Under the pieces are notes generated by a model. The model worked only from the letters and a program-made list of their open reading frames with translations. It was not told the DNA's origin and searched no databases. Below are positions 1 to 60,847 of a DNA stretch of 60,847 nt, in pieces. This DNA comes from a virus: positions 1 through 60,847 of the IMG/VR virus record IMGVR_UViG_3300034137_000025; one strand, written 5' to 3'. Made by a program: the position numbers and the translations under genes. The number at the start of each line of letters is the position of its first letter. Within the stretch, counting starts at the first letter, position 1.

Positions 1-127
1 TAAATCGCAAAGTGGGAAAGAATGGAACTCGCGGGTTCGCGGATAATAAAGATATTCTCCTGCTCCAGAAGAAACTCTGAATCAGCTTTCAACTCAGGCA
101 GGCAGTGATAGCACATGTCCTTGTGAA
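1..127 (-). pseudogene. Host sulfotransferase-like gene, 3' part (split by the prophage)
   Basis: Read on the minus strand, 127 to 1 encodes HKDMC followed by YHCLPELKAD and later FIIREPASSILSHF without a stop until the window edge. The R-E-P-x5-S pattern resembles the 3'-phosphate-binding motif of PAPS sulfotransferases, and the HKDM...HCLP stretch fits the same fold. The 5' part of the same gene lies at 60721-60847 at the other prophage end, in the same frame across the shared core. Partial at the window edge; the family is an inference from motifs. Confidence 0.65.
111..127. repeat. attL core (17-bp direct repeat)
   Basis: The bases gcacatgtccttgtgaa occur here and again at 60721-60737, next to the integrase gene, and nowhere else that I noticed. 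Both copies encode HKDMC of the interrupted host gene on the minus strand. The identity stops at both sides (a/g before, g/a after), so the shared core is 17 bp. Confidence 0.85.
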
Positions 128-177
128 GGACACAAAGCTTATTTTTATTTTCATCATATTAATCAATCGATTAGAGC

Positions 178-206
178 AAAAAAGGCCAGCTAAAAGCCGG
201 CCTTTT
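178..206. terminator. Bidirectional terminator-like hairpin at the left prophage edge
   Basis: AAAAGGCC and GGCCTTTT arms enclose a short loop with an inner GC pair, giving an A-run and T-run on the two flanks. It separates the interrupted host gene from prophage genes. From 207 to 527 I see no supported gene; that stretch holds a GTCAGAGACAGGA element (337-350) that recurs at 1199-1212. Confidence 0.55.
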
Positions 207-527
207 CCGTATCTTCATGCCCCATTAAAATCAATTACTTACGGTAGCGTTTTGGGGAAGCTTTCCCCCGCCCGTGCTCCAGACATAAGGGGGCGAGCGT
301 GATTCACGCTACAAATCATGCGCTAAATTTACAGTGTCAGAGACAGGACGACTCTGGCCGGCCATACCTGGGTACGATTTTCGATTATGGCTCAGGCTGG
401 ACGTCACTTCTGCACCGTAAATGCCGGATATCCTTCCACGATGCACTGCTAGACTTCAAGAAGACGGGCGGAATTGAAAAAGAAATTCCACCTTCCCACT
501 ATGTGCATTACCCATTTGGATCGAGAT

Positions 528-1061
528 ATGTCGACGATTGGCGCCAGGCTCAAACAGGAACGAACCCGCATAGGGCTCACACAGCAGGAACTGGGGCGGG
601 TCGGGGGCGTTGCAGCTAATGCTCAAGGCTTATATGAGAAAGGAAAAAGATCTCCACGCGCGGACTATTTGGCGAAGATATTAACCGCCGGTATTGATGT
701 CGTTTATGTTCTGACTGGGAAACCTGTGCCGCCAACGGGCAAACCCGGAGCGGACGGTATATCGGATTGGTTCGACACTATCTTCGAGACCTACTTCGAG
801 CAAACCGAACGGTTGGCTTCTCTTTCACAGGCAGGCAGCGAATGGGCGATTCGGCTTCATTCATTTTGTCAAAATCAGCTTGCGATTGTTGCGACTGTAA
901 AATATCTCACTACGGTTGCTGAAGTTCAGGGCTACGACGACATTCCAGAACGTGTCTCCTATTCTTTAGACGCACTCTTAAACAATGCTTTGATAGTCGC
1001 TGAGGCCATTGTTGACAACCAGGTAAAAGCGCTCGGTTCGCACCGGAATGCTTCTACCTGA
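528..1061 (+). CDS. XRE-family HTH regulator with C-terminal helical domain
   Basis: 177 residues from the ATG at 528. Residues about 5-60 form a Cro/CI-type helix-turn-helix (LKQERTRIGLTQQELGRVGG) followed by a stretch (ADYLAKILTAGIDVVYVLTGK) shared with the regulator at 1826-2149, so the two are paralogues. The remaining 100 residues are helical with no recognised domain. A longer reading from 474 is open, but the HTH begins directly after this start. A CCCCC-gatt-GGGGG hairpin follows the stop. Target unknown; probably a lysogenic accessory regulator since it lies outside the main operons. Confidence 0.7.
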   Translation: MSTIGARLKQERTRIGLTQQELGRVGGVAANAQGLYEKGKRSPRADYLAKILTAGIDVVYVLTGKPVPPTGKPGADGISDWFDTIFETYFEQTERLASLSQAGSEWAIRLHSFCQNQLAIVATVKYLTTVAEVQGYDDIPERVSYSLDALLNNALIVAEAIVDNQVKALGSHRNAST

Positions 1062-1069
1062 GATGTAGT

Positions 1070-1084
1070 CCCCCGATTGGGGGC
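1070..1084 (+). terminator. Hairpin after the XRE gene
   Basis: CCCCC-gatt-GGGGG stem-loop a few bases behind the stop at 1061. It lacks a clear T-run, so it may be a Rho-dependent end or an RNA-stabilising hairpin. Confidence 0.35.
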
Positions 1085-1224
1085 GGCTGCTGCAGTGCGT
1101 TAAATTCGATACAGTTTCTCCTCTGGCATGCTGGCGTCACCACCAAACCATTTATCCGCTCGACTTTCGCATCACTCCCATCCAGCTAATGTTTATCTGT
1201 CAGGGACAGGATGACCATGACTGG

Positions 1225-1261
1225 CCAGCCTCGGTCTGCTTCACACCCCCGCCGAGGCTGG
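1225..1261. repeat. 10-bp perfect inverted repeat
   Basis: CCAGCCTCGG (1225-1234) pairs with CCGAGGCTGG (1252-1261) around a 17-nt loop. It sits about 55 bp before the LexA-type box at 1315 and behind the GTCAGGGACAGGA element at 1199. It could be a terminator without T-run or an operator. Confidence 0.5.
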
Positions 1262-1314
1262 TCATTAGGAATGCAGTCCGTCGCCTGACTTTGCTGCCAG
1301 GAACCCAACTCGAT

Positions 1315-1334
1315 TACTGTATATAACAACAGCA
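1315..1334. promoter_or_regulatory. LexA (SOS) box
   Basis: CTG-TATATAACAA-CAG is an exact CTG-N10-CAG LexA site with AT-rich spacer, 17 bp before the start of the gene at 1351. This predicts DNA-damage induction of that gene. Confidence 0.75.
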
Positions 1335-1350
1335 TATAGATTTTCGAAGC

Positions 1351-1803
1351 ATGCTCATCGACGACGAATCATTCGGGTGCCTTGGGGTTCCGACCTCGCT
1401 GGAAATGCTGAAACAGCAGTCTGAAATGCTCTGCGACGAGGTGGCCGACCTTAACGACAGGCTACGCCGAAGCCGAAGCAACGTCGCCGAGCTGATCGAG
1501 ATGAATCAGCAGTTGGCGGCCGACCGGGATGCTTTGCGGGTGAAGCTCACAGCAACTGAGGCCAGGGTGGTGGGATGCCTTTTGCAAGCTGGACAGAGCT
1601 GCAATCAGATATCCGGACTGAAGAGAATCGCGGAGCAGGTCGATATGTTTCGCAGCGCGCTTGCCGATGCGAAAGAACAGCTCCGCAAATACGAAGCCCC
1701 CGCCGCGAGAAAGCAGCACAGCACACTAGCCGCTGGTGATTGCCCAAAGAACAACAAGCACAACCCCGATCCATCCGGCAGCCAGGAGGGCCGGAAGCAT
1801 TGA
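1351..1803 (+). CDS. SOS-controlled coiled-coil protein of unknown function
   Basis: 150 residues. Residues about 15-120 form a long heptad-rich helix (EMLKQQSEMLCDEVADLNDR and onward), followed by a basic, polar tail. Start at 1351 follows the LexA box at 1315 so closely that the transcript would have a very short leader; no strong Shine-Dalgarno motif is visible. Small coiled-coil proteins of this type (often named ead/DUF-type or 'hypothetical') are common at the edges of Pseudomonas prophages. I do not recognise a defined family. It converges with the regulator at 1826-2149. Confidence 0.55.
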   Translation: MLIDDESFGCLGVPTSLEMLKQQSEMLCDEVADLNDRLRRSRSNVAELIEMNQQLAADRDALRVKLTATEARVVGCLLQAGQSCNQISGLKRIAEQVDMFRSALADAKEQLRKYEAPAARKQHSTLAAGDCPKNNKHNPDPSGSQEGRKH

Positions 1804-1825
1804 AACAAAGCGATCCATCAAAACC

Positions 1826-2149
1826 TCAGTCGCAATCCGACAGGGATGATGACAGGTGGCCTATCGCGCGTTGATCGCCAGTGTCTAGAGAGCGGTAGTG
1901 TTCAAGCACCGTCCGCTCTTCTTCATTGAGGCTGTCCGCAGCCGTAGGTGTGCGTTTGCCCAATACGACGTACAGGATATCGACGCCTCCTTTTGCGATA
2001 GCAGCCAAGTAGTCGGCTTTGGGTACACGCTTGCCGCTCTCATAGTGACTCTGCGCGTTCGCTTCAACCCCGCCTAATGCCGCGAATCCCTGCTGACTGA
2101 GACCCGTTTTCCCGCGCTCCTCTTTGAGCCGATCGCCCATGTGGTCCAT
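1826..2149 (-). CDS. XRE-family HTH regulator
   Basis: 107 residues from the ATG at 2149, which has GAGGAG eight bases upstream; longer readings to 2224 lack such a site. The HTH (LKEERGKTGLSQQGFAALGG, residues 6-25) and the following YESGKR...ADYLAAIAKGGVDILYVVLGK are closely similar to the regulator at 528-1061. Acidic C-terminus (LNEEERTVLEHYRSL) as in many phage repressor-like proteins without a peptidase domain. Likely a DNA-binding regulator of nearby accessory genes. Confidence 0.75.
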   Translation of the reverse strand: MDHMGDRLKEERGKTGLSQQGFAALGGVEANAQSHYESGKRVPKADYLAAIAKGGVDILYVVLGKRTPTAADSLNEEERTVLEHYRSLDTGDQRAIGHLSSSLSDCD

Positions 2150-2237
2150 AGTGATTACTCCTCTTCCAATCTTCAACCATACGCCCATATCCTCCATATG
2201 AGTGGCTTTATCTAGGCGAAACACTCAAGCGCGATGA

Positions 2238-2405
2238 GCTGACGGTGGTCAGCGGCTTACGCCGGAGCGTGCCGAGGAAATTGCCAAGGAGTGCTGTAGG
2301 CCGGTAGATGACTTCGAGTGGTATCCGGTCGGAAAAGCGGTAGGCAATGTGAGGAATCAGGGGCCTGAGCTGATCCGCCCTTGGATGTGCCTGGCGCGTA
2401 ACTGA
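2238..2405 (+). pseudogene. 3' remnant of an SOS-response-associated peptidase (SRAP/YedK) gene
   Basis: The frame ending at TGA 2403-2405 reads ...LTPERAEEIAKECCRPVDDF then EWYPVGKAVGNVRNQGPELI, which matches the conserved C-terminal part of SRAP/YedK/HMCES proteins (DNA-abasic-site crosslinking enzymes). An in-frame TGA at 2235-2237 cuts it off and the catalytic Cys2 N-terminal half is absent. It is therefore debris, consistent with earlier gene loss in this accessory segment. Confidence 0.6.
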
Positions 2406-2475
2406 ACGAACTCCCACCCACCTAATCACAACCTAGGAGCGGTAACGCACCACATGATCAGCAGTAGGTGCCGAA

Positions 2476-2682
2476 ATGAGTCGTAGTGAAAGTTTAATCA
2501 GATGGCACGAATTGTGGGCTATCAAAGGCTCAAAGATCACTTGTCGCAACTGCGGAAGCACGCAAGACGAGTACTACAGCGCAGAATGCTTTCGTCATGT
2601 AGCACCATGTACGACAGATCGCCTCAGCCTGTCGCCATGGGAGACGCTCGCTTTTATAGTGCGGCAACCGAGTCACGCATAA
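2476..2682 (+). CDS. Small protein with CxxC zinc-ribbon-like motif
   Basis: 68 residues: MSRSESLIRWHELWAIKGSK, then CRNCG, a second cysteine pair further on (ECFRH...APC), and PWETLAFIVRQ. The arrangement suggests a small zinc-binding protein of the kind found in Pseudomonas phages. It is convergent with the late operon end at 2736. No partner or function can be assigned. Confidence 0.5.
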   Translation: MSRSESLIRWHELWAIKGSKITCRNCGSTQDEYYSAECFRHVAPCTTDRLSLSPWETLAFIVRQPSHA

Positions 2683-2735
2683 CCAATAGCCGATGTTTAT
2701 CCTCCACACGCCTGAGCGGAGATATTCAGTGAGGA

Positions 2736-3326
2736 TCATTTATCTGCCTTGGTCACGGTTCCTGGCGCCACTGCGAAATCAGTGATGGCAGCATTCTGCT
2801 TCTGCGATTCCTTGGTCATGCCGAAATAGAAGCCAAGCGTCGCCTTCAGCTCGTTGAACCAGAAGCCGATAACGATGCCCGCTGTTACCGATGCGGCGGA
2901 ATCTTTCAAAATACCCTCGGCATACCCGCCGAATACCGCAATCAGAATGCCAAAGGCGCCCATGATCAAAAGAATGGTGATCGCTGGGCGAATGATGTCG
3001 CGCGGCTGCTGAGCGGCCAGATTGCGTGCGCTATCCCGATCACTGGCCTCAGCGGCGTATTGCGCAGCCTCAGCTTGCAACCGATTGTTCTCTGCACTCA
3101 CCGCCAGCTGCTGCAGCTGAACCTTGGCGTTGGCCTGCAACTCCTGAATCTTGACCAAGGCATCCGGGTTAGACGCCAGCGCAGCGTTTATCGCGTCCGG
3201 ATCATTCGTGACGCCCAGAGCGCTCGAAATCAATGCGCCGACGGCTGCGCCGGCAGGACCGCCGAGTAGCGTGCCGACCGTAGGCGCCGCTGCGCCGATC
3301 CCCTTACCGATGTCTGACCAATTCAT
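2736..3326 (-). CDS. 3TM-type (GTA-like) holin
   Basis: 196 residues. Gly/Ala-rich N-terminus (GKGIGAAAPTVGTLLGGPAG), a helical middle part, then two to three hydrophobic segments (IIRPAITILLIMGAFGILIA, then GIVIGFWFNELKATLGFYFG) typical of the 'holin of 3TMs' family first defined in gene transfer agents. It starts by ATGA overlap with the endolysin stop, so the two form the last pair of the late operon. Expected role: inner-membrane lesion that lets the endolysin out, or a regulator of that step. A second, lambda-type holin is encoded at 33834. Confidence 0.7.
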   Translation of the reverse strand: MNWSDIGKGIGAAAPTVGTLLGGPAGAAVGALISSALGVTNDPDAINAALASNPDALVKIQELQANAKVQLQQLAVSAENNRLQAEAAQYAAEASDRDSARNLAAQQPRDIIRPAITILLIMGAFGILIAVFGGYAEGILKDSAASVTAGIVIGFWFNELKATLGFYFGMTKESQKQNAAITDFAVAPGTVTKADK

Positions 3327-3841
3327 GCGTCCACCGCCCCGTACTGAAGGTTGCCTGCTACCCGGTTGGTCCAGCCCTTGCCGTAGGTGGCAAAGGTCGT
3401 CAGCTTGGTGATGAACAGCAGGCGCTCGGCATTTAGCCGCATGATCACGTCAGTGACGGTCATCGCCTTGATTGCTGCGATTGTGAGCGCCCCTATCTGC
3501 CCGTCATCAGCCACGCCCGCCGCGCGCTGCAACATACGAACCGCGTTACCGTTGCCGTTGTTCACGGCAATGTCGAACAACTGGTAGGCAATCGCTGCGT
3601 CGTACTGGTCGGCCTTGGCGCGATCCCAGAAGTCTCGCTTATAAATAGCCTTTGCCTGGTCGACCGTCAGGCTCTTGATGTCCAGGTCCGGATAGCTCAT
3701 CGCCGAGATGCCGAACTTGGTCCCTTTCAGTTCACCCTGGCCAATGATGCCAGTGGTCCAGTTGCCACGGTCCTTCGGGTCGGCGCCGAATCCGCCTTCG
3801 TGCCCCACCACTCTTTCAAATGCCAAATCGAATCCGGTCAT
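3323..3841 (-). CDS. Endolysin, glycoside hydrolase 108 type lysozyme
   Basis: 172 residues. The N-terminal FERVVGHEGGFGADPKDRGN carries the catalytic Glu (E15 in HEGG) of GH108 muramidases, and residues about 95-165 form the C-terminal peptidoglycan-binding-3 domain of that family. No signal peptide is visible, so export would need a holin (next gene). SD-like GGAG lies eight bases before the start, directly behind a terminator hairpin at 3857-3877. It cleaves the cell wall at the end of infection. Confidence 0.85.
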   Translation of the reverse strand: MTGFDLAFERVVGHEGGFGADPKDRGNWTTGIIGQGELKGTKFGISAMSYPDLDIKSLTVDQAKAIYKRDFWDRAKADQYDAAIAYQLFDIAVNNGNGNAVRMLQRAAGVADDGQIGALTIAAIKAMTVTDVIMRLNAERLLFITKLTTFATYGKGWTNRVAGNLQYGAVDA

Positions 3842-3856
3842 ACTTTTCTCCAGGCG

Positions 3857-3877
3857 AAAAAAAACCGCTCAAGGCGG
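3857..3877 (-). terminator. Intrinsic terminator in front of the endolysin gene
   Basis: On the minus strand the stem GCGG-ttga-CCGC type hairpin is followed by eight T residues, only 16 bases before the endolysin start. Late transcripts must pass it. Confidence 0.65.
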
Positions 3878-3924
3878 CCGGGATAGCTGAAATTTGTATC
3901 GATGCGCGAACTGGTATCGCTAGC

Positions 3925-4029
3925 ACCCTAATAGGTAGCGTGCTATCGTTAATTCACATTCCGCCATGTTGAGATGCTTGAGGAATGAGAAGCCCTGACG
4001 TCCACGAACCGTCGGGGCTTTGTTTTTTT
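3925..4029 (+). ncRNA. Candidate small plus-strand RNA ending in a strong terminator
   Basis: AGCCCTGACG (3991-4000) pairs with CGTCGGGGCT (4010-4019) and is followed by TTTGTTTTTTT on the plus strand, where no plus-strand gene exists upstream. An imperfect inverted repeat (CGCTAGCAC...GTGCTATCG, about 3914-3945) precedes it. This suggests a short transcript antisense to the late-operon leader of the endolysin. No convincing promoter was found, so it may simply be a backstop terminator. Confidence 0.35.
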
Positions 4030-4042
4030 CAGTGTCCAGGCG

Positions 4043-4065
4043 AAAAAATACCCGCACTCGGCGGG
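4043..4065 (-). terminator. Intrinsic terminator after the gene at 4095
   Basis: CCCGC-cgagt-GCGGG on the minus strand followed by TATTTTTT, about 30 bases behind the stop at 4095. Confidence 0.65.
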
Positions 4066-4094
4066 CTGGATAGCTGAAATTTGTAGTCGTTGAA

Positions 4095-4325
4095 TCAGGC
4101 CGGCGGCGTTTCGGTTTCCGGCTCAGCAACCACCTCAGGCACCGCCTTAACGGTCACGGTGACCTTGGCGCTGTAGGTGTTGAGCAGCTGCGCGGTGCGG
4201 ATGACAGCCTGGGGCTGGTTGGCCATGATTTCGCGGGCCTTGGCATCAGCCAGGGCTTCCGTTGCGAATTCAACCTGGTTGCTTGGATCGAAGGCATTGC
4301 TGGAATTGATAACGATAAAAGGCAT
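4095..4325 (-). CDS. Small tail-region protein of unknown function
   Basis: 76 residues, MPFIVINSSNAFDPSNQVEF at the N-terminus and an acidic Pro/Glu-rich C-terminus (PEVVAEPETETPPA). It is the last of four genes behind the tail tip gene J and is followed by a terminator. Its place suggests a small structural or chaperone protein of the tail tip, but no family is recognised. Confidence 0.65.
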   Translation of the reverse strand: MPFIVINSSNAFDPSNQVEFATEALADAKAREIMANQPQAVIRTAQLLNTYSAKVTVTVKAVPEVVAEPETETPPA

Positions 4326-4373
4326 GGTGAATCTCCACTGGGGTTGATAAAGAAAGGATGTATCTAAAACGTT

Positions 4374-5051
4374 TTATCCTTCCATCTTTGCAAACAAGGC
4401 TGGAAGGTTGAAAGCAAAAGGGTTACTTGATCCGGTAGCTGTTGCGTAAAGCTTGCTCGCATTGAAATCCCAAACACAGCCGAGAGTTCTGCCTGGGTTA
4501 TTGGCTGCGACCATGTTCATTGAAAAGCTATTGATCAGAAGGTATTCATTTGTCGGAAAGTTGAATGGAACGGAGTAGAAGTTCGTGGAACCGATATCCA
4601 GAGCTTGGTTGAACTCATACGTCCACCCTTGAAATGCGCGAGTGAAGGTTGCACATGGAGTTCCACTGTCGAATATAACGCCGCCAGCAGCGTTAAACAG
4701 TCTCATGCCAAAGTGAGCAACAGCCGTCGAGCCAAACGCAGCAGCAAACCATCGGCCGTTCGGCCTCAGGTAATTGACGCTCCGCGTTCGAATCTGGAAC
4801 CCGGTCCAGTTGCCCGGAGAGCCATAGATCATGACGCCCGATATGGCTGAGCTTCCGGCCTCAGTATTTGGCCTGGCGAAGACCAGTGGCGGTTCCTGGC
4901 TGGTGATCGCGGCGGCAAACGTTACGATAGCAGTAAGATTGCCCTCCGCATTCGGTGAGTAGGTGCCAGATTGCAGCACCGTCAGCCGGGCCAGTTCAGA
5001 GTCAATCGTCACTACGTTGCTGTTGTTCATGAACCTAAGGCCAAAAGTCAT
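4374..5051 (-). CDS. Tail-tip associated protein, DUF6453-like
   Basis: 225 residues from the ATG at 5051, with GAGG five bases upstream and ATGA overlap with the preceding gene. The N-terminus MTFGLRFMNNSNVVTIDSEL resembles that of the neighbouring protein (MAFGLRTYGANGALQINENS), a pattern typical of small phage proteins encoded behind J. The rest is beta-rich. Probably a distal tail or receptor-contact protein; not essential for the fold of J as far as sequence can say. Confidence 0.7.
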   Translation of the reverse strand: MTFGLRFMNNSNVVTIDSELARLTVLQSGTYSPNAEGNLTAIVTFAAAITSQEPPLVFARPNTEAGSSAISGVMIYGSPGNWTGFQIRTRSVNYLRPNGRWFAAAFGSTAVAHFGMRLFNAAGGVIFDSGTPCATFTRAFQGWTYEFNQALDIGSTNFYSVPFNFPTNEYLLINSFSMNMVAANNPGRTLGCVWDFNASKLYATATGSSNPFAFNLPALFAKMEG

Positions 5052-5392
5052 GCAAACCTCACGACGATAAGACGCATGGACCCGGCAGTCGCGGCCCACG
5101 CTCCGGCTGGGAATCCGCGATTGTAGTTATAGACTCGTGCAACTCCGTCCAGCATTTGCGCCTCAAACTGAGTAGCTGTCGAACTGTAAGATCCAACTGG
5201 TAGCAACAGTGCAGTGGCATTTCCGGCGTTACCATCTACAGCCCACTGTTTGTACCCAGATCCCGAAAAGGCTCCGTCTGCCGTCCATCCTACGTTGTCG
5301 ACCAATACGGACAGTATTGCCCGTATCGTGAAGGAGTTTTCATTGATCTGGAGGGCGCCATTGGCACCGTAAGTTCTGAGCCCGAATGCCAT
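5048..5392 (-). CDS. Tail-tip associated protein, DUF6453-like
   Basis: 114 residues beginning MAFGLRTYGANGALQINENS, paralogous in the N-terminus to the following gene. Its ATG overlaps the J stop by one base (TAATG), indicating translational coupling with J. Beta-rich with a VGSYSSTATQF...RVYNYNRGFP stretch. Likely part of the tail tip or an accessory to the host-specificity protein. Confidence 0.7.
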   Translation of the reverse strand: MAFGLRTYGANGALQINENSFTIRAILSVLVDNVGWTADGAFSGSGYKQWAVDGNAGNATALLLPVGSYSSTATQFEAQMLDGVARVYNYNRGFPAGAWAATAGSMRLIVVRFA

Positions 5393-8300
5393 TATCCAAG
5401 ATTCCCCAACTGTACGCGCAGAACGCCGTTCTGGTCATAAACGTTCATGCCGTTTCCGTTAATCAATACCCTTCCCGCACCGGGTATCGTGCTGTTTATC
5501 TCGAAGATGCCGTCTTTACGAAGTACCCAGCCAGACTGGTTAGCTACATAGTTACTCGAATATATTTGATCTCCAATTTTCGCATTGGTGATCGATGCGT
5601 CTCGAATAAATGCATCCGCAATAAAAGTCTGGCTGCCCTGCACTGCAAACGGAGATACTGCAGCTGCGCCAGAGACGTTGACTATGGCGAATCGGTCGGC
5701 AGCCACAATGAACTGGCTTTGAAATACACCGTTGTTATTCTCTAGGCCAAGCCCGTAGCCTGTCGCGTAGTACTGCCCCCCAGCTGTCACCGCCAATTTA
5801 ACGCTATACATCGCCGACGCCTTTCCGCTGACATCCGCTGCAGTGCTCATGGCTGTTTGTGCATTAGCGGCGGCTGTTCCTGCTGTTGCTTGCACGCCAC
5901 TAATCTGGGTTGCCAAGGAGCTGTCAGCATTGGCGCGCGTCGTCGCTTCAGACTGAATAGCTGCCTGAACGGTGCCAACGGTAGACGATAGCGTGTCAAT
6001 GCGGGTCGATTGCGCCGTGATGGCCGTACCCTGCTGCGTGACGGTGGCCTGGGTCGAGGACAGAGCCAGCGCCGAGGCGGATGGCGACTTGCTGCCAATC
6101 GAGATGTACGCCATGTCAAACGTGCCGGCGGTGTCGCCGCTGTTCACCACGTCCAGCCGGATTGCGGTGTTGGTCTTACCCACCCAGGCGGCATTGGCCG
6201 AAAGGTCAATCTCGACGGTCTGCCAATCGGTGGTCGTGATGTCGATGGGGAACGATCCGGTGCGCGCCTCAGCAAGACCGCCGTCCTGATTGGCCCAGTA
6301 GATGCGCCCACTGCCGCGAGTGGTACCCGAACGCTTGAAGCGCATGCGCAGGTATGGGTAAAGCGTCCCGTTGGCGTCAATCCCAATGCTTTTGAAGAAC
6401 TGCCCTGCGCCAGTCATCCGCGCAAACGTAGGGTTGGCGACCAGTGTCGGGCTTCCCGCCTGTACCGATGCAGTCCAGCCGTACAGGTTGCTCAGGAACT
6501 CCCAAGAGGCGGTCGACGCCGAGAACGGAGACGACTCGCCGGTAATGCTGGCTTTCAACGCTGTCAGGCTGGACGCCTGCGAGGTGTTCACGCCCTCGGC
6601 GTTCGTGACCCGCGTTGTCAGCGCGTTGAGCGCCGTAGTCGTGGCCTTGGTCGCCAGTCCGTCAGTGACGCTGTTGACGGTGCTGCTTAGGTCGGTGACT
6701 TGTGAAGACAGGGATGTAAGCGTCGTACCCTGCTGCGTGACGGTTGAGGTCAGCGCGGCAGTGGCGGCAGACTGGGCGTTATCGCCAAGCAGCACAGACG
6801 GTGCATAGGCTGTCGCAACAGCGCCTTCCTGGAGCTGGACATTATCGAACTCGATCCACATATCAGCGGCTGCGCCTGACCGGTTGATAAGTCGTGCGGG
6901 GAAAATCTGCGTCCTAACGGCGGTGGCCGGTGCGGTGGCAGTGAATTGCATCCTCGTAAAGGTTGTCGACCCGATGGCGACCTCTGGAAGCTGTGCAGTA
7001 GACAGTAGAGTGCTGGCTGCGTCGAGCCACTGGATGTACATCGTAAAGCGAGCGGACGGACTTGATACTCGGGCATAGGTACTAAGGGTGTATGTCTTGC
7101 CCCCCTCTACTTTGGGCCTTTCTCCATCAGCGATGTTATAGGTCATGCCGATATACCCGCCATTAGCGAGCCCGGCGTAAGAATTCCGCACGGCTTTGTT
7201 GCTCAGCGCTAAAGGCGAGTCTACTAGGCTGACCGAGATAGTCGCCCCGGCTGACCCATCGGTGCGCCACCAAAGCGGGCGGGTGCCGTCAGACGAAAGC
7301 TGCTCAAACGAACTGTTTGGCAGCAGGTTGTCGCCGCCTGCGCCCGCTAGGTTATTGGTCAGCGTGACGATATTCGCGCTGGCGCTGGTCAGGCCTGTCT
7401 CGGTCTGAGTCACACGCGCGGTCAGAGCGGTAGTTGCCGCAGCTCCAGCCGTTATGGCGTCATCGGTCAGACCGTTGTTGTCTTTCCAGCCTGACACCAC
7501 AGGGCTGAGTTCGAACTGGGCGCGATCCCACTCGGCAAAGCCGGTGATGGACGTCCCGCTGACAGGGCCGCGAACTCGATACAAAAGACGAACTGAGACC
7601 GCGCCATCGGGCACTGCTGCGCTGGTGCGCGACAGGCGCTGCCAGTCCGCTGTCAGGTTGACCGACGTTGCGCCATCCGAGGAGATGATCGTTCCAGCTG
7701 CGCTTTTCCATTGAAAATATAGCTGGGAGATCATGCCGACCGTGCCGCGCACATACGCAGACATCGTGACAATTTGCCCTGGCGAAACTTTAGGCTCCTG
7801 TGCACCTCCCGTCGAAAGATCCATATAGATCGATGCGTTAGGAATCGTCAGGTCAAGCCTTTGAGCCTTGCCAGCAGGATCAAGCGTTGACGTTACCTGC
7901 GACACTGAGACGGTCGCCAGCCCATTCAATGCCCAGCCGTCAGCCATACCGCTTGTTGCGCGCTCAAATGACGGGTTGAACAGCATGTTCTCCCCGCCGA
8001 CGCTACCGAGGTTGGCTGTTACATTCGTCAACGCCTGGCCTTGCGCCGTGATGTCGGTCCCTTGCTGCGTGACGGTATTGCTCAGCGCTTGAACCGTCGA
8101 GGCGTCGGCTTTTCCCGGCAGTGCGTTGGTCAGGCCGGTAATGGCCGTCCCGTGACTGGTGAGCGTTCCCTCGGCAACGGTCACCCGACTCCCGATGCTC
8201 TGGACGACACTTGATTCGGCCTTGCCGTCGAGCGCTGTCTGGACGCCGGTAATCTGGTTGGCCTGGGCCGTATTGACGCCTTCAATGGACGTGATTTTCG

Positions 8301-11175
8301 TCTCGGCGGTCTGCACGCGAACTGCCAAGCCATTGGCCGTTGTGACTGCCTGGCCCACGTTCAGCCAGTAGGTAACGTTCGGCGGCGGGGTTTCGACAGG
8401 CACATTCTTCGTTGCCTGATAGATGATGCCGTCTTCACCGAGCACGCCCTGCCCCGCCACATAGGTCTGGCCGGGTTTGTACGGCATCGAATCAGCCAGA
8501 TCGGCGATGGCGTCGATCTGCTCCTGCAGCGAGGTACGTACGTCGGAGACGCTTTGATCAACGGCGTCAAGCCCCTCCTGTAGAGCGCCTTTCACCTCAT
8601 TCAAGCGATCATTTACGGAGCCAGGACCATTGCCGTCAATCTTTTCGATATCCGACAGCAGCTCCTGCCCCAGCGCGCTTTTGGTCACTTCCCCGGCGAT
8701 CTGGTCGAGGATTGCGGTGGCGTCGGAGCTGGCCTGCCCTACCACACCATCAACGACCGGATAGAACGGACCGATATTGCCGGAACGGTCTACCAGGCGC
8801 GCCCAGAAGAACAGCGTGGCCCCGGCTTTGAGCTGCTGCATCGAGTAGTCAGATTGCGGATAGGCCAGATCGGCCAGCTTGGTCGCTGCTGCCAGATCAT
8901 TGGCCGGGCCGTACCAGATTTCCGTCCGCTGGGTATCTTCCGCACCTGGTGGGAAAGCCCAAGTGATTTTGATTCCGAACAACAGGCTTTCGGTGGTCAG
9001 GCTAGTGACTGACGGAGGTGTGCCGGTCTTGCCGTTGAGTTGAGTGAGGGTCGACGTGCGCCAGATAGACGAAATGTCGAAGGCGCTGACAGCACGAACG
9101 CGCGCCAGATACGCGCCGGAATAGATGCCGCGTACCTCAATGCTGGTTGTGCCGGTGCGCTGAACCTTGATCCAGTTGCCGTTATCTTTGCGCCATTCAA
9201 CGTCATAGGCGACAGCGCCGCTCACGGCTGGACAGGTAATCGTCATCGTGGTGATGGCGATGCCTTGGTCGATGGCCGAGGTCGCAGTCAGTGTCACGCT
9301 CGCCGGAGCTGGCACCACGGTGATCGGGATAACGCTGATCGGGCGCTCTTCCAGGCGCGCGCCAGTATCGATATAGGCGAACTTGCTCGGCTCGTACTGC
9401 AGGGCAGTGATCTCGTAATCGCCCTCGATGGTTCGCTTGGTGGTCAGCACGCGGTACAGCGGGATTGCCAGATCATCGGCATCCAGCACCCACTGAAGCT
9501 CCGGGATCGGCGCTTCGCTGTAGGCGGTCGTCAGCGTGACGGCGCGGCCGGCTACTGCCTGGACGGTCCGACCCTCGGCCTTGCCGCTTGGCAGGTTGAC
9601 GATCAGCCGGTCACCAGGCTTGGCCAAGGTGTCGCGGTCCAGCGTCACGACGCGACCAACAGATTCGGAAATCCGGCCGCCAACCTCGCGACCAGCCAGA
9701 AGCGAATCAGCAATGGGGATGATGAAGCCAGGCAGAGGGATTGCGCCCTCCATGCCGGTCTTGAAGCTTACAGTACGGTCGAGGTTGTTGCTTAGCACGA
9801 TCCATTTGCCACGGCGCTGCGCTTCAGAGGCACGGGTGCAGCCAATGGCGCTGATCTCGACAGGCCGGTCGCTGAAACGTCGCTGCAGGTCCGGGTCGGA
9901 ATAGGCCACGACGTCAGTGTCGTAGTTGTTCGCCGGGTTGTCGTAGCTGACGATGGCACGGGTATAACGAGTCTTCGCCGAGGCGCTGCCGTAGGAAAAC
10001 TTCCCATCGATAACATTCGCACGGGTGAAGACGTAGTCAAAGTCCTGCGCGCGCGGCATATCCGCTTGCATCACCAGCTGGCCCTGCGCCCAGTAGGTCA
10101 TGCCACGATAGATCGCCGAAATATCGCGCAGCAGGCCCCAGGCTTCAGCCTTGCCCTGCAGGTTCATGTCGCATAGGAAACGTGGCTCCTGCCCGCCTAC
10201 ACCGTCCGGCACCAGCTGGTCGCAATACTGCGCAATCCGGTACAGCTCCCACTTGTCGACCATGAAGGGCTTAATGCGCTTGCCCAGGCCAAAGCGGTCC
10301 TCAGTGCAGATGCCGAACGTGATCCACGCCGGGTTGTTGGTCCATGCCAGTTTGAAGGTACCATCCCAAACGCCGCTGTAGGAGCGGGTGACCGGATCAT
10401 AATTGCTCGGCACCTGCCACTTGCGGCCGTTGCAGTCGACCGTCACAGCCGGGATGTTGGAGAACTGTTCTGCGTCGAACTCGATATACAGAAGTGCGGT
10501 GTTCGGGTAGCGCAGTTTCGCGTCGATGACTTCTGTCAGGCCAGCCACGAGCATGGTGTCGGCGATTTTGTTGGTGTTCTGGTTCGCGGTGATTCGGCGG
10601 ACGCGGATCTGCCAGCCAGTGGTCGCGGTCGGCAGATCGATACGGCGCGACCGCTCATATCGGGTTGTGGTCTTGCCGTCCACAGCTTCGATCAGGACTT
10701 GCTGATACGCGCCGCCATCAGTAGCGACGTCAATAGCGTATTCAATGCGATACCCGCCGACATTGCCTTCGTCATCCTGCTTTTGCAGTGCTGGCCACGC
10801 CAGGCGCACGCGTGCCGCAGAGAGCTGGGTATTGGTGATCGAGCGAACCCATGGAGCATCGCTGCGCAATTCGACGTTAACGTTGGTTTCGTTCTCGACT
10901 GACGGAATGCCCGGGATATAGGCCTGGTCGACCGAACCGGTGCGCCACTCCCATTTCACATTTGTGAAATTCACGTTGCCGCTGGCATCGTTGATTGGCG
11001 TGCTGTCCAGATAGATGTTCGCGGCAGTCGGTGCGCCATCAAACTCACCCTCGCCCACCGCAATCAGAATCTTTGCAAGATTCGTCGAGCGCAGGCTATC
11101 GGCGGCCTCGACTGGCGCTTTCGGGCTGCTGTCGCCGCCTTTAGCGCCATGAATATTAAGCTCTGCTGCGCCCAT
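5392..11175 (-). CDS. J: Tail tip / host specificity protein J
   Basis: 1927 residues, considerably longer than lambda J (about 1130). Residues 1-620 hold the conserved central-tail-hub part (AKILIAVGEGEFDG near the start, then the TipJ phage-tail domain). About 620-800 contain fibronectin-III-like modules (VTLTATSAIDQGIAITTMTI; ITWAFPPGAEDTQRTEIWYG). From about 950 the chain alternates heptad-like segments (TVTQQGTAITAQ type repeats) with three lectin-like/carbohydrate-binding modules near 1060, 1280 and 1555 (ENMLFNPSFERATSG; DNLLPNSSFEQLSSD). The C-terminus (VYDQNGVLRVQLGNLG) is the usual J ending. It recognises the cell surface receptor at infection. Start is preceded by a terminator hairpin and GGAG. 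Confidence 0.93.
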   Translation of the reverse strand: MGAAELNIHGAKGGDSSPKAPVEAADSLRSTNLAKILIAVGEGEFDGAPTAANIYLDSTPINDASGNVNFTNVKWEWRTGSVDQAYIPGIPSVENETNVNVELRSDAPWVRSITNTQLSAARVRLAWPALQKQDDEGNVGGYRIEYAIDVATDGGAYQQVLIEAVDGKTTTRYERSRRIDLPTATTGWQIRVRRITANQNTNKIADTMLVAGLTEVIDAKLRYPNTALLYIEFDAEQFSNIPAVTVDCNGRKWQVPSNYDPVTRSYSGVWDGTFKLAWTNNPAWITFGICTEDRFGLGKRIKPFMVDKWELYRIAQYCDQLVPDGVGGQEPRFLCDMNLQGKAEAWGLLRDISAIYRGMTYWAQGQLVMQADMPRAQDFDYVFTRANVIDGKFSYGSASAKTRYTRAIVSYDNPANNYDTDVVAYSDPDLQRRFSDRPVEISAIGCTRASEAQRRGKWIVLSNNLDRTVSFKTGMEGAIPLPGFIIPIADSLLAGREVGGRISESVGRVVTLDRDTLAKPGDRLIVNLPSGKAEGRTVQAVAGRAVTLTTAYSEAPIPELQWVLDADDLAIPLYRVLTTKRTIEGDYEITALQYEPSKFAYIDTGARLEERPISVIPITVVPAPASVTLTATSAIDQGIAITTMTITCPAVSGAVAYDVEWRKDNGNWIKVQRTGTTSIEVRGIYSGAYLARVRAVSAFDISSIWRTSTLTQLNGKTGTPPSVTSLTTESLLFGIKITWAFPPGAEDTQRTEIWYGPANDLAAATKLADLAYPQSDYSMQQLKAGATLFFWARLVDRSGNIGPFYPVVDGVVGQASSDATAILDQIAGEVTKSALGQELLSDIEKIDGNGPGSVNDRLNEVKGALQEGLDAVDQSVSDVRTSLQEQIDAIADLADSMPYKPGQTYVAGQGVLGEDGIIYQATKNVPVETPPPNVTYWLNVGQAVTTANGLAVRVQTAETKITSIEGVNTAQANQITGVQTALDGKAESSVVQSIGSRVTVAEGTLTSHGTAITGLTNALPGKADASTVQALSNTVTQQGTDITAQGQALTNVTANLGSVGGENMLFNPSFERATSGMADGWALNGLATVSVSQVTSTLDPAGKAQRLDLTIPNASIYMDLSTGGAQEPKVSPGQIVTMSAYVRGTVGMISQLYFQWKSAAGTIISSDGATSVNLTADWQRLSRTSAAVPDGAVSVRLLYRVRGPVSGTSITGFAEWDRAQFELSPVVSGWKDNNGLTDDAITAGAAATTALTARVTQTETGLTSASANIVTLTNNLAGAGGDNLLPNSSFEQLSSDGTRPLWWRTDGSAGATISVSLVDSPLALSNKAVRNSYAGLANGGYIGMTYNIADGERPKVEGGKTYTLSTYARVSSPSARFTMYIQWLDAASTLLSTAQLPEVAIGSTTFTRMQFTATAPATAVRTQIFPARLINRSGAAADMWIEFDNVQLQEGAVATAYAPSVLLGDNAQSAATAALTSTVTQQGTTLTSLSSQVTDLSSTVNSVTDGLATKATTTALNALTTRVTNAEGVNTSQASSLTALKASITGESSPFSASTASWEFLSNLYGWTASVQAGSPTLVANPTFARMTGAGQFFKSIGIDANGTLYPYLRMRFKRSGTTRGSGRIYWANQDGGLAEARTGSFPIDITTTDWQTVEIDLSANAAWVGKTNTAIRLDVVNSGDTAGTFDMAYISIGSKSPSASALALSSTQATVTQQGTAITAQSTRIDTLSSTVGTVQAAIQSEATTRANADSSLATQISGVQATAGTAAANAQTAMSTAADVSGKASAMYSVKLAVTAGGQYYATGYGLGLENNNGVFQSQFIVAADRFAIVNVSGAAAVSPFAVQGSQTFIADAFIRDASITNAKIGDQIYSSNYVANQSGWVLRKDGIFEINSTIPGAGRVLINGNGMNVYDQNGVLRVQLGNLG

Positions 11176-11191
11176 GCTTTTCTCCAGGCAT

Positions 11192-11213
11192 AAAAAAACC
11201 GCCTCATGGGCGG
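11192..11213 (-). terminator. Intrinsic terminator in front of J
   Basis: GGCGG/CCGCC-type stem followed on the minus strand by seven T residues, then TGCCTGGAGAAAAGC and the J start. The bases between T-run and ATG match those before the endolysin gene. Confidence 0.65.
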
Positions 11214-11232
11214 CTGGTGGTCACTGTTCGGT

Positions 11233-11844
11233 TCAGACTTTGTCTTCGGCGTAGATCGCTGCAGAGATGATCGCCCCGCCCCAGCGTCGGCGGCCTATGC
11301 AGATCGGGACCGGGTTACCGCTGGCGGTGGTGTTCTTGGCGCTGCCGAAGGCGTAGGACGGCAGGTTCTCGGGTGCAGCGCTTTGGGAGAGTCCGCCCTG
11401 TTGGGGACTTAGCATCTGGATGACGCCGCCAGCTACCATAGATGCGCCGAGAGTAATCAATGCCGAGCCGAAAGGAGCGCCCGCGCCGAATGTGCCGCCT
11501 GTAATCACAAGGCCAGCTACGATAAGCACCACACCCAAAATTGTCTGGAGCGAACCAGCTCGCTTACTCCCGACAAGCACTGGGACGATCCTCAGTTCAC
11601 GTGTTCCAGACAAATCGAAGGCAGCAACGCCCGAATTTTTTTTGTTTCGGAAGATGGCAAACCGAAGACCCAGCCGATCAAGCCGCCTGATTTCGTCTTC
11701 AAATCCATCCAGGGTCGCTTTCAGCGCCCGGAACGCCTCCCACACACTATGGCTGTCAACCAACCGGCGGTGTTCTCTTCCGAATAGCTTCGCCAGTGAG
11801 CCCGAAAGTTTTATCACGGTCATCGGAGTGTATTGAGCTGCCAT
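11233..11844 (-). CDS. I: Tail assembly protein I
   Basis: 203 residues. N-terminus MTVIKLSGSLAKLFGREH is the typical start of lambda I-type tail assembly proteins (preceded here by MAAQYTP), and the Gly-rich hydrophobic stretch (VVLIVAGLVITGGTFGAGAP) lies near residue 110, again as in the family. The protein is needed for assembling the tail tip and is not found in the mature particle in lambda. SD GAGGAG is six bases before the ATG, directly behind a terminator hairpin. Confidence 0.88.
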   Translation of the reverse strand: MAAQYTPMTVIKLSGSLAKLFGREHRRLVDSHSVWEAFRALKATLDGFEDEIRRLDRLGLRFAIFRNKKNSGVAAFDLSGTRELRIVPVLVGSKRAGSLQTILGVVLIVAGLVITGGTFGAGAPFGSALITLGASMVAGGVIQMLSPQQGGLSQSAAPENLPSYAFGSAKNTTASGNPVPICIGRRRWGGAIISAAIYAEDKV

Positions 11845-11858
11845 ATTTTCTCCTCAAT

Positions 11859-11882
11859 AAAAAACCCGCCGAAGCGGGCTTT
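11859..11882 (-). terminator. Intrinsic terminator in front of tail gene I
   Basis: AGCCCGC-ttc-GCGGG stem with TTTTTT on the minus strand, 13 bases before the SD and start of gene I. It lies directly behind the lipoprotein gene at 11893. Confidence 0.7.
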
Positions 11883-11892
11883 ATGAATATCG

Positions 11893-12243
11893 TTAAAGAC
11901 AGGACTGGAGCTTTTCTAGTCTCGCTTTTGCAATCCAGTTCCCGAGCACGACGTAATACTTCGCCACCGAGCCGGACGCGCCGGGTGCAATATCTACGAA
12001 ATATTCTGATCCTGCAGTGAACACGGTGTAACCGGCATCTCGACCAGGCTGCATAGTCGCTTCAGGCGTCACGCCGAGCAGCGACTGGTTTTGCCATTCG
12101 TACTGAACACATTTAGCCAATGCTTGATCTGTTTTTTTGGAATAAAGGGTTTTATATGGGCCATCCTGCCTTACCTCGTTCATCGGGCGAGCCATGCACC
12201 CAGCCAGCATTGCCACAGCCAGAGCCCCAATCAGAATTCGCAT
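11893..12243 (-). CDS. Phage-encoded lipoprotein
   Basis: 116 residues with a lipoprotein signal: MRILIGALAVAMLAGC, lipobox LAGC at 13-16. The mature part (about 100 residues) has two conserved-looking cysteines and no recognised domain. Outer-membrane lipoproteins encoded beside tail genes often act in lysogeny, for instance by blocking receptors (superinfection exclusion), as Cor-like proteins do. That role is inferred only from location and lipid anchor. A terminator follows at 11859. Confidence 0.7.
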   Translation of the reverse strand: MRILIGALAVAMLAGCMARPMNEVRQDGPYKTLYSKKTDQALAKCVQYEWQNQSLLGVTPEATMQPGRDAGYTVFTAGSEYFVDIAPGASGSVAKYYVVLGNWIAKARLEKLQSCL

Positions 12244-12387
12244 GATGTTCCCTCATAGATGAAGGACTGAGCGTATCACCGGGCTGTCTGCCTATCTAGC
12301 ACGCCGAAGACGCGCTGGGAGTGCATTAGGAGCTAAAGAATTATTCGCTGGGGGCGATATAATTACTCCACAAAAAGGATTTTTAGC

Positions 12388-12870
12388 ATGCGCTCCTACG
12401 TTACAAATGCACTTTTCTCACTGGTCGTTCTCGCTGCAAGTGCCGCCGCGGCGCAACCAAGTGCTCCCTCTTCCTTTCCGCATATCCCTCTGATGAGCCA
12501 TGACACCATGACTTATAATGGCAAAGTCATCTATGACGCTTATGTGGACTTGGCTGATCCAGCTCGTAAGCAGACCACCCTCAAAATCGATCTTGATGGG
12601 TTTTCTAAGGGGTGCGATTCTTTGGTAGGTCATGTCGCGACCGACTCAGAGTGGAAGCGCTCCGGCGTATCAGGCTACTCGATCAGTTGTGTTGTACGAG
12701 ATCTAGGAGCTGATGGAAGCGCTAAGGTCGACGTCATCTATTCTTTGCGCGACCCAAGCCGAGGTGTTAACAAAAGTGAGCATATCACTGCGACGGTAAA
12801 GAGTGGCCAGCGCTACGAGAGCACAACTCCCACTGGCACAAAGGTCACGATGCTGCTTAATCTGCAGTAA
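12388..12870 (+). CDS. Secreted moron protein of unknown function
   Basis: 160 residues with a Sec signal peptide (MRSYVTNALFSLVVLAASAA, cleavage near AAA-AQP at about 22). The mature domain is beta-rich with two cysteines that may form a disulfide (KGCDSLVG and SISCVVRD). Transcribed against the late operon from its own promoter: a perfect TATAAT lies at 12357-12362. This is the classical layout of a lysogenic-conversion gene. Function unknown. Confidence 0.65.
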   Translation: MRSYVTNALFSLVVLAASAAAAQPSAPSSFPHIPLMSHDTMTYNGKVIYDAYVDLADPARKQTTLKIDLDGFSKGCDSLVGHVATDSEWKRSGVSGYSISCVVRDLGADGSAKVDVIYSLRDPSRGVNKSEHITATVKSGQRYESTTPTGTKVTMLLNLQ

Positions 12871-12928
12871 TCCTACTCCTGAAGCAGAGCGCCCAGCGCG
12901 GGCTGGGCTCAGTCATCGGGCCGGTGGC

Positions 12929-13084
12929 CTATCGGGCCTTAACCTCTAAGATGGTCACGCCGGGGTACTTTGCTTCAATTTTCCGCTCAGCCTCTCTCTG
13001 ATCGTAAGCGTTCTGCAGCACGCCGGCCATGATGCCGCCATTCTTGGGTTTTAGTCTAAACACGTAAGTGATTACTGCTGCCAC
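12929..13084 (-). CDS. Small basic protein of unknown function
   Basis: 51 residues from a GTG at 13084 that has GAAGGAG seven bases upstream; no ATG in the frame has such a site. Sequence AAVITYVFRLKPKNGG...DQREAERKIEAKYPGVTILE resembles small phage proteins with a ferredoxin-like beta-alpha-beta pattern. It converges with the secreted moron at 12388-12870. No role can be assigned. Confidence 0.45.
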   Translation of the reverse strand: MAAVITYVFRLKPKNGGIMAGVLQNAYDQREAERKIEAKYPGVTILEVKAR

Positions 13085-13129
13085 GGTGCGTCTCCTTCGC
13101 TTGATATATCGCAGACAGTAGCACTTTGC

Positions 13130-13198
13130 CTGTCCACCCATCCAGCGTGGATGGAATGCCAATGGCGACAACCGTTGGCTGGTAGTAGCGTTGCGCCT
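13130..13198 (+). promoter_or_regulatory. Upstream repeat element, copy 1 (moron promoter candidate)
   Basis: About 70 bp that recur at 15024-15093: CTGTCCACCCATCCAGCGTG, then ATGGAATGCCA and TAGTAGCGTTG(C/T)GCCT. In this copy CCATCC-agcgt-GGATGG forms a perfect hairpin, and TTGGCT-N17-TAGATT is a plausible sigma-70 promoter at its end. It precedes the plus-strand gene at 13258 by 60 bp. Confidence 0.5.
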
Positions 13199-13257
13199 AG
13201 ATTCACGATGGACATCAAGACCTAACCAGATAGCGCCAATTTAAGACAAGGGTTTAA

Positions 13258-13767
13258 ATGAAGACTGAATCTCTAGTACCAGCAGTATCAAACGCCCAAC
13301 AAAAAGTTATTCATTATTACGGATTATTTATGGTTGCTTGGTCGGCTCTAGAGAGTGTGATACAAGCTGCAATAATGAAAGAATTAAGCGTATCACCTAC
13401 GAAAGCAGTAATAATTACAGGAAAACTACAATTCCAGCCTCGCATCCAGCTTTTGATAGGTCTGCTCAAGCAAAGTACCCCTCAAAACCTAGAAGCAATT
13501 AAAGTCATACAAAAAATGGAAGGCTTCGCTCATCGCAACACTATCGTGCACGGGCTTATTATTGTTGGAAAACCAGAACAGCTTACTTTTATAAAATATG
13601 ATGGAGGCGCAAGCGTCAGTCGAAGCTTCACCCCAGATGACATGGAAAAACACATCACCGGTTTGATGGACCGCAGTCTAAATATTCAGCACCTGCTCGG
13701 GATCGCGGATACCGACATACAGCAAATCGGTGATGCGACATTAGCTCTCACAAAAAACCAAAAATAA
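13258..13767 (+). CDS. HEPN-like moron protein
   Basis: 169 residues, all-helical. R93-N-T-I-V-H98 (in AHRNTIVHG) fits the R-x4-6-H signature of HEPN ribonuclease-fold proteins, preceded by helices typical of the fold (FMVAWSALESVIQAAIMKEL). HEPN proteins often act as RNases in toxin-antitoxin or abortive-infection systems. Base composition is AT-richer than the tail genes around it and it is read against them, so it is an acquired cargo gene. Whether it is a nuclease or only a HEPN-like scaffold cannot be told from sequence. Confidence 0.55.
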   Translation: MKTESLVPAVSNAQQKVIHYYGLFMVAWSALESVIQAAIMKELSVSPTKAVIITGKLQFQPRIQLLIGLLKQSTPQNLEAIKVIQKMEGFAHRNTIVHGLIIVGKPEQLTFIKYDGGASVSRSFTPDDMEKHITGLMDRSLNIQHLLGIADTDIQQIGDATLALTKNQK

Positions 13768-13833
13768 GAGGTCCGGCCTCATCTTCGGATCCCACCAAGC
13801 TTGCATCAACGGTTTTTTTATCATGCAGGAAAC

Positions 13834-13861
13834 AAAAAGCCCGGCTCGGGGCTGGGCTATT
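13834..13861 (-). terminator. Intrinsic terminator after the gene at 13868
   Basis: AGCCCAGC-cccga-GCCGGGCT hairpin followed by TTTTTG on the minus strand just behind the stop at 13868. Confidence 0.6.
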
Positions 13862-13867
13862 TGTTAT

Positions 13868-14947
13868 CTATCGCTTAGCTGTGAGTTGATCGTCCGGCAA
13901 GTCGTCATAAGCATCTTGGTCGGTGATCCTTGTGACCTTCTCGACCTCAGCCTTGATCAATTTCGCAGCTCGAGTTTTGGTCACCAAATGAAGCATTACG
14001 ACCTTTCCGCCCCATTCGGCTTCTTGAATAACATCAAGTATTTGGTCAGTAACGAACGATCCATCCCGCGGCAGCGTTGCAGTTATCTCTGTCTTGCGAA
14101 GCACGTCATATAGCGCGAGCTTGTATTCAGCCTTTGATCGGTGATCCACCCCGCGAACCGTGAATACGCTTACAGACCGATCTTCCACGGCAACGTTACG
14201 AGGGGCGTTACTCAGTTCCTCAACCGCAGCGCCGGGCACTTCAACCCCTTGAAGATTGATCGATTCAGAGTCTTTAGTGGCTGCTATCAGCTTGTTGTAG
14301 GTCCCAGCCATATGGTCGGAGATTGTTTGGATTTGGGGAGTCCTTTCAACCACCATTTTCATAAGCTCGGCGTAACGCTCTGCTGAGGTCTCAGATGCCT
14401 GCTTAACCAGCTGAAGCGTTTCCATGCGCTCACCGCGCTCGGCGTCAGATTCCAGTTTCGCTAGCTCCGCCCGTCTAGCTTCGGCTTGATGCTCCAAATG
14501 ATAAACGAAACCTGCAGTTCCGAACCCTAGTGCCCCTAAAGCCAAGAAGGTGATCAGCTTGTGCTTAGAATCCATAGTTTTAAATCCTTCACATAAACCG
14601 GCTACCAAGGCTTCCGCCTGCTCGCCGAGGGAGGCGAAAAAACCGGAACTCCCTTCTCCCACCTGTACAAGAATTTTCAGATCATCGCGATCTGACTTGG
14701 TCAGTCGCCTGCTCGAATCCGAGTAGCGTAGCAGTGCAAATGACTTGTTGATGGTCTTCTGGAAATCAAGGAATGACTCCATGAGCTCAGGCGTAATAGT
14801 CGAGTGGTAGCGCTCGCCCTTTACGTGCAGCTCGAACCGAGGCCAGTCTGCAAATTCGACCTTAGGCATCTTAGCGTCAGGCTCACGCAAGAGCGTCTCA
14901 AGCAAAGCCAGTGCAGATTCGTCGCTATCAATTACTACAGTACCCAT
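13868..14947 (-). CDS. Membrane-anchored coiled-coil protein of unknown function
   Basis: 359 residues from the ATG at 14947 (GGAGAGG six bases upstream). About 150 N-terminal residues are soluble, one clear transmembrane segment (LITFLALGALGFGTAGFVYH) lies near residue 155, then a long coiled coil (about 165-250) and a C-terminal domain with alternating beta and alpha elements. The gene interrupts the tail operon between K and I, together with HEPN-like and retropepsin-like genes. No family recognised; a membrane-located sensor or exclusion factor is one possibility. Confidence 0.6.
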   Translation of the reverse strand: MGTVVIDSDESALALLETLLREPDAKMPKVEFADWPRFELHVKGERYHSTITPELMESFLDFQKTINKSFALLRYSDSSRRLTKSDRDDLKILVQVGEGSSGFFASLGEQAEALVAGLCEGFKTMDSKHKLITFLALGALGFGTAGFVYHLEHQAEARRAELAKLESDAERGERMETLQLVKQASETSAERYAELMKMVVERTPQIQTISDHMAGTYNKLIAATKDSESINLQGVEVPGAAVEELSNAPRNVAVEDRSVSVFTVRGVDHRSKAEYKLALYDVLRKTEITATLPRDGSFVTDQILDVIQEAEWGGKVVMLHLVTKTRAAKLIKAEVEKVTRITDQDAYDDLPDDQLTAKR

Positions 14948-15023
14948 CCTAGGCCTCTCCATCGCAATGGCGCGGAAAGCTACCACATTGCCACTACAAA
15001 AACCTAGCGGTTACCTTCTCCTC

Positions 15024-15093
15024 CTGTCCACCCATCCAGCGTGTATGGAATGCCAGTAGCCGGGCTGGCCGGCGACGTAGTAGCGTTGTGCCT
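15024..15093 (+). promoter_or_regulatory. Upstream repeat element, copy 2
   Basis: Second copy of the element at 13130-13198, again starting CTGTCCACCCATCCAGCGTG and ending TAGTAGCGTTGTGCCT, 30 bp before the gene at 15123. The middle part has diverged. Shared placement before plus-strand cargo genes suggests a promoter or operator that travelled with them. Confidence 0.5.
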
Positions 15094-15122
15094 CCATTTT
15101 AGATCTGGAGACAGGGACGCAG

Positions 15123-15386
15123 ATGACAATTTCCCAACCAACGCCAAACAGCCTTGAGTTACGACCATCCCAAGAAAGCATTGATGCCTGGGTCAGGGGA
15201 GCTTTGCTTCAACGAGCAAATTTGCTGCTGTCGACTGATAACGCCAGCGCAAAGGCGGCTCTTGCCAGCTATGGCATTCCCAAATTTGTCGACGAATTCA
15301 CGATTTATGCAAAAAGCTACGGCTGGTACATAACTCCGCAGGATCGCCCATATCTGATCCACATGGCTGGCCAGCTTCCAAACTAA
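15123..15386 (+). CDS. Hypothetical moron protein
   Basis: 87 residues, helical N-terminal half (SQESIDAWVRGALLQRANLL) and an aromatic C-terminal part (YAKSYGWYITPQDRPYLIHM). SD-like GGAGACAGGGACGC precedes the ATG. Probably cotranscribed with the aspartic-protease-like gene 80 bp downstream. No family recognised. Confidence 0.55.
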   Translation: MTISQPTPNSLELRPSQESIDAWVRGALLQRANLLLSTDNASAKAALASYGIPKFVDEFTIYAKSYGWYITPQDRPYLIHMAGQLPN

Positions 15387-15469
15387 GGAGAGATTTCCCG
15401 GGCCTTTGCCTGCAAGCCCAAGGACTGGGATGCGCCAAGTTCGGCGCGATTTATGACCTGGAGGTCAAT

Positions 15470-15943
15470 GTGAGTGAGTATGTAGTCGCGAGCGACGTTC
15501 CATACGTCCCTGTTAGATTCATGAACGAACAAGGCAATGTGACAGATGCTCCCCCAGGAAGACCTGTAGTGAAGGCCGTCTTGCGCCATGATCCACATCA
15601 CGGCAAGGGAATGGAGATCGCTTCGCCATGCCGGGAGGTATACGCCTTAGTGGACACGGGGGCCGACAATAACTATGCAACCCCCGAGCTGATAGCGGAA
15701 TCTACCTGCCCTCAAATCGGCACGGCGACAGTCCATGGAGGAACATCGTCAGCTGATGCAACGCACCATCTTGCGCACATTTTCTTTCCGGAGTTGGGCA
15801 CGCAAATTGAGACCGACATTTACTCCGCAAAGTTGCGGAATAGCGCTGCGACGGAGCATATGGTCATTGGGATGCTGTCGATCAGTTGCGGTCGACTGGT
15901 AATGGACTTTAAGCAAGGTATTTATCGCCTTTACTTGGGATAG
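15470..15943 (+). CDS. Retropepsin-like aspartic protease
   Basis: 157 residues from a GTG at 15470 with GGAGG seven bases upstream. D62-T-G-A (ALVDTGADNNYA) is the active-site motif of retropepsins, and the later hydrophobic MVIGMLSIS followed by GRLVMDF matches the second conserved strand pair of the fold. Retropepsins work as dimers, one Asp from each subunit. Bacterial members are mostly periplasmic or signalling proteases; this one has no signal peptide. Finding it inside a tail operon is unusual. It is likely cargo, not a maturation protease, because it is read against the late genes. Confidence 0.65.
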   Translation: MSEYVVASDVPYVPVRFMNEQGNVTDAPPGRPVVKAVLRHDPHHGKGMEIASPCREVYALVDTGADNNYATPELIAESTCPQIGTATVHGGTSSADATHHLAHIFFPELGTQIETDIYSAKLRNSAATEHMVIGMLSISCGRLVMDFKQGIYRLYLG

Positions 15944-16184
15944 ATACGCTCCGTGCAGTTATGCAGGTTATCGCAGGCGCATGCGACTCTGAATTCGGCT
16001 CACTTCTAAGCCCAACAAATAGTAGCTCTGATGCGTCGAATGTATCGGGCTGCTTTAGTCGGATGACATTCTGAGATTCATCCCAATTGAACACTGAGGG
16101 CGGCACGGCGGCGCCCGTTCCGCCTGTGACCCTAGTTGTCAACGCACTGACAGCCACAGCGCCCGCCTCGCGTGATATATCCAT
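15909..16184 (-). CDS. Hypothetical protein behind tail gene K
   Basis: 91 residues from the ATG at 16184 (AGGGGGGG upstream). The N-terminus ISREAGAVAVSALTTRVTGG looks like a designed tail-hub or ligand-binding strand, the rest (FNWDESQNVIRLKQPDTFDA) is beta-like. Its 3' end overlaps the retropepsin gene by 35 bp in convergent orientation. Codon usage is like the tail genes, so it may be a real late gene; evidence is modest. Confidence 0.45.
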   Translation of the reverse strand: MDISREAGAVAVSALTTRVTGGTGAAVPPSVFNWDESQNVIRLKQPDTFDASELLFVGLRSEPNSESHAPAITCITARSVSIPSKGDKYLA

Positions 16185-16211
16185 CACCGCCCCCCCTGCG
16201 GCCCTGCCGCA

Positions 16212-16976
16212 TCATGTGGTTAGTTGTGCATCTTTATGCCTGAGGATCAGGCGTGTTCGGTCCATCCAAGGCCCCCCGAAAACAATAATTTCTGAAGGCC
16301 GTCCGTAGAGGTGATGCAGCAGAAACGGTCCCGAGCCGAACACAGCCGTCTCTTCGCCTGGCAGCGTTGCATCCGCGCCGAGGTAGATCCCGGCATGGTT
16401 CGGGTGCTTGGTGCGCCCTACTTCCATCACGATCATATCGCCACGCTGCGGGCTGCCCACTCGCGTGAAACCAGCAGCTTCATAGGATTGCTCGTAAAGG
16501 CTCGGGCCATCTGCTTGCTCCCACCAGCCGTCCTCACGCTTGAAGGCTTCGAACTCCAGACCCCATTCACGCCTATACCAGTCGGCGCAAACCTGCCAAC
16601 AGTCCCAGGCACCATGTACAAACGGGCGTTTCAGCAGAGGTGTGTTGCCTGTAGGAACAATGGTGCGCAGATCGCCCTCTGGCCAGCTCAGGATATGCCA
16701 GGGTAATTCCGTAGCCTCACACATGGCCAGGTCGCGAGGCGATGGCCTGCTGGTGGCGTCCGGGTGTGAGTGAACGATGCCGATCACTTCGCCGATGTCT
16801 TCAGCAGCGGCGTAATCCTCGGGGACAATTAGGAACTCTTCGGTCGGGTCGGTCGCGGTGTTTGAGCAGGCGAAGTATTGGTGCTTGCGACCAACTGCCA
16901 GCAGCAGGCCGCAGCACTCGCGCGGATATTCAGCAGAAGCATGGGCCCGCACCGCCTCCAGGATGTACTTGAACAT
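16212..16976 (-). CDS. K: Tail tip assembly peptidase K (JAB + NlpC/P60)
   Basis: 254 residues with two domains as in lambda K. Residues 1-100 are a Mov34/JAB-type metalloprotease with E20, H69-S-H71-P and S79/D82. Residues about 115-235 are an NlpC/P60 cysteine peptidase with C126 (WDCWQ) and H194 (HPNHAGIY). The protein processes or positions tail tip parts and may open peptidoglycan during DNA entry. It follows gene L by two bases. All catalytic residues are present. Confidence 0.88.
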   Translation of the reverse strand: MFKYILEAVRAHASAEYPRECCGLLLAVGRKHQYFACSNTATDPTEEFLIVPEDYAAAEDIGEVIGIVHSHPDATSRPSPRDLAMCEATELPWHILSWPEGDLRTIVPTGNTPLLKRPFVHGAWDCWQVCADWYRREWGLEFEAFKREDGWWEQADGPSLYEQSYEAAGFTRVGSPQRGDMIVMEVGRTKHPNHAGIYLGADATLPGEETAVFGSGPFLLHHLYGRPSEIIVFGGPWMDRTRLILRHKDAQLTT

Positions 16977-16978
16977 GG

Positions 16979-17728
16979 TCAGCCCCTCGCGATCAGTGAG
17001 ACAGCTGGGAAGCCGCCGTGGCTTAGCTCGTTTCCTTCACCAAACCGGCACTCGCACCCTGTTTTGAGCAACGCGTTGCACTGATCCTTTTCAGGGTCAT
17101 CCGTTGGTTGCCCTTCCATGTCGAAATAGGGGCCTGTGTATTGGCAGTTCGGGCCCCTGTAGCCGCCCGTCAATGCCCAGTGACACAGCGTGGTCATCTG
17201 CCGGCCGATGGATTCGCCGCCAACGTCGCCCGGGCTGGCCAGCTCCCACGAAACGGTCTCGCCGTCTTCGTTGGTCTTCTGGTCCAGATACCAGACCTCA
17301 ATGGATTCCTGGGTCGGGTCCGCCTCAGGGTTACCGTCAGGGAAGTTCGCGGCATCCAGGTACCGACCAAGCGTGTGCCGCATTGTGAGCTTGAAATCGA
17401 GTAGATCCTCAAAAGCGAGGCAAAGCGCAGTGATTCTGCCGCTCACGTTCCCCACTGAGAGGGTTGGCCGCACTGCTGTACCGTCGCCGTTGGCTTCAAT
17501 GCCGTCAATTTGCATCGGCCAGGCGCCGTACTCGAAACCTTGCCACCAAATAGATTTAGCCGGGAGCTGATCTGCAGCTTCCCCAGCATTCAATATTTCC
17601 TCCAGCGTGTGCGGTATGGCGTGTCCATGGAAGCGCAGAACGTCCGCACCGTACTCCGAACCATCTAGCTCAAAAAGCAGCGCCTCGCTTCCAGGATCGA
17701 GCGCCTGGATGTCACTAATCAGCGGCAT
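16979..17728 (-). CDS. L: Minor tail protein L
   Basis: 249 residues. Start MPLISDIQALDPGSEALLFE is the usual opening of lambda L-type proteins, and four cysteines near the C-terminus (CHWALTGGYRGPNCQY, then CNALLKTGCECRF) match those that bind an iron-sulfur cluster in lambda L. It belongs to the distal tail ring between tube and J. Neighbours M and K are in the lambda order. Confidence 0.88.
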   Translation of the reverse strand: MPLISDIQALDPGSEALLFELDGSEYGADVLRFHGHAIPHTLEEILNAGEAADQLPAKSIWWQGFEYGAWPMQIDGIEANGDGTAVRPTLSVGNVSGRITALCLAFEDLLDFKLTMRHTLGRYLDAANFPDGNPEADPTQESIEVWYLDQKTNEDGETVSWELASPGDVGGESIGRQMTTLCHWALTGGYRGPNCQYTGPYFDMEGQPTDDPEKDQCNALLKTGCECRFGEGNELSHGGFPAVSLIARG

Positions 17729-17737
17729 GGTTTCCCC

Positions 17738-18076
17738 TTAGGGCTTGAAGGCTCGGCCGAAAGTGGCCGTGAGTTTGAAAACTCCACCACCAACTGGAGT
17801 GGGGACCGGGTCTTTGCAGGTGAACATTCCGAGCTGACCAAGCGGGGTCTTCCAGAGAAACGCCTTCGCGCCGGCGTGCCGATCCAGGAAGGCCATGATC
17901 TCCATCACTCTGGCCTTTGGCCCGGTATGGGAGATCGGGTAAGAGTCTTCCTTATTGTTCGGGCCGTCTCCTGACTCCTGCTTGTATCCGTCACCAAACT
18001 TGGCGGTCCGAACCCGGTAGGTGATCTCAGGTGAGCTTCCAGTTTCGGTGGGCCAAGTGAATATCTCCATTGCCAT
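17738..18076 (-). CDS. M: Minor tail protein M
   Basis: 112 residues from the ATG at 18076, which overlaps the stop of the tape measure gene (TGATG) and has AGGGGGAG upstream. FTWPTETGSSPEITYRVRTA and the GDGYKQESGDGPN stretch are typical of the phage minor tail family of lambda M. It forms the distal tail protein ring under the tape measure. Confidence 0.87.
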   Translation of the reverse strand: MAMEIFTWPTETGSSPEITYRVRTAKFGDGYKQESGDGPNNKEDSYPISHTGPKARVMEIMAFLDRHAGAKAFLWKTPLGQLGMFTCKDPVPTPVGGGVFKLTATFGRAFKP

Positions 18077-21000
18077 CACGCTCTCCCCCTAGAGTTACGG
18101 AAGCTGACACCGCCGCCGCGCCAAGAGTCGGCGACAGCCTTTTCAGCGGCGGCTTTCATTTGGGTTTGTAGGTTTTGAGTCAGGGCCGCTTGATCCAGCT
18201 GCATCCCCTTTGAGCTTCGATCCTCGGTTACCACGGTGACTGGGGCGCTGATGCTGATCGATGATCCGCCGCCGCTGCTCAGTGCCCTTACTCCCAGCTG
18301 TCCCCCAGCCGTCCGGGCGAGAGGCATGATCGCCTCATCCCCCGCCTCACCCATCACTCCGGTTCTGCCGTTGGCCATGCCGAAGGCAGTCGGAGTGCTC
18401 ACGACGCTATTGGTGAACGCGCCACCGTTGGCAAACATCTGGACACCATCGCGCCAAGCGCCCCCTTTGGCCTGGGGGAAAGCCACGGTTGCCGAGCTCG
18501 CGTCGAATTGACTGGCAAAGTTGCTTGCCCCTGCCTGCGCCCCGCCAGCCGTGGCGGACGCAGTTGCACCGCCAGCCCCTCCTGCGAAGTAGCTCGTTGC
18601 AGCGCCAACCAGCGTGCTCAGCAATGCCGAACTCGCTTGCTGAGATGCAATGCGGGCCATATCGGAAATAATCGACTTCGAGAAGTCCGAGAACTTGAAC
18701 TTCCCTGTGGTCGCGAAGTTTGCGATTGCATCGCCCATCGAGCTGAACGCATTGGTAAACAGGCTTTTCGTCTGCCCAGCCGCGTCCCGAGCTGATTCCA
18801 GGTAGTTCTGCCAGGCTGACGTTGCACCACTGCGCCAATCGCCCTGGGCCACCGACATCTGCTCGTAATTACTGAGCGTCGTGTCCTTGAGGTCTGCCTC
18901 ACTCTGGTTGATAGCCGTCAGCTTGGCGATGTACTCCTCGGCGCTCATGTTGCGCGAGGCGTCCGCCTTGTCGCGCGCAAGATCCAGGCGCTGCTGGTTG
19001 GCCTTGTCCTCGATACCGTTGATTGAGCTGGTAAGCGATGCCTGACGGTCGCCTTGGCCGAGGCCTACAACTGCACGCTGCCCGGCGCGCTGGAGCGCAA
19101 GGTTCTGCTGATCCAGAGCATCGGTGTAGTTGCTGATGGCAAGCTTCTGCTTGGCGAGTCGGCCGGTTTCAGCGGTGGCCAGGACTTCCAGCTGGCTATC
19201 GGCGTCCTGCTGAGCCTTGACCATGCTGGTGCGAGCGTCAGCAATCTTCTGGTCCAGCTGAATTCGCTGGACGGCAGAGGTCGACGTCTTGCCCCGAACC
19301 GCTTCCAGCGCAGCAATCTCGGACTCATACGCCGAGGTTATGTCGCCCTTTTCCTGCTCAACAATTGCAACGCGCTGACTGCTATATGACTCGGCTGTAA
19401 TGAGACCGGCCTTCTGCGCAGCTTCAAGCTCCTTCTGCGCATTTTGGTAGTAGCTGATGATCGACTTCAGCTGGTTCTGCGCTGTGTTGAATGCTGTCAG
19501 ATCAACAGCGCCCGCTGCGGCTGGTTTAGCGTCTTTGTTCTTCTCGGCGATGTTCGAAAGGCCCTGGGCCACGGCCTTAGGACTGACTGCGGGATCGTTG
19601 GCGTTTGCCTTGCGCAGCTTTTCGACATCTGCCAGATATTCTTTCTGAAGCTTGTTGCGCTTCTCCAGCGGAGTGAGGTTCGAATCATTCGCGGCTTTGA
19701 TCCGGCGTGCAGCGCCGATCCCGTCTTCCTGAATCTTGGCCTGCTCACCATCGTACTTCGCTATGTCGGCCTTGGCAGCCTTCTCATCACGCAACATATT
19801 CAGCTTGTTGTCGTAATAATCGATCATCACCTGTTTGTTTTGAAACAGGCCGACGTCCCCGTTTTTAGCGTCATCAAGGTTTTTCTGGGCCTGCTCGATA
19901 TCCGCATCGATGTCAGGGCGCCCGATGTTCTTGAGCGAGTCGGCAGCCTTGGCAACAGCGTTGTAAGCCTTCTCCCAGATGCTCAGGTTTTCAAGAATCT
20001 TCGGCGTCCGGTCATTGATCGCATCAGCGAACTGCTCGGTTGCCAGCTTGACCGCGCCAGCATGATTACCTTGCTCTTCCAGAGCTACGATCTGCGCATA
20101 AACCGAGGCAGTCAGGTAATGGTATTGCTGGTTAAGCGCCTCCGAGGCCTTGACCGGATCGTCAGCGATCTTGACGAACTCAGCGATGGTTTCGCTGATT
20201 GCCTTGCCGGTTGCCTCCTTCATCGAAACTGCGGCTTCAGTGATTTCGAGAAAAGCACTGGACGCAATTTTCCCATTGCCTGCCAGGGCGGCCAGAGCCT
20301 CAGCGGCCGCCCCCGTTGTGCCTACGATTGCACTGACCTGTTTGGCCATCTCGGAGAGTTGAGTAGCGCTTAACCCGGCATAGCTGCCTGTGAGAATCAG
20401 TGACTTATTGAACGCATCGGCTTCCTGAGCGCCCTTGTAGTACGCAACCGAAAGCACGCCGACTACCGCCGCCACGGCCGCGAACGGCGCAATCAAAGCA
20501 GCCAGGCGCAAAGCAGATGTTCCAGCATTCGCGCCAATTTCCAGAAGATTGTGCGCAGCTACTCGAAAGTTTCCCTCCGCCAAAGCATTGCCCAACTGAA
20601 GGACGTTCTCCCGCGCTCCCTTGGAGTTCAACCCGAACTTCGACGTGTCATCGCTCAGCCCCTTGATACGCTGGCGAGCTGCATCAATATCGGCAGAGTA
20701 AGTTTTGAATTCGTCTTCGCCAATGACTCCGCTGTCTCGATGTTTTTTCAGCTCATCGAGTTGATCGTCCAGCTTCTTCAAGGCTGCTTGTGCCGGGCTG
20801 ATTTTTCCTAGCAGCTTCTCCAGCCCTTCGGTCTGGACACCCGTTGCAGCGGCGGCCTGCTTCGTAGCCGCGGCCACTTCGTCCGTCGAGCCGATCAACG
20901 CATCGGACATTGATTGGAGCCGTTTCTGCAAATCGACATAGTTGGCAGTGGACGCACGACCAGCATCCATGGCCGACGTGTTGCTCTTAACGCCGGCAGT

Positions 21001-21270
21001 TAACGATTGGTAATACTGGCTCGCCTCAAGTGAGGCCTTGGCCGTTTCCAATAATCGGGTTTTGGCGTCATCTGTGGCTTGAGCCGCCTTTACCTCGGCG
21101 GCCGCAAGGTCATCGGCAGAAGCGGCGGTCTTTTTGAAGCTGGCCGCCACATCCTCTGCAGCCTTCTCAGCTTTGACCCCGGCCTGGGTAAGTTTGTCGA
21201 GGTCAGTTGCAGCCGTCGCGGCCTGACTGGAATCAACCTCAAGGCCGAGCTGCGCGATGGTTCCCGACAT
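18076..21270 (-). CDS. H: Tape measure protein
   Basis: 1064 residues. N-terminus MSGTIAQLGLEVDSSQAATA begins the long helical region of tape measure proteins. A hydrophobic segment (LRLAALIAPFAAVAAVVGVL) lies near residue 260, a TMP-repeat/lambda H-like central region follows, and the C-terminal third contains a Gly/Ala-rich part and the conserved GRTGVMGEAGDEAIMPLART motif. It sets tail length and is injected with the DNA. By the lambda rule of about 0.15 nm per residue the tail would be about 150 nm (inference). Confidence 0.92.
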   Translation of the reverse strand: MSGTIAQLGLEVDSSQAATAATDLDKLTQAGVKAEKAAEDVAASFKKTAASADDLAAAEVKAAQATDDAKTRLLETAKASLEASQYYQSLTAGVKSNTSAMDAGRASTANYVDLQKRLQSMSDALIGSTDEVAAATKQAAAATGVQTEGLEKLLGKISPAQAALKKLDDQLDELKKHRDSGVIGEDEFKTYSADIDAARQRIKGLSDDTSKFGLNSKGARENVLQLGNALAEGNFRVAAHNLLEIGANAGTSALRLAALIAPFAAVAAVVGVLSVAYYKGAQEADAFNKSLILTGSYAGLSATQLSEMAKQVSAIVGTTGAAAEALAALAGNGKIASSAFLEITEAAVSMKEATGKAISETIAEFVKIADDPVKASEALNQQYHYLTASVYAQIVALEEQGNHAGAVKLATEQFADAINDRTPKILENLSIWEKAYNAVAKAADSLKNIGRPDIDADIEQAQKNLDDAKNGDVGLFQNKQVMIDYYDNKLNMLRDEKAAKADIAKYDGEQAKIQEDGIGAARRIKAANDSNLTPLEKRNKLQKEYLADVEKLRKANANDPAVSPKAVAQGLSNIAEKNKDAKPAAAGAVDLTAFNTAQNQLKSIISYYQNAQKELEAAQKAGLITAESYSSQRVAIVEQEKGDITSAYESEIAALEAVRGKTSTSAVQRIQLDQKIADARTSMVKAQQDADSQLEVLATAETGRLAKQKLAISNYTDALDQQNLALQRAGQRAVVGLGQGDRQASLTSSINGIEDKANQQRLDLARDKADASRNMSAEEYIAKLTAINQSEADLKDTTLSNYEQMSVAQGDWRSGATSAWQNYLESARDAAGQTKSLFTNAFSSMGDAIANFATTGKFKFSDFSKSIISDMARIASQQASSALLSTLVGAATSYFAGGAGGATASATAGGAQAGASNFASQFDASSATVAFPQAKGGAWRDGVQMFANGGAFTNSVVSTPTAFGMANGRTGVMGEAGDEAIMPLARTAGGQLGVRALSSGGGSSISISAPVTVVTEDRSSKGMQLDQAALTQNLQTQMKAAAEKAVADSWRGGGVSFRNSRGRA

Positions 21271-21280
21271 GATGACTCCG

Positions 21281-21583
21281 TTATTTCGATTCGCTCATGA
21301 CGAGCAAGGCTTCGGCCTCCATTACGCGAAGGTCTTGGAAAATGCTTTTTCGGGTTTTCTTGGGAATGTCGAGCAGGGACAAGACCGCTGGGAGCGATCC
21401 GTAATCAAGGCCAGTCGGACCAGCCATGCCTACGCGCCACTGAGTACCCATGGCATCCAGCGCGAGGAATGCAGTCCAGTTGTCTGGGAAAACCTCAACC
21501 GTATCGTCGAGGTCGTCCGCAGAAAGTCCGTACAAGGAGAGCTGCTCTGGCGGTGCCGAAGCCCCGTACAGAGCTTGCGACAC
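21281..21583 (-). CDS. T: Tail chaperone frameshift extension T (DUF1799)
   Basis: 100 residues as an open frame, VSQALYGASAPPEQLSLYGL onward. Its frame is reached from gene G by a -1 shift at GGGAAAC (21592-21598), giving ...LGKLIEVSQALYG without a stop. As in lambda, T is probably made only as a G-T fusion. T domains bind the tape measure protein and recruit the tube subunit. An internal GTG at 21583 could allow independent translation, but it has no good SD. Confidence 0.85.
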   Translation of the reverse strand: MSQALYGASAPPEQLSLYGLSADDLDDTVEVFPDNWTAFLALDAMGTQWRVGMAGPTGLDYGSLPAVLSLLDIPKKTRKSIFQDLRVMEAEALLVMSESK

Positions 21584-21588
21584 CTCGA

Positions 21589-21978
21589 TCAGTTTCCCAG
21601 TCGTGCCGTTGCAAAAGCCTGCTGATAGGCATCGACAATGGCCTGACCTGCACCTGCAGAGGTTTCAACCAAGGCGCGGATGGACTCAGGGCTCAACTTG
21701 TCTTCGAACCCCCAACCAGATACTAGAGCCTGAACTTGCTCAACCTGGCGCTCGATGTCGGCCTCGGTCACATCGATCAGAGTGAGTTCATCCGCTTTTG
21801 CAGCGAAGGATTCCTGATCTTCTTTGACCTTTGCTTGCCATCCAGCGAACAGCGCAGCCAACTCTTTGCGGTCGCGATACCGGAATTCAAACGGGACCTT
21901 TATCACGGCCCCGCCAACCCGAGGGATATCGACGTCAGCCTTGAACGTCGGGTTTTGGGCGATTTTGAACTTCGCCAT
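21589..21978 (-). CDS. G: Tail assembly chaperone G
   Basis: 129 residues, MAKFKIAQNPTFKADVDIPR at the start and a helical acidic C-terminal half. Located between tube protein and tape measure as always for G. The last codons CTG-GGA-AAC-TGA contain the slippery heptamer G-GGA-AAC immediately before the stop. Expected to coat the tape measure protein during tail assembly and to be absent from virions. Confidence 0.88.
   Translation of the reverse strand: MAKFKIAQNPTFKADVDIPRVGGAVIKVPFEFRYRDRKELAALFAGWQAKVKEDQESFAAKADELTLIDVTEADIERQVEQVQALVSGWGFEDKLSPESIRALVETSAGAGQAIVDAYQQAFATARLGN
21592..21598 (-). promoter_or_regulatory. Programmed -1 ribosomal frameshift site
   Basis: On the minus strand G-GGA-AAC in the zero frame is a canonical X-XXY-YYZ heptamer, one base different from lambda's GGGAAAG. 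The zero-frame stop TGA follows at once, and the -1 frame is open through gene T. Confidence 0.85.
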
Positions 21979-21981
21979 GGA

Positions 21982-22638
21982 TTACACCGCCGCCGTAACG
22001 TAGCGAGTCGGCTCAGCCTGCAGCGCGAGGTTGACGGTCCGGGTCAGCAGGTTGTTGCGGGAAACGGCCGGCTGCTTGGAGAACGAGGTGTAGGCGCCGT
22101 ACAGCAACTGGTCGTTGCCGGGGAGTACAAGACGTGCAGCCTGAACCTGCTTGCCGGCATCAGCCTTCAGAAGGATCGAGTTGAACGGCTTGGCAGGATC
22201 ATCCGCGATTGTCAGCGTCATGCTGGTGGCCGATTTGTCGGTTGGGATCTGCCTGCCTTGGTCGTCTTCAAGGAAAACCACGTCTAGGTAATTCTGATCG
22301 CCGCCCGAGAAGGCCAGGTCGCTGATCTGAGGGATCTGCACCCACGTCAGAATTTTCTTCATGCTGCCTACGCCGCCGCCGGCCGGGAAAACGGTCACGT
22401 CGCTGGTGTCGATCGATTCCAGAGTAATCGCGGTTGCAGTTGCAGCTTTCACGCGAACGACCCGGTTATCCAACTTGCTCCAGCCGGAACTGAGCAAGAC
22501 GATATCGCCCGACTCGAGCGCGCCCCCAATGACAGTCGCAACGGCCTCGGTAGCGTTCGAAATAGCGCTGAAGGCCAGCACCGCCTCATAGGTTGCGGCA
22601 TGCTGGAAATAGCCGCCGTTCGGGATTTTGTACGCCAT
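21982..22638 (-). CDS. V: Major tail tube protein
   Basis: 218 residues, beta-rich (MAYKIPNGGYFQHAATYEAV; LTIADDPAKPFNSILLKADA), in the position of lambda V directly before the G/T chaperones. Features such as the LQAEPTRYVTA end fit the phage tail-tube family. It polymerises around the tape measure. GAGAAGAGG lies ten bases before the start, and a terminator hairpin lies upstream at 22663. Confidence 0.87.
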   Translation of the reverse strand: MAYKIPNGGYFQHAATYEAVLAFSAISNATEAVATVIGGALESGDIVLLSSGWSKLDNRVVRVKAATATAITLESIDTSDVTVFPAGGGVGSMKKILTWVQIPQISDLAFSGGDQNYLDVVFLEDDQGRQIPTDKSATSMTLTIADDPAKPFNSILLKADAGKQVQAARLVLPGNDQLLYGAYTSFSKQPAVSRNNLLTRTVNLALQAEPTRYVTAAV

Positions 22639-22662
22639 TGGTGTTTCCTCTTCTCAGAAATG

Positions 22663-22687
22663 ACAAAACCCGCTCGATGGCGGGTTT
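22663..22687 (-). terminator. Intrinsic terminator in front of the tube gene
   Basis: AAACCCGC/GCGGGTTT stem of eight pairs with TTTTG on the minus strand, 25 bases before the tube gene start. Confidence 0.65.
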
Positions 22688-22708
22688 CGGGGTTGCCCAA
22701 TGGGCGAA

Positions 22709-23119
22709 TTATTCTGTGTCGGCTCGATACTGGAACGAGGCCGAAACGGACAGTGTTGTATCAACAGTAATCACAGGGCCCGGCTCAACCGGCGTCAATA
22801 CGATCACCTCGAAGTCGCCCTGTGCCAGGCGCAGATACGCGGGGAACACGTCAGCGAGCTCTTCGACCAAGCCCTCTGCGTCACCGCTGCCGTTGCCGAC
22901 GGGCGTCACTACGTTGATTTGGAACACACCGGTGTACACGCGGTGGTCACCAGCCAATGTGTTGGTGTCCGTGCCGGCAGGCAGTGCAAAGCAGCTCAGG
23001 TACGTCTCGTCGACTTCGGGCACGAACTCAGCGCCTTGGTACGCAACGCGCAGGGCTTTATCGGCGGCCCACGCGGCAAGTCGTTGCTGATAAAGCAGGC
23101 GGATGGTCAGGTGGCTCAT
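22709..23119 (-). CDS. Tail terminator-like protein (lambda U position, DUF4128)
   Basis: 136 residues. MSHLTIRLLYQQRLAAWAAD with the later HRVYTGVFQINVVTPVGNGS and the C-terminal VSASFQYRADTE are typical of DUF4128 proteins, which have the gpU fold. It caps the tail tube and joins it to the head. ATGA overlap with the preceding gene indicates coupling. Confidence 0.8.
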   Translation of the reverse strand: MSHLTIRLLYQQRLAAWAADKALRVAYQGAEFVPEVDETYLSCFALPAGTDTNTLAGDHRVYTGVFQINVVTPVGNGSGDAEGLVEELADVFPAYLRLAQGDFEVIVLTPVEPGPVITVDTTLSVSASFQYRADTE

Positions 23120-23772
23120 ATCTGATGGTTCCTGATGGCTTCGAGCACGATCTGTTGGAAGCGCGCGACGGTGATGCGCACCATGCCGCCAGGTGCCTGA
23201 GTCGAATGGCCAAACTCCAGCGGAATCGCGTAAGGCAGCGAATTGGTGATATAGCAGGTGTCGCCAGCACTGAATTCAATGGCGCCGCTGACGATCCGCG
23301 CAGTTGATTTGTTCCCGCTCGGGTCCACTTCATCGGTCGTCGTGCTGTCCGGGCTCCCAATGCTGAACATCCAGTTGCCGCGAAATCGGCCGCCGACGTA
23401 GCCGCTGCCGGAAACCAGACCGTTTACGTTGAAGTTCTGCACCCGTTCGGCTTTGGTCAGAGGCTTTGCATACTTCACGCCGCGCTTGAGTTTTCCGGCC
23501 TTGGTGAAGTTGCTGTCGGTCAGATTGATGACCGTGTTGCGCACCGCGACCTTGAAGTCGTAGTCATCAGCGGCGCGTGTATTCGCTGCGCGGTGAGCGA
23601 CATTTGCTGCCCAAATCTCAGGATTCCCCACCGGTGACATGCGGATGACGCTGGAGCCGAGTTCGATGATGATCTCGCGCATACTGGCATCAATGGCGCC
23701 CTTGGCCTCTTCGGCGAACTTCGCAATGCTGAGCGCGAAACTGCCAGATTGACCTGCGCCTGCCCTGCTCAC
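23116..23772 (-). CDS. Tail completion / connector protein (lambda Z, HK97 gp10-like)
   Basis: 218 residues. The N-terminal helix (IAKFAEEAKGAIDASMREII) followed by SSVIRMSPVGNPEIW is the hallmark of HK97 gp10-like proteins, with a C-terminal ITNSLPYAIPLEFGHSTQAP motif. Members act at the head-tail joint. Its ends overlap both neighbours by four bases, so the three connector genes form one coupled block. Confidence 0.8.
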   Translation of the reverse strand: MSRAGAGQSGSFALSIAKFAEEAKGAIDASMREIIIELGSSVIRMSPVGNPEIWAANVAHRAANTRAADDYDFKVAVRNTVINLTDSNFTKAGKLKRGVKYAKPLTKAERVQNFNVNGLVSGSGYVGGRFRGNWMFSIGSPDSTTTDEVDPSGNKSTARIVSGAIEFSAGDTCYITNSLPYAIPLEFGHSTQAPGGMVRITVARFQQIVLEAIRNHQI

Positions 23773-24137
23773 GACCTCACCTGCAGCTCATACAGCAGTG
23801 GCGTACCGGCAGGGTTGATCTCTTTGAGCGGTGGGATGATTGACCAGGTCTTGTTCTGGACAATGACCTTGCTGAGCAGTGTCGGTGGTGCTGATAGCCC
23901 ACTCGCCGCGATCTTCAGCTTCTTGTCGCCCACCTTGATGAGCGTGTTGGTCTGGAATTCTTGCCCGGTGAAGTCCTGAAGGATTCCTTGGGCGGTCCGC
24001 TCGGTGACTGTGTCCAGGCCGGTCTTGCCCCTGGCAGGGTCGTAGACGCCTTTTACCGTATCGCGAATGGTTACTGGCTGACCAAACTCGGTGATCAGCT
24101 GAAAGGCCATCACGGCCATCTCGTCATAGAAGGCCAT
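23769..24137 (-). CDS. Head-tail joining protein
   Basis: 122 residues, MAFYDEMAVMAFQLITEFGQ then beta strands (TAQGILQDFTGQEFQTNTLI) and a final SIIPPLKEINPAGTPLLYEL. This is the SPP1 gp16/lambda FII-like stopper or head-completion type by size and place. GGAG lies eight bases before the start, and the terminator at 24153 separates it from the inserted regulator gene. Confidence 0.72.
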   Translation of the reverse strand: MAFYDEMAVMAFQLITEFGQPVTIRDTVKGVYDPARGKTGLDTVTERTAQGILQDFTGQEFQTNTLIKVGDKKLKIAASGLSAPPTLLSKVIVQNKTWSIIPPLKEINPAGTPLLYELQVRS

Positions 24138-24152
24138 CAGGACTCCAGATGC

Positions 24153-24178
24153 AAAAAACCCAGCGCAACGGCTGGGCT
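24153..24178 (-). terminator. Intrinsic terminator behind the inserted XRE gene
   Basis: CCCAGC-cgttgc-GCTGGG hairpin and TTTTTT on the minus strand, between the stop of the XRE gene (24185) and the next late gene. Confidence 0.72.
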
Positions 24179-24184
24179 TATTGA

Positions 24185-24508
24185 TTAGCTATAGGACAAG
24201 GTAACCGTGCCGAAGCCGCGACTTTTCAACTCTTCCAAAATTTGCTCCAGAGTCGATTCAGACAACGATTCGCCAATATCTTGCTTCTTGGCTTCCGCCT
24301 CGACCTCCTCATCATCGACCTCGAAAAGGACCTTGTTGAGCTCTTGCCAAGTCCCCATTGTCGGCTGCGACTCGCCACGCTCATAGCGGCCAGGCATCAC
24401 TCCCGAAATGCCCGCCTCCTCGGCCAACTGCGTCAGAGTGAGGCCCGCTTCTTTGCGCGCTGACCGAAGTGCAGATGGGAAATTACTGCTTTTTGGGTTG
24501 GGTAGCAT
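24185..24508 (-). CDS. XRE-family HTH regulator (moron between head genes)
   Basis: 107 residues from the ATG at 24508 (CAGGAG seven bases upstream). HTH at about 10-60 (LRSARKEAGLTLTQLAEEAG; PGRYERGESQPTMGTWQELN) and an acidic tail. It has its own promoter (24534-24562) and terminator (24153-24178), so it is an autonomous unit inside the structural operon, expected to be active in the lysogen. An AT-rich inverted repeat (24563-24576) beside the promoter could be its operator. Targets unknown. Confidence 0.75.
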   Translation of the reverse strand: MLPNPKSSNFPSALRSARKEAGLTLTQLAEEAGISGVMPGRYERGESQPTMGTWQELNKVLFEVDDEEVEAEAKKQDIGESLSESTLEQILEELKSRGFGTVTLSYS

Positions 24509-24533
24509 GGCAAAACTCCTGTAGTGAGCCGCC

Positions 24534-24576
24534 AAAATATACACCTAAAACCAAACGATCAAGATATTTTTATATC
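24534..24576 (-). promoter_or_regulatory. Promoter and inverted repeat of the XRE moron
   Basis: On the minus strand TTGATC (24562-24557), 17-bp spacer, TATTTT (24539-24534). The perfect palindrome GATATAAAAATATC (24576-24563) lies directly before the -35 box. Confidence 0.55.
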
Positions 24577-24591
24577 ATGGCCAGTATTCTT

Positions 24592-25095
24592 TTATACCCT
24601 TACCGCGAACAACCCACGCTTCAGCAGGTAATCAGCAAACTGTGTCGCGCTAGGCCGATCTGGCGCAGCCGGAAGCAGCCGCGAGCTGTTGCTCGGGATT
24701 ACCGCGTATTCCCGAGTGACAGCGCCCTCGACACGATCCAGCGTCACCGCACCTTTACGCTGCTCGACAGGATCGATGTCATCAGCGTGAATCTCGGCGG
24801 CCAGAGCCATCTGACCGTACTGGATGCGCGCCGGAAGATAGTTGTCCGCCTTGATCTCATGATCCAGGTGGACTTCCCGGCGCGGCCAAGCCAACGCCTG
24901 ATCGCTGTCGGTCTTGCGCCCCTTCCAGGTCATACCATCCATCACCAAGGCCGCCCGGCGCAGCAGTGCTTCCTGAGGAGCGACGTCAGCAGGGATGACC
25001 ACGCCGAACTTTACGGCGTATAGGGTCAGGTCTGCAGCGCTGGCGTAGCTTTCGGCGTCAGGCTTACCGGTGCCGTCCTCGATGATGAGTGCCAT
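24592..25095 (-). CDS. Head-tail connector of the 'DnaT-like' family
   Basis: 167 residues. ALIIEDGTGKPDAESYASAA at the start, LRRAALVMDGMTWKGRKTDS and LAWPRREVHLD in the middle are typical of the phage family annotated as putative DnaT-like ssDNA-binding protein. Despite that name, its constant position behind the capsid gene suggests an adaptor protein of the head-tail connector. No enzymatic motif visible. Confidence 0.75.
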   Translation of the reverse strand: MALIIEDGTGKPDAESYASAADLTLYAVKFGVVIPADVAPQEALLRRAALVMDGMTWKGRKTDSDQALAWPRREVHLDHEIKADNYLPARIQYGQMALAAEIHADDIDPVEQRKGAVTLDRVEGAVTREYAVIPSNSSRLLPAAPDRPSATQFADYLLKRGLFAVRV

Positions 25096-25098
25096 GGT

Positions 25099-25413
25099 TT
25101 ATTCCGCTGGAATTAGGGCTTGAAGCTCGGGTTTCAGTGCGCCGGCATCATACTCGATACCCTTGCCGGTGAGCCAAGCGCGCAGCTCGTCGACCTTCAT
25201 CTTGTTCGGATCGGTTTCAGGTTCGTCCTTTTCAGGCTTGCCTGCCCATTCCGGCTTTAGCTTGGCCGTCGGCGCCTTCTCGACGGCGCCGTCACGACTG
25301 TCCGTTACGTTGGCGTCGATGATGACCAGCCCGGCCTTCTTGGCCTGCGCCTTCACGTCGCCTTCATAGCGATGGAATGGCCCCGGCAGGTACCAAATGT
25401 TGTCGTCGCTCAT
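25099..25413 (-). CDS. Small head protein with HeH/LEM-like C-terminus
   Basis: 104 residues from the ATG at 25413 (GGAG nine bases upstream). Acidic Pro/Lys-rich middle part and a C-terminal helix-extended-loop-helix (MKVDELRAWLTGKGIEYDAG, then LKPELQALI) like the HeH or SAP-type modules common in phage FI-like packaging proteins. By position (between capsid and connector) it may aid packaging or capsid decoration. Moderate confidence in existence, low in role. Confidence 0.65.
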   Translation of the reverse strand: MSDDNIWYLPGPFHRYEGDVKAQAKKAGLVIIDANVTDSRDGAVEKAPTAKLKPEWAGKPEKDEPETDPNKMKVDELRAWLTGKGIEYDAGALKPELQALIPAE

Positions 25414-25458
25414 GATCAAATCTCCGTTGCGCCGGTATTTCACGGCGCAGTAATGTGG

Positions 25459-26427
25459 TTACTGAGCAGCGTCACCGATCAGAGCAACACCGGCGGTGTC
25501 TTTGATGCTGGTAGCGGTCTTGTCCCAGTTAGTGCCGGTAGCCAGAGCGGGATTGGTTGGAGACTTGCCACCGTTGATGATGTCCCAGGTATAACCCTTG
25601 AGGCCGAGGCCGAAGGTATAATCAACCTGGATTGTCGTCTCAATGCGAGCCTTACCGTTGTCGGTCGATACGTTCGAAATAATGTCGCGGTTGTCGTGCA
25701 CCAGTGCCGCACCAGTCGCCAGCGCCAAGATGATTTCTTTGTCCGGCGTGCCAGCCTGCGCAAGCGCAGGGGCGTCCGTTACGACGGAGATCTTGCCGAG
25801 AATATCGACGACGCGAACGTTACCAGCCAGGAACAGGTTGGCCGGGTTCGCCAGACCTTGGCCGACCAGCTTGTGCCAGGTGCTGCCCTGCATTACCTGA
25901 GTCACAAGGTTCTGACTCGCATCACCGAATTTCGCGTGAGTACTGTTCAGCGCGGACTGGCTGATGCCGGCGGTAGCCGAGACATCGTTGGTAGCTGCGG
26001 CCTGAGCGGTAATAGCCGCAACCAGCGCGGCGATTGCGGTGTTCAACTGATCCTTCAGCAGCACTTCGGCAAACGCACGGCTCGCAACTTCAATGCCCTG
26101 CACAGTCGGACGTTGCAGCCAGGTCATCTGAGACGGCTCGTAGCGCAGCGGGCCGAAACCACCCGCTACCTTCACGGTATTGTTTTGCAGCTCGGTCAGG
26201 TCGACCGGAGTTACTGTGGCGTTCGCGCCGTAGCGATCAACGCGGCGCTGAGCTGCGCCGAGGTTCTGAAAGAACGACTCTTGCAGGAAGTCGCCAGTGA
26301 AGCCGTCCGGGGATAGCACGATGGCGCCATTGCTGGCTTCGTTGAACGCCTGAAGCATTTGATCCAGCGTCTCGAGAGTCGCGGGCATGATGTAATCGTT
26401 AAAAACCTGCATTTGTGCCAGGGACAT
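25459..26427 (-). CDS. Major capsid protein
   Basis: 322 residues. The start SLAQMQVFNDYIMPATLETL, the middle GPLRYEPSQMTWLQRPTVQG and the C-terminal IQVDYTFGLGLKGYTWDI fit the 'major capsid protein 13-like' group of HK97-fold proteins. It follows a dedicated scaffold gene, matching phages that keep scaffold and shell separate. Forms the icosahedral head. Confidence 0.85.
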   Translation of the reverse strand: MSLAQMQVFNDYIMPATLETLDQMLQAFNEASNGAIVLSPDGFTGDFLQESFFQNLGAAQRRVDRYGANATVTPVDLTELQNNTVKVAGGFGPLRYEPSQMTWLQRPTVQGIEVASRAFAEVLLKDQLNTAIAALVAAITAQAAATNDVSATAGISQSALNSTHAKFGDASQNLVTQVMQGSTWHKLVGQGLANPANLFLAGNVRVVDILGKISVVTDAPALAQAGTPDKEIILALATGAALVHDNRDIISNVSTDNGKARIETTIQVDYTFGLGLKGYTWDIINGGKSPTNPALATGTNWDKTATSIKDTAGVALIGDAAQ

Positions 26428-26437
26428 AGGTCAATCC

Positions 26438-27145
26438 TTACTTAAGAGGGATGTCAGAGAATCGGGAGGCGATTGCCGCCGTACGCTCTGTCTTGGTGCC
26501 GCCAATGTTGCCTTTTGCGGCCCCGCCGCCATTCCCAGCACCTGCAGCCCCGCCGCCAGATGCCTTGCTGCCTGCGATCAATGGCGCGAACGCCGAATCG
26601 CCTGCGATTTCTGCTTTCAGCTCGTCCAGCGTTGCCGCCGAGAGCTTTCCAAATTGGTCGAGTACGACAACAACAGGCTTCCCATCACGCTGCTCGACGC
26701 TCAACCGGCGTTCGATGTGCGGTAACAGAGCTTTTGCGCTGCCAGGAATTGCCAGGGCAGACGCAATGTCAGTAGCGGTGCGACCAACAGTCAAATCCCG
26801 GATTTGACCGCTCAGGCTGCCGCGCTCCTGTTCAAGCAGGCCGTTCAGTTCAGCTTCGCGGCGATTGAATTTCTCGGACCAGGACTTTTCGATCTCTTCG
26901 ACGTTGCCGGATTTTCGGGCAATTTCTTCGCGATCTCGTTGCGCCTGCTCTTCGGCTTCGCGCTTCAAGCGCTTGGCCTCTTTGGTCTCGTCGAGCAGGG
27001 TCTGAAGCTGCGCCTTGAGTCCTGATACGTCTTCAGCTTCCGGCAGGCCCTCAATGCCGAGAACGAACTTTCCATCCTTCTCGACATACATGGCTTGGGT
27101 GGCTTCGTCGACGCCTTCGAGGGTGTCGAGTGTGAACTTCAGCAT
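26438..27145 (-). CDS. Capsid scaffolding protein
   Basis: 235 residues from the ATG at 27145 (GGGAG seven bases upstream). N-terminus MLKFTLDTLEGVDEATQAMY, a highly charged coiled coil at about 45-115, and a Gly/Ala-rich linker followed by a basic C-terminal hook (TERTAAIASRF), the usual build of scaffolds. No protease motif. Sits immediately before the capsid gene. Confidence 0.82.
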   Translation of the reverse strand: MLKFTLDTLEGVDEATQAMYVEKDGKFVLGIEGLPEAEDVSGLKAQLQTLLDETKEAKRLKREAEEQAQRDREEIARKSGNVEEIEKSWSEKFNRREAELNGLLEQERGSLSGQIRDLTVGRTATDIASALAIPGSAKALLPHIERRLSVEQRDGKPVVVVLDQFGKLSAATLDELKAEIAGDSAFAPLIAGSKASGGGAAGAGNGGGAAKGNIGGTKTERTAAIASRFSDIPLK

Positions 27146-27187
27146 TGTTTGTCTCCCAGAGACGTTGGTGCAGGCCCTGCCCGCCGA

Positions 27188-27213
27188 GGAAAACCCCGGC
27201 ATGTGCCGGGGCC
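27188..27213 (-). terminator. Intrinsic terminator in front of the scaffold gene
   Basis: CCCCGGC-acat-GCCGGGG stem (seven pairs) followed by TTTTCC on the minus strand, about 45 bases before the scaffold start. It also closes the late transcript behind the inserted gene region. Confidence 0.6.
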
Positions 27214-27245
27214 GTACTGTTTCGCTATCCGTGCCGAATACTTTC

Positions 27246-27274
27246 TTGCAGATTCTAAATTCGACACGTAGGAT
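27246..27274 (+). promoter_or_regulatory. Sigma-70-like promoter of the moron at 27354
   Basis: TTGCAG, 17-bp spacer, TAGGAT, in an AT-rich stretch on the plus strand about 80 bp before the gene start and facing against the late operon. Confidence 0.5.
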
Positions 27275-27353
27275 GAATAGAGTTTTAATTCACTCCACAC
27301 AAATGCTCTTTACCTGCTGAGAAAAATCCAATATTTATTGAATAGAGATCGAC

Positions 27354-27746
27354 ATGACCGAGCCAACAAATCCAAACGCTGCAATCGTTATCGTTCAACC
27401 TGCTGCCCAAGCCACTTTCTCCAAAACAACAATGGCCAAAGTGCGGCTGACTCAGCAGCATCTCACCGACACCAAGGCGAGCATGATTAATGACATGTCT
27501 ACCCAGCGACTTAGCCCACAGGCCATGTTTGAGAAAATTGATCAGTTGCAGAAGATTCAGGTCAGCCTTGATGCGGTAGCTGGCGCCGTTGAGGAAACCG
27601 TTCCTGAAGTTTTTACTGATGAGGATGCGGTAGGTATGCGCACCCTCAAGAAGGAGCATGACCTCACCGACGTCGAGCTCGCCAAGCTCTACGACACCAA
27701 CCAAAGCAAAGTGAATCGGTTGCTCAACAGCCCTATCAAGAGCTAA
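27354..27746 (+). CDS. Moron protein between scaffold and MuF genes
   Basis: 130 residues, helical, with a C-terminal helix-turn-helix-like part (DLTDVELAKLYDTNQSKVNR, residues about 103-122). It is read against the head genes from its own promoter and overlaps the 3' end of the MuF-like gene by 11 bp. Such placement is typical for genes expressed in the lysogen. A DNA-binding role is possible from the last 30 residues; otherwise unknown. Confidence 0.65.
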   Translation: MTEPTNPNAAIVIVQPAAQATFSKTTMAKVRLTQQHLTDTKASMINDMSTQRLSPQAMFEKIDQLQKIQVSLDAVAGAVEETVPEVFTDEDAVGMRTLKKEHDLTDVELAKLYDTNQSKVNRLLNSPIKS

Positions 27747-28827
27747 TTCCTGCCCGCTCGAACGCCAGCGGCTCAAGTGAGCGCATCTGGTCGAGGGTCA
27801 AAGGTGAAAAGTTGCGGTCGAGTTGTAGCTCCGAGAACCGTTCGACAGTCAGCCCGCCATCACGAAACAGTTTCGCGCGGACCGGGCCAATGGCCTGATT
27901 TTGAAATGCTGCCGGCTGCTCTTTAAGCCAGTCGTAATACGTGAGCCCTGCCGACACCTGTCCGCCGCCATTCGGGCCGACTGATGCACGCGTGGCGTCC
28001 TTGCTGAATAGCGCAGTGAAGCGAGTGACGGCCACCACCGTGGATCGGCAGTTAATATGCAGTGGCGGGCGCGGACCGACACCTAGCTTGAAGCGCCTTC
28101 CATCAAGCGATCGGCATTGAGTGGTCGTTTTGTTGTCCAGCGTCGAGACCCAATCGACCTCCTCGACAATGTCTGGGTTCACCTTGAATGTCTCCAGTCG
28201 CGCTTGAGTGGCTACGTGCTGAACTGCGGTACGCACAATCGCGCCCGCATTACGGTCCGTCGTCGCAAGGATGCCGTCGGCATATCCCAGCGCTTTCGTC
28301 CCGCGAACAGTCTTGATGATCTGGAAGTTCGTCTGGCCTTCGAAAAAGCCCTGCCTAATCGCGCCAGTGATGCGCTGACGCTCAGTTGATGTCCAGCCAT
28401 CGATAAAGGCTTGAAGCAGCTTTCCGCCATCTGCGCCGCGCACGCTGAGCGGGTTGGTGAAGATGGCCGCCCGGATCACGGTTGCCCCCGGCAGGATCGC
28501 ATTGAACGAAGCTCCAGCCGGCGCCGTAGTGGTCAGGCTAGTAGCTTCGAACTGGGCCTCGTAGCTCGCGATATCTACCAGGTCGAGCGTCAGTTGCCCG
28601 CTGTATTTATCAAAGATGCCCAGCAGCAGGCTATCAACGCCTGCCAGCAGCGCGGTCAAGCGCTTCAGGTTGTAGTCGGTAATGTCGGCCTTGGTCAGTT
28701 GCTCGCGAACGCTACGGTCGATTTCTTTGAGAAATGGGGCGAATTTCTTCACCTCGCCCGCTTTCAGTTGCTCAAGAAATACCGCGTGCCGAACGGTTGC
28801 GTCATACAGCGCCTGGCTTGCTGCCAT
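27736..28827 (-). CDS. Head morphogenesis protein, SPP1 gp7/MuF-like
   Basis: 363 residues. The C-terminal half has the MuF signature: RTAVQHVATQARLETFKVNP, WVSTLDNKTTTQCRSLDGRR and PPLHINCRSTVVAV with paired cysteines. The N-terminal half is helical. These minor head proteins bind the portal and are carried into the capsid. The start overlaps the portal gene by 26 bp. Confidence 0.85.
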   Translation of the reverse strand: MAASQALYDATVRHAVFLEQLKAGEVKKFAPFLKEIDRSVREQLTKADITDYNLKRLTALLAGVDSLLLGIFDKYSGQLTLDLVDIASYEAQFEATSLTTTAPAGASFNAILPGATVIRAAIFTNPLSVRGADGGKLLQAFIDGWTSTERQRITGAIRQGFFEGQTNFQIIKTVRGTKALGYADGILATTDRNAGAIVRTAVQHVATQARLETFKVNPDIVEEVDWVSTLDNKTTTQCRSLDGRRFKLGVGPRPPLHINCRSTVVAVTRFTALFSKDATRASVGPNGGGQVSAGLTYYDWLKEQPAAFQNQAIGPVRAKLFRDGGLTVERFSELQLDRNFSPLTLDQMRSLEPLAFERAGISS

Positions 28828-30265
28828 TCGAATTCACTCCAGTCGTGTCATCGAGACCAAGGCCGGAAGCGCTGGTTTCAAGCTCGCCGCGAATGCTGTC
28901 GTCGTCCTTTTCGGGATTAATGACACCGCGATCACGTAAGTAGCGCCAGAATTCGGACTCAGGAAGCAATCCGCCGCGAACAGCGTTGAATAGTTGAGCG
29001 ACGATATTCGCGTCCAAACTGACCTGCGTGAAGTCTTGGTTGAGCTTGTAAATCGGCTCGCCAGTGGCATTCGTGAAGGCGGCCATCCAGACAAGGCATT
29101 GGCAATAACCTTCGCTGACGTTGCTTACCACCAAGGACAGCACGCTGTGCTCGGCTGCGCTGTCGTTGTCGGCCTGGGTGGCAGTCTTCACCGCACTACC
29201 CCGCTCGATCAGCCGGGCGCCAAGGGCAATCATCTGCGTTTCCTTGGTGTCCATGGCCTCCTTGGCTACGGTGTTCGGCTGAGCCTGCATCAACCCGCAG
29301 GCGCCATTAACTGGTAGCAGCCAAGGTGCCCGGGCACCGAGGTAGATTCCGGTCTTCTCCAGGTGATCGCGCCAATGCTCGTCCAGGCCGGACATCCACG
29401 GTTGCGGCTGGCCAACCAGGTAAGCGGCTTCCTCGTAGTCGGCGCTGTTGCGGTAATGGCCGATATTGACTTCCGCCATGTCGTACAACGGAGAGTCATC
29501 GATGCTGGTGTCGTTGTTCTCACTGCCAAGGAATTGAAACGGGATTGATCGCCACGACTGGCCTGAGCCATCCAGAGGCGCAAAAGGCGCGACCCTCATA
29601 TTGGTAGCGCTACTGCCCTCCTCCCATACCTCTTGGGTGTAAACGCCGCCTTGATCTAGGCGCAGCACGCGAAACTGAACCACCTGCTCACTGCCGAATC
29701 CGTCATCTGTGTCGACGTCGACCGTCTCGCGCAACACAACCAGACTCAAGAGGCGCTGCCCACCAACTTGGCGAGTTTTCCAGTTGATGATTGCCTCGGC
29801 CGGGTAGCTTGAAATGCTTGCCCGTGCGCGGCCAGCCTGTTCGTCTGCCTTGCTAACCGTGCCCGCTTCGACAGCGGCGTAATCTACCAGTAGACCGTGA
29901 CGGCCAACTTCGAGCAGGTGCCCGACTACCGACTGCGACTGCTGATAAATACTCACACCCTGCCCGTCTACGTCCTTCGATACGTAGTCAAGCGCACCCG
30001 GAACGGTCAGCGTTGGCCATGTGCGGAACACCGCACCCACAAGACTGTGCTTTGTTCTGCCCGTAGCGTTGTAGAAGACTGCGCGCTTCTTGTAAGCCTC
30101 GTAGCGCTCTCTGTTGTCCTGAGTGGTATCAGCGGCATTCGGCCTTGGCAGGTAGTGATCACCAGATGCCTTGATAGCTTCCGAGCCTTTACAGACGTCA
30201 CGCACCAAGCGCCAGCGGTATCGCGCCGCTTTGTACTCGGGGCGGGTAAAAGTGACGTCCGTCAT
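28802..30265 (-). CDS. Portal protein (DUF4055)
   Basis: 487 residues from the ATG at 30265, which overlaps the terminase stop as ATGA; an upstream extension to 30436 runs through the terminase gene and is not used. TRPEYKAARYRWRLVRDVCK, YLPRPNAADTTQDNRERYEA and RTKHSLVGAVFRTWPTLTVP are typical of DUF4055 portals. It forms the dodecameric DNA channel of the head and docks the terminase. Confidence 0.88.
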   Translation of the reverse strand: MTDVTFTRPEYKAARYRWRLVRDVCKGSEAIKASGDHYLPRPNAADTTQDNRERYEAYKKRAVFYNATGRTKHSLVGAVFRTWPTLTVPGALDYVSKDVDGQGVSIYQQSQSVVGHLLEVGRHGLLVDYAAVEAGTVSKADEQAGRARASISSYPAEAIINWKTRQVGGQRLLSLVVLRETVDVDTDDGFGSEQVVQFRVLRLDQGGVYTQEVWEEGSSATNMRVAPFAPLDGSGQSWRSIPFQFLGSENNDTSIDDSPLYDMAEVNIGHYRNSADYEEAAYLVGQPQPWMSGLDEHWRDHLEKTGIYLGARAPWLLPVNGACGLMQAQPNTVAKEAMDTKETQMIALGARLIERGSAVKTATQADNDSAAEHSVLSLVVSNVSEGYCQCLVWMAAFTNATGEPIYKLNQDFTQVSLDANIVAQLFNAVRGGLLPESEFWRYLRDRGVINPEKDDDSIRGELETSASGLGLDDTTGVNSNGSKPGAV

Positions 30266-31584
30266 CGGGCGAATCCCATTTTGATTGAGGTGACGATCGT
30301 TTTGATCGGATAGCGCTTGGCGATGAAGTAGCCAGCGGCGTCGTTCATGTGGTCGTGCCCCTTTTTCGGGTCCTTGTCTGGCTCGCCCTTGTCCGTGTAG
30401 GTCTGGCGCTCCAAGCACTGCACAAGCTGCGGGCACTGGTCAGGGTTGACCTTGAGGCGTCGCTCGCCGTAGCTGTTCAGGAACATGGCGTTCAGGGCGT
30501 TGACCCGATCTTTAACGCCGGGGTTGGTCGAATCCACGATGACGGTGAATCCGGCCTTCTTCAGCAGGGATAGATCCGACTCACTGGCATTCTTGCTGCT
30601 GGTGTTCTGGCCGCTGGCATCCGGATAGACCGTGATGCCGTGCGCAGGGAAGCGTGCTTGAATCCTTTCGATCATGTCTGGCGTGTCGCGAACGGTGTGC
30701 AGTTCATCCAGAGCCAGTGGCAAGCCGTCGCGGATCACGTAGACCACGGCGCTCATCTTCATGACGTTGAAGTCCATGCCGATGTGAAGCTGTTCGCCCG
30801 GTTTGATTCGTTCGGCTGTACTGCAATCGGCGCGGTTGAACGTGTAATAAACGACGCCCTGGTAATTCTCGAAACTGGCTTCGTACTCTTGCCGGAATGT
30901 CCGGGGGTCCATCTTGCGACGGGCCGCCTCGATCTCTTCTGATGGGACGTTGCCGCCATCGAGCGAGGTGTAAAGCCAGCTACGGTGATCAGGTTCATGG
31001 CCTGGCTTGCCGTCCTGAAAGGTGTCGTAGCAGTGGTTGAAGCCTTTCGGGGTGCCGATGCGCAGTGCATGGCCGCCCTTCCTGACTTCACCTGTCGGTA
31101 GCGTGTAGGTGCAGGTCGAAAGCATCGGCCTGATGACTTCTTCCCACGCGGCGTATTTGCAGTCTGCCCACTCATCCACAAGGATGAAGAACAGGCCGGA
31201 GCCGCGCAGGTCGTCGTAGTTCTCAAGGCCCACGCAGCGCATTAAGTGACCACTTTTCAGGGTGATCAGCATGTCTGTTTCGTTTGGCTTGCTCGCCATC
31301 CATGATTTCGGGATGGCTTGCTTCAGTCGGCGCCAGAACACCCGGCGCGCTTGCTTCTGTGTCGGAGCGGCGTACCAAATTTCATCCTCGACGCTAACAT
31401 TCCACTCAGAAGCGAGCTTTGCGGCGCGGCGCATCTCAGCCTTGCCGAGGAATGTCTTACCGAACCGGCGACCACACACCGCATCACGAAAGCGCGCGTC
31501 AGGCTGGAAACCCCAGCAATAGATGTTTGCCTGTTTCGGTGTTAACGCGATCAACACATCAGAGATACGGGCTGGCAGGGACAT
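30262..31584 (-). CDS. Terminase large subunit
   Basis: 440 residues with ATPase and nuclease domains. Walker A GRRFGKT at 38-44, Walker B FFILVDEWA at 132-140 with catalytic E138, and an RNase-H-like nuclease with D271 (GMDFNV), D322 (YPDASG) and D411/D415 (HDHMND). It pumps and cuts DNA into the prohead. Start lies inside the end of the small subunit gene (26-bp overlap). Confidence 0.93.
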   Translation of the reverse strand: MSLPARISDVLIALTPKQANIYCWGFQPDARFRDAVCGRRFGKTFLGKAEMRRAAKLASEWNVSVEDEIWYAAPTQKQARRVFWRRLKQAIPKSWMASKPNETDMLITLKSGHLMRCVGLENYDDLRGSGLFFILVDEWADCKYAAWEEVIRPMLSTCTYTLPTGEVRKGGHALRIGTPKGFNHCYDTFQDGKPGHEPDHRSWLYTSLDGGNVPSEEIEAARRKMDPRTFRQEYEASFENYQGVVYYTFNRADCSTAERIKPGEQLHIGMDFNVMKMSAVVYVIRDGLPLALDELHTVRDTPDMIERIQARFPAHGITVYPDASGQNTSSKNASESDLSLLKKAGFTVIVDSTNPGVKDRVNALNAMFLNSYGERRLKVNPDQCPQLVQCLERQTYTDKGEPDKDPKKGHDHMNDAAGYFIAKRYPIKTIVTSIKMGFAR

Positions 31585-32050
31585 CTTCGTCAGGCCTCAG
31601 CACGTATTCAGCGGCAGGCTCGGCACCCGCCTCTGATCCAGGGGGCTTGATTGGGTCAAGGCGGCGATTCATGTAGACGTCCCCTACCTCTTTGGCGGCC
31701 TGCTCCAATAGCTGGGCAGTCAAAGCCATGTTCTTCATGTTCTCGGCTTTCTCAGCCATTCTCCCAAGCGTTCGAAGCCGGAAGGCTCTGTTGGCTATCG
31801 GGATGTCGGCGGTCTCTTCTCTGAATCGTCTACGGGCGTCATGGAATAGCTCAACCCACTTTGCGCCCAGCCCTCGACCGGCAAACTTGGTCGGGTCGTG
31901 GGATTCGCACTGCTGGCGAGTTATTTCCATCCCGAATTCAGTCTTGACCGATGCAACCACTTGAGATGGCGTATCAAAGCAGGCCAGAGCCTGAACGATG
32001 AAGGCTTTGACCTCGCTTCGTAGTACCGCCATAGGGTTCTCATCCGTCAT
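31559..32050 (-). CDS. Terminase small subunit (DUF2280)
   Basis: 163 residues. The N-terminal half (VKAFIVQALACFDTPSQVVA, then FGMEITRQQCESHDPTKFAG) is an HTH-type DNA-recognition domain of DUF2280 proteins, followed by an oligomerisation helix region. It recognises the packaging site and passes DNA to the large subunit. Position directly before the large subunit supports the call. Confidence 0.83.
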   Translation of the reverse strand: MTDENPMAVLRSEVKAFIVQALACFDTPSQVVASVKTEFGMEITRQQCESHDPTKFAGRGLGAKWVELFHDARRRFREETADIPIANRAFRLRTLGRMAEKAENMKNMALTAQLLEQAAKEVGDVYMNRRLDPIKPPGSEAGAEPAAEYVLRPDEDVPASPYL

Positions 32051-32065
32051 AACCTGTCATGAAAG

Positions 32066-32689
32066 TCAGGCCGACTTGAGCAGACAGGTTCCGCAGGCCC
32101 TCGAAATGTTTAATTTGCCGACCTCCGCAGGTTTGTTTGCTGCATCCACCAGAGCTTGAACGTCTGGGCTCGCACCGTAGCGGCGAACCACTCCGACGAA
32201 CTCTTCGACGTCATGGCCGCGCATCTCAAGCTTGGGCAGACCTTCCTGCGTGAACTTGGGAGCGCCATATCCATCCTTTGCCTGGGCAATGTGGTACAGC
32301 TCATGCTCAACCAGAGCGCAGAAGTCGATATCGGGGCACTGAGCGCAGTAGTCGGCTGCCAAGGTGATGATGTAGGTGGGCACACATCCGAACCAGTCGA
32401 ACATCTGCTGCTCCATCCGAGCCTTCTGCCACCCTCCTGCTCGGAAGGCGACTTGCTCAGCTTGGCCCAATACAGTGCGGCCCTGCTTGTTGAAGCTGGA
32501 TGATGCCCACATCACACGGATGTCAGCGTCGATCAGGTGAGCGTGATCTGGGTTGTGAATACTGCCGGTATCGGCAAGGACCTCTGCTTGTATCCACTCC
32601 CACACTTCAGGCGCAGGAGTCAGGCGAAGACCGAAAGCGGATGGATCGAGAATCCCGAGCGGCAATATTGAAGGAAATGGCCTAGTCAT
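32066..32689 (-). CDS. Putative phage metallopeptidase
   Basis: 207 residues from the ATG at 32689. H129-E-L-Y-H133 is a zincin active-site motif within IDFCALVEHELYHIAQAKDG, the signature of the 'putative phage metallopeptidase' family usually found beside terminase genes. The ending SRACGTCLLKSA carries a CxxC pair. A role in head maturation or host interference is unproven. A terminator hairpin lies 15 bp before the start. Confidence 0.75.
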   Translation of the reverse strand: MTRPFPSILPLGILDPSAFGLRLTPAPEVWEWIQAEVLADTGSIHNPDHAHLIDADIRVMWASSSFNKQGRTVLGQAEQVAFRAGGWQKARMEQQMFDWFGCVPTYIITLAADYCAQCPDIDFCALVEHELYHIAQAKDGYGAPKFTQEGLPKLEMRGHDVEEFVGVVRRYGASPDVQALVDAANKPAEVGKLNISRACGTCLLKSA

Positions 32690-32703
32690 ATTGGCACCCA
32701 AAG

Positions 32704-32726
32704 AAAACCCCGCACTTGGCGGGGCT
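32704..32726 (-). terminator. Intrinsic terminator in front of the metallopeptidase gene
   Basis: CCCCGC-caagt-GCGGGG stem with TTTTC on the minus strand, between the gene at 32748 and the metallopeptidase start. Confidence 0.6.
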
Positions 32727-32747
32727 CGTTATACCTGAAGGTCGCTC

Positions 32748-33209
32748 TCAGCCCGCGCCAATGGAATAGATCAACGCCAGGCCAAGCGCGACAAGGGCCT
32801 CATCTGCTTCACGGCGGAAGCGAGTGTGATCAATCGAGGGGTTAGTCAGTGAGTCGCCTTGGTATACCTTTCCGTCTGCAGTGATCCGGATCGACCAGAC
32901 GACTGGGTATTCGGTTTTCAGAGATAGACTGAGTTTCTCTTTGCGGATCAAAAGCCGGCCATATACCCCCTCATCGCCTACAGCTAAAACAAGATCTGCT
33001 CTCCCGTTGCCGAAAGGGGTTTTGATTAAGTATCCGCTATCGTCGGCTTGCTCGATCGAAGTGCCCCAGCACTCCGTGGGCACCCGTTCTGCAAACAAAG
33101 ACTTCAGGCGCTCCATCACCTTCACTGCCATACCCGCAACTAGCTGGGTATCATTTACTGAACGCCGAACCTGATCGAATTGCTTTTCCGTTACAGGTAG
33201 AAATTCCAT
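32748..33209 (-). CDS. Hypothetical late protein
   Basis: 153 residues from the ATG at 33209 (AGG nine bases upstream); longer readings run over the hairpin at 33253. MEFLPVTEKQFDQVRRSVND then beta-rich parts (RADLVLAVGDEGVYGRLLIR; YPVVWSIRITADGKVYQGDS). It lies between the spanin genes and the packaging genes. No family recognised. Confidence 0.65.
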   Translation of the reverse strand: MEFLPVTEKQFDQVRRSVNDTQLVAGMAVKVMERLKSLFAERVPTECWGTSIEQADDSGYLIKTPFGNGRADLVLAVGDEGVYGRLLIRKEKLSLSLKTEYPVVWSIRITADGKVYQGDSLTNPSIDHTRFRREADEALVALGLALIYSIGAG

Positions 33210-33252
33210 TTGCACCATCCTGCTCAATTTGAAGCAGCAGTATGCATCACCT

Positions 33253-33288
33253 CGCGCCACGAAACGGCGCATCTGAAAACGTGGCGCG
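33253..33288. repeat. CGCGCCACG hairpin, copy 1
   Basis: CGCGCCACG (33253-33261) and CGTGGCGCG (33280-33288) around an 18-nt loop starting AAA. The same arms recur at 40160-40195 and, slightly shorter, at 53179-53213. Confidence 0.7.
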
Positions 33289-33290
33289 GA

Positions 33291-33566
33291 TTACTTGCTC
33301 TTGCTGCGCACGATCTGGGCGTCCACCTGATCGGCGCACGTATCGAGCAGGTTCACCGCCCGATCCTTCAACGCCCAGAGGTCGCCATTCAGGGCAAGGT
33401 CATCCTCGCTCTGGGTGATCCGCTCACAGGGGATCAGCTCAGGGGGTTCGAGCCTTACTGCTGTTGTCTTTACCACCATTGGCTGCGGGCTTCCCGCGCA
33501 GGCCGTCAGGCAGAGGCTGATCAGCCCACTTGCGAACAGCCGGACTCTTACGCTTGAGGTCTTCAA
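33291..33566 (-). CDS. Rz1: Outer-membrane spanin Rz1-like lipoprotein
   Basis: 91 residues with lipoprotein signal MKTSSVRVRLFASGLISLCL and lipobox LTAC, Cys near 23. The mature part is Pro-rich at first (GSPQPMVVKTT) and longer than typical Rz1. Its 5' half overlaps the Rz gene out of frame, the classical nested Rz/Rz1 layout. Together with Rz it spans the periplasm and fuses the two membranes at lysis. Confidence 0.8.
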   Translation of the reverse strand: MKTSSVRVRLFASGLISLCLTACAGSPQPMVVKTTAVRLEPPELIPCERITQSEDDLALNGDLWALKDRAVNLLDTCADQVDAQIVRSKSK

Positions 33567-33837
33567 AGTCTTTCCTTGCCTTCAGGGCTTTCTGTTCGCT
33601 GTCTTTGAGGCGCTTGCTCAGATCGGCCTGATAATCGGCATTGCGTTTGGCTTCAGCCCGCAGCGTGGTGATCGTCGCCTGGCTCGCTTCATTGGCTTCC
33701 ACCGCGTCCGTCTTGGCCTTGGTTTCAATGCTGACCTTGCCTTCGAGCGCGAGGACCCGGTACTGCTGAATCCCCACCAACAGAACGCCGACGAGGGCGA
33801 TCACGACGGCAAGCGCAATCGCTTTCAATGTGCTCAT
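33439..33837 (-). CDS. Rz: Inner-membrane spanin Rz
   Basis: 132 residues from the ATG at 33837 that overlaps the holin stop (ATGA). One N-terminal membrane anchor (LKAIALAVVIALVGVLLVGI) and a long periplasmic coiled coil with KTDAVEANEASQATITTLRA, ending in a basic tail. Partner of the nested Rz1. Confidence 0.85.
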   Translation of the reverse strand: MSTLKAIALAVVIALVGVLLVGIQQYRVLALEGKVSIETKAKTDAVEANEASQATITTLRAEAKRNADYQADLSKRLKDSEQKALKARKDFEDLKRKSPAVRKWADQPLPDGLRGKPAANGGKDNSSKARTP

Positions 33838-34160
33838 GGAGAATCTGCCTTTCGCCCGAGAAACTTGATGATCAGCTCTCTGATCGCCGTGACCCCAACG
33901 AAGCCAATGGTCCCGCCAGCGGCGACCGACAGGCTCGGAGGCCAGGCCATCCATTCAATGACGCTACTGGCTGACAGACTCAGCGAACCGCAGATAAGCG
34001 CCTCAAGGACGATCCGCCATTTGTTCGCTTCCTTGGCTTCATAGAGGACACGCAGCAGCGAGACAGTGGTCGCCATGATCGCGCCCAGCCATAGCGGCGT
34101 ACTGATGATGAGGTACAGCTGCGCCCAGAAATCAGGATTCTTTTCTGGCATGGACTTCAT
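33834..34160 (-). CDS. Holin, lambda family
   Basis: 108 residues from the ATG at 34160 (GGGAGG seven bases upstream). Three hydrophobic segments: LYLIISTPLWLGAIMATTVS, IVLEALICGSLSLSASSVIE and SVAAGGTIGFVGVTAIRELI. The MKSMPEKNPDF start contains two closely spaced Met codons (M1, M4), recalling the dual-start holin/antiholin of lambda S. It would permeabilise the inner membrane at the end of infection. Next to Rz/Rz1, but the endolysin is 30 kb away at the end of the operon. Confidence 0.82.
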   Translation of the reverse strand: MKSMPEKNPDFWAQLYLIISTPLWLGAIMATTVSLLRVLYEAKEANKWRIVLEALICGSLSLSASSVIEWMAWPPSLSVAAGGTIGFVGVTAIRELIIKFLGRKADSP

Positions 34161-34303
34161 CCGGTGTCCTCCCTTTGGGGAGCTGTAAACAAGAAAGCCC
34201 CAGCAAATGCCGAGGTTCGTAATGGGCGGCATAGAGAAAGTCTATGAATTTTTTGGCTGAGCATTAGATCGGTTTAGAGACATTGTCATTCAGAGAAAAG
34301 GCT

Positions 34304-34528
34304 ATGCCACTAGAACACCACTACCGGATCGATTACCTGTTACACGGCACTTGCAAATCTTTCTACGTCCGCGCTGCAACCATGAGCAATGCGGAAGCGT
34401 GGCATTGGGCGACATTAGACGCTGGTATCGGCCAGATTCCCAAGTACCGCACCGATCCGGTGCCCAAACTGAGCAAGCCTCAGGCCGAGCGGTTTGGACT
34501 CACCAACGTTGAATGGGTACTAACCTGA
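34304..34528 (+). CDS. Small conserved-looking protein (DUF6555-like)
   Basis: 74 residues from the ATG at 34304. HYRIDYLLHGTCKSFYVRAA then SNAEAWHWATLDAGIGQIPK resembles a small family found in Pseudomonas and its phages (recalled as DUF6555; not checked). Read on the plus strand against the late operon, thus probably a separate lysogen-expressed unit. Function unknown. The stretch 34529-34767 shows no gene. Confidence 0.55.
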   Translation: MPLEHHYRIDYLLHGTCKSFYVRAATMSNAEAWHWATLDAGIGQIPKYRTDPVPKLSKPQAERFGLTNVEWVLT

Positions 34529-34767
34529 TTGGCGCGTTCGTTCTCGCTACCGATGATCGCCGCCGCGGAGGGGCTGGAGGCGGCACTTGCCAGCGTTTAG
34601 TTGTATAGAGTGATGCGGGGTAGCGAGAGGAAAATCCCCGCATTGTTGCCTGCGCAACGAATGGCTCAGTGCACCTTCACGCCGGTCATCGGAACCGCCG
34701 AACCGTGCATTGCAGAGAACTCAGAGCAGCCTCATAGTGGCAAATTTACATCACAGAGACATGCACC

Positions 34768-35079
34768 ATGCCGTGGCAGCGTTCAGACAACAAACGTTAT
34801 TCAGGGAAGCTCGACAGCATCTTCGTATCGATCTTTGAGGCCTGGGATGCTGAACATTTTATTGATCAATATCTCGACCTACGTGGATACAAGGTTAATG
34901 ACACAAACCGCGACCTCGTCGCCCTACGGCTCGAGGCTGTCCCTGGACGTCCTCCCTATCGGGCGCACCAATTGGTCGAATGGTTGGATGAGCAATACAA
35001 GATGGTCAGCCGAGGAGCAGCCGACCATTCCATAATTGACACCCCAACCCTCGGCCCCGTGCTCTCAGTCGGGCTATGA
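34768..35079 (+). CDS. Hypothetical protein
   Basis: 103 residues, MPWQRSDNKRYSGKLDSIFV, then charged helical parts (FEAWDAEHFIDQYLDLRGYK). No Shine-Dalgarno of note. The amino-acid composition is normal and it lies beside another plus-strand gene, which gives mild support. No family recognised. Confidence 0.4.
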   Translation: MPWQRSDNKRYSGKLDSIFVSIFEAWDAEHFIDQYLDLRGYKVNDTNRDLVALRLEAVPGRPPYRAHQLVEWLDEQYKMVSRGAADHSIIDTPTLGPVLSVGL

Positions 35080-35285
35080 AGCTGTTGGGCCAACCGACCT
35101 CAGCCTCACAGGCCCCGTTGCGCCCCTTTCCGCACACGATCTAGCTACTCTAGGGTGTCTTTACCCCTGGCAGCGGTCAACATCAAACATGAAAGTTGGC
35201 CGCAACAGCACTCCCAGCTCAGAGCAATGGGTGTGGCGGAGCCGAAACTGCTGGGTCGCGTTGCAGTAACCCTAATTAGGTACAT

Positions 35286-35325
35286 CCGGGAAAGCATCCA
35301 CTTGGGTAGCGGCTTTCCTCGGAGG
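35286..35325. repeat. Stem-loop A of a duplicated element
   Basis: CCGGGAAAG (35286-35294) pairs with CTTTCCTCGG (35313-35322); the loop contains TCCACTT and GTAGCG. 36 of 42 bases match stem-loop B at 36299-36340. Between 35080 and 35426 I see no gene; a T-rich stretch at 35388 follows AGGGTCCGCGCTAGGCAGACCCTT, a possible plus-strand terminator. Confidence 0.65.
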
Positions 35326-35426
35326 CAGGGAGATCCTACGTATTCAACTATCCAATCAAAGCGAAAGGGTCCGCGCTAGGCAGACCCTTTTTTATGCTCA
35401 GTGAAAGAGCATTTACCTCTCTAGAA

Positions 35427-35855
35427 TCAAGGCAGTAGATCGTATGTCACGTACGCCTTGCCATCACCAGCCTGTGACAAAGCGACCCAAAGTCCTTTGC
35501 CAGCAGGAATTGTCAAAGGAAACGGGAGGCTAACAGACGCGCCAGCGTTGGAGCCCGCCGGGGCGTTGGTCCCGCGAACCGAGAGCAATACCGGCACGTT
35601 TACGGCGCTGTAGCCAGACGGCGCGGTTGCGCCCGCCGGGGCGTTGGTCCCGCGAACCGAGAGCAATACCGGCACGTTTACGGCGCTGTAGCCAGACGGC
35701 GCGGTTGCGCCCGTCGACAGAATCCCGTACGCGGCACCGACCTGCATGGTTGCAGTTCGGAGAATTGCACCATTTACGTTCTGAGCCGGAGTAAAAACAG
35801 CCTCCACTGCAGTTGTGCTGGTAGAGAAGAACTTTTCACCAATTTGTTCAGCCAT
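35427..35855 (-). CDS. Phage protein with an internal 26-residue duplication
   Basis: 142 residues from the ATG at 35855 (AGGTG six bases upstream), directly behind the Com-like gene. Residues include two identical copies of GATAPSGYSAVNVPVLLSVR plus GTNAPA, encoded by a perfect 78-bp tandem repeat. The rest is beta-rich (KFFSTSTTAVEAVFTPAQNV; PLTIPAGKGLWVALSQAGDG), as in small tail or capsid decoration proteins. Single-copy relatives would have 116 residues. Role unknown. Confidence 0.65.
   Translation of the reverse strand: MAEQIGEKFFSTSTTAVEAVFTPAQNVNGAILRTATMQVGAAYGILSTGATAPSGYSAVNVPVLLSVRGTNAPAGATAPSGYSAVNVPVLLSVRGTNAPAGSNAGASVSLPFPLTIPAGKGLWVALSQAGDGKAYVTYDLLP
35553..35713. repeat. Perfect 78-bp tandem duplication
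   Basis: 35553-35630 and 35631-35708 are identical, and five further bases continue the match. 78 is divisible by three, so the reading frame is kept. Identity without any silent change indicates a very recent event. Confidence 0.9.
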
Positions 35856-35864
35856 TGTGTTCAC

Positions 35865-36050
35865 CTATTGAGTCGAATGATTTTGTGCGGAGAATTCCGC
35901 TTTCATGTCGCTCAAAGGCGATGACTCGGGGCTCGTGGCCCTCACATGATTCAACGTCCCGCATCGGGAACATTTGATCTGGAGTTCGGTGTACTCACCC
36001 ACTCGGGCAAGAAGTCGTTTGCGTTTCCCACATCTGCAATCTTTCAACAT
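35865..36050 (-). CDS. com: Com-like zinc-finger translational regulator
   Basis: 61 residues from the ATG at 36050. LKDCRCGKRKRLLARVGEYT then LQIKCSRCGTLNHVRA has the CxC...CxxC zinc-binding pattern of phage Mu Com. In Mu, Com binds mom mRNA and opens its start region. Here no mom gene follows; the next gene overlaps the leader of the duplicated-repeat protein at 35427, which may be the regulated partner. A longer reading to 36314 crosses the terminator and is rejected. Confidence 0.75.
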   Translation of the reverse strand: MLKDCRCGKRKRLLARVGEYTELQIKCSRCGTLNHVRATSPESSPLSDMKAEFSAQNHSTQ

Positions 36051-36202
36051 CTGCAATGCCTTTTGATTTCTGCTAGGCTCCGCCCCGCTCTCGCGAGAGT
36101 GAGGGGGTCTTGGCTGGCTTGCAGGCACGTTCTGCGATCTGGTGGCTTCAGGAGGTGTTCGCGCACAACCTGGAGTCGCCCTCTCTTTTTTCGCTACAAC
36201 GC

Positions 36203-36231
36203 AAAAGCCCCGATCAATGTCGGGGCTTTTT
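36203..36231. terminator. Strong bidirectional terminator
   Basis: AAAAGCCCCGA and TCGGGGCTTTT pair over 11 bases around TCAATG, giving T-runs on both strands. It lies between the tRNA-like sequence and the Com-like gene. Confidence 0.75.
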
Positions 36232-36298
36232 GGTTTCTGATGGGCAATAAAAAACCCCGCCGAAGGACGAGGTTTGATTGATTTGAAGGCGAATACAC

Positions 36299-36340
36299 CC
36301 GGGAAAGTGTCCACTTTAGTAGCGACTTTCCCCGGAGGGA
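36299..36340. repeat. Stem-loop B of a duplicated element
   Basis: CCGGGAAAG (36299-36307) pairs with CTTTCCCCGG (36326-36335); the loop again carries TCCACTT and GTAGCG. It is fused to the 3' end of the tRNA-like sequence, whose acceptor strand forms one arm. Confidence 0.65.
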
Positions 36341-36400
36341 CTCGAACCCACGACCGGCGACTTAGTAAGAAGCTGCTCTATCCAGCTGAGCTACGGGGCC
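36327..36400 (-). tRNA. Degenerate tRNA-like sequence
   Basis: Read from 36400 it starts GGCCCCGTAGCTCAGCTGGA, with a complete D-arm (GCTC...GAGC) and a T-arm GTGGGTTCGAGTCCCTC, 74 nt in all. The fold is recognisable but has mismatches at 1-72, 2-71, in two anticodon-stem pairs and one T-stem pair. Taking the 7-nt loop TTACTAA the anticodon would be ACT, which is not secure. No CCA is encoded. It may be a decayed tRNA or a tRNA mimic in the late transcript. Confidence 0.5.
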
Positions 36401-36472
36401 ATAAAGGCATCGGCGAACCGACAACCAAGTTATACGCCCAAACTCTTGCACCTGCAATGCCATTCTGCCATC

Positions 36473-36498
36473 AAAAAAAACCGGCTCGGTGGCCGGGT
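36473..36498 (-). terminator. Intrinsic terminator after the gene at 36517
   Basis: CCGGC-caccga-GCCGG hairpin with eight T residues on the minus strand about 20 bases behind the stop. Confidence 0.7.
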
Positions 36499-36516
36499 TT
36501 GGTCGCTCTGGTTGTT

Positions 36517-36891
36517 TTAAGAGTCCAATTGATGCAGTAGTCGCTTAACCTCGCCAGCATCAATTTCGGCATGCATACCTTCGAAAAAGGAAACAACACC
36601 GCTCCGGCCAAGAGCCTCATAAAGCTCCTCGCCCGATTCTGTTCGCTCCATGGCGCCAATGATCGACGCTCCGCCACCCAAGGAAGCAGCTGGCCGGAGA
36701 AATCCGGACTCCTGTAGCTGCTCAGAAAGCAGTTCCGCAGCATCAGAGATGTCAGGGAATGGCTGATTTGCTTCAGTGCCCGCGCGCCGCAAATCACTGT
36801 AGTAAGTGATGCCAATCAACCTAGGCATAAACGTCTGCCCACCGCCAGCAGCACCGGCTAGAAGCCGTTTCACCAGTCCCCACATTTCCAT
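36517..36891 (-). CDS. Hypothetical protein, first gene of the late transcript
   Basis: 124 residues; MEMWGLVKRLLAGAAGGGQT at the start, then helical (FPDISDAAELLSEQLQESGF; ESGEELYEALGRSGVVSFFE). It lies between the Q-type promoter/terminator (36918-37029) and the tRNA-like region. The start has no strong SD; a second Met follows two codons later. No family recognised. Confidence 0.6.
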   Translation of the reverse strand: MEMWGLVKRLLAGAAGGGQTFMPRLIGITYYSDLRRAGTEANQPFPDISDAAELLSEQLQESGFLRPAASLGGGASIIGAMERTESGEELYEALGRSGVVSFFEGMHAEIDAGEVKRLLHQLDS

Positions 36892-36917
36892 GTGAAAAAT
36901 CCTTTTGAGTAGTTTGC

Positions 36918-36946
36918 AAAAAGCCCAGCGGTTAGGCTGGGCTTCT
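36918..36946 (-). terminator. tR'-like terminator downstream of the late promoter
   Basis: AAGCCCAGC/GCTGGGCTT stem of nine perfect pairs and TTTTT on the minus strand, about 50-75 nt behind the presumed start of the late promoter. Position and strength fit the terminator that Q proteins override. Confidence 0.7.
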
Positions 36947-37029
36947 TGTGGTCAATTTGTGGTCAATCCCCTGTGTGCGCGGGAATGACAGGATAGAGCG
37001 ATATTGGCTCATTGGATCAGTGCCGTCAA
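36947..37029 (-). promoter_or_regulatory. Late promoter (PR'-like) and possible Q utilisation repeats
   Basis: On the minus strand TTGACG (37029-37024, overlapping the stop of the Q-like gene), 17-bp spacer, CAATAT (37006-37001). Downstream lie two direct repeats ATTGACCACAA (about 36949-36970) before the terminator. This is the arrangement of lambdoid late promoters. Confidence 0.55.
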
Positions 37030-37571
37030 GCAGCTTCTGACATCAATAGGCCTTCATGCTCAAGAATGTGCTGAGCCTCGACTAAAGCGCCGTCCACGGC
37101 CTGCTCAAGTGCCTTGCGAATGTCACGCCTCCACCGCTCTTGAGTCTTGATCGGGTGCGGCTCATCAGTCCAGTTGTCCATCAGGTACCACCCTGCCGGG
37201 AGCACATTGGTGGATCGCTTGCCGTCAGCACCTGGCAGCTTCGGCAATGCCCAAGTGACAACAGCGCAATGACGGAATCGTTCGGGAGCAGGAGAGCGCA
37301 TGCCCTTCGTCAACTCTGCGATTGCGGCGTGCTTGCGGTCGGTGTGCGTGGAGAACTTCGCCACCAGCGCCCGCCAGTGCGCCGGGCTCAATCCCCTATG
37401 CAGCCGACCGAACACCCAGCAGTCAGTCAAGAACGCCGCCTCCTTCCCGGCAATCTCCCCCTTCTGCTTGGCGCACTGGACCTTCGGCTCGAAATCACAT
37501 CCGCCCGCGCTGTTGATCGTCTCGGCGGCCAGGGCCCGGACTACTGCTGCAACCACATTGCGATATGTCAT
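37026..37571 (-). CDS. Putative late antitermination protein (Q-like)
   Basis: 181 residues, last gene of the leftward early operon. MTYRNVVAAVVRALAAETIN, then WVFGRLHRGLSPAHWRALVA and ALPKLPGADGKRSTNVLPAG. The pattern and the place behind NinG and before a promoter-terminator pair fit phage antitermination proteins of the Q type found in Pseudomonas prophages. No zinc finger is evident (only scattered Cys). The function rests mostly on context. Confidence 0.55.
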   Translation of the reverse strand: MTYRNVVAAVVRALAAETINSAGGCDFEPKVQCAKQKGEIAGKEAAFLTDCWVFGRLHRGLSPAHWRALVAKFSTHTDRKHAAIAELTKGMRSPAPERFRHCAVVTWALPKLPGADGKRSTNVLPAGWYLMDNWTDEPHPIKTQERWRRDIRKALEQAVDGALVEAQHILEHEGLLMSEAA

Positions 37572-38152
37572 GCCTGCGCCCTCTTCAATTCTCTTGTCAT
37601 GGCCCGGTAACTGGCCGTCATAGCCTTCAATTCTTCGATGGTGTAGCGCTTGGGCTCATGCGGCCCCTCTAACCACTCAACCTTTTCAACGCCAATCCGC
37701 TTGATCAACTCGACGCGGTAGTTCAAGAGGTCGCCTGATTTGTGGGTGTTACAGGGGGCGCACTGCCTCCAGACATTGAGCGGTTCAAACCGAAGTTCTG
37801 GATGACCGCCGACCGACTTGAAATGCCCCGCTTGCCATTGACCGTTGTGGTGACGTCCGCAGCTCACACACGGCAGGCCGATGTCTCGCTCACGAATCCA
37901 GGCATTGAAAGCACGCTGAGTATCCTTGAGGTGCTCCGCCCTGCTCTTCAGCTTCTCCTTGCGAACCTTGATGTCCCGGCGCTCACGCTGATCAATGGCC
38001 TTGCGAGCCCTGTCCTGATTGGCCGGGGCAATGGCAAGGCCACACGTCCAACCGCAAACTTTTTGACCCAATTGCGCAGGCACGAACTGAGATCCGCACG
38101 CAGCGTTCGCACAGGTTTTCTTCCTTCGCTCTTTGATGACTGCACGTATCAA
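37568..38152 (-). CDS. ninG: Recombination protein NinG
   Basis: 194 residues from a TTG at 38152 that overlaps the ninB stop (TTGA) and has GGGAGGG seven bases upstream; ATG codons further up lie inside ninB. N-terminal zinc-binding part (KTCANAACGSQFVPAQLGQK then VCGWTCG) and the HNH-like C-terminal part CVSCGRHHNGQWQAGHFKSV / CNTHKSG of NinG (Rap) family. NinG resolves branched DNA in RecET/Red-type recombination, in line with recT/yqaJ in this phage. Confidence 0.87.
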   Translation of the reverse strand: MIRAVIKERRKKTCANAACGSQFVPAQLGQKVCGWTCGLAIAPANQDRARKAIDQRERRDIKVRKEKLKSRAEHLKDTQRAFNAWIRERDIGLPCVSCGRHHNGQWQAGHFKSVGGHPELRFEPLNVWRQCAPCNTHKSGDLLNYRVELIKRIGVEKVEWLEGPHEPKRYTIEELKAMTASYRAMTRELKRAQA

Positions 38153-38565
38153 TACCTGCCCTCCCACAAATCCTTCTGCGTCCACCGCACCTGGTGTTCC
38201 GCCCCAAACGCCGCAATCCATTCCAGTAAACTGGCGCACTGCTTCACGGTCAGCTTTGAGGTCCGCTCGTAGATCACGTCGAAGCCGTGGCCATCTACCG
38301 CAGGGATCATCTGCGGCTGGTCACCGGCCTCACGCAGCCAGGCAGCAGTCAGCAGGCGCTTCCAGATCAGCGCGTCCCACTTGCGCCCGGCGTGCTCGAC
38401 TTGATTAGCGATATCGGTCAGCGAGGCATGGAGCTTCTTGTTCTGCTCCCCACTGCGGTCTTGATCCTTAATGACGATCTTCTTTGGTCGGGTGAAGTCC
38501 GTTCCGTGGAGAATCCCCATCAGCCGAGAGGTGTCGTCGAGGCTTCGCATTACAAATTCGGTCAT
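38149..38565 (-). CDS. ninB: Recombination protein NinB
   Basis: 138 residues. KKIVIKDQDRSGEQNKKLHA, QVEHAGRKWDALIWKRLLTA and TSKLTVKQCASLLEWIAAFG are conserved in the NinB (Orf) family, which binds SSB and single-stranded DNA and takes the place of RecFOR. ATGA overlap with replication gene P. Confidence 0.9.
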   Translation of the reverse strand: MTEFVMRSLDDTSRLMGILHGTDFTRPKKIVIKDQDRSGEQNKKLHASLTDIANQVEHAGRKWDALIWKRLLTAAWLREAGDQPQMIPAVDGHGFDVIYERTSKLTVKQCASLLEWIAAFGAEHQVRWTQKDLWEGRY

Positions 38566-39284
38566 TGCATGGTCCTCTTGCCAAATTTCGCCATCAGCAG
38601 TTCGCGCGCTGATGCGCCGTCCACTGGGATTCCCTGCTTGATGATTCGCGCCTGGGTTTCCTGTTCGGCCAATTCGTCAGCCAGTTCCAGCGGCGTCTTC
38701 TGGCTGTCATGCCCGATGCCGGTGAGGATCTTGCCGTCGAGTGGCTGGCCTGACTGGGCGCGGCGCAGGACAATCTCGTAATTGCGCTCAAACCGGGCGC
38801 GTATGGCTTTGTCGTCCTGTTTGGCCGCTCGCAGGTCGAACTGGCCGGTCGCGTTCACGGCGATTCGTACAGCTGCATGAGTCGACGTACCCATAAGCGC
38901 TTCCATCCACGCATCGGCCTTGGATGGCATGCCGTAGGCTTCTAGGCCGGGCGTACACCACTGGATGAATTGGCCAATGCTCGGGGCGAATGGCGAGCCA
39001 CTTTTTCGACACTGCTTGATTCCGAACTCGACCTGGTTGATATCGCGAATACCGGCGTCGATGAAGCCTTTGGTCCAGCTGCGCTGAGCGGAGCCGAGGG
39101 CTTTCTCGTCTGGCCAAGCGGTTTTCCATGCTGGAAAAATGGCTTTGAGCTGGCGGAATATCTTCTCGACCACTTCGGCGGTCTGGCTGTCGACATTGCC
39201 GAGCTGAACAGGCGCCGGAGCTTCGCCCTGGCCGGCACGGATGGCCTTCGCGGCGGCTGACGTGACCGACTTGACGATTCTCAT
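38562..39284 (-). CDS. P: Replication protein P-like helicase loader
   Basis: 240 residues from the ATG at 39284 (ATGA overlap with O). VEKIFRQLKAIFPAWKTAWP, RSWTKGFIDAGIRDINQVEF and SPFAPSIGQFIQWC are hallmarks of replication P proteins, which bring host DnaB helicase to the O-bound origin. Operon order O-P-ninB-ninG-Q equals lambda. Confidence 0.87.
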   Translation of the reverse strand: MRIVKSVTSAAAKAIRAGQGEAPAPVQLGNVDSQTAEVVEKIFRQLKAIFPAWKTAWPDEKALGSAQRSWTKGFIDAGIRDINQVEFGIKQCRKSGSPFAPSIGQFIQWCTPGLEAYGMPSKADAWMEALMGTSTHAAVRIAVNATGQFDLRAAKQDDKAIRARFERNYEIVLRRAQSGQPLDGKILTGIGHDSQKTPLELADELAEQETQARIIKQGIPVDGASARELLMAKFGKRTMQ

Positions 39285-40138
39285 AGCTCGTCGCTCAAGT
39301 CGTTGCGCCATGCGGTGCTGTAGAAATCAGGACCGGCCGAAGATGACGATTGAGTGCGGCCAGCTTGAGCGAGACGGTTAGCGATCCAATCGGCCTTGAA
39401 TCCCTGCCAACCTGCGGACAGAGCCTCGGTCATCGCGACAGTGGCGGTGATACCAAGCTCTGCGCACTTCTCCAGCTCTGCGTTCAGGGCATCCCATACG
39501 GTCGCGCTGACGGCGGCACGCTTGGTCTTGCGCAGGGCCAACCAGTCGACAAGCAGTTGATCAGGAATCTGGTGTGGGTTCGTGGCTTGCATCTGAACCA
39601 TGCCGAACGGTGCTTTGCGCTCTGGCTTGGATTTAGCCTCCGGAACCGTCGTGACCACCTGGGGAGTAACAACCTCTTTCGTAGAAAGAGTTGTAAGGGG
39701 GTTTTTCTTTGTATAAAGAAGGCAAGTTGCAGTTTTGGTCTCACTCGCTACCGGTCTCAGTGAGACGATATTGTCTGAGTGAGACGGTTTGGTCTCAGTG
39801 AGACTTTCTGGTTTTCCTGAGTAAAAGATCCATTCGGATACAGGAGAAATGCCGATATCACCACGGCTTCCACCTACGCGAAAGATGATACGGCGCTCAA
39901 GCAGGTGGCTGATCGACTTGGACGTAACGTCGCGGCGCATGTTGGTGAGTTTGCCGATCTCATCGGCAGTTAGACGCTTGGTCTCAAGTTGATAGCCGAT
40001 TGTCTTCCTGGCAATGGCCATGAGGACGCGCAGATCACGCGCTGACAGGTCAACCGTAGCCAAGGCCTCCATGAGGCGATTGTCCATGCGGGTGAAGCCT
40101 CTGATGCTCTGGAGTGAAACAACGTTGTCGATGATCAT
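39281..40138 (-). CDS. O: Replication initiator O-like
   Basis: 285 residues. FTRMDNRLMEALATVDLSAR then DLRVLMAIARKTIGYQLETK and LERRIIFRVGGSRGDIGISP form the winged-helix N-terminal domain of phage replication O proteins. The codons for about residues 110-135 are the iterons of the origin (39738-39804). The C-terminal part binds P. A second start is possible at residue 18 (MDNRLM), since the first ATG lacks a clear SD. Confidence 0.87.
   Translation of the reverse strand: MIIDNVVSLQSIRGFTRMDNRLMEALATVDLSARDLRVLMAIARKTIGYQLETKRLTADEIGKLTNMRRDVTSKSISHLLERRIIFRVGGSRGDIGISPVSEWIFYSGKPESLTETKPSHSDNIVSLRPVASETKTATCLLYTKKNPLTTLSTKEVVTPQVVTTVPEAKSKPERKAPFGMVQMQATNPHQIPDQLLVDWLALRKTKRAAVSATVWDALNAELEKCAELGITATVAMTEALSAGWQGFKADWIANRLAQAGRTQSSSSAGPDFYSTAWRNDLSDEL
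39690..39804. other. Phage replication origin inside gene O
   Basis: Three copies of GTCT(C/G)AGTGAGAC at 39754-39766, 39773-39785 and 39792-39804, spaced exactly 19 bp, plus a half site GTCTCACTC at 39738-39746. On the O-coding strand an A/T-rich purine-pyrimidine stretch (39690-39735) follows. Iterons inside O next to an AT-rich region are the layout of lambda ori. Confidence 0.75.
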
Positions 40139-40159
40139 TGGCTGATACTCGACATTGCT

Positions 40160-40195
40160 CGCGCCACGAAATGCTTGATCGCAAATCGTGGCGCG
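40160..40195. repeat. CGCGCCACG hairpin, copy 2
   Basis: CGCGCCACGA (40160-40169) and TCGTGGCGCG (40186-40195) around 16 nt. Arms and the loop start AAA agree with the copy at 33253. It lies just before gene O; a terminator-like GCCGGG hairpin follows at about 40262. Confidence 0.7.
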
Positions 40196-40294
40196 GGACG
40201 GGTGTTGTGTGAATCAGGTGTGGTGTGCATAATCAACTCCGCAAATGTTGTGCAATGAGCCGGGCCGCAATCCCGGCTTTTTTGTGCCTGAAAT

Positions 40295-40717
40295 TCAGGC
40301 GGCTTTTACCGATGAATCCATCACGTCCAAACTCTGACGAACGTGTTCAATCTCAACTCGGATCTGGGCTTTCTCGAACTGGCTGATGTGGTTGTCACCC
40401 AGCGCCTCGTGGACCGCGATGGTTAGGTCTGCCACTTCCTTGCCTACGTTGATGAGGGATGAGGTCAGTGCCTGGGGCTGAGCAGCCGTCTTCGATACCA
40501 ACTGAAATCCGAACTCTTCCGCCAGCACCATCAGTGGGCGCATGTCGCCGGTGTGCAGCAGAATCCCGAAGAGGTGCTCAATAGTCAGGCGATGAGCGTC
40601 GTTGTCCGGATTGGCACGCTGGAGCAGGCTCACATGAGCAACGCCCATCTTGGCCGCCAGCGCCTTGGCTTCGTTCTCCAGAACAGCGCTCTGGCAAGCC
40701 CTCAAGAAATTGTCCAT
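40295..40717 (-). CDS. Phage regulatory protein, CII/CP76-type
   Basis: 140 residues from the ATG at 40717. MDNFLRACQSAVLENEAKAL, AAKMGVAHVSLLQRANPDND and HRLTIEHLFGILLHTGDMRP match the phage CII-like (CP76/YmfL) family with an N-terminal helix-turn-helix. In the place of lambda cII, between cro and O. Expected to favour lysogeny by activating repressor or integrase promoters. Confidence 0.78.
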   Translation of the reverse strand: MDNFLRACQSAVLENEAKALAAKMGVAHVSLLQRANPDNDAHRLTIEHLFGILLHTGDMRPLMVLAEEFGFQLVSKTAAQPQALTSSLINVGKEVADLTIAVHEALGDNHISQFEKAQIRVEIEHVRQSLDVMDSSVKAA

Positions 40718-40813
40718 TCGTAAAACCTCTGTTCTGTTTCCGTGGTGGCGCAATGCCAACAAGGTGAAACTCTGTTCATCAACTGATCAGGGATGAACCC
40801 ATGACCCTTTCAA

Positions 40814-40878
40814 GTCCTTTTGTAGGGACCCGAATTTACAAACCTCACCACCGCTGTTTGCGGTCCCTAATAAAGGAC
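40814..40878. repeat. Long imperfect inverted repeat
   Basis: GTCCTTTTGTAGGGACC (40814-40830) and GGTCCCTAATAAAGGAC (40862-40878) are complementary at 15 of 17 positions around a 31-nt loop. It lies in the leader between the two early genes, upstream of the CII-like gene. Terminator, operator or antitermination site are all possible. Confidence 0.55.
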
Positions 40879-40882
40879 CCGG

Positions 40883-41122
40883 TTACGCTTTGCGGCGGAT
40901 ATGAACCACGTTGTTCGGTACTGATGAGTCTTGTGGAATGCTTGAAGCGAATGACCCGTGTACTGGGTCGCTAGCCCTATGAGCGTCCTCAAGCGCCCCA
41001 AGGATCTTGCTGAGCGCTCGCCTGACCAGCTCGGGACCGGTGGACCCAACCTTCATTGCCATTCGGTCGAAAGCGTCCATCTGTTGCTGATCCAGGGTTA
41101 CTTCATGCTCTGGAGTCTTCAT
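40883..41122 (-). CDS. Small early protein, possible ribbon-helix-helix regulator
   Basis: 79 residues, KTPEHEVTLDQQQMDAFDRM then STGPELVRRALSKILGALED. A short beta segment followed by two helices is the pattern of Arc/CopG proteins, but conserved residues are not decisive. Second gene behind cro. Function unknown. Confidence 0.55.
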   Translation of the reverse strand: MKTPEHEVTLDQQQMDAFDRMAMKVGSTGPELVRRALSKILGALEDAHRASDPVHGSFASSIPQDSSVPNNVVHIRRKA

Positions 41123-41149
41123 TGCCCGTCCTCTGGTGCGATTGAGCTG

Positions 41150-41353
41150 TCAGCCAAGTTTTCTTTCGATCCAGTCGGGCAACTCGCCCGTCTCCTCGAA
41201 TACCTCGATTACCGCCTTGAGAATTTCCCGACTCAAGACGCTGTGCTGCTCGCCAAGGCGAAGCGCGCAGGCCTTAAGCCGAAAAAACTCGTCCTCATTC
41301 AGCAGAACCTTCACTTGGCGCTTGTGGAGATGCGCTTTCTTTCCGTAGGCCAT
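41150..41353 (-). CDS. Small ribbon-helix-helix-like protein
   Basis: 67 residues: HKRQVKVLLNEDEFFRLKAC then LRLGEQHSVLSREILKAVIE. The beta-strand/two-helix order (VKVLLNEDEFFRLKAC) is typical of Arc/MetJ-type DNA-binding proteins. Directly downstream of cro in the leftward early operon; may act as a weak second regulator. Confidence 0.65.
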   Translation of the reverse strand: MAYGKKAHLHKRQVKVLLNEDEFFRLKACALRLGEQHSVLSREILKAVIEVFEETGELPDWIERKLG

Positions 41354-41386
41354 GTGGGTCGGTTCCCGGGTTGCGAGGGTTATTGG

Positions 41387-41584
41387 TCAGGCGGCGGACT
41401 TTCGCGCCGGAATTGGCCTGATCTCATTGGCTTCAACTGTTCCGTCATCCATCAACGTGATGGATATGGCCCGGTTCGAGCGATGCATCTGGGATACGGC
41501 GCTCTGCTGAATACCCAGAGCCTTGGCGAGATCGCTCTGGGTGCCATGAGCTGACAGGTACTCCCCAAGGGTTACGGTCTTCAT
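41387..41584 (-). CDS. cro: Cro-like repressor
   Basis: 65 residues. MKTVTLGEYLSAHGTQSDLA then KALGIQQSAVSQMHRSNRAI is a Cro-type helix-turn-helix, with short beta tail. First gene of the leftward operon, divergent from the CI gene with three shared operators between them. It would shut off repressor synthesis during lytic growth. The cro leader is about 30 nt. Confidence 0.87.
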   Translation of the reverse strand: MKTVTLGEYLSAHGTQSDLAKALGIQQSAVSQMHRSNRAISITLMDDGTVEANEIRPIPARKSAA

Positions 41585-41613
41585 TGGCGGTGCTCACGTT
41601 GGATTTGATCCAG

Positions 41614-41694
41614 ATATTAGCACTGCTGTTTTGAAAAAAACAAGGAAAGGATTAGCACTGCTGTTTGCACAAATAACAGCGGTGCTACTTAATC
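41614..41694. promoter_or_regulatory. Immunity switch: operators O1-O3, cro promoter and repressor promoter
   Basis: TTAGCACTGCTGTT occurs at 41617-41630 and 41652-41665; an inverted third site AACAGCGGTGCTAC lies at 41675-41688. Minus strand: TTGTTT (41643-41638), 18 bp, TAATAT (41619-41614) for cro, with O1 inside. Plus strand: TTGCAC (41665-41670), 18 bp, TTAATC (41689-41694) for the repressor, with O3 inside the spacer. The repressor transcript would start at or next to its ATG (41701). Confidence 0.8.
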
Positions 41695-41700
41695 ACGCGC

Positions 41701-42522
41701 ATGAAGAAACCGATTAGAACGCCGCTAACCCAAGAGCAGCTGGCTGATGCCCAGCGCCTGCGGGATGCGTACAAGCGAAAAGTTGCCGAGTCGAAGGCCT
41801 TGGGCCAGACGCCAACTTTGAACCAGGCGGAGGTCGGGTCGATGTGCGGCTGGAATTCGCCTCAAAGCACTGTCAGCCAGTACATGAACGGCAAGGTGGC
41901 GCTGAATCTCGATGCACTGATCAAGTTGTCCCATGCATTGGACTTTGAGCCAGCAGATGTGAGCCCCACTCTTGCCGCTGGCATTACTCGGGCGCCAGAT
42001 CCAGGCGCTGCACAGCTTGAGGCTCGAGAGGCACCAGCGTCCGCCGCGAAAACGCCTCTTCCGGCCGGCAGCGACCTTGATGATGACCGTGACGAGAAAT
42101 ACGCCTTCATCCCTCAATATTCAGCAAAGGCAGCAGCAGGATTTGGTCACGAGAATCCACACGTCGAATCCCTCGCCACGCTCGCCTTCAAGCGCGAATG
42201 GCTCAAGATGAAGGGAGTCAACCAAAAGCATCTGATCGTGATCTATGCCGACGGCGACAGCATGTGGCCGACGATCAACGACCACGATGTTCTATTGTTG
42301 GACACGTCCAAGACAGAGCCAGCTGATGGACAGGTGTTTGTTCTGACTAGTGCTGATAAGGGTGCGATCGTAAAGCGCCTAGTCCAAACGCCCTTGGGCG
42401 GTTGGATCATTCGGAGCGACAACGACGACTGCGACGATTATGCGGACGTGATGCTTTCACGCAGCGAGGTAAACGAGCACAGGATCATAGGAAAGGTTAT
42501 CTGGCGCGGCGGGGATTTGTAG
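41701..42522 (+). CDS. cI: CI-like prophage repressor (S24 self-cleaving)
   Basis: 273 residues. HTH at about 40-85 (LNQAEVGSMCGWNSPQSTVS, YMNGKVALNLDALIKLSHAL), linker, and an S24 peptidase domain from about 135. Cleavage site A146-G147 (KAAAGFG), catalytic S187 (DGDSMWPT) and K225 (AIVKRL) are present. RecA filaments would trigger self-cleavage and induction. Probably translated from a leaderless or nearly leaderless mRNA, as lambda cI from PRM. The site is complete and should be functional. Confidence 0.93.
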   Translation: MKKPIRTPLTQEQLADAQRLRDAYKRKVAESKALGQTPTLNQAEVGSMCGWNSPQSTVSQYMNGKVALNLDALIKLSHALDFEPADVSPTLAAGITRAPDPGAAQLEAREAPASAAKTPLPAGSDLDDDRDEKYAFIPQYSAKAAAGFGHENPHVESLATLAFKREWLKMKGVNQKHLIVIYADGDSMWPTINDHDVLLLDTSKTEPADGQVFVLTSADKGAIVKRLVQTPLGGWIIRSDNDDCDDYADVMLSRSEVNEHRIIGKVIWRGGDL

Positions 42523-42548
42523 ACTTACTTCCTTCACGGGAGGGCATC

Positions 42549-42788
42549 ATGAGTATCAATAAGCCTTCAAACGATATGCGCATGGACCTGGGCAAAGCGG
42601 CAAAGAAGCTCAGGCGCACCTCAATAGGCCTGCTTGGAATGGCTGTGCGACTGAGCGAAGCAGGCCTCGAAGCCGAGTCACTGAAGCTGCTTGCGATGGC
42701 GCGCGACCTGAATGAGATCGAGGACGCGGCCGTTGCCTACGCCAAAGAAGTCGGCACAGGAGTAGTGGCGCGGTCCAGTATCAACTGA
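42549..42788 (+). CDS. Hypothetical protein downstream of CI
   Basis: 79 residues from the ATG at 42549 (GGGAGG seven bases upstream), 26 bp behind the repressor. Helical: MDLGKAAKKLRRTSIGLLGM then LSEAGLEAESLKLLAMARDL. Probably cotranscribed with the repressor in the lysogen. No family recognised. Confidence 0.6.
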   Translation: MSINKPSNDMRMDLGKAAKKLRRTSIGLLGMAVRLSEAGLEAESLKLLAMARDLNEIEDAAVAYAKEVGTGVVARSSIN

Positions 42789-42826
42789 GGTAGCGCGACG
42801 GCATCTATAAGATCAGGAGCCTTATT

Positions 42827-43051
42827 ATGAGCACCGAGATTGCCAGGACACACATGGTTTCAGAACTTTCCAGGCTCGCAGAGGATTTCGAGTTTTCTGC
42901 TGCTGGCTTGGGCAAGCTCCGGGAAGCTGAAGGGTTAATGGATGCCGAAACATCAGACCTGATAAAGCAACTTCGTTACACCTCAGCTCAATTAAAGATC
43001 CTTGCTGGTCAAGCCGACAAAGGCGTCAATGGTGACGGCGATGCTGAGTAG
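42827..43051 (+). CDS. Hypothetical helical protein
   Basis: 74 residues, MSTEIARTHMVSELSRLAED then LMDAETSDLIKQLRYTSAQL. GGAG lies 11 bases before the ATG. It follows the 42549 gene by 38 bp in the lysogenic transcript. No family recognised. Confidence 0.5.
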   Translation: MSTEIARTHMVSELSRLAEDFEFSAAGLGKLREAEGLMDAETSDLIKQLRYTSAQLKILAGQADKGVNGDGDAE

Positions 43052-43108
43052 ATGGCGCAGCGCGGATTCGTAGCCGATAACGAATGGCAAGCTAGGGCAG
43101 CAGAATAA

Positions 43109-43372
43109 ATGGCTGATGACATTCAAGGGCTTGATGGGGAGAGAACTGCCCAGCAAGAGTTGTTTTTCGATCTTGAAGACTCCGGCGCAATACTTGGTTG
43201 GTCTGTCGTTGAGCTGAATGGCATCGCCATGCGCATCGACGCTGGCGGTAATGCCGATGACGCTGCAGCCCTGCTGAGCATCTGCAAGCTGCTTAAAACC
43301 GAGCAAGGAAGGATTTCAACGTACGCGGATGAAGCAAAAGGCGGCCGGATCGTTAGGGTCGGGGTTGAATAG
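43109..43372 (+). CDS. Hypothetical acidic protein
   Basis: 87 residues, FDLEDSGAILGWSVVELNGI and AAALLSICKLLKTEQGRIST. Beta-then-helix composition, acidic. No good SD visible, yet the frame is long and well composed. No family recognised. Confidence 0.5.
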   Translation: MADDIQGLDGERTAQQELFFDLEDSGAILGWSVVELNGIAMRIDAGGNADDAAALLSICKLLKTEQGRISTYADEAKGGRIVRVGVE

Positions 43373-43424
43373 CTAGCGCGGCAGAGACTCGTAGGGACCA
43401 TCAAAAATACTTTACGGACGGCTA

Positions 43425-43475
43425 TTGCATGCTAATTTTTTCAACCTACAATGTAGGTACGAAAAATTAGCATGC
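43425..43475 (+). promoter_or_regulatory. Promoter wholly enclosed in a large palindrome
   Basis: GCATGCTAATTTTT (43427-43440) and AAAAATTAGCATGC (43462-43475) are perfect 14-bp arms; an inner CCTACA-a-TGTAGG (43445-43457) shares the centre. TTGCAT (43425-43430), 16 bp, TACAAT (43447-43452) is a sigma-70 promoter inside it. The gene starts at 43485. The HTH protein encoded downstream is the obvious candidate binder. Confidence 0.75.
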
Positions 43476-43484
43476 GAGCTATCG

Positions 43485-44150
43485 ATGCAGAATCTAAACA
43501 CCGTCGTCATTGATCAGCCCCTAGAAGTGCAGCACGCTCTTGCCTCTATTGGGCTTACCAAAGAAATAGTCATAGGCATCGCAAAGAGCGCGGCATATGC
43601 CAGAGCCGAATATCTTCCCAGCGTTGATCCTGTCAACTTCCCAGGAACTCGCGCCTATCAAGAAGGCACCAGGCAGCTACGCTTGCAGACCAAGCCTGAC
43701 GGTTGGGTTACGAAAAAATTCAATAACATCGAGCTTATTCACAGTTCTGATGCCGGCCTAATGCTCGGCTTTCAAAATGTCGATCATGCCTGCTCTAGTA
43801 AAGATCCTCAGGCCATCTCCCGTCGGGGCGAGGGTACCAAGCAGCTCGTATCCATGCCGTACCAAACGAACCTCTTTGGGGGTGGTAACAGCGTTGCTTA
43901 CTCATCCGCTCCAAGTGGAGTTTTTCCTGTCGTTTGGTTCGTTTGTGTGGCCGCGCATGCAGATCGTATTCAAGTCGAGGTATCTCGACCTAAGCCTTTT
44001 GAGGGCGATCAGTTTAATGGCTTTTTTGAGAGAATTTTTGTAGCGGATGAGAGCCTCGAATCCGACGAACCTACTCCGGCACGCCTTGATGACGATATTG
44101 AGGATGATCACGACTTCACAATCACCAAAAAGCAAAATGGCAACTCTTAA
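43485..44150 (+). CDS. Unknown protein, partner of the ImmA-like peptidase
   Basis: 221 residues from the ATG at 43485. Mixed alpha/beta: ASIGLTKEIVIGIAKSAAYA, FPGTRAYQEGTRQLRLQTKP, a basic centre and SGVFPVVWFVCVAAHADRIQ near the C-terminus, ending in acidic repeats (ESDEPTPARLDDDIEDDHDF). No family recognised. Its 3' end overlaps the next gene by 14 bp, so the two form one translation-coupled unit behind the palindromic promoter. It may be an effector held in check by, or cleaved by, the ImmA-like protein. Confidence 0.72.
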   Translation: MQNLNTVVIDQPLEVQHALASIGLTKEIVIGIAKSAAYARAEYLPSVDPVNFPGTRAYQEGTRQLRLQTKPDGWVTKKFNNIELIHSSDAGLMLGFQNVDHACSSKDPQAISRRGEGTKQLVSMPYQTNLFGGGNSVAYSSAPSGVFPVVWFVCVAAHADRIQVEVSRPKPFEGDQFNGFFERIFVADESLESDEPTPARLDDDIEDDHDFTITKKQNGNS

Positions 44151-45210
44151 CTTAACTCGCCTGACTTTTGCGAGGAAGCGACGGCAGCTTACGCAGAAGC
44201 AGCTCGCGGAGTTGGCGGGCATTTCAAGCATCACTCTAACCCGCATACTCAAGGGCGTAATCATATCGCCTGGCGATGAGACGATAGCGTCGTTGGCCAA
44301 GGCGTTAGGTTATCCAGTCAGTTTTCTCTTCATGGATGACATCGATGAGCTGGATGAGAAAGAAGTTAGCTTCAGAAGCTTGAAGGCAATGACTGCCAAA
44401 CAAACCGACGCAGCTTTAGCTAGCGGCTCACTGGGCTACATATTTAACGACTGGGTGTCTAGTAAGTTCAATTTGCCTGAAGCTGATCTCCCGGAGCTCC
44501 GATCCGAAGATCCCGCATCCGCCGCAGCGGCGATCCGCAGGCATTGGGGTATTGGATTCCGTCCGATCCCTAACCTGATAAAGCTCTTAGAGTCAAAAGG
44601 GGTCAGGGTATTCACCCTCGCGGAAGGAAAGAACGTCGATGCTTTCTCTTTCTGGAGAGATGGCGTTCCTTATATGTTCCTGAACACGCTGAAGTCTGCT
44701 GAGCGCAGCCGTTTTGATGCGGCCCATGAGCTCGGCCACCTGTTGATGCACTGCCACGGATATCCAGATGGGCGCGAAGTCGAAAGGGAGGCGGATACCT
44801 TTGCCTCACAATTGCTGATTCCTAGAGAAGATCTTCTTGCTCACCTCCCGGCACTTCCGTCATTGAGGAAAATACTCGCGAGTAAGCACAGGTGGGGGGT
44901 TTCAGTTGCCGCGCTAGCACGTACCGCCAGGGATTCTGAACTCCTGACTGACTGGCATTACAGGGAGCTTTGTAAACAGATAGCGACTGCTGGGTATCGC
45001 ACCAAGGAGCCGGAATCCATTCCGCGCGAACGGTCTGTACTCTGGAAGAAGGTACTGGAGGAGCTGTGGAGGGATGGGCACACAAAAGAGACCATAGCTA
45101 CACAGTTATGCCTGCCACTTGACGAAGTTCACTCGCTTCTCCAAGGGGTGTTGGGCGGGATACTTCTCACGGAAAGGACCGCCGCCGCACAGCCCCTCCG
45201 GCTGGTATAG
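44137..45210 (+). CDS. XRE HTH - ImmA/IrrE-type metallopeptidase
   Basis: 357 residues from the ATG at 44137. HTH at residues about 6-62 (LTRLTFARKRRQLTQKQLAE; RILKGVIISPGDETIASLAK), helical linker, zinc peptidase domain with H197-E-L-G-H201 and third ligand E218 (VEREADTFASQLL). ImmA/IrrE proteins cut repressors or regulate toxins; fused HTH members often control their own promoter and neighbouring effectors. Not needed for the CI circuit, since CI has its own cleavage domain. A terminator follows at 45227. Confidence 0.87.
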   Translation: MATLNLTRLTFARKRRQLTQKQLAELAGISSITLTRILKGVIISPGDETIASLAKALGYPVSFLFMDDIDELDEKEVSFRSLKAMTAKQTDAALASGSLGYIFNDWVSSKFNLPEADLPELRSEDPASAAAAIRRHWGIGFRPIPNLIKLLESKGVRVFTLAEGKNVDAFSFWRDGVPYMFLNTLKSAERSRFDAAHELGHLLMHCHGYPDGREVEREADTFASQLLIPREDLLAHLPALPSLRKILASKHRWGVSVAALARTARDSELLTDWHYRELCKQIATAGYRTKEPESIPRERSVLWKKVLEELWRDGHTKETIATQLCLPLDEVHSLLQGVLGGILLTERTAAAQPLRLV

Positions 45211-45226
45211 CAGGAAGTATTATCCG

Positions 45227-45252
45227 AAGCCCGGCAAAGCGCCGGGCTTTTT
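45227..45252 (+). terminator. Terminator of the ImmA module
   Basis: AAGCCCGGC-aaagc-GCCGGGCTT stem of nine pairs and TTTTT on the plus strand. Confidence 0.8.
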
Positions 45253-45414
45253 CATTGCAGGCTTTCACGAGCTTTTCATGTTTCGCCGCGTAGCCTTGGT
45301 TTTGCTCCTTCATGACTTTAAGCCCGTTGATCCCCATCACGGGCTTTTCTTTGTCCGCAATTCGTCAACGTGCCATGCCTGCCCTACGCTTTCCTCTCCT
45401 ATGGAGGAAGCGCT

Positions 45415-45657
45415 ATGTCCCTGCCAGACGATCCAACCCCTGCCCTGCTCCACCGTCTTAACTTGAACATCAATGCTCTCGGCTCGGCCATCGAAGAGAT
45501 CGGCATCTGGATCAATCAGCGCGGATCTATAGAGGTGTCTGGAAGGATTGAACAGCAGCTTGACGTGCTTAACGAGAATGCAGACTTCATCGCCGAGGCC
45601 ATGGCTGACCTAGTGGCGAGGTGGAAGCCCGAGAGCGAGATTGACTCAAGCGATTAA
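45415..45657 (+). CDS. Hypothetical protein
   Basis: 80 residues from the ATG at 45415 (GGAGG eleven bases upstream). LLHRLNLNINALGSAIEEIG then GRIEQQLDVLNENADFIAEA, helical with a charged tail. Probably an early accessory gene. No family recognised. Confidence 0.6.
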   Translation: MSLPDDPTPALLHRLNLNINALGSAIEEIGIWINQRGSIEVSGRIEQQLDVLNENADFIAEAMADLVARWKPESEIDSSD

Positions 45658-45743
45658 CTCGTTGCACGCCGACGAGCGGTATTGACGCAGCGATCCAGTC
45701 ACATAATTTCCGATGTGAACCCACCATACACAGGGAACATATA

Positions 45744-45983
45744 ATGGACATTGAGCACGGCTTAAGGCTGCTTCTTCCACAGATCCAAGCGTTGCTGGGA
45801 AACAATACCTTGAGCTACCAGTATCACGGCCAGGATCGGTCTGCTTCATTTACTCTAAGGCACCCCGAGGGCGGGCTTTTGATCATTCATGAACCGCGCC
45901 CGGATATCATTGCTTTAAACGGGCCTGAAAAGCCTGCGCAATTCTTCATCGACCAGATGGTGCACAAACGGTGGCCAATCTGA
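45744..45983 (+). CDS. Hypothetical protein
   Basis: 79 residues; GLRLLLPQIQALLGNNTLSY then beta strands (SASFTLRHPEGGLLIIHEPR) and a helical end. AGGGA lies nine bases before the ATG and a terminator follows the stop. No family recognised. Confidence 0.6.
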   Translation: MDIEHGLRLLLPQIQALLGNNTLSYQYHGQDRSASFTLRHPEGGLLIIHEPRPDIIALNGPEKPAQFFIDQMVHKRWPI

Positions 45984-45993
45984 CCAACGACCG

Positions 45994-46019
45994 AGCCCGC
46001 TAATGCCGCGGGCTTTTTC
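45994..46019 (+). terminator. Intrinsic terminator
   Basis: AGCCCGC-taatgcc-GCGGGCT stem and TTTTTC on the plus strand, just behind the stop at 45983. Confidence 0.75.
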
Positions 46020-46082
46020 GTGCCCACAACATCACGGAGTACAAATGTACTCCTCCGGCTTGCCATTTTCCGGCAAGGCCAA

Positions 46083-46102
46083 TACTGTATATCCATACAT
46101 AT
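46083..46102. promoter_or_regulatory. LexA-like box
   Basis: TACTGTATATCCATACATAT differs from the LexA consensus mainly in the last half site (CTG-N10-CAT instead of CAG). It lies about 20 bp before the DUF1654-like gene at 46119. Confidence 0.55.
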
Positions 46103-46118
46103 ATGGAGCAGTAATCTC

Positions 46119-46367
46119 ATGGCAAAGGCAAAACCAGCACTGAAAGTCCCCACCTCCTACGAGCTGCTTGGGATGCGCATCCAGAAGTCCATAAACAACC
46201 CTAGGGCGCAAATCTCGAAGTCGGCGCTTCTGGAGCGATTACCGGATGACCTAGCTGAAGACTGGGCGCAGATGCTGGATGAGATCGCCGAGAACGACAA
46301 CGTAACCCTTGCCCACCGTGATGACGGCAACGTCCACATCTTCTGGACCGTTCCGAAGGAAGACTGA
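46119..46367 (+). CDS. DUF1654-like protein under LexA control
   Basis: 82 residues from the ATG at 46119. TSYELLGMRIQKSINNPRAQ, LLERLPDDLAEDWAQMLDEI and HRDDGNVHIFWTVPKED follow the pattern of DUF1654, a small family of Pseudomonas and its phages. The LexA-like box upstream suggests SOS induction. Longer readings from 46020 run over that box and are not used. Biochemical role unknown. Confidence 0.72.
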   Translation: MAKAKPALKVPTSYELLGMRIQKSINNPRAQISKSALLERLPDDLAEDWAQMLDEIAENDNVTLAHRDDGNVHIFWTVPKED

Positions 46368-46383
46368 ATTTCGAAGCACCAAT

Positions 46384-46407
46384 AGCCCGCCGCTGTGCGG
46401 GCTTTTT
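46384..46407 (+). terminator. Intrinsic terminator
   Basis: AGCCCGC-cgctgt-GCGGGCT stem and TTTTTC on the plus strand behind the DUF1654-like gene. Confidence 0.75.
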
Positions 46408-46416
46408 CATGCCTGG

Positions 46417-46466
46417 TTGAAAATATATTAGCAGTGCTGTTTAAAGACAATATCAGCAGTGCTAAT
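46417..46466 (+). promoter_or_regulatory. Repressor-controlled rightward early promoter with two operators
   Basis: TTAGCAGTGCTGTT (46428-46441) and, inverted, ATCAGCAGTGCTAAT (46452-46466) match the operators beside the repressor gene. TTGAAA (46417-46422), 17 bp, TTTAAA (46440-46445) is a promoter with the first site in its spacer. Equivalent of lambda PL/OL, facing the recombination operon. Confidence 0.8.
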
Positions 46467-46976
46467 TTACATCCATCGAAGCGGTCCTCACTCAGGGACC
46501 GGCGGAGATACCGCTCTTTAGCCACACAGCAACACCCTTGCCGGATAACCACCGGCCCAGCAGTACAGGCAGCGATGAGTCGGCCTTAACGACTCAGATG
46601 GGTGGCCACTACCCAGGGCGTGCAGCGTAAAGCGCCAAGACAAGTGTTCCAGCGGAAGAATCCGAAAGGCCGCGGCTGGAGAGAAAGATACACCGAATAT
46701 TTACGCCAACCCCCTTGAGCGGAGGATTCGCACCGATGCACCACTAAGCGATTCACCAGTGCGGCGCAGTAAGCCTGAAGGCTGCGCCCAATACCTGACA
46801 GGCAGCGGAAAGCAGGGCCGACAATGCGACCGCGCATTGGCCGTAAGGTAGGCCCACCCCGACGCATCAAGACATCGCTGATGCAGCAAGCCCGGTCCGA
46901 CGCCAGTTGCGGGACCGGGTCACAGATTTCACTGGCAGCCCTTCTCGCGAGGGGCTGACGGGAAATCAACAGCCCT
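46450..46976 (+). ncRNA. Hairpin-rich leader RNA candidate of the early operon
   Basis: About 500 nt between the repressor-controlled promoter and the first gene (46987) hold no plus-strand gene but a chain of stems: CGGTCC/GGACCG (46482/46496), GCCGG/CCGGC (46540/46552), TGAGTCG/CGACTCA (46576/46590), GGCGCA/TGCGCC with an inner GCC-tgaa-GGC (46763/46783), CAATGCG/CGCATTG (46822/46833) within GGGCC/GGCCC, GCATCA/TGATGC (46864/46879), CCCGGTCC/GGACCGGG (46891/46912) and CAGCCC/GGGCTG (46936/46952). GGAGG for the next gene follows. Lies where lambda has nut and HK022 has put antitermination sites. Confidence 0.5.
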
Positions 46977-46986
46977 GGAGGCCACC

Positions 46987-47409
46987 ATGAACGCAGCTTT
47001 GCAGATAGCACAATTGAACTACGACCGTGTATTGCCTCCTGAGGATAACGAGGCGGCAGATGTAGCGCGCAGCAACTGGCTATTTGAGTCAGCAGAGATG
47101 CTGATTCGCGGCAGTGACGTGATTTTCCAGCGGCGGATGCGCTCGCCTCAAAGCGTCAGCTACGCCGAGTTCGCCACAGCTGTTCAGGATCATCTGAATC
47201 AGCAGCAGATTGACGGCAATGATGACGAAGACTCGTTCGCACACCTAGTCATCGACGCGTTAGCTGGAGCGCCATGCAGGACACCAGCACTCAACCTGCT
47301 CGGAGAGTCGACCCACACCCACGGCAAGCTCTACGAGATAGCTGATGCCCTACTTGAGCCCTACGCCGATGACGCGCTGATCGCCAAGGCTGAGGACGAT
47401 GCGCTATGA
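46987..47409 (+). CDS. Hypothetical protein, first gene of the rightward early operon
   Basis: 140 residues, acidic and helical: NAALQIAQLNYDRVLPPEDN, DVIFQRRMRSPQSVSYAEFA, HGKLYEIADALLEPYADDAL. GGAGG seven bases before the ATG. It overlaps the next gene by four bases. No family recognised; early phage genes in this place often code for host-takeover proteins. Confidence 0.65.
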   Translation: MNAALQIAQLNYDRVLPPEDNEAADVARSNWLFESAEMLIRGSDVIFQRRMRSPQSVSYAEFATAVQDHLNQQQIDGNDDEDSFAHLVIDALAGAPCRTPALNLLGESTHTHGKLYEIADALLEPYADDALIAKAEDDAL

Positions 47410-47600
47410 GTCGCCAAGCCATTGAAGCGGCCATTGCGGCAATACCCGGCCACTACAACCCCGATCTTGCCTCAGGCATCGCAGAGGGGCTGGTGATCGC
47501 CTACTTCACTTCGCAGGTTATCGACTCGGACAACTTCAAAGACTACTGCGCGCAGATCCTGGCCGAGAGCCAAGCGCGCCAACCAAGGAGAGCGGCATGA
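47406..47600 (+). CDS. Hypothetical early protein
   Basis: 64 residues, IEAAIAAIPGHYNPDLASGI then FTSQVIDSDNFKDYCAQILA, helical. Four-base overlaps on both sides (ATGA) show translational coupling. No family recognised. Confidence 0.65.
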   Translation: MSRQAIEAAIAAIPGHYNPDLASGIAEGLVIAYFTSQVIDSDNFKDYCAQILAESQARQPRRAA

Positions 47601-47776
47601 ATACTGCCCCGGTTAAAACGTTGATCGACGAGCAGGTTGAAGAGCTTGAAACCCGAACCCGACCAGCCCTGGTGCGTGGCACTTTCTCCCCGCATCGGGG
47701 CATGCGTGTGGCCGATCTGCCTTACCCCATCAAAGCGGACTGGCTCAAGCGCCGACCGATCAAGGTGTGGAGATGA
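47597..47776 (+). CDS. Short early protein
   Basis: 59 residues, ATG at 47597 overlapping the previous stop: MNTAPVKTLIDEQVEELETR, then basic (TFSPHRGMRVADLPYPIKAD). The next gene again overlaps by four bases. The unbroken chain of ATGA junctions makes a real gene likely although it is short. Confidence 0.6.
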   Translation: MNTAPVKTLIDEQVEELETRTRPALVRGTFSPHRGMRVADLPYPIKADWLKRRPIKVWR

Positions 47777-47892
47777 CTGCCAATCAGCGCCGACGCCGCT
47801 TGGTGTTCTGGCGCGGCAGCTTCCCGGTCCTATTCGTGTTCACGATCGTATTCCTCGCGACCGCCCTGGCCGACCGCATCGCCCCGCTCTAA
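47773..47892 (+). CDS. Small single-pass membrane protein
   Basis: 39 residues from the ATG at 47773 (ATGA overlap): a basic start MTANQRRRRLVFWRGS, one membrane segment FPVLFVFTIVFLATALADRI, then stop. The positive-inside N-terminus indicates a cytoplasmic start. Small early membrane proteins of phages can act in exclusion or host shut-off; nothing more can be inferred. Confidence 0.55.
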   Translation: MTANQRRRRLVFWRGSFPVLFVFTIVFLATALADRIAPL

Positions 47893-47944
47893 CCCCCTAA
47901 TTTCACATATCACAGCGCCCCTCTCCGGTGGCGTGGAGAAGCTC

Positions 47945-48700
47945 ATGTCCGATTTGACCGTTAAGCAAAGTTTCAGCCTCACCCCGTCCTCTCTGACCGA
48001 AGCGATGGAGTTCGCAGGCATCCTCGCCAAGTCCACCATCGTGCCGAAAGAGTTCCTCGGAAACCCGGGCAACATTCTTGTCGCCATCCAGTGGGGCCTT
48101 GAGCTGGGGCTGCAACCGCTTCAGGCAATGCAGAACATCGCCGTCATCAACGGTCGCCCTGCCCTCTGGGGTGATGCAGTGATCGCCCTGGTGCGCGGCT
48201 CGACTCTTTGCGAATACGTGTACGAAGAGGACGACGGACATGTAGCAACCTGCCGCGTGAAGCGCCGGGGCGAGAACGAACAGGTCCGCACATTCAGCAT
48301 GGATGACGCCAAGATCGCCGGTTTGATGGGCAAGCAAGGGCCTTGGACCCAGCACCCGAAGCGTATGCGCCAGATGCGCGCCAGGGCGTTTGCATTGCGT
48401 GACGTGTTCCCTGATGTGCTGCGCGGTATGCCAGTTGCGGAAGAGCTGCAGGACATGCCGAAAGAGCGCGAGCCAGGCGCAGCGCTGGCGAGCGTTCAGA
48501 AGATTGCCGCACCGGTGGAGCTGCCAGCTTACGACGATGAAAAGTTTGAGGAGATGATCCCTAAGTGGCAAGAGGGGGTTGATGCCCGCAAGACTGACTC
48601 GGAAAGCCTGATCGCCTTCCTTGCTTCCAAATACGTGCTCAGCGAAGCGCAAATTGAGCGCATCAACAAAATGACACCTATTGAAGGGGCAGCCGCATGA
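47945..48700 (+). CDS. recT: RecT-family single-strand annealing protein
   Basis: 251 residues from the ATG at 47945. LTPSSLTEAMEFAGILAKST, NPGNILVAIQWGLELGLQPL and MQNIAVINGRPALWGDAVIA are signature segments of RecT/Redbeta-type annealases. The C-terminal 60 residues are charged and probably contact the nuclease or SSB. Its last four bases overlap the exonuclease gene. Works with YqaJ nuclease and NinB/NinG in phage recombination. Confidence 0.88.
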   Translation: MSDLTVKQSFSLTPSSLTEAMEFAGILAKSTIVPKEFLGNPGNILVAIQWGLELGLQPLQAMQNIAVINGRPALWGDAVIALVRGSTLCEYVYEEDDGHVATCRVKRRGENEQVRTFSMDDAKIAGLMGKQGPWTQHPKRMRQMRARAFALRDVFPDVLRGMPVAEELQDMPKEREPGAALASVQKIAAPVELPAYDDEKFEEMIPKWQEGVDARKTDSESLIAFLASKYVLSEAQIERINKMTPIEGAAA

Positions 48701-50331
48701 AGATCCATAACGTTTCCCAAGGCAGCGCCGAGTGGCATGCCCTCCGCGCCCAGCACTTCACCGCGTCCGAAGCCCCGGCAATGATGGGCGCTTCGAAGTA
48801 CCAGACCCGCACCGAACTGCTTACCCAGAAGAAAACAGGCATCAGCCCGGACGTGACGCCGCAACAGCAGCGCATATTCGACAAGGGTCACGCCACCGAG
48901 GCTCTGGCCCGCCCGCTGGTTGAGGTGATGATCGGCGAAGAGCTTTACCCAATCGTCGGCAGCAAAGGGAATCTGTTGGCGTCGATGGATGGCGCAACCA
49001 TGATGTGCGACACGCTGTTCGAGCATAAGCTCTGGAACGAATCGCTTGTCGCCCGGGTGCGCACCGAGGATTTGGCGTCCCACTACTACTGGCAGCTTGA
49101 GCAGCAATTGTTGGTGAGTGGTGCCGAGCGAGTCATCTTCGTTTGCTCGGATGGCACCGAAGAGAACTTCGTTTCGATGGAATACCGCGCCGTCCCGGGT
49201 CGTGCCGAGCAATTGGTCGAAGGCTGGAAACAGTTTGAGGCTGACCTCGCCGGTCACTCTCCCGTCGATTCAGTGGTCGAAGCGGTCGGCAAGACACCGG
49301 ACAACCTGCCGGCGCTGCGCATCGAAGTAACCGGAATGGTCACCGCCAGCAACCTGGAGCAGTTCAAGGCGCATTCGCTGGCAGTGATCAGCGCCATCAA
49401 CACCGACCTCCAGACCGACCAGCACTTTGCTGATGCAGAGCAGACCGTGAAGTGGTGCGCCGGGGTGGAGGAAAAGCTGGCAGCGGCCAAGCAGCATGCT
49501 CTCAGCCAGACAGAAAGCATCGACGTGCTGTTCAGCACAATTGAAAGCATCAGCGAGCAGGTTCGGCAGAAACGTCTCGAACTCAACAAGCTGGTGACGG
49601 CACGCAAGAGCGCGATTCGCGAAGACATCGTGATGAGTGCGGCAAAGTCGCTGCAAAGTCATATCGACCAGATCAACTCGTCGCTGGGTGGCAAGGCGCG
49701 GCTACCGAAAGTGGCGGCGGACTTCGCCGGGGCCATCAAGGGCAAGAAGACAATCGCCAGCCTGCGGGATGCCGCCGACAGCGAGCTGGCCCGCGCCAAG
49801 ATCGAAGCCAGTCAACAGGGCGACAGCATCCGCTGCAACCTGAGCAGCCTGGACGAACTCGCCGCCGACTACACCTTCCTGTTCAACGACACCGAGCACC
49901 TGGTACTGAAGGCCAATGACGATCTGGTAGCGCTGGTCAAGGTTCGTATTTCCGAGCATCAGAAAGCCGAGGCCGTGAAGGAAGAGGCTCAACGAGAACG
50001 CATTCGCCAGGAAGAGAAACAGCGCCTTGAAGACGAGGCGGCTCGGGTCAGTGCTGAGGCCAAGCCAGCAACAAAAGTCGATCCTCCGCCGGTGGCGGCA
50101 GTGCCGGTATCCACCCGGGTCGCTGTCGCCCCTTCTGCGAAGGTTCCGGCGAAGGCGGTTCGGCTAGAAGCCAGGGTCACGGACATGGAAGCGCTGGTCA
50201 AGGCAGTTGCTGCCGGTAAGGCCCCTATTTCGGTCCTCACGGTCAACTGGCAAAACCTCGACGACCTAGTTGAGTCGCAAGGCTCTGAATTCAACATGCC
50301 GGGGGTGATTCTGGAGCAGGTGGCGGCATGA
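48697..50331 (+). CDS. YqaJ-type exonuclease with long C-terminal extension
   Basis: 544 residues. Residues 1-190 are the YqaJ viral recombinase fold (PD-(D/E)XK): QGSAEWHALRAQHFTASEAP, the GHATE segment near 65, CDTLFEHKLW with acidic/Lys residues and QLEQQLLVSGAERVIFVCS. From about 215 a long coiled coil and a helical tail (KTIASLRDAADSELARAKIE; AEAVKEEAQRERIRQEEKQR) follow, a DUF1351-like extension. Degrades 5' ends of double strands and hands the 3' strand to RecT. Such a fused tail is longer than in simple YqaJ proteins. Confidence 0.85.
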   Translation: MKIHNVSQGSAEWHALRAQHFTASEAPAMMGASKYQTRTELLTQKKTGISPDVTPQQQRIFDKGHATEALARPLVEVMIGEELYPIVGSKGNLLASMDGATMMCDTLFEHKLWNESLVARVRTEDLASHYYWQLEQQLLVSGAERVIFVCSDGTEENFVSMEYRAVPGRAEQLVEGWKQFEADLAGHSPVDSVVEAVGKTPDNLPALRIEVTGMVTASNLEQFKAHSLAVISAINTDLQTDQHFADAEQTVKWCAGVEEKLAAAKQHALSQTESIDVLFSTIESISEQVRQKRLELNKLVTARKSAIREDIVMSAAKSLQSHIDQINSSLGGKARLPKVAADFAGAIKGKKTIASLRDAADSELARAKIEASQQGDSIRCNLSSLDELAADYTFLFNDTEHLVLKANDDLVALVKVRISEHQKAEAVKEEAQRERIRQEEKQRLEDEAARVSAEAKPATKVDPPPVAAVPVSTRVAVAPSAKVPAKAVRLEARVTDMEALVKAVAAGKAPISVLTVNWQNLDDLVESQGSEFNMPGVILEQVAA

Positions 50332-50903
50332 TCAGCATGGAGCTGAGCAGTGTTCAGCACAACACGCAGAGATCAGCAGTTCTGTCCGTTGCCATGGAAA
50401 GCTTCCTCGCCAATGGCGGCACCATATCCACCCTGGAAGGTTTCGTGCAGAAGCCGAAGCCGCCTGCTGTGCCGTACGGACGCAAACCCACGCCTGCACC
50501 GAAGCCTGTAATCGATGCGCCGAGAAAGCTCAAGCGGCGCGCCGCTGTGCCGCGCATCAAGATCGCCCAGCTCATCAAGGACCGGGTCAGCGCCTTGGCG
50601 CCGGATATGACCAAGCAAGAGATCGTGAGAGCTACCGGCTTGAGCGAATACATGCTGAACCGGCTCGCGAAAGAATGCGGCATTGAGTACAAAAAACACG
50701 ACCCGACGCCATTCCTGAAACCGCCCCAGATCGACCCGATTGCAGATGCGATGAACGTCATCAGGGTCAAGGCGGCTCGTGACCAAGGCCTTGCGCGAAA
50801 GCAGGCGGCGGCCAGTTTGGGTATCAGCCGTACGTTAATTGATCGGTTGGTCGAGGATTACTGCATCGACTATCCCAAGCGGCCACCAGGTAAACGGCGT
50901 TGA
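50328..50903 (+). CDS. DNA-binding-like early protein with two HTH-type segments
   Basis: 191 residues, ATGA overlap with the nuclease. A Pro/Lys-rich N-terminal half and two repeated HTH-like stretches: TKQEIVRATGLSEYMLNRLA (about 106-125) and ARKQAAASLGISRTLIDRLV (about 160-179), each followed by an acidic ...YKK/DYPKR end. Two similar units suggest an internal duplication of a DNA-binding motif. Possible regulator of early genes. Confidence 0.65.
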   Translation: MISMELSSVQHNTQRSAVLSVAMESFLANGGTISTLEGFVQKPKPPAVPYGRKPTPAPKPVIDAPRKLKRRAAVPRIKIAQLIKDRVSALAPDMTKQEIVRATGLSEYMLNRLAKECGIEYKKHDPTPFLKPPQIDPIADAMNVIRVKAARDQGLARKQAAASLGISRTLIDRLVEDYCIDYPKRPPGKRR

Positions 50904-50994
50904 AGCGCATGCAATCCCACGCCAACCAGCGCCGCCGCCCACTTCAACTGCAAATCCCACCCAGCGGGCTCTTGGCCCTGACGGAGAAACGCCC

Positions 50995-51342
50995 ATGTCT
51001 ACCGCAACAGATACCGCCGAGTTTCTTGAAGAGCTGAACGGCGGCGCCTTCGCCAGCCAGATCGGCCACGCCCTTTCCGAAGTAGCCGCCGGCGTAATCG
51101 ATCACGGCAAAGTCGGGAAGCTGGTCATCACGCTGGACTTCTCCCAGATCGGCGAATCGGCCCAGGTGAAGATCAAGCACAAGCTCGACTACAAGGTGCC
51201 GACCAAGCGCGGTACCCGCAGCGAGAACACCAGCCTCGACACGCCGATGCACGTCGGCAGCGGGGGCAAGATCTCGCTGTTTGCCGAGAAGCACGACCAG
51301 TTGTTTACCCGAGAACAGGCGCCGATCAACCCGCGCACCTGA
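50995..51342 (+). CDS. Hypothetical early protein
   Basis: 115 residues from the ATG at 50995 (GGAG eleven bases upstream). EFLEELNGGAFASQIGHALS then beta strands (KLVITLDFSQIGESAQVKIK; LDYKVPTKRGTRSENTSLDT). It is regularly found before DUF2303 genes in Pseudomonas phages as far as I recall, but I cannot name a family. The frame 50839-50994 upstream is not used. Confidence 0.68.
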   Translation: MSTATDTAEFLEELNGGAFASQIGHALSEVAAGVIDHGKVGKLVITLDFSQIGESAQVKIKHKLDYKVPTKRGTRSENTSLDTPMHVGSGGKISLFAEKHDQLFTREQAPINPRT

Positions 51343-51379
51343 TCCCCGCTGCACCCCTTTCCCATAGAGACCTGAAAAC

Positions 51380-52192
51380 ATGTCGCTAACAGCAGAAGCA
51401 ATTCAACTGATCACGGACACCGCGCTGATCGCCACGGCAAAAGCGCTGGATACCAACACGCCCACCGTGGTGCTGCCCGAAGGCGCGAAGATTGTCAGCC
51501 TTGAGCAGTACAGCGCCGGACGTAGCCGCTTCCGTGGCACCTTCTCCACCAACTCGCTGCTGGACTTCAGCAAATACGTGATCGACCGCAACGTCGCGGA
51601 TGCCCAAGGCTTCATCAACCAGGATGAAATGACCTGCTCGGTGTTGTTCAATCTGGGCACTGAAGAAGTGCCAGGCCACGCTGATGACCGTGCGGTGTTG
51701 AAGCTGAAAGCCACTGCTGGTTATCAGGCAGTGCAGGCAATCAGCGGCCGCGCAATGTCGCAGAAGGACATGAGCGACTGGATCGAGGACTGGCACAGCA
51801 CGCTGTCGGCTGTTGGTGAAGACCTGCAGAACATCAGCCTGGTCAAAGCCATCGCGGCGGTGCGCACGATCTCGATCAAGGCCACTTCGGAAAGCGATCA
51901 CACCGTCAGCGAGACCCGCGCCAGCCGCAGCGCGATGGATGCCATCGAGGCAACCAGCAAAGAAACCCTGCCTACGTCGCTGATCTTCTCAGTGGTGCCG
52001 TTCGAAGGCCTGGCGCTGCGCGAGATCATATTGCGTATCTCGGTCGTTACCAGTGGCCCGGTACCGGTGCTGAAGTTGCGCTGGGTCGGCGAGGAGGTGC
52101 AGCGCGAGGCGATCGCTCAAGAATTCAAGTCTGTGCTGGAAGATAAGATTGGGACAGCAGCGAAACTGGCTCTGGGTAGTTTCGCTGCTTAA
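51380..52192 (+). CDS. DUF2303 (YfdQ-like) protein
   Basis: 270 residues. LITDTALIATAKALDTNTPT, RSRFRGTFSTNSLLDFSKYV and VVPFEGLALREIILRISVVT are typical of DUF2303/YfdQ proteins found in prophage early operons. No catalytic motif; a role in DNA metabolism or host modulation is assumed only from company. Last gene of the recombination operon. Confidence 0.82.
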   Translation: MSLTAEAIQLITDTALIATAKALDTNTPTVVLPEGAKIVSLEQYSAGRSRFRGTFSTNSLLDFSKYVIDRNVADAQGFINQDEMTCSVLFNLGTEEVPGHADDRAVLKLKATAGYQAVQAISGRAMSQKDMSDWIEDWHSTLSAVGEDLQNISLVKAIAAVRTISIKATSESDHTVSETRASRSAMDAIEATSKETLPTSLIFSVVPFEGLALREIILRISVVTSGPVPVLKLRWVGEEVQREAIAQEFKSVLEDKIGTAAKLALGSFAA

Positions 52193-52244
52193 TACTAACC
52201 CGCGCCTGCATGAGCTATGCTACCAACTGCCATGCAGGCGAGAG

Positions 52245-52965
52245 TTATTTTGGCTCAGGGGATGGAAGTGCTTTTCTTGGCTCTAAGTTCTTAAAAACCT
52301 TTTTAGCCCTGTATGGAATAATGTATGTGCCTATCAGAATATGCTCGATAACCTCCAGGGCCAAAAGCAGCTGATTTTTGGTAGGAGCTTTCCCTCTATG
52401 TGCCGCATGGTTACCCAAGACCCTTATCTTGTGGAGCGTCTGAACACCCTCTTCAGTAACCAACGATCGCGCATGAAGATTGTCGATTTTAAGCTCCAAA
52501 TTCCTACCCTTAGCCTCCACGTCGGAGCAGATAGTGTCCAGGATCGCTCGTATCCCAATGCCGCTGATTATCAACAAATCGTTATCTAGCGCGCTTCTAG
52601 TCTCGCGGTAGATTTGTTCAATATCAAACGGCAAAGAGGCATGATCGATAATTTTCGATCCAACAACCCGTCCAGGATAAAACGTAACAGTGGATACCCA
52701 GTATGCATCGCCGCTGTCATCGTGATCCCAATCCTCCGAGTTAGACGATTCGACTCGAAAGGATATTTCTTCACATCCTAAACATTGGATGATCTGGTTA
52801 TGCTCAGTCCACTCGACCGCATTGCCACCACCGCAATCTTCAAACCCCTCTTTCTGTATAGGTGGCGACAATCTTGTGATTCGAGCTCAAGCAACATTTC
52901 TTGCAAGGAAATTTCTGAGTTTCGCCATCAAGGGTTACATCGAATGTTTTAGTTATCGGCGCCAT
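52245..52965 (-). pseudogene. DUF4145 protein gene, frameshifted
   Basis: The frame from ATG 52965 encodes MAPITKTFDVTLDGETQKFP then CKKCCLSSNHKIVATYTERG and stops near 52847; the remainder (GFEDCGGGNAVEWTEHNQII, then CLGCEEISF and the DUF4145 body with LHKIRVLGNHAAHRG) continues in another frame. Dropping one G of the GGGG run at 52845-52848 restores one 239-residue protein with both CxxC pairs of its zinc ribbon. DUF4145 is a HEPN-type domain often seen in defence loci. An independent downstream start in the second frame (52871) would lack half of the zinc ribbon. Confidence 0.7.
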
Positions 52966-53006
52966 ATGCGATTCCTTCGCGGTTTTTGCTAAACGACACC
53001 AATACT

Positions 53007-53035
53007 CCACTTCAACGAATCACACCACACTGGCG
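53007..53035. repeat. 29-bp direct repeat, copy 1
   Basis: CCACTTCAACGAATCACACC then ACACTGGCG; copy 2 at 54109-54137 differs at two positions. The stretch 52966-53290 holds no supported gene; on the plus strand a short frame end (TIDSREALAKLMEWAGSNSK) looks like the remnant of a coding sequence. Confidence 0.55.
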
Positions 53036-53178
53036 TCAATGCACGATCGATTCACGGGAAGCCCTGGCTAAGCTGATGGAATGGGCTGGCTCGAACAGCA
53101 AGGTGAGGCGCTGACGTTGATGATCCATCATCTGCACGGGCTGGGTGCTGCTCGGTGCCTGCCCCTGCTTTCGCCGCC

Positions 53179-53213
53179 GCGCCACGTTTTCGTACTAACG
53201 GAATGTGTGGCGC
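53179..53213. repeat. GCGCCAC hairpin, copy 3
   Basis: GCGCCAC (53179-53185) and GTGGCGC (53207-53213) around 21 nt. Arms correspond to the inner part of the hairpins at 33253 and 40160. Confidence 0.5.
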
Positions 53214-53290
53214 TTGAGTTTCGCAACAAAAGCCTACTGGCAATCATGAAAGACCCGGGCGACGAGATTATTGAGCCTCAGTATTGACGT

Positions 53291-53581
53291 CTACTTGAGA
53301 GAGTTTCGATCAGTGAAGACATTACCGCGGACAGATGGCGCGTAGACTTCGGTCGCGCCCATCAGGCTAGCATTCACAAGCTCCACCATCACAGCCGCCT
53401 TAGTTAAGCCGCAACCAGGCAGTAGCTCGTAATTTTTTTTGGAAATCCTATCTATCTGCATTTCGTATTTTTCTTCGCTATCGCAGATCAAGGAACCCTT
53501 CTGAAGCATGTGCGCCGCCGCGCTGGACTCAGCACCCACAAGGAAGGCAGACAGCCCGGTGACAGCTAGAAAAAACCTCAT
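53291..53581 (-). CDS. Secreted small protein of unknown function
   Basis: 96 residues from the ATG at 53581. Signal peptide MRFFLAVTGLSAFLVGAESS AA with cleavage near residue 22; the mature part has two cysteines (ICDSEEKYE and LLPGCGLTKAAVMVE) that may pair. GGAG lies before the start. It resembles small periplasmic phage proteins; no family recognised. Confidence 0.62.
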   Translation of the reverse strand: MRFFLAVTGLSAFLVGAESSAAAHMLQKGSLICDSEEKYEMQIDRISKKNYELLPGCGLTKAAVMVELVNASLMGATEVYAPSVRGNVFTDRNSLK

Positions 53582-53695
53582 TGACTCACTCCTTTGATCC
53601 GGCTCCATGCCGGTCACCCGTAATACCCCAACTCAAACCAAATAGCCACTATGTCGCATCCGGTCACGGAGGGCGGCGCATGCACTCGAGGTAAC

Positions 53696-54061
53696 TCAGT
53701 TTCTACCAAACAAATCTTCAACGATAAGCGCAGGTATGCGGGCGAAGCCGGCAGCAATAGACAGATGATAGCGATGATAACCATCGAAAAGCGCATATCT
53801 GAATTCAGTATTCCTGCCTACGATTGGGTAGACCTCAATGGGCGGAATCTCAGCGCCAGATAGCATGCCTTGAACGATTGATTCAGCTCTATCGATATTT
53901 AGAAGGGAGACGTCGGGCTTTCTTTCGGGCGGCCGTATGTCTTCGAGGGCGAGGAGAAACACGATATCTCGAGCGCTTTCCCATAAGTAGCTTTCTGAAT
54001 CGCATGGCCTCTTGATGCCTGCTTGGGTGAGGATCTGTCTGGCTTGAACGCGTACGTCCAT
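53696..54061 (-). CDS. ParB/sulfiredoxin-fold protein
   Basis: 121 residues from the ATG at 54061 (AAGGTGG six bases upstream). The C-terminal half IPPIEVYPIVGRNTEFRYAL then FDGYHRYHLSIAAGFARIPA is the ParB/Srx nuclease-like signature (GxHR-like GYHR). Members range from ParB CTPases to DNases and modification enzymes; this short one lacks the central HTH of ParB, so partitioning is unlikely. A stand-alone enzymatic or regulatory domain is assumed. Confidence 0.68.
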   Translation of the reverse strand: MDVRVQARQILTQAGIKRPCDSESYLWESARDIVFLLALEDIRPPERKPDVSLLNIDRAESIVQGMLSGAEIPPIEVYPIVGRNTEFRYALFDGYHRYHLSIAAGFARIPALIVEDLFGRN

Positions 54062-54108
54062 TTGATACCACCTTAGGCCGGTCAAGTGCTGGTCAGCACA
54101 CCATTACC

Positions 54109-54137
54109 CCACTTCAACGAATCACGCCACACCGGCG
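54109..54137. repeat. 29-bp direct repeat, copy 2
   Basis: CCACTTCAACGAATCACGCC then ACACCGGCG, directly in front of the gene at 54148. Differs from copy 1 (53007) by two transitions. Confidence 0.55.
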
Positions 54138-54147
54138 AGGATGATCT

Positions 54148-54477
54148 ATGTCCGTTCAGCACGCAGCGTTCACGAAGACTTTCACCGAGCCTGGCACGTT
54201 CCAGGCGCTCTACGCTGCACAGAGGTGGCTGGATGAAAACGGCTACAGCTACGGACCTGGCTCGGCAATGCATCCTGTCCCGGTCCTCAAAGGCGACTTC
54301 ATCATCGCCAAGTGGAAGAACCTGACCCGCAAGGAGATAGCCCAGCTCGACGGCAAGATCGACGGCAATTTCCGCGAAGGCCCGGTCACTGTGACGCTGA
54401 AGGTCGAGCCTCAGGCAATATCACTTTCGACACCACCTCAAGGCCCGAGACGCTTAAACCGTCCCCCTTTTGGGTAA
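54148..54477 (+). CDS. Hypothetical protein
   Basis: 109 residues, SVQHAAFTKTFTEPGTFQAL, RWLDENGYSYGPGSAMHPVP and KNLTRKEIAQLDGKIDGNFR. GAGGATG lies before the ATG. The composition is that of a folded alpha/beta protein up to about residue 92; the last residues (PPQGPRRLNRPPFG) look like read-through tail. It is typical for the delayed early region of Pseudomonas phages. Function unknown. Confidence 0.62.
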   Translation: MSVQHAAFTKTFTEPGTFQALYAAQRWLDENGYSYGPGSAMHPVPVLKGDFIIAKWKNLTRKEIAQLDGKIDGNFREGPVTVTLKVEPQAISLSTPPQGPRRLNRPPFG

Positions 54478-54498
54478 ACATCGGCGCGGGCATGCTTC

Positions 54499-54780
54499 CT
54501 ACTTACACACACCGGTATTGAGGTAGTTGGTTACGGCCTTGATGTATGGCGAATTCTTGATCCACGTTGCATCTCGCATTGTCAGATCAACTGAGCCTCC
54601 ATTCTTATGGCCGACGATACTGGTGAATACCTGAGGTCCGGTCATGGTCTGCGGGCCGTATTCGATCCGGAATTCGTTCATTTTCGGATAAATAGCGCTG
54701 CGCACAATCCACTTGATGCAGTCACTGTCGCTGGGACCGCCGGCGGTCAGTTTGTAGTACACGTCATCGTGGCGCTTCAT
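54499..54780 (-). CDS. Hypothetical protein
   Basis: 93 residues, MKRHDDVYYKLTAGGPSDSD, MNEFRIEYGPQTMTGPQVFT and a Cys at the end. No signal peptide. Convergent to the gene before. No family recognised. The segment 54781-55022 contains no visible gene. Confidence 0.5.
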   Translation of the reverse strand: MKRHDDVYYKLTAGGPSDSDCIKWIVRSAIYPKMNEFRIEYGPQTMTGPQVFTSIVGHKNGGSVDLTMRDATWIKNSPYIKAVTNYLNTGVCK

Positions 54781-55022
54781 TTGGATAACAATGAGTGACA
54801 GCCACGCGCGGACCTAAAGGCGAGCATCGCCGACGTCAGCGATTTACACTCGCTCGCCCCTAGTCTGTAACAACCGGTCAAACGAATCACTCAGAATTAC
54901 GAGACGAACGAAAGAGATCCTAAAGCAAGTCTGGAACCTTGCTCATCAACTGGACAGCACTAGTTAACGAACCTTCTCTGGCTACTACCATATCACTCGT
55001 GGCAATAGAACAACGCCTCCCG

Positions 55023-55352
55023 CTAGACCGGTATTATTGCCTTAACTAAGCCATCGATAGCGATGTCCAGCAAACGGTATGTTATTTTTTGAAGCTTTGC
55101 TAACACCTTAATATTTGCATTATTAGCTTCTATTTGCGCTATTTTCTTTCCCTTTTTAAGAACCAACATGACATCATCGTATTTTATTTTTCCTTCCGCA
55201 TAGTAAACCAATGTTTTTGCGGTCTGCTCAGCCATGAATTTTAAAAAATCATTTTCGTCTTTCTTCGCCTGTCCTAAAAGCTCTAGGAATTCCTCTTTCA
55301 TTGCTTTGAGAGACTCGTCCTTTATACCTTCAATAACGTCATCAATGTTCAT
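55023..55352 (-). CDS. AT-rich helical protein, second gene of a cargo pair
   Basis: 109 residues, strongly helical and Lys/Glu-rich: MNIDDVIEGIKDESLKAMKE, KFMAEQTAKTLVYYAEGKIK, ANIKVLAKLQKITYRLLDIA. Codon and base use are AT-rich compared with phage genes around it. It follows the lipoprotein gene by nine bases, so both form an operon. Amphipathic C-terminal helix could bind membranes. No family recognised. Confidence 0.68.
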   Translation of the reverse strand: MNIDDVIEGIKDESLKAMKEEFLELLGQAKKDENDFLKFMAEQTAKTLVYYAEGKIKYDDVMLVLKKGKKIAQIEANNANIKVLAKLQKITYRLLDIAIDGLVKAIIPV

Positions 55353-55361
55353 CTTAAACCC

Positions 55362-55811
55362 CTACTTGCATTTAGCCTCTGGATGTGCGCACTCACCTAT
55401 AATCGCCCTATCATATGCCGGACCACTGACATCACGCATGCGATTAGCCTGCTCACGACTCAACACATAACGCCCGCGCCTAATGGCTTCAACATCGTCT
55501 GAAAATATTGAGTGCAAAATCATAATATTTGCAGTGCGCCATTGTTCATTCAAACTTCTGGAAAACTCAATCGCCTCTTGAAATTTCAACTCAAGGCTAT
55601 CGACAGCGGCATCAAATTCATGCCGATCATAGACATGACCGGGGGCAGCGGTTACATCATTTATCATTTTGATATGTGCCGCTTTGAGAGAGGTTAGATT
55701 TTGATGCGCGTCAGCGTTGTACCCCCCAATGAAAGTACAAGATATCAAAAGCAAAAGCATACTAAATATAACGCTAGCAGGACCTACCCGACCGACCCTA
55801 AGACTTAACAT
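55362..55811 (-). CDS. Putative lipoprotein, first gene of a cargo pair
   Basis: 149 residues from the ATG at 55811. Signal sequence ASVIFSMLLLLISC with lipobox LISC (Cys about 24), then a helical mature part (FDAAVDSLELKFQEAIEFSR; RYVLSREQANRMRDVSGPAY) with two late cysteines. AT-rich. A membrane-anchored protein and a small cytoplasmic helical protein in one operon recall superinfection-exclusion or phage-inhibitory pairs (inference). Confidence 0.65.
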   Translation of the reverse strand: MLSLRVGRVGPASVIFSMLLLLISCTFIGGYNADAHQNLTSLKAAHIKMINDVTAAPGHVYDRHEFDAAVDSLELKFQEAIEFSRSLNEQWRTANIMILHSIFSDDVEAIRRGRYVLSREQANRMRDVSGPAYDRAIIGECAHPEAKCK

Positions 55812-55983
55812 ATCGCCCACTCCTGACTGAAGTGATAAAGGCGAATACTCCAAACTACCTTCGCTGCGGTGTTTACGATAGAAATTCCTAGCTAGCCTAA
55901 GCTCGCAACAGCAGAAATTTCTGATCTTAACTCATAGACTACGAGTTGGAATAATGCAACACAAATCGGAGGAACGGGCACAA

Positions 55984-56409
55984 CTACAGCGGCGTGCCTA
56001 CATCTCGACCAGTTTGTTCACTGGTGCTGGATTCCTCAGCAGCGGTTGTAACCACCTCGTCGTGCTCGGATATTATGTTTTTTAGGCGCAGAGCAAGATG
56101 CCGGGTATCAAAGCTTTCATCCTCCAAATCCAGAAGTATGGCGTCGATACGGCTCCGGCTCATTCGATTGCTTCTCCACTTCCTCATGAACCCTCCGGCA
56201 GCCGCCATTCCCGTAAGCGCCGCCGCCGCCGCTGTAAGAGCAGAAGCAAACACCCTTCCGTCCGCAATCTGTATGAAGACGCCTGCGGCGATGCTGCATA
56301 TGATCGATCCGAAAATCGAAACGTGATGAGCTGTGCTCCAAGCACGTTGCCCGCGTGTATAGCGACGTCGCCAAACTTCACACTGTTCTTTTATTAGGAG
56401 ACGATCCAT
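55984..56409 (-). CDS. Two-TM protein of SLATT/DUF4231-like build
   Basis: 141 residues from the ATG at 56409. Amphipathic N-terminal helix (EQCEVWRRRYTRGQRAWSTA), two closely spaced membrane segments (HVSIFGSIICSIAAGVFIQI; FASALTAAAAALTGMAAAGG), then a basic/acidic helix (LDLEDESFDTRHLALRLKNI). This is the arrangement of SLATT-type effectors, which form pores in defence systems. No paired nucleotide-sensor gene is adjacent, so it may work alone or with the lipoprotein pair. Confidence 0.6.
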   Translation of the reverse strand: MDRLLIKEQCEVWRRRYTRGQRAWSTAHHVSIFGSIICSIAAGVFIQIADGRVFASALTAAAAALTGMAAAGGFMRKWRSNRMSRSRIDAILLDLEDESFDTRHLALRLKNIISEHDEVVTTAAEESSTSEQTGRDVGTPL

Positions 56410-56569
56410 AAAGTAACCTCCAAGCAACGTATTCAGGGTAGTACATTTCCAAAAATCAGCCATGCCCCCCCGCGGGCTAGGTTATGTGTTTTACCAGTAG
56501 ATAGAGGTGACCACTCTCTAGCTTCGATGCGGTCGCACCAGTGCCCCCAATAACGCAGAACCATCGCGT

Positions 56570-56993
56570 CCAACAGTCTCAGCCAGTGGTGGCGGCAAGA
56601 GCGCGATATCGTCGCCAGAGCACTACGATGACCCTCTGCGGGTCGCTCCATACCTGATCAGCTGCTACGGCACGGAGAACATGAGCAGTTGCGGAATGCC
56701 CGCGCCGACGATCACCACAAAGGATCGGCTGGCTCTGGTCACCGTCATTGTCAAGGGCACGCCCTATGTGATCGCCGACATTTGCCTGCGCATGCTCCAA
56801 CCGGCCGAGCTGTACAAGGCCCAAGGCTTCCCCGCCGACTACATCATCGACAAGGGTCGCCGACGGCAAGCCATTCACCAAAACCCAACAGGTTCACATG
56901 TGCGGCAACAGCGTCAGCCCTCCCCCAATGGCTGCGCTTGCCCAGGCCAACGACCCTTGGCGCATCTCAACTCAACAGCGGGAGGCAGCATGA
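56570..56993 (+). pseudogene. dcm-like: 3' remnant of a DNA cytosine-5 methyltransferase gene
   Basis: PYLISCYGTENMSSCGMPAP, TITTKDRLALVTV and ADICLRMLQPAELYKAQGFP are the C-terminal motifs of C5-methyltransferases; the motif X end HMCGNSVSPPPMAALAQAN follows in another frame. Removing one G of GGG (56854-56856) rejoins them. Motifs I, IV (PC) and VI are missing upstream, so the enzyme is dead. Its stop overlaps the next start (ATGA), showing a former operon. Confidence 0.75.
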
Positions 56994-57317
56994 CTCGACT
57001 TTACTTGGCAGGCCCCCATGACCGGCCTGCCCGAATTCAATTACCCGGCCTTCCACGCAGAAGCTGCCCGGCTCCGGGCCCTGGGCTTCGAAGTCGTCAG
57101 CCCCGCCGAGATCAACCCAGAGGGCGGCACCTGGCACGAATGCATGCGCCGCGACGTTGCCATGATGGTTACCTGCGACCAGATCGCAACCCTGCCCGGC
57201 TGGGCCAACTCGCCAGGCGCACAGCTGGAGGTCTACATCGGCCAGCGCCTGGGCATTGATGCGTCACATGCATCCAACTTCACCGATTCGAAGGTGTTCG
57301 AATGCTCAAGCCGCTGA
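56990..57317 (+). pseudogene. DUF4406 / nucleoside deoxyribosyltransferase-like gene, frameshifted
   Basis: From ATG 56990 (GGAGG upstream) the frame reads MTRLYLAGP and then leaves the expected sequence; one C too many in CCCCC (57013-57017). Without it the protein would be 108 residues: MTRLYLAGPMTGLPEFNYPA ... VVSPAEINPEGGTWHECMRR, the DUF4406 family. The internal ATG at 57018 gives a 99-residue product that lacks the first strand and the YLAGPM loop. Confidence 0.72.
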
Positions 57318-57487
57318 CAGTCGTCCACGTCCCCAAACACAACCTGATCGTCTTCGAGAGCCTCCCACCGAGCGTAACGCCGGAAGACGCTCTGCTACTC
57401 GGCCGGGCCATTCAACAAGCTGGCATCGATGCGCTTCAAGGCGCCAAGGGCGAGCAGTCGTATCCTCCGTTGGTGGAATCGGCTTAA
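57302..57487 (+). CDS. Hypothetical protein
   Basis: 61 residues, KPLTVVHVPKHNLIVFESLP then EDALLLGRAIQQAGIDALQG. A short beta-beta-alpha pattern. It overlaps the preceding frame by 16 bases and was probably part of the same operon. No family recognised. Confidence 0.55.
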   Translation: MLKPLTVVHVPKHNLIVFESLPPSVTPEDALLLGRAIQQAGIDALQGAKGEQSYPPLVESA

Positions 57488-57576
57488 TCCTCGCCCCAAA
57501 ACATAAATGCCAAACTCGCAATGAATACCGCGGTGAGCAGCGTAATTAGAGCGAATGCTGCAATGAGTTCATTCAA
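57484..57576 (-). CDS. Very small membrane protein
   Basis: 30 residues from a TTG at 57576 that overlaps the preceding stop; GGGAG lies eight bases upstream. NELIAAFALITLLTAVFIAS then LAFMFWGED is one membrane helix with an acidic end. Too short for family assignment; the ribosome-site arrangement is its main support. Confidence 0.45.
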   Translation of the reverse strand: MNELIAAFALITLLTAVFIASLAFMFWGED

Positions 57577-57817
57577 GTGGCTTCTCCCACTCCAACGAAG
57601 TTCCAACCTGGCGATGTCGGAACTTGGCGACAAACAATGACTCGTTGATGACGTCTGCCGCAGCACCAGAGATAGGATTCGGTATCTCCTCATCGTATCC
57701 CGCGACAGCAAGCTTCGCCTGGACCGCCAAAGCGTAAGGGTCGAAACCCAACTCGAAGGCAGCGGTGAAGATCGCAACAAGCGTTTGCATGTAAACAGAT
57801 TCGGTCGGGGTGCTCAT
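57569..57817 (-). CDS. Hypothetical phage protein
   Basis: 82 residues from the ATG at 57817 (GGGAG nine bases upstream). TESVYMQTLVAIFTAAFELG, DPYALAVQAKLAVAGYDEEI and a polar end. Helical. It precedes the small membrane protein in one transcript. The stretch 57818-58131 shows no convincing gene. Confidence 0.58.
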   Translation of the reverse strand: MSTPTESVYMQTLVAIFTAAFELGFDPYALAVQAKLAVAGYDEEIPNPISGAAADVINESLFVAKFRHRQVGTSLEWEKPLE

Positions 57818-58131
57818 GATCTCTCCCTGAGTAACCTCTAGGGTCGCAGTCACTCCGTGCGCGCCCTTTGTTGTTTCATTGAAGTCGCTTTTCGCGATCC
57901 ATTCAAATGAATAGCCGATGAACGCAATGAATGCAGACAGTCGGTCTGCCAGACACGATTCGCACTGTCCTTGACGGGCTCAACACGTACGAAAATCGTA
58001 ACGCCAGACCGAAAACGCTAATTCTCCGCGCTCCGTCGCAAATTCGTTTAACAATCTCAAAGTCAGCCGCTGTAGCGGTAAGGACGAAGTCAGGCCTGAG
58101 AAACTGAACAATTCTCCGCATATCACATAGG

Positions 58132-58617
58132 TCAGCGATCAGCGGAAAATTCGCACTCCGAAACAAACGTGACGGCTTTAGCGTCAGCGCCGCCTATAGG
58201 GTTTGATTCATGGAAGGTAAAAAATCCAAAGCCTGACGCTGGGTACAGTGAGAACACTGCAACTCCATCCTCGGTGACTCTAATAGCGGTTATCAAATCG
58301 CTAGACAAGTTCAATATATATGCCTGCTGTGCGCCTGGAGTGGGGACACCCAGGCCCTTCGCGGACTTCGTATTCCCGAAGACATAGGTAAGACGTTTCA
58401 TGTCCGAATCATCCAGTATGAAAGTGGGAAAAACACCTGTATAGGAATCCTCAATCTGATTGATCCGTTTTCCGCTTTTTTCCGCAAGCCAACCGCCGAC
58501 ATCGACTCGCGGACCTTTCGGCTCATCGCAAACTACAGTGAAAAATGGTTTGGCAAGGCTTGGCCCTGCCATCAAAGCCATGACCAAACAGAGTGGCACC
58601 ACATTCGTTCGCTTCAT
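58132..58617 (-). CDS. Secreted protein of unknown function
   Basis: 161 residues with signal peptide MKRTNVVPLCLVMALMAGPS and cleavage near residue 22 (SLA-KPFF). The mature part is beta-rich, with two cysteines near its ends (VVCDEPKG; SECEFSADR) that could form a disulfide. Such periplasmic proteins near int are often expressed in the lysogen. Not related in sequence to the secreted moron at 12388 as far as visible. Confidence 0.65.
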   Translation of the reverse strand: MKRTNVVPLCLVMALMAGPSLAKPFFTVVCDEPKGPRVDVGGWLAEKSGKRINQIEDSYTGVFPTFILDDSDMKRLTYVFGNTKSAKGLGVPTPGAQQAYILNLSSDLITAIRVTEDGVAVFSLYPASGFGFFTFHESNPIGGADAKAVTFVSECEFSADR

Positions 58618-58760
58618 GACAGCTGCCCGCTATGTGAATGAGCCCCGAGTCTTATAAAGACTAGATCAGTTCTTCGAGTGCGCCCGTGCAGTGCGCGCCA
58701 GCCAGCCTAATCCTTCCCCCTACCTTTAGCCTGCCGGTGATCGGCGGGCGGAGCATCCCT

Positions 58761-59258
58761 ATGTCTGACGCACTGAACCGCTTTCATCTAGCCGCCAACG
58801 ATGTGCTGGTCGCACTCGGCGGAAAATTGTGGCCCGAGGCCAAGATCACACTGGTTGTTTACACCCCAGACAGCCCAGAGCGCGACATCGTCCTGAAGGA
58901 TCGAGCGGTGTCCCCTGACGAAGTTGTCAGCTCGTTGCGGCGCCGTGTCCTGAGCATCGATGGCGACAACGCCTACAAACGCGACCTGTGTAACTCGATT
59001 GTCGGGGCCATATGGATGGGTGCCCAAAATAAGCTATCACCGCCATCCGGACATTGGGGCCAGCGTTTCTGGGACATTGGCAGGGCCGAGGGCGAGCTTC
59101 GAGAAGAGTTGGTAGCTGCGTTGAAATTGACACGCGAGAACCTGCGGGCCTGCCAAGCAACCATTCACCTTTCCGGTGGGTTCGATCCAGCCTATGTGAA
59201 CGACGCCCAGGCTGCGATGAAGGTTGCGGACGTCGCGCTGGCCAAAGCAAACGCCTGA
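58761..59258 (+). CDS. Hypothetical early phage protein
   Basis: 165 residues from the ATG at 58761 (GGAGC upstream). NRFHLAANDVLVALGGKLWP, RAVSPDEVVSSLRRRVLSID and FDPAYVNDAQAAMKVADVAL, helical. It precedes xis. Similar proteins are usual beside integrase in Pseudomonas phages but have no assigned role. Confidence 0.65.
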   Translation: MSDALNRFHLAANDVLVALGGKLWPEAKITLVVYTPDSPERDIVLKDRAVSPDEVVSSLRRRVLSIDGDNAYKRDLCNSIVGAIWMGAQNKLSPPSGHWGQRFWDIGRAEGELREELVAALKLTRENLRACQATIHLSGGFDPAYVNDAQAAMKVADVALAKANA

Positions 59259-59312
59259 TCACCACACAACCAAAACCTTCTGCCGCCATAGGGCGGCGCG
59301 GAGCATCACCCT

Positions 59313-59555
59313 ATGAGCAAAGTTACTCTCGACGAGTGGGCCGCCGACCAGTTCCGGACGCCACCAACGCTGAACACCCTCCGCAAATGGGCGCGGGAGG
59401 GAAGGATTGCGCCAGCCCCCGTAAAGCACGGCCGCAGCTACTATGTTGAAGCCGAAGCGCAATACACCGAACCAGAAGCGCCAAATGTCCGCGTCGTGAG
59501 CGGCAGCCTTATCAGTCGAATAGCGAGTGCACGCAATGGTTCCAAGGCCGCGTAA
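59313..59555 (+). CDS. xis: Excisionase
   Basis: 80 residues. KVTLDEWAADQFRTPPTLNT then LRKWAREGRIAPAPVKHGRS and YYVEAEAQYTEP are the winged-helix pattern of lambda Xis-like proteins. It overlaps the integrase start by 20 bases, the usual xis-int layout. Directs the integrase toward excision after induction. Confidence 0.82.
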   Translation: MSKVTLDEWAADQFRTPPTLNTLRKWAREGRIAPAPVKHGRSYYVEAEAQYTEPEAPNVRVVSGSLISRIASARNGSKAA

Positions 59556-60639
59556 CACCGGATCAAAAGATTTGCCACCCAACTTGTACCGAAAGACCGA
59601 TAGCCGGAATGGAGTAATTTATTACACCTACCGCGACCCAGTAAGTGGTCGAGTGTTCGGCCTGGGCAAAGACAAAGATGCTGCGATTCGTGAGGCCGTC
59701 GCCGCCAATCATGCAGAAGTGCTAAAGCCAACACTGACCGCGCGCATTGCGGAACCGGTGTTAGAGAGAGGTAAAACATTCGCAGAATGGTTAGTTGAAT
59801 ATAAAGCCGATTACTTGGAAAAAGACTTGTCCAGTCACACGATGCGAAATTTTAAAAGTCGCATCGTGCGCTTAGAGGCAAGGTTCGGTCATATGCCGAT
59901 CCGTGACATAAGGACAATGGACGTAGCCGCATATCTAACGGGCTTCGCCAAGGAAGGAAAGGCAAATATGTCAAAAGCTCTCAGGTCTATGTTGCGCGAC
60001 ATCTTCGCAGAAGCCATTGCGGCCGGCTTATGCGATATCAATCCTATCGACGCAACCAAAGCGGCGCGGGCGAAAGTTACGCGGGAGCGCCTCAGCCTGG
60101 AGCTGTGGAAGGCGATTTACGATACAACAGATCGCCCATGGCTGAAGCGAGCAATGGAACTTGCGCTGCTAACTGGCCAGCGCCGTGATGACATTCGATC
60201 CATCCTCTTCAAGGATGAGCAGGATGGCTTTCTCCATGTCGTACAGTCAAAGACCGGGGCCAGGCTTCGAATAAGCACCGCGCTTCGCTTGGAGGCTATT
60301 GACCTTGATTTAGCGACAGTCATCAAGCGCTGCAGGGATCGCGTTTTATCTCAGCACATGGTTCACCATTCGCAGTCGATCGCGAAAGTAAAAGGCGGAT
60401 CTGCCCTTACCCGGGAAACCATGACGCGAATATTCGCCAAAACCAGAGATAAAGCCGCTGCTGCCTATGGCATTCAACTGAGCGACCATCCGCCTAGTTT
60501 TCACGAAATGCGATCCCTCTCCGCCCGCGTTCATGCGGCGGAAGGGCGCGATCCTCAAAAGCTGCTGGGCCACAAAAGCGCGGCGATGACTGACGTATAC
60601 CGTGATAGTCGCGGCACCGAGTGGATCGACGTTGCTTAG
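59536..60639 (+). CDS. int: Tyrosine integrase, lambda type
   Basis: 367 residues from the ATG at 59536. N-terminal arm-binding part (GVIYYTYRDPVSGRVFGLGK), SAM-like core-binding part at about 78-165, catalytic part with R216 (LTGQRRDD), K239 (QSKTG), H323 and R326 (HEMR), H346 (LGHKS) and Y355 (MTDVYRD). All active-site residues are there. The gene ends 81 bp before attR. Responsible for integration into the sulfotransferase-like gene. Confidence 0.95.
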   Translation: MVPRPRNTGSKDLPPNLYRKTDSRNGVIYYTYRDPVSGRVFGLGKDKDAAIREAVAANHAEVLKPTLTARIAEPVLERGKTFAEWLVEYKADYLEKDLSSHTMRNFKSRIVRLEARFGHMPIRDIRTMDVAAYLTGFAKEGKANMSKALRSMLRDIFAEAIAAGLCDINPIDATKAARAKVTRERLSLELWKAIYDTTDRPWLKRAMELALLTGQRRDDIRSILFKDEQDGFLHVVQSKTGARLRISTALRLEAIDLDLATVIKRCRDRVLSQHMVHHSQSIAKVKGGSALTRETMTRIFAKTRDKAAAAYGIQLSDHPPSFHEMRSLSARVHAAEGRDPQKLLGHKSAAMTDVYRDSRGTEWIDVA

Positions 60640-60720
60640 TTTGGGAGGGGAGTTTTGTGGATATATTGGGGAGGTTTTGGGGAAAGATTTAAACCCAATA
60701 AAATCAAAGGCTTGAAAATG

Positions 60721-60737
60721 GCACATGTCCTTGTGAA
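60721..60737. repeat. attR core (17-bp direct repeat)
   Basis: Same 17 bases as attL at 111-127, 81 bp behind the integrase stop. The stretch 60640-60720 between them is rich in G-runs and AAA tracts and likely holds integrase arm sites. Confidence 0.85.
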
Positions 60738-60847
60738 ACACGGCGCGCTGCTGCCGCGCTTCACGCAGCAGCGCCTTGACCCCTGCATAAGTCGTCGGCA
60801 AACCACAGTCCAGATTATCCGACGGGATCGGCGAATCCTGCCCGAAA
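60721..60847 (-). pseudogene. Host sulfotransferase-like gene, 5' part (split by the prophage)
   Basis: Minus strand from the window edge: GQDSPIPSDNLDCGLPTTYA, then KALLREARQQRAVFHKDMC, which continues in frame into YHCLPELKAD of the left-end half when the two cores are joined. In the lysogen this part runs on into phage DNA (HFQAFDF...), so the host protein is replaced by a truncated chimera. Confidence 0.65.

Follow-up and report, generated by a model that had tools for sequence, protein, structure and literature searches.

The window analysed here, a stretch of 60,847 nucleotides of viral DNA, carries a long leader between a repressor-controlled promoter and the first gene of the operon behind it. 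As judged by comparison with its relatives, the first half of this leader is structured, and the element within it, here called core A, is a conserved folded RNA that was previously undescribed. The reading that we favour, with a probability of roughly two in three, is that the leader is a boxA-assisted processive antitermination signal that would act as RNA, in the way that nut sites, put and rRNA leaders do. The match of its operators to those at CI/Cro, the conservation of boxA, the fold, the position and the distribution are established by sequence comparison.

Promoter, operators and leader

The promoter is located on the plus strand at 46440–46468 and was read by eye, with a −35 hexamer TTTAAA (46440–46445), a 17-bp spacer and a −10 hexamer TAATTT (46463–46468). 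It fell below the threshold of a sigma-70 scan and was not called, while relatives have the same promoter layout with better hexamers. The hexamer positions predict a transcription start at about 46475, and thus a leader of about 510 nt up to the gene at 46987. The sole clear terminator (46384–46403) is upstream of this promoter. The first-pass annotation placed terminators in the early region, but a search of the plus strand from 47000 to 56000 found no strong intrinsic one.

Two operators accompany the promoter, at 46428–46440 (TTAGCAGTGCTGT) and at 46453–46465 (TCAGCAGTGCTAA), the second overlapping the −10. They were assigned on the basis of near-identical sites (TTAGCACTGCTGT) at 41617–41629 and 41652–41664, between the genes for a CI-like repressor (41701–42522, plus strand) and a divergent Cro-like regulator (41387–41584, minus strand), which is the first gene of the opposite operon. 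A further, related operator-like site lies between the same two genes at about 41676–41688. The earlier description of two CI-type operators and a promoter is therefore borne out, since the operator type recurs between CI and Cro-like genes. Between the CI gene and the leader there is also a helix-turn-helix regulator with metalloprotease similarity (phrog_2439, phrog_87; 44149–45207, plus strand), possibly part of the induction switch. It is worth adding that the window contains a tRNA-Ser gene with anticodon ACT (36326–36401, minus strand).

The first gene of the operon (46987–47409, plus strand) encodes a protein of 140 aa belonging to phrog_4801, with no assigned function. Its ATG at 46987 is preceded by the GGAGG ribosome-binding site at 46977–46981, as had been noted. 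Further along the plus strand come a RecT-like annealing protein (47951–48700) and a RecE-like exonuclease (48697–50331), and the operon corresponds to the left operon of lambda.

The leader itself (46475–46986) has no long plus-strand frame: there is a 44-aa ORF, together with a 64-aa frame that begins upstream of the promoter, which upholds the claim of some 500 nt without a plus-strand gene. When 46470–46986 was folded and compared with shuffled sequences, the plus strand gave z = −3.85 and the minus strand z = −1.16. Fold prediction places one hairpin upstream of boxA (46482–46501, plus strand) and another, H0, with the stem GCCGG/CCGGC, at 46540–46556 (plus strand). BLAST against phage records finds pieces of the leader in Pseudomonas phages, with differing pieces in each phage.

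Core element A

Core A lies on the plus strand at 46566–46680 and consists of four covarying helices across 108 model positions, H1 (46576–46596), H2 (46599–46615), H3 (46617–46636) and H4 (46648–46680), and scores 111.5 bits with model R1. Folded singly, the core gives z values of −1.1 to −1.8, near those of shuffles, and the case for it is therefore one of covariation, not of energy.

The check for covariation in relatives that the first-pass annotation had proposed revealed compensatory changes. In an alignment of 76 distinct cores, 99.5% of cells are paired, with 102 double-change cells against 19.9 in shuffles and 11 double-change pairs against 6.2, counts that are not probabilities because the aligned sequences are related. 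The signal is lost when the pairing partners are slid. These 76 cores were collected with a pattern in which GGCAGCGATGA and GCAGCGTAAAGC are fixed, so that the letters of both are constant by construction. A more diverged set, made up of pattern-collected loci and of copies found in whole genomes by the covariance model, has 96.2% of cells paired and double changes in 22 of 26 pairs, in a model-fitted alignment that leans towards structure. At one locus (L148) the stem letters are almost wholly different and the plan of core A is kept.

Within the window, model R1 finds a single copy, with none in the opposite (cro) operon. Core A is located within about 160 nt of repressor-controlled promoters, and the usual order, read by eye among the matches listed, is operator, −35, a second operator over the −10, and leader.

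The boxA motif

Between the promoter and the core there is a boxA-like sequence, CGCTCTTTA, at 46512–46520 on the plus strand, the sole exact match in the window. The earlier description of the leader, sound as to operators, promoter and gene-less stretch, had overlooked it. In a set of 124 leaders, 93 carry TCTTTA ahead of the core, against an expectation of 0.02 per 140 nt, and a boxA-like motif is present in 176 of 251 distinct leaders. Each boxA base carries 1.5–2 bits of information, most flanking bases far less. The predicted start is 49–162 nt from the core in leaders with boxA and about 28 nt in those without.

In one Pseudomonas genome, five rRNA leaders contain CGCTCTTTAACA at a distance of 168 nt ahead of the 16S gene, and the boxA core there is the same as that of our leader. 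This raises the alternative that boxA alone matters, in that it would serve as a Nus-factor site of the rRNA type and keep Rho away from a long untranslated RNA, with the core protecting or spacing the RNA. The order of hairpin and boxA is indeed that of rRNA leaders, and the phages phi297, phiPSA1 and PseuP_222 have boxA followed by an RNA body other than core A. However, what stays constant in leaders of this type is the core: about 30% of the distinct leaders have it but show no recognisable boxA, either before it or in the 300 nt after it, and the core loops stay similar even in many of the copies retrieved by structure search. We regard this alternative as unlikely, although it survives better than those discussed below.

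A second type of structured leader, T2 (GCGACCGGCGATCnGAnAGCC), was seen in 100 viral contigs (L004 2700–3110, L008 and L433–L506). It has boxA in 90 of 100 loci, 98% of its predicted cells are paired, and double changes occur in 6 of 21 pairs. Since boxA is combined with differing folded bodies in these leaders and in phi297, phiPSA1 and PseuP_222, boxA plus a folded body looks like the general plan of left-operon leaders in Pseudomonas phages, with core A as one such body.

Distribution and gene context

The covariance model matches in 171 of 299 sampled Pseudomonas genomes. An order-wide sample gave matches in 6 of 295 genomes, all six of them also in the genus sample; outside Pseudomonas this sample yielded none under the strict filters used, with which diverged forms could be missed. 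Single pattern matches in Vibrio, an Ignavibacteriales and a gammaproteobacterial assembly were rejected, as the model does not match them, and a 28-bit match (L421) is apparently false. From a reading of the matches, L417 and L420 look like decayed or truncated copies.

Two loci were annotated in detail. In L425 the core heads a phage early operon with RecT. In L423 an S24 repressor, PrtR-like, is just upstream of the core, and behind it is the operon of a tailocin, a weapon derived from a phage tail, with baseplate, fibre, sheath and tape-measure genes. When seven loci were compared, two of tailocins and five of phages, the repressor was the only shared protein recognised beside the leader, and matches that fall at leader positions come from translating the RNA region itself. 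The tailocin locus L007 shares additional protein matches with the window away from the leader. The core heads operons as unrelated as RecT-containing early operons and PrtR-controlled tail operons, which speaks against a function tied to the gene that follows.

Modules behind the core

The PrtR-type (tailocin) leaders have a GC hairpin with a T-run after the core in 154 of 169 cases, compared with 2 of 77 other leaders; beyond the loci annotated in detail, the label PrtR-type rests on promoter sequence. In tailocin leaders the hairpin comes a median of 107 nt after the core, in most of them at 96–218 nt; the 156 hairpins comprise 61 distinct sequences. If the hairpin terminates, the operon needs antitermination. 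Its T-run can however pair with an A-run, so that it may not act as a terminator, and its ACTG/GG flanks, read by eye, resemble the inner loop of hairpin D (see below); from its sequence it might be a structural hairpin rather than a terminator. One tailocin-type leader, at about 2959–3300 of L424, has the boxA GATCTCTAG and an interrupted downstream hairpin, and is possibly a decayed copy.

The terminator-like hairpin of the tailocin leaders could be taken to mark the end of a separate small RNA acting in trans, which in the phages would instead be cut out at hairpins. Its presence in most tailocin leaders would suit this proposal, and the strongly conserved loops of the core could pair with or bind a target. 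Against it, the hairpin is almost always absent from non-tailocin leaders, and the element adjoins the promoter of an operon, which makes a trans-acting RNA improbable.

In the phage of the window, core A is followed by module B (46756–46860, plus strand), which occurs in 19 viral contigs. A 90% identical segment is found in phage Aurca01 (L001 5563–5667), in this case between genes and about 2.5 kb further downstream, and the leader modules therefore move. Behind module B is the hairpin H5 (46890–46920, plus strand), in which CGCCAGTNGCG sits within a long stem. H5-like motifs are present in 231 of 294 loci, at a median of 67 nt after core A, and in the tailocin type the outer stem of H5 shows compensatory changes.

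The last element is hairpin D, or H6 (46925–46967, plus strand; z = −5.5 when folded singly), just before the ribosome-binding site. Its inner stem covaries. Hairpin D was seen in at least 120 viral contigs (L129–L245), some of them with two copies, and behaves as a free-standing cassette placed directly before the ribosome-binding sites of early genes. This location, shared with other genes of early operons, would be expected if the leader governed how stable the mRNA is or how the first gene is translated. The core, however, is common to operons with unrelated first genes and in the window is about 300 nt from the start codon, while most D loci have no core A; such control is thus a very unlikely function for the leader. 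Finally, a protein-coding leader was rejected, and the idea that the segment is coding or unselected spacer is almost certainly wrong: some deposited annotations do contain small hypothetical ORFs (L003), but at most 39 of 250 relatives keep any given frame open across the 210 nt around the core, so that the conserved protein frame named in the first-pass annotation as evidence against an RNA was not found, and the stems show compensatory changes.

Proposed mechanism

A conserved RNA close to the promoter, with boxA, and independent of the genes behind it points to modification of the polymerase. We hypothesise that loss of CI would lead to transcription from about 46475, and that the transcript would expose boxA, which is expected to bind NusB–S10. 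The compact four-helix core A would fold and load on the polymerase or its Nus complex, so that the polymerase would withstand termination throughout the remainder of the operon, and no N-like phage protein would be needed. Each of these steps, from the transcript start through Nus binding and loading to termination resistance, is one that we infer. In tailocin operons the same module would carry the polymerase past the terminator-like hairpin, which follows the core at about 107 nt, and on into the long structural operon. H5 and D would be further RNA modules, perhaps for RNA processing or translation start.

Counting against the antitermination reading are the lack of a recognisable boxA in about 30% of leaders, the absence of a strong downstream terminator, the single copy in the window, the ability of the tailocin T-run to pair with an A-run, and, for the shared-protein comparison, its size of seven loci and the further matches of L007. 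With no strong terminator downstream in the window, the likely target there would be Rho; and the leaders without boxA, in which the core is so close to the start, would fit a direct action like that of put. RNA-based antitermination had been proposed in the first-pass annotation, and boxA, the position close to the promoter, the tailocin hairpin and the finding that no shared antiterminator protein was recognised near the leader give it indirect support. The part of the proposal that fares less well is that the RNA works alone, which may be wrong for most members because boxA points to Nus factors. A bolder version, which we put forward tentatively and consider rather doubtful, is that this is an antitermination RNA of a new class, folded differently from put, whose boxA-less form would bind polymerase directly, and which Pseudomonas hosts would have adopted as a tailocin switch.

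Few antitermination RNAs are known to work without a dedicated phage protein. The present candidate is found in over half of the sampled Pseudomonas genomes, at prophage and tailocin switches, and offers a clue to how the polymerase is kept going in Pseudomonas phages that have no evident N gene and in the long operons of tailocins.

Comparison with known RNAs and systems

At the gathering score, Rfam 15 has no match to the leader and identifies in the window only a tRNA elsewhere; permissive Rfam searches of the leader gave sub-threshold matches only. A literature search whose coverage excluded most subscription journals turned up nothing on the core element, nor on the occurrence of boxA or of terminators in the leaders of tailocins or Pseudomonas prophages. 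The compensatory changes, the lack of a conserved frame or an Rfam match, and the wide occurrence lend strong support to the earlier suggestion of a structured phage RNA that is new and exceeds put in length.

The put RNA of HK022 suppresses terminators by binding the β′ zinc-binding domain, without protein factors. It is about 70 nt long, is located just downstream of an early phage promoter, has two adjacent stem-loops, and requires no dedicated protein (PMC9378689). The leader resembles it in being an RNA just past an early promoter, with adjacent stem-loops and no dedicated protein seen. It differs in having four helices, spread over 108 positions, and additional hairpins, and in that boxA is usual. 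Moreover, the element is in one operon of the window, whereas those of HK022 and lambda are behind both PL and PR. Model R1 run on HK022 26000–36000, in a record without put annotation, gave at best 4.9 bits (E 1.3), which is chance level. By size, helix number and copy number, the leader is not put.

As with lambda nut, the left early operon has a boxA in its leader, and here a conserved one, but the order is hairpin, boxA and large fold, rather than boxA then boxB. No N-like family was found among the ten window proteins scanned, and with no N recognised the leader is not nut in the strict sense.

Leaders of rRNA operons contain boxB, boxA and boxC and act with Nus factors and SuhB. Their order is hairpin (boxB), boxA, boxC (PMC6614801). 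A hairpin before boxA is common to both, and the boxA core is identical to that in a Pseudomonas rRNA leader, while the four-helix core after boxA, and the phage or tailocin genes that are driven, set the leader apart; because of core A, the leader is not an rRNA leader.

In the lambda late leader, which gives rise to 6S RNA, the terminator tR′ stands between the promoter and the structural operon. The terminator-like hairpin of the tailocin leaders occupies the same place, the difference being that the candidate antiterminator here is an RNA. Core A represents a structured RNA family that is new and probably has a role in antitermination.
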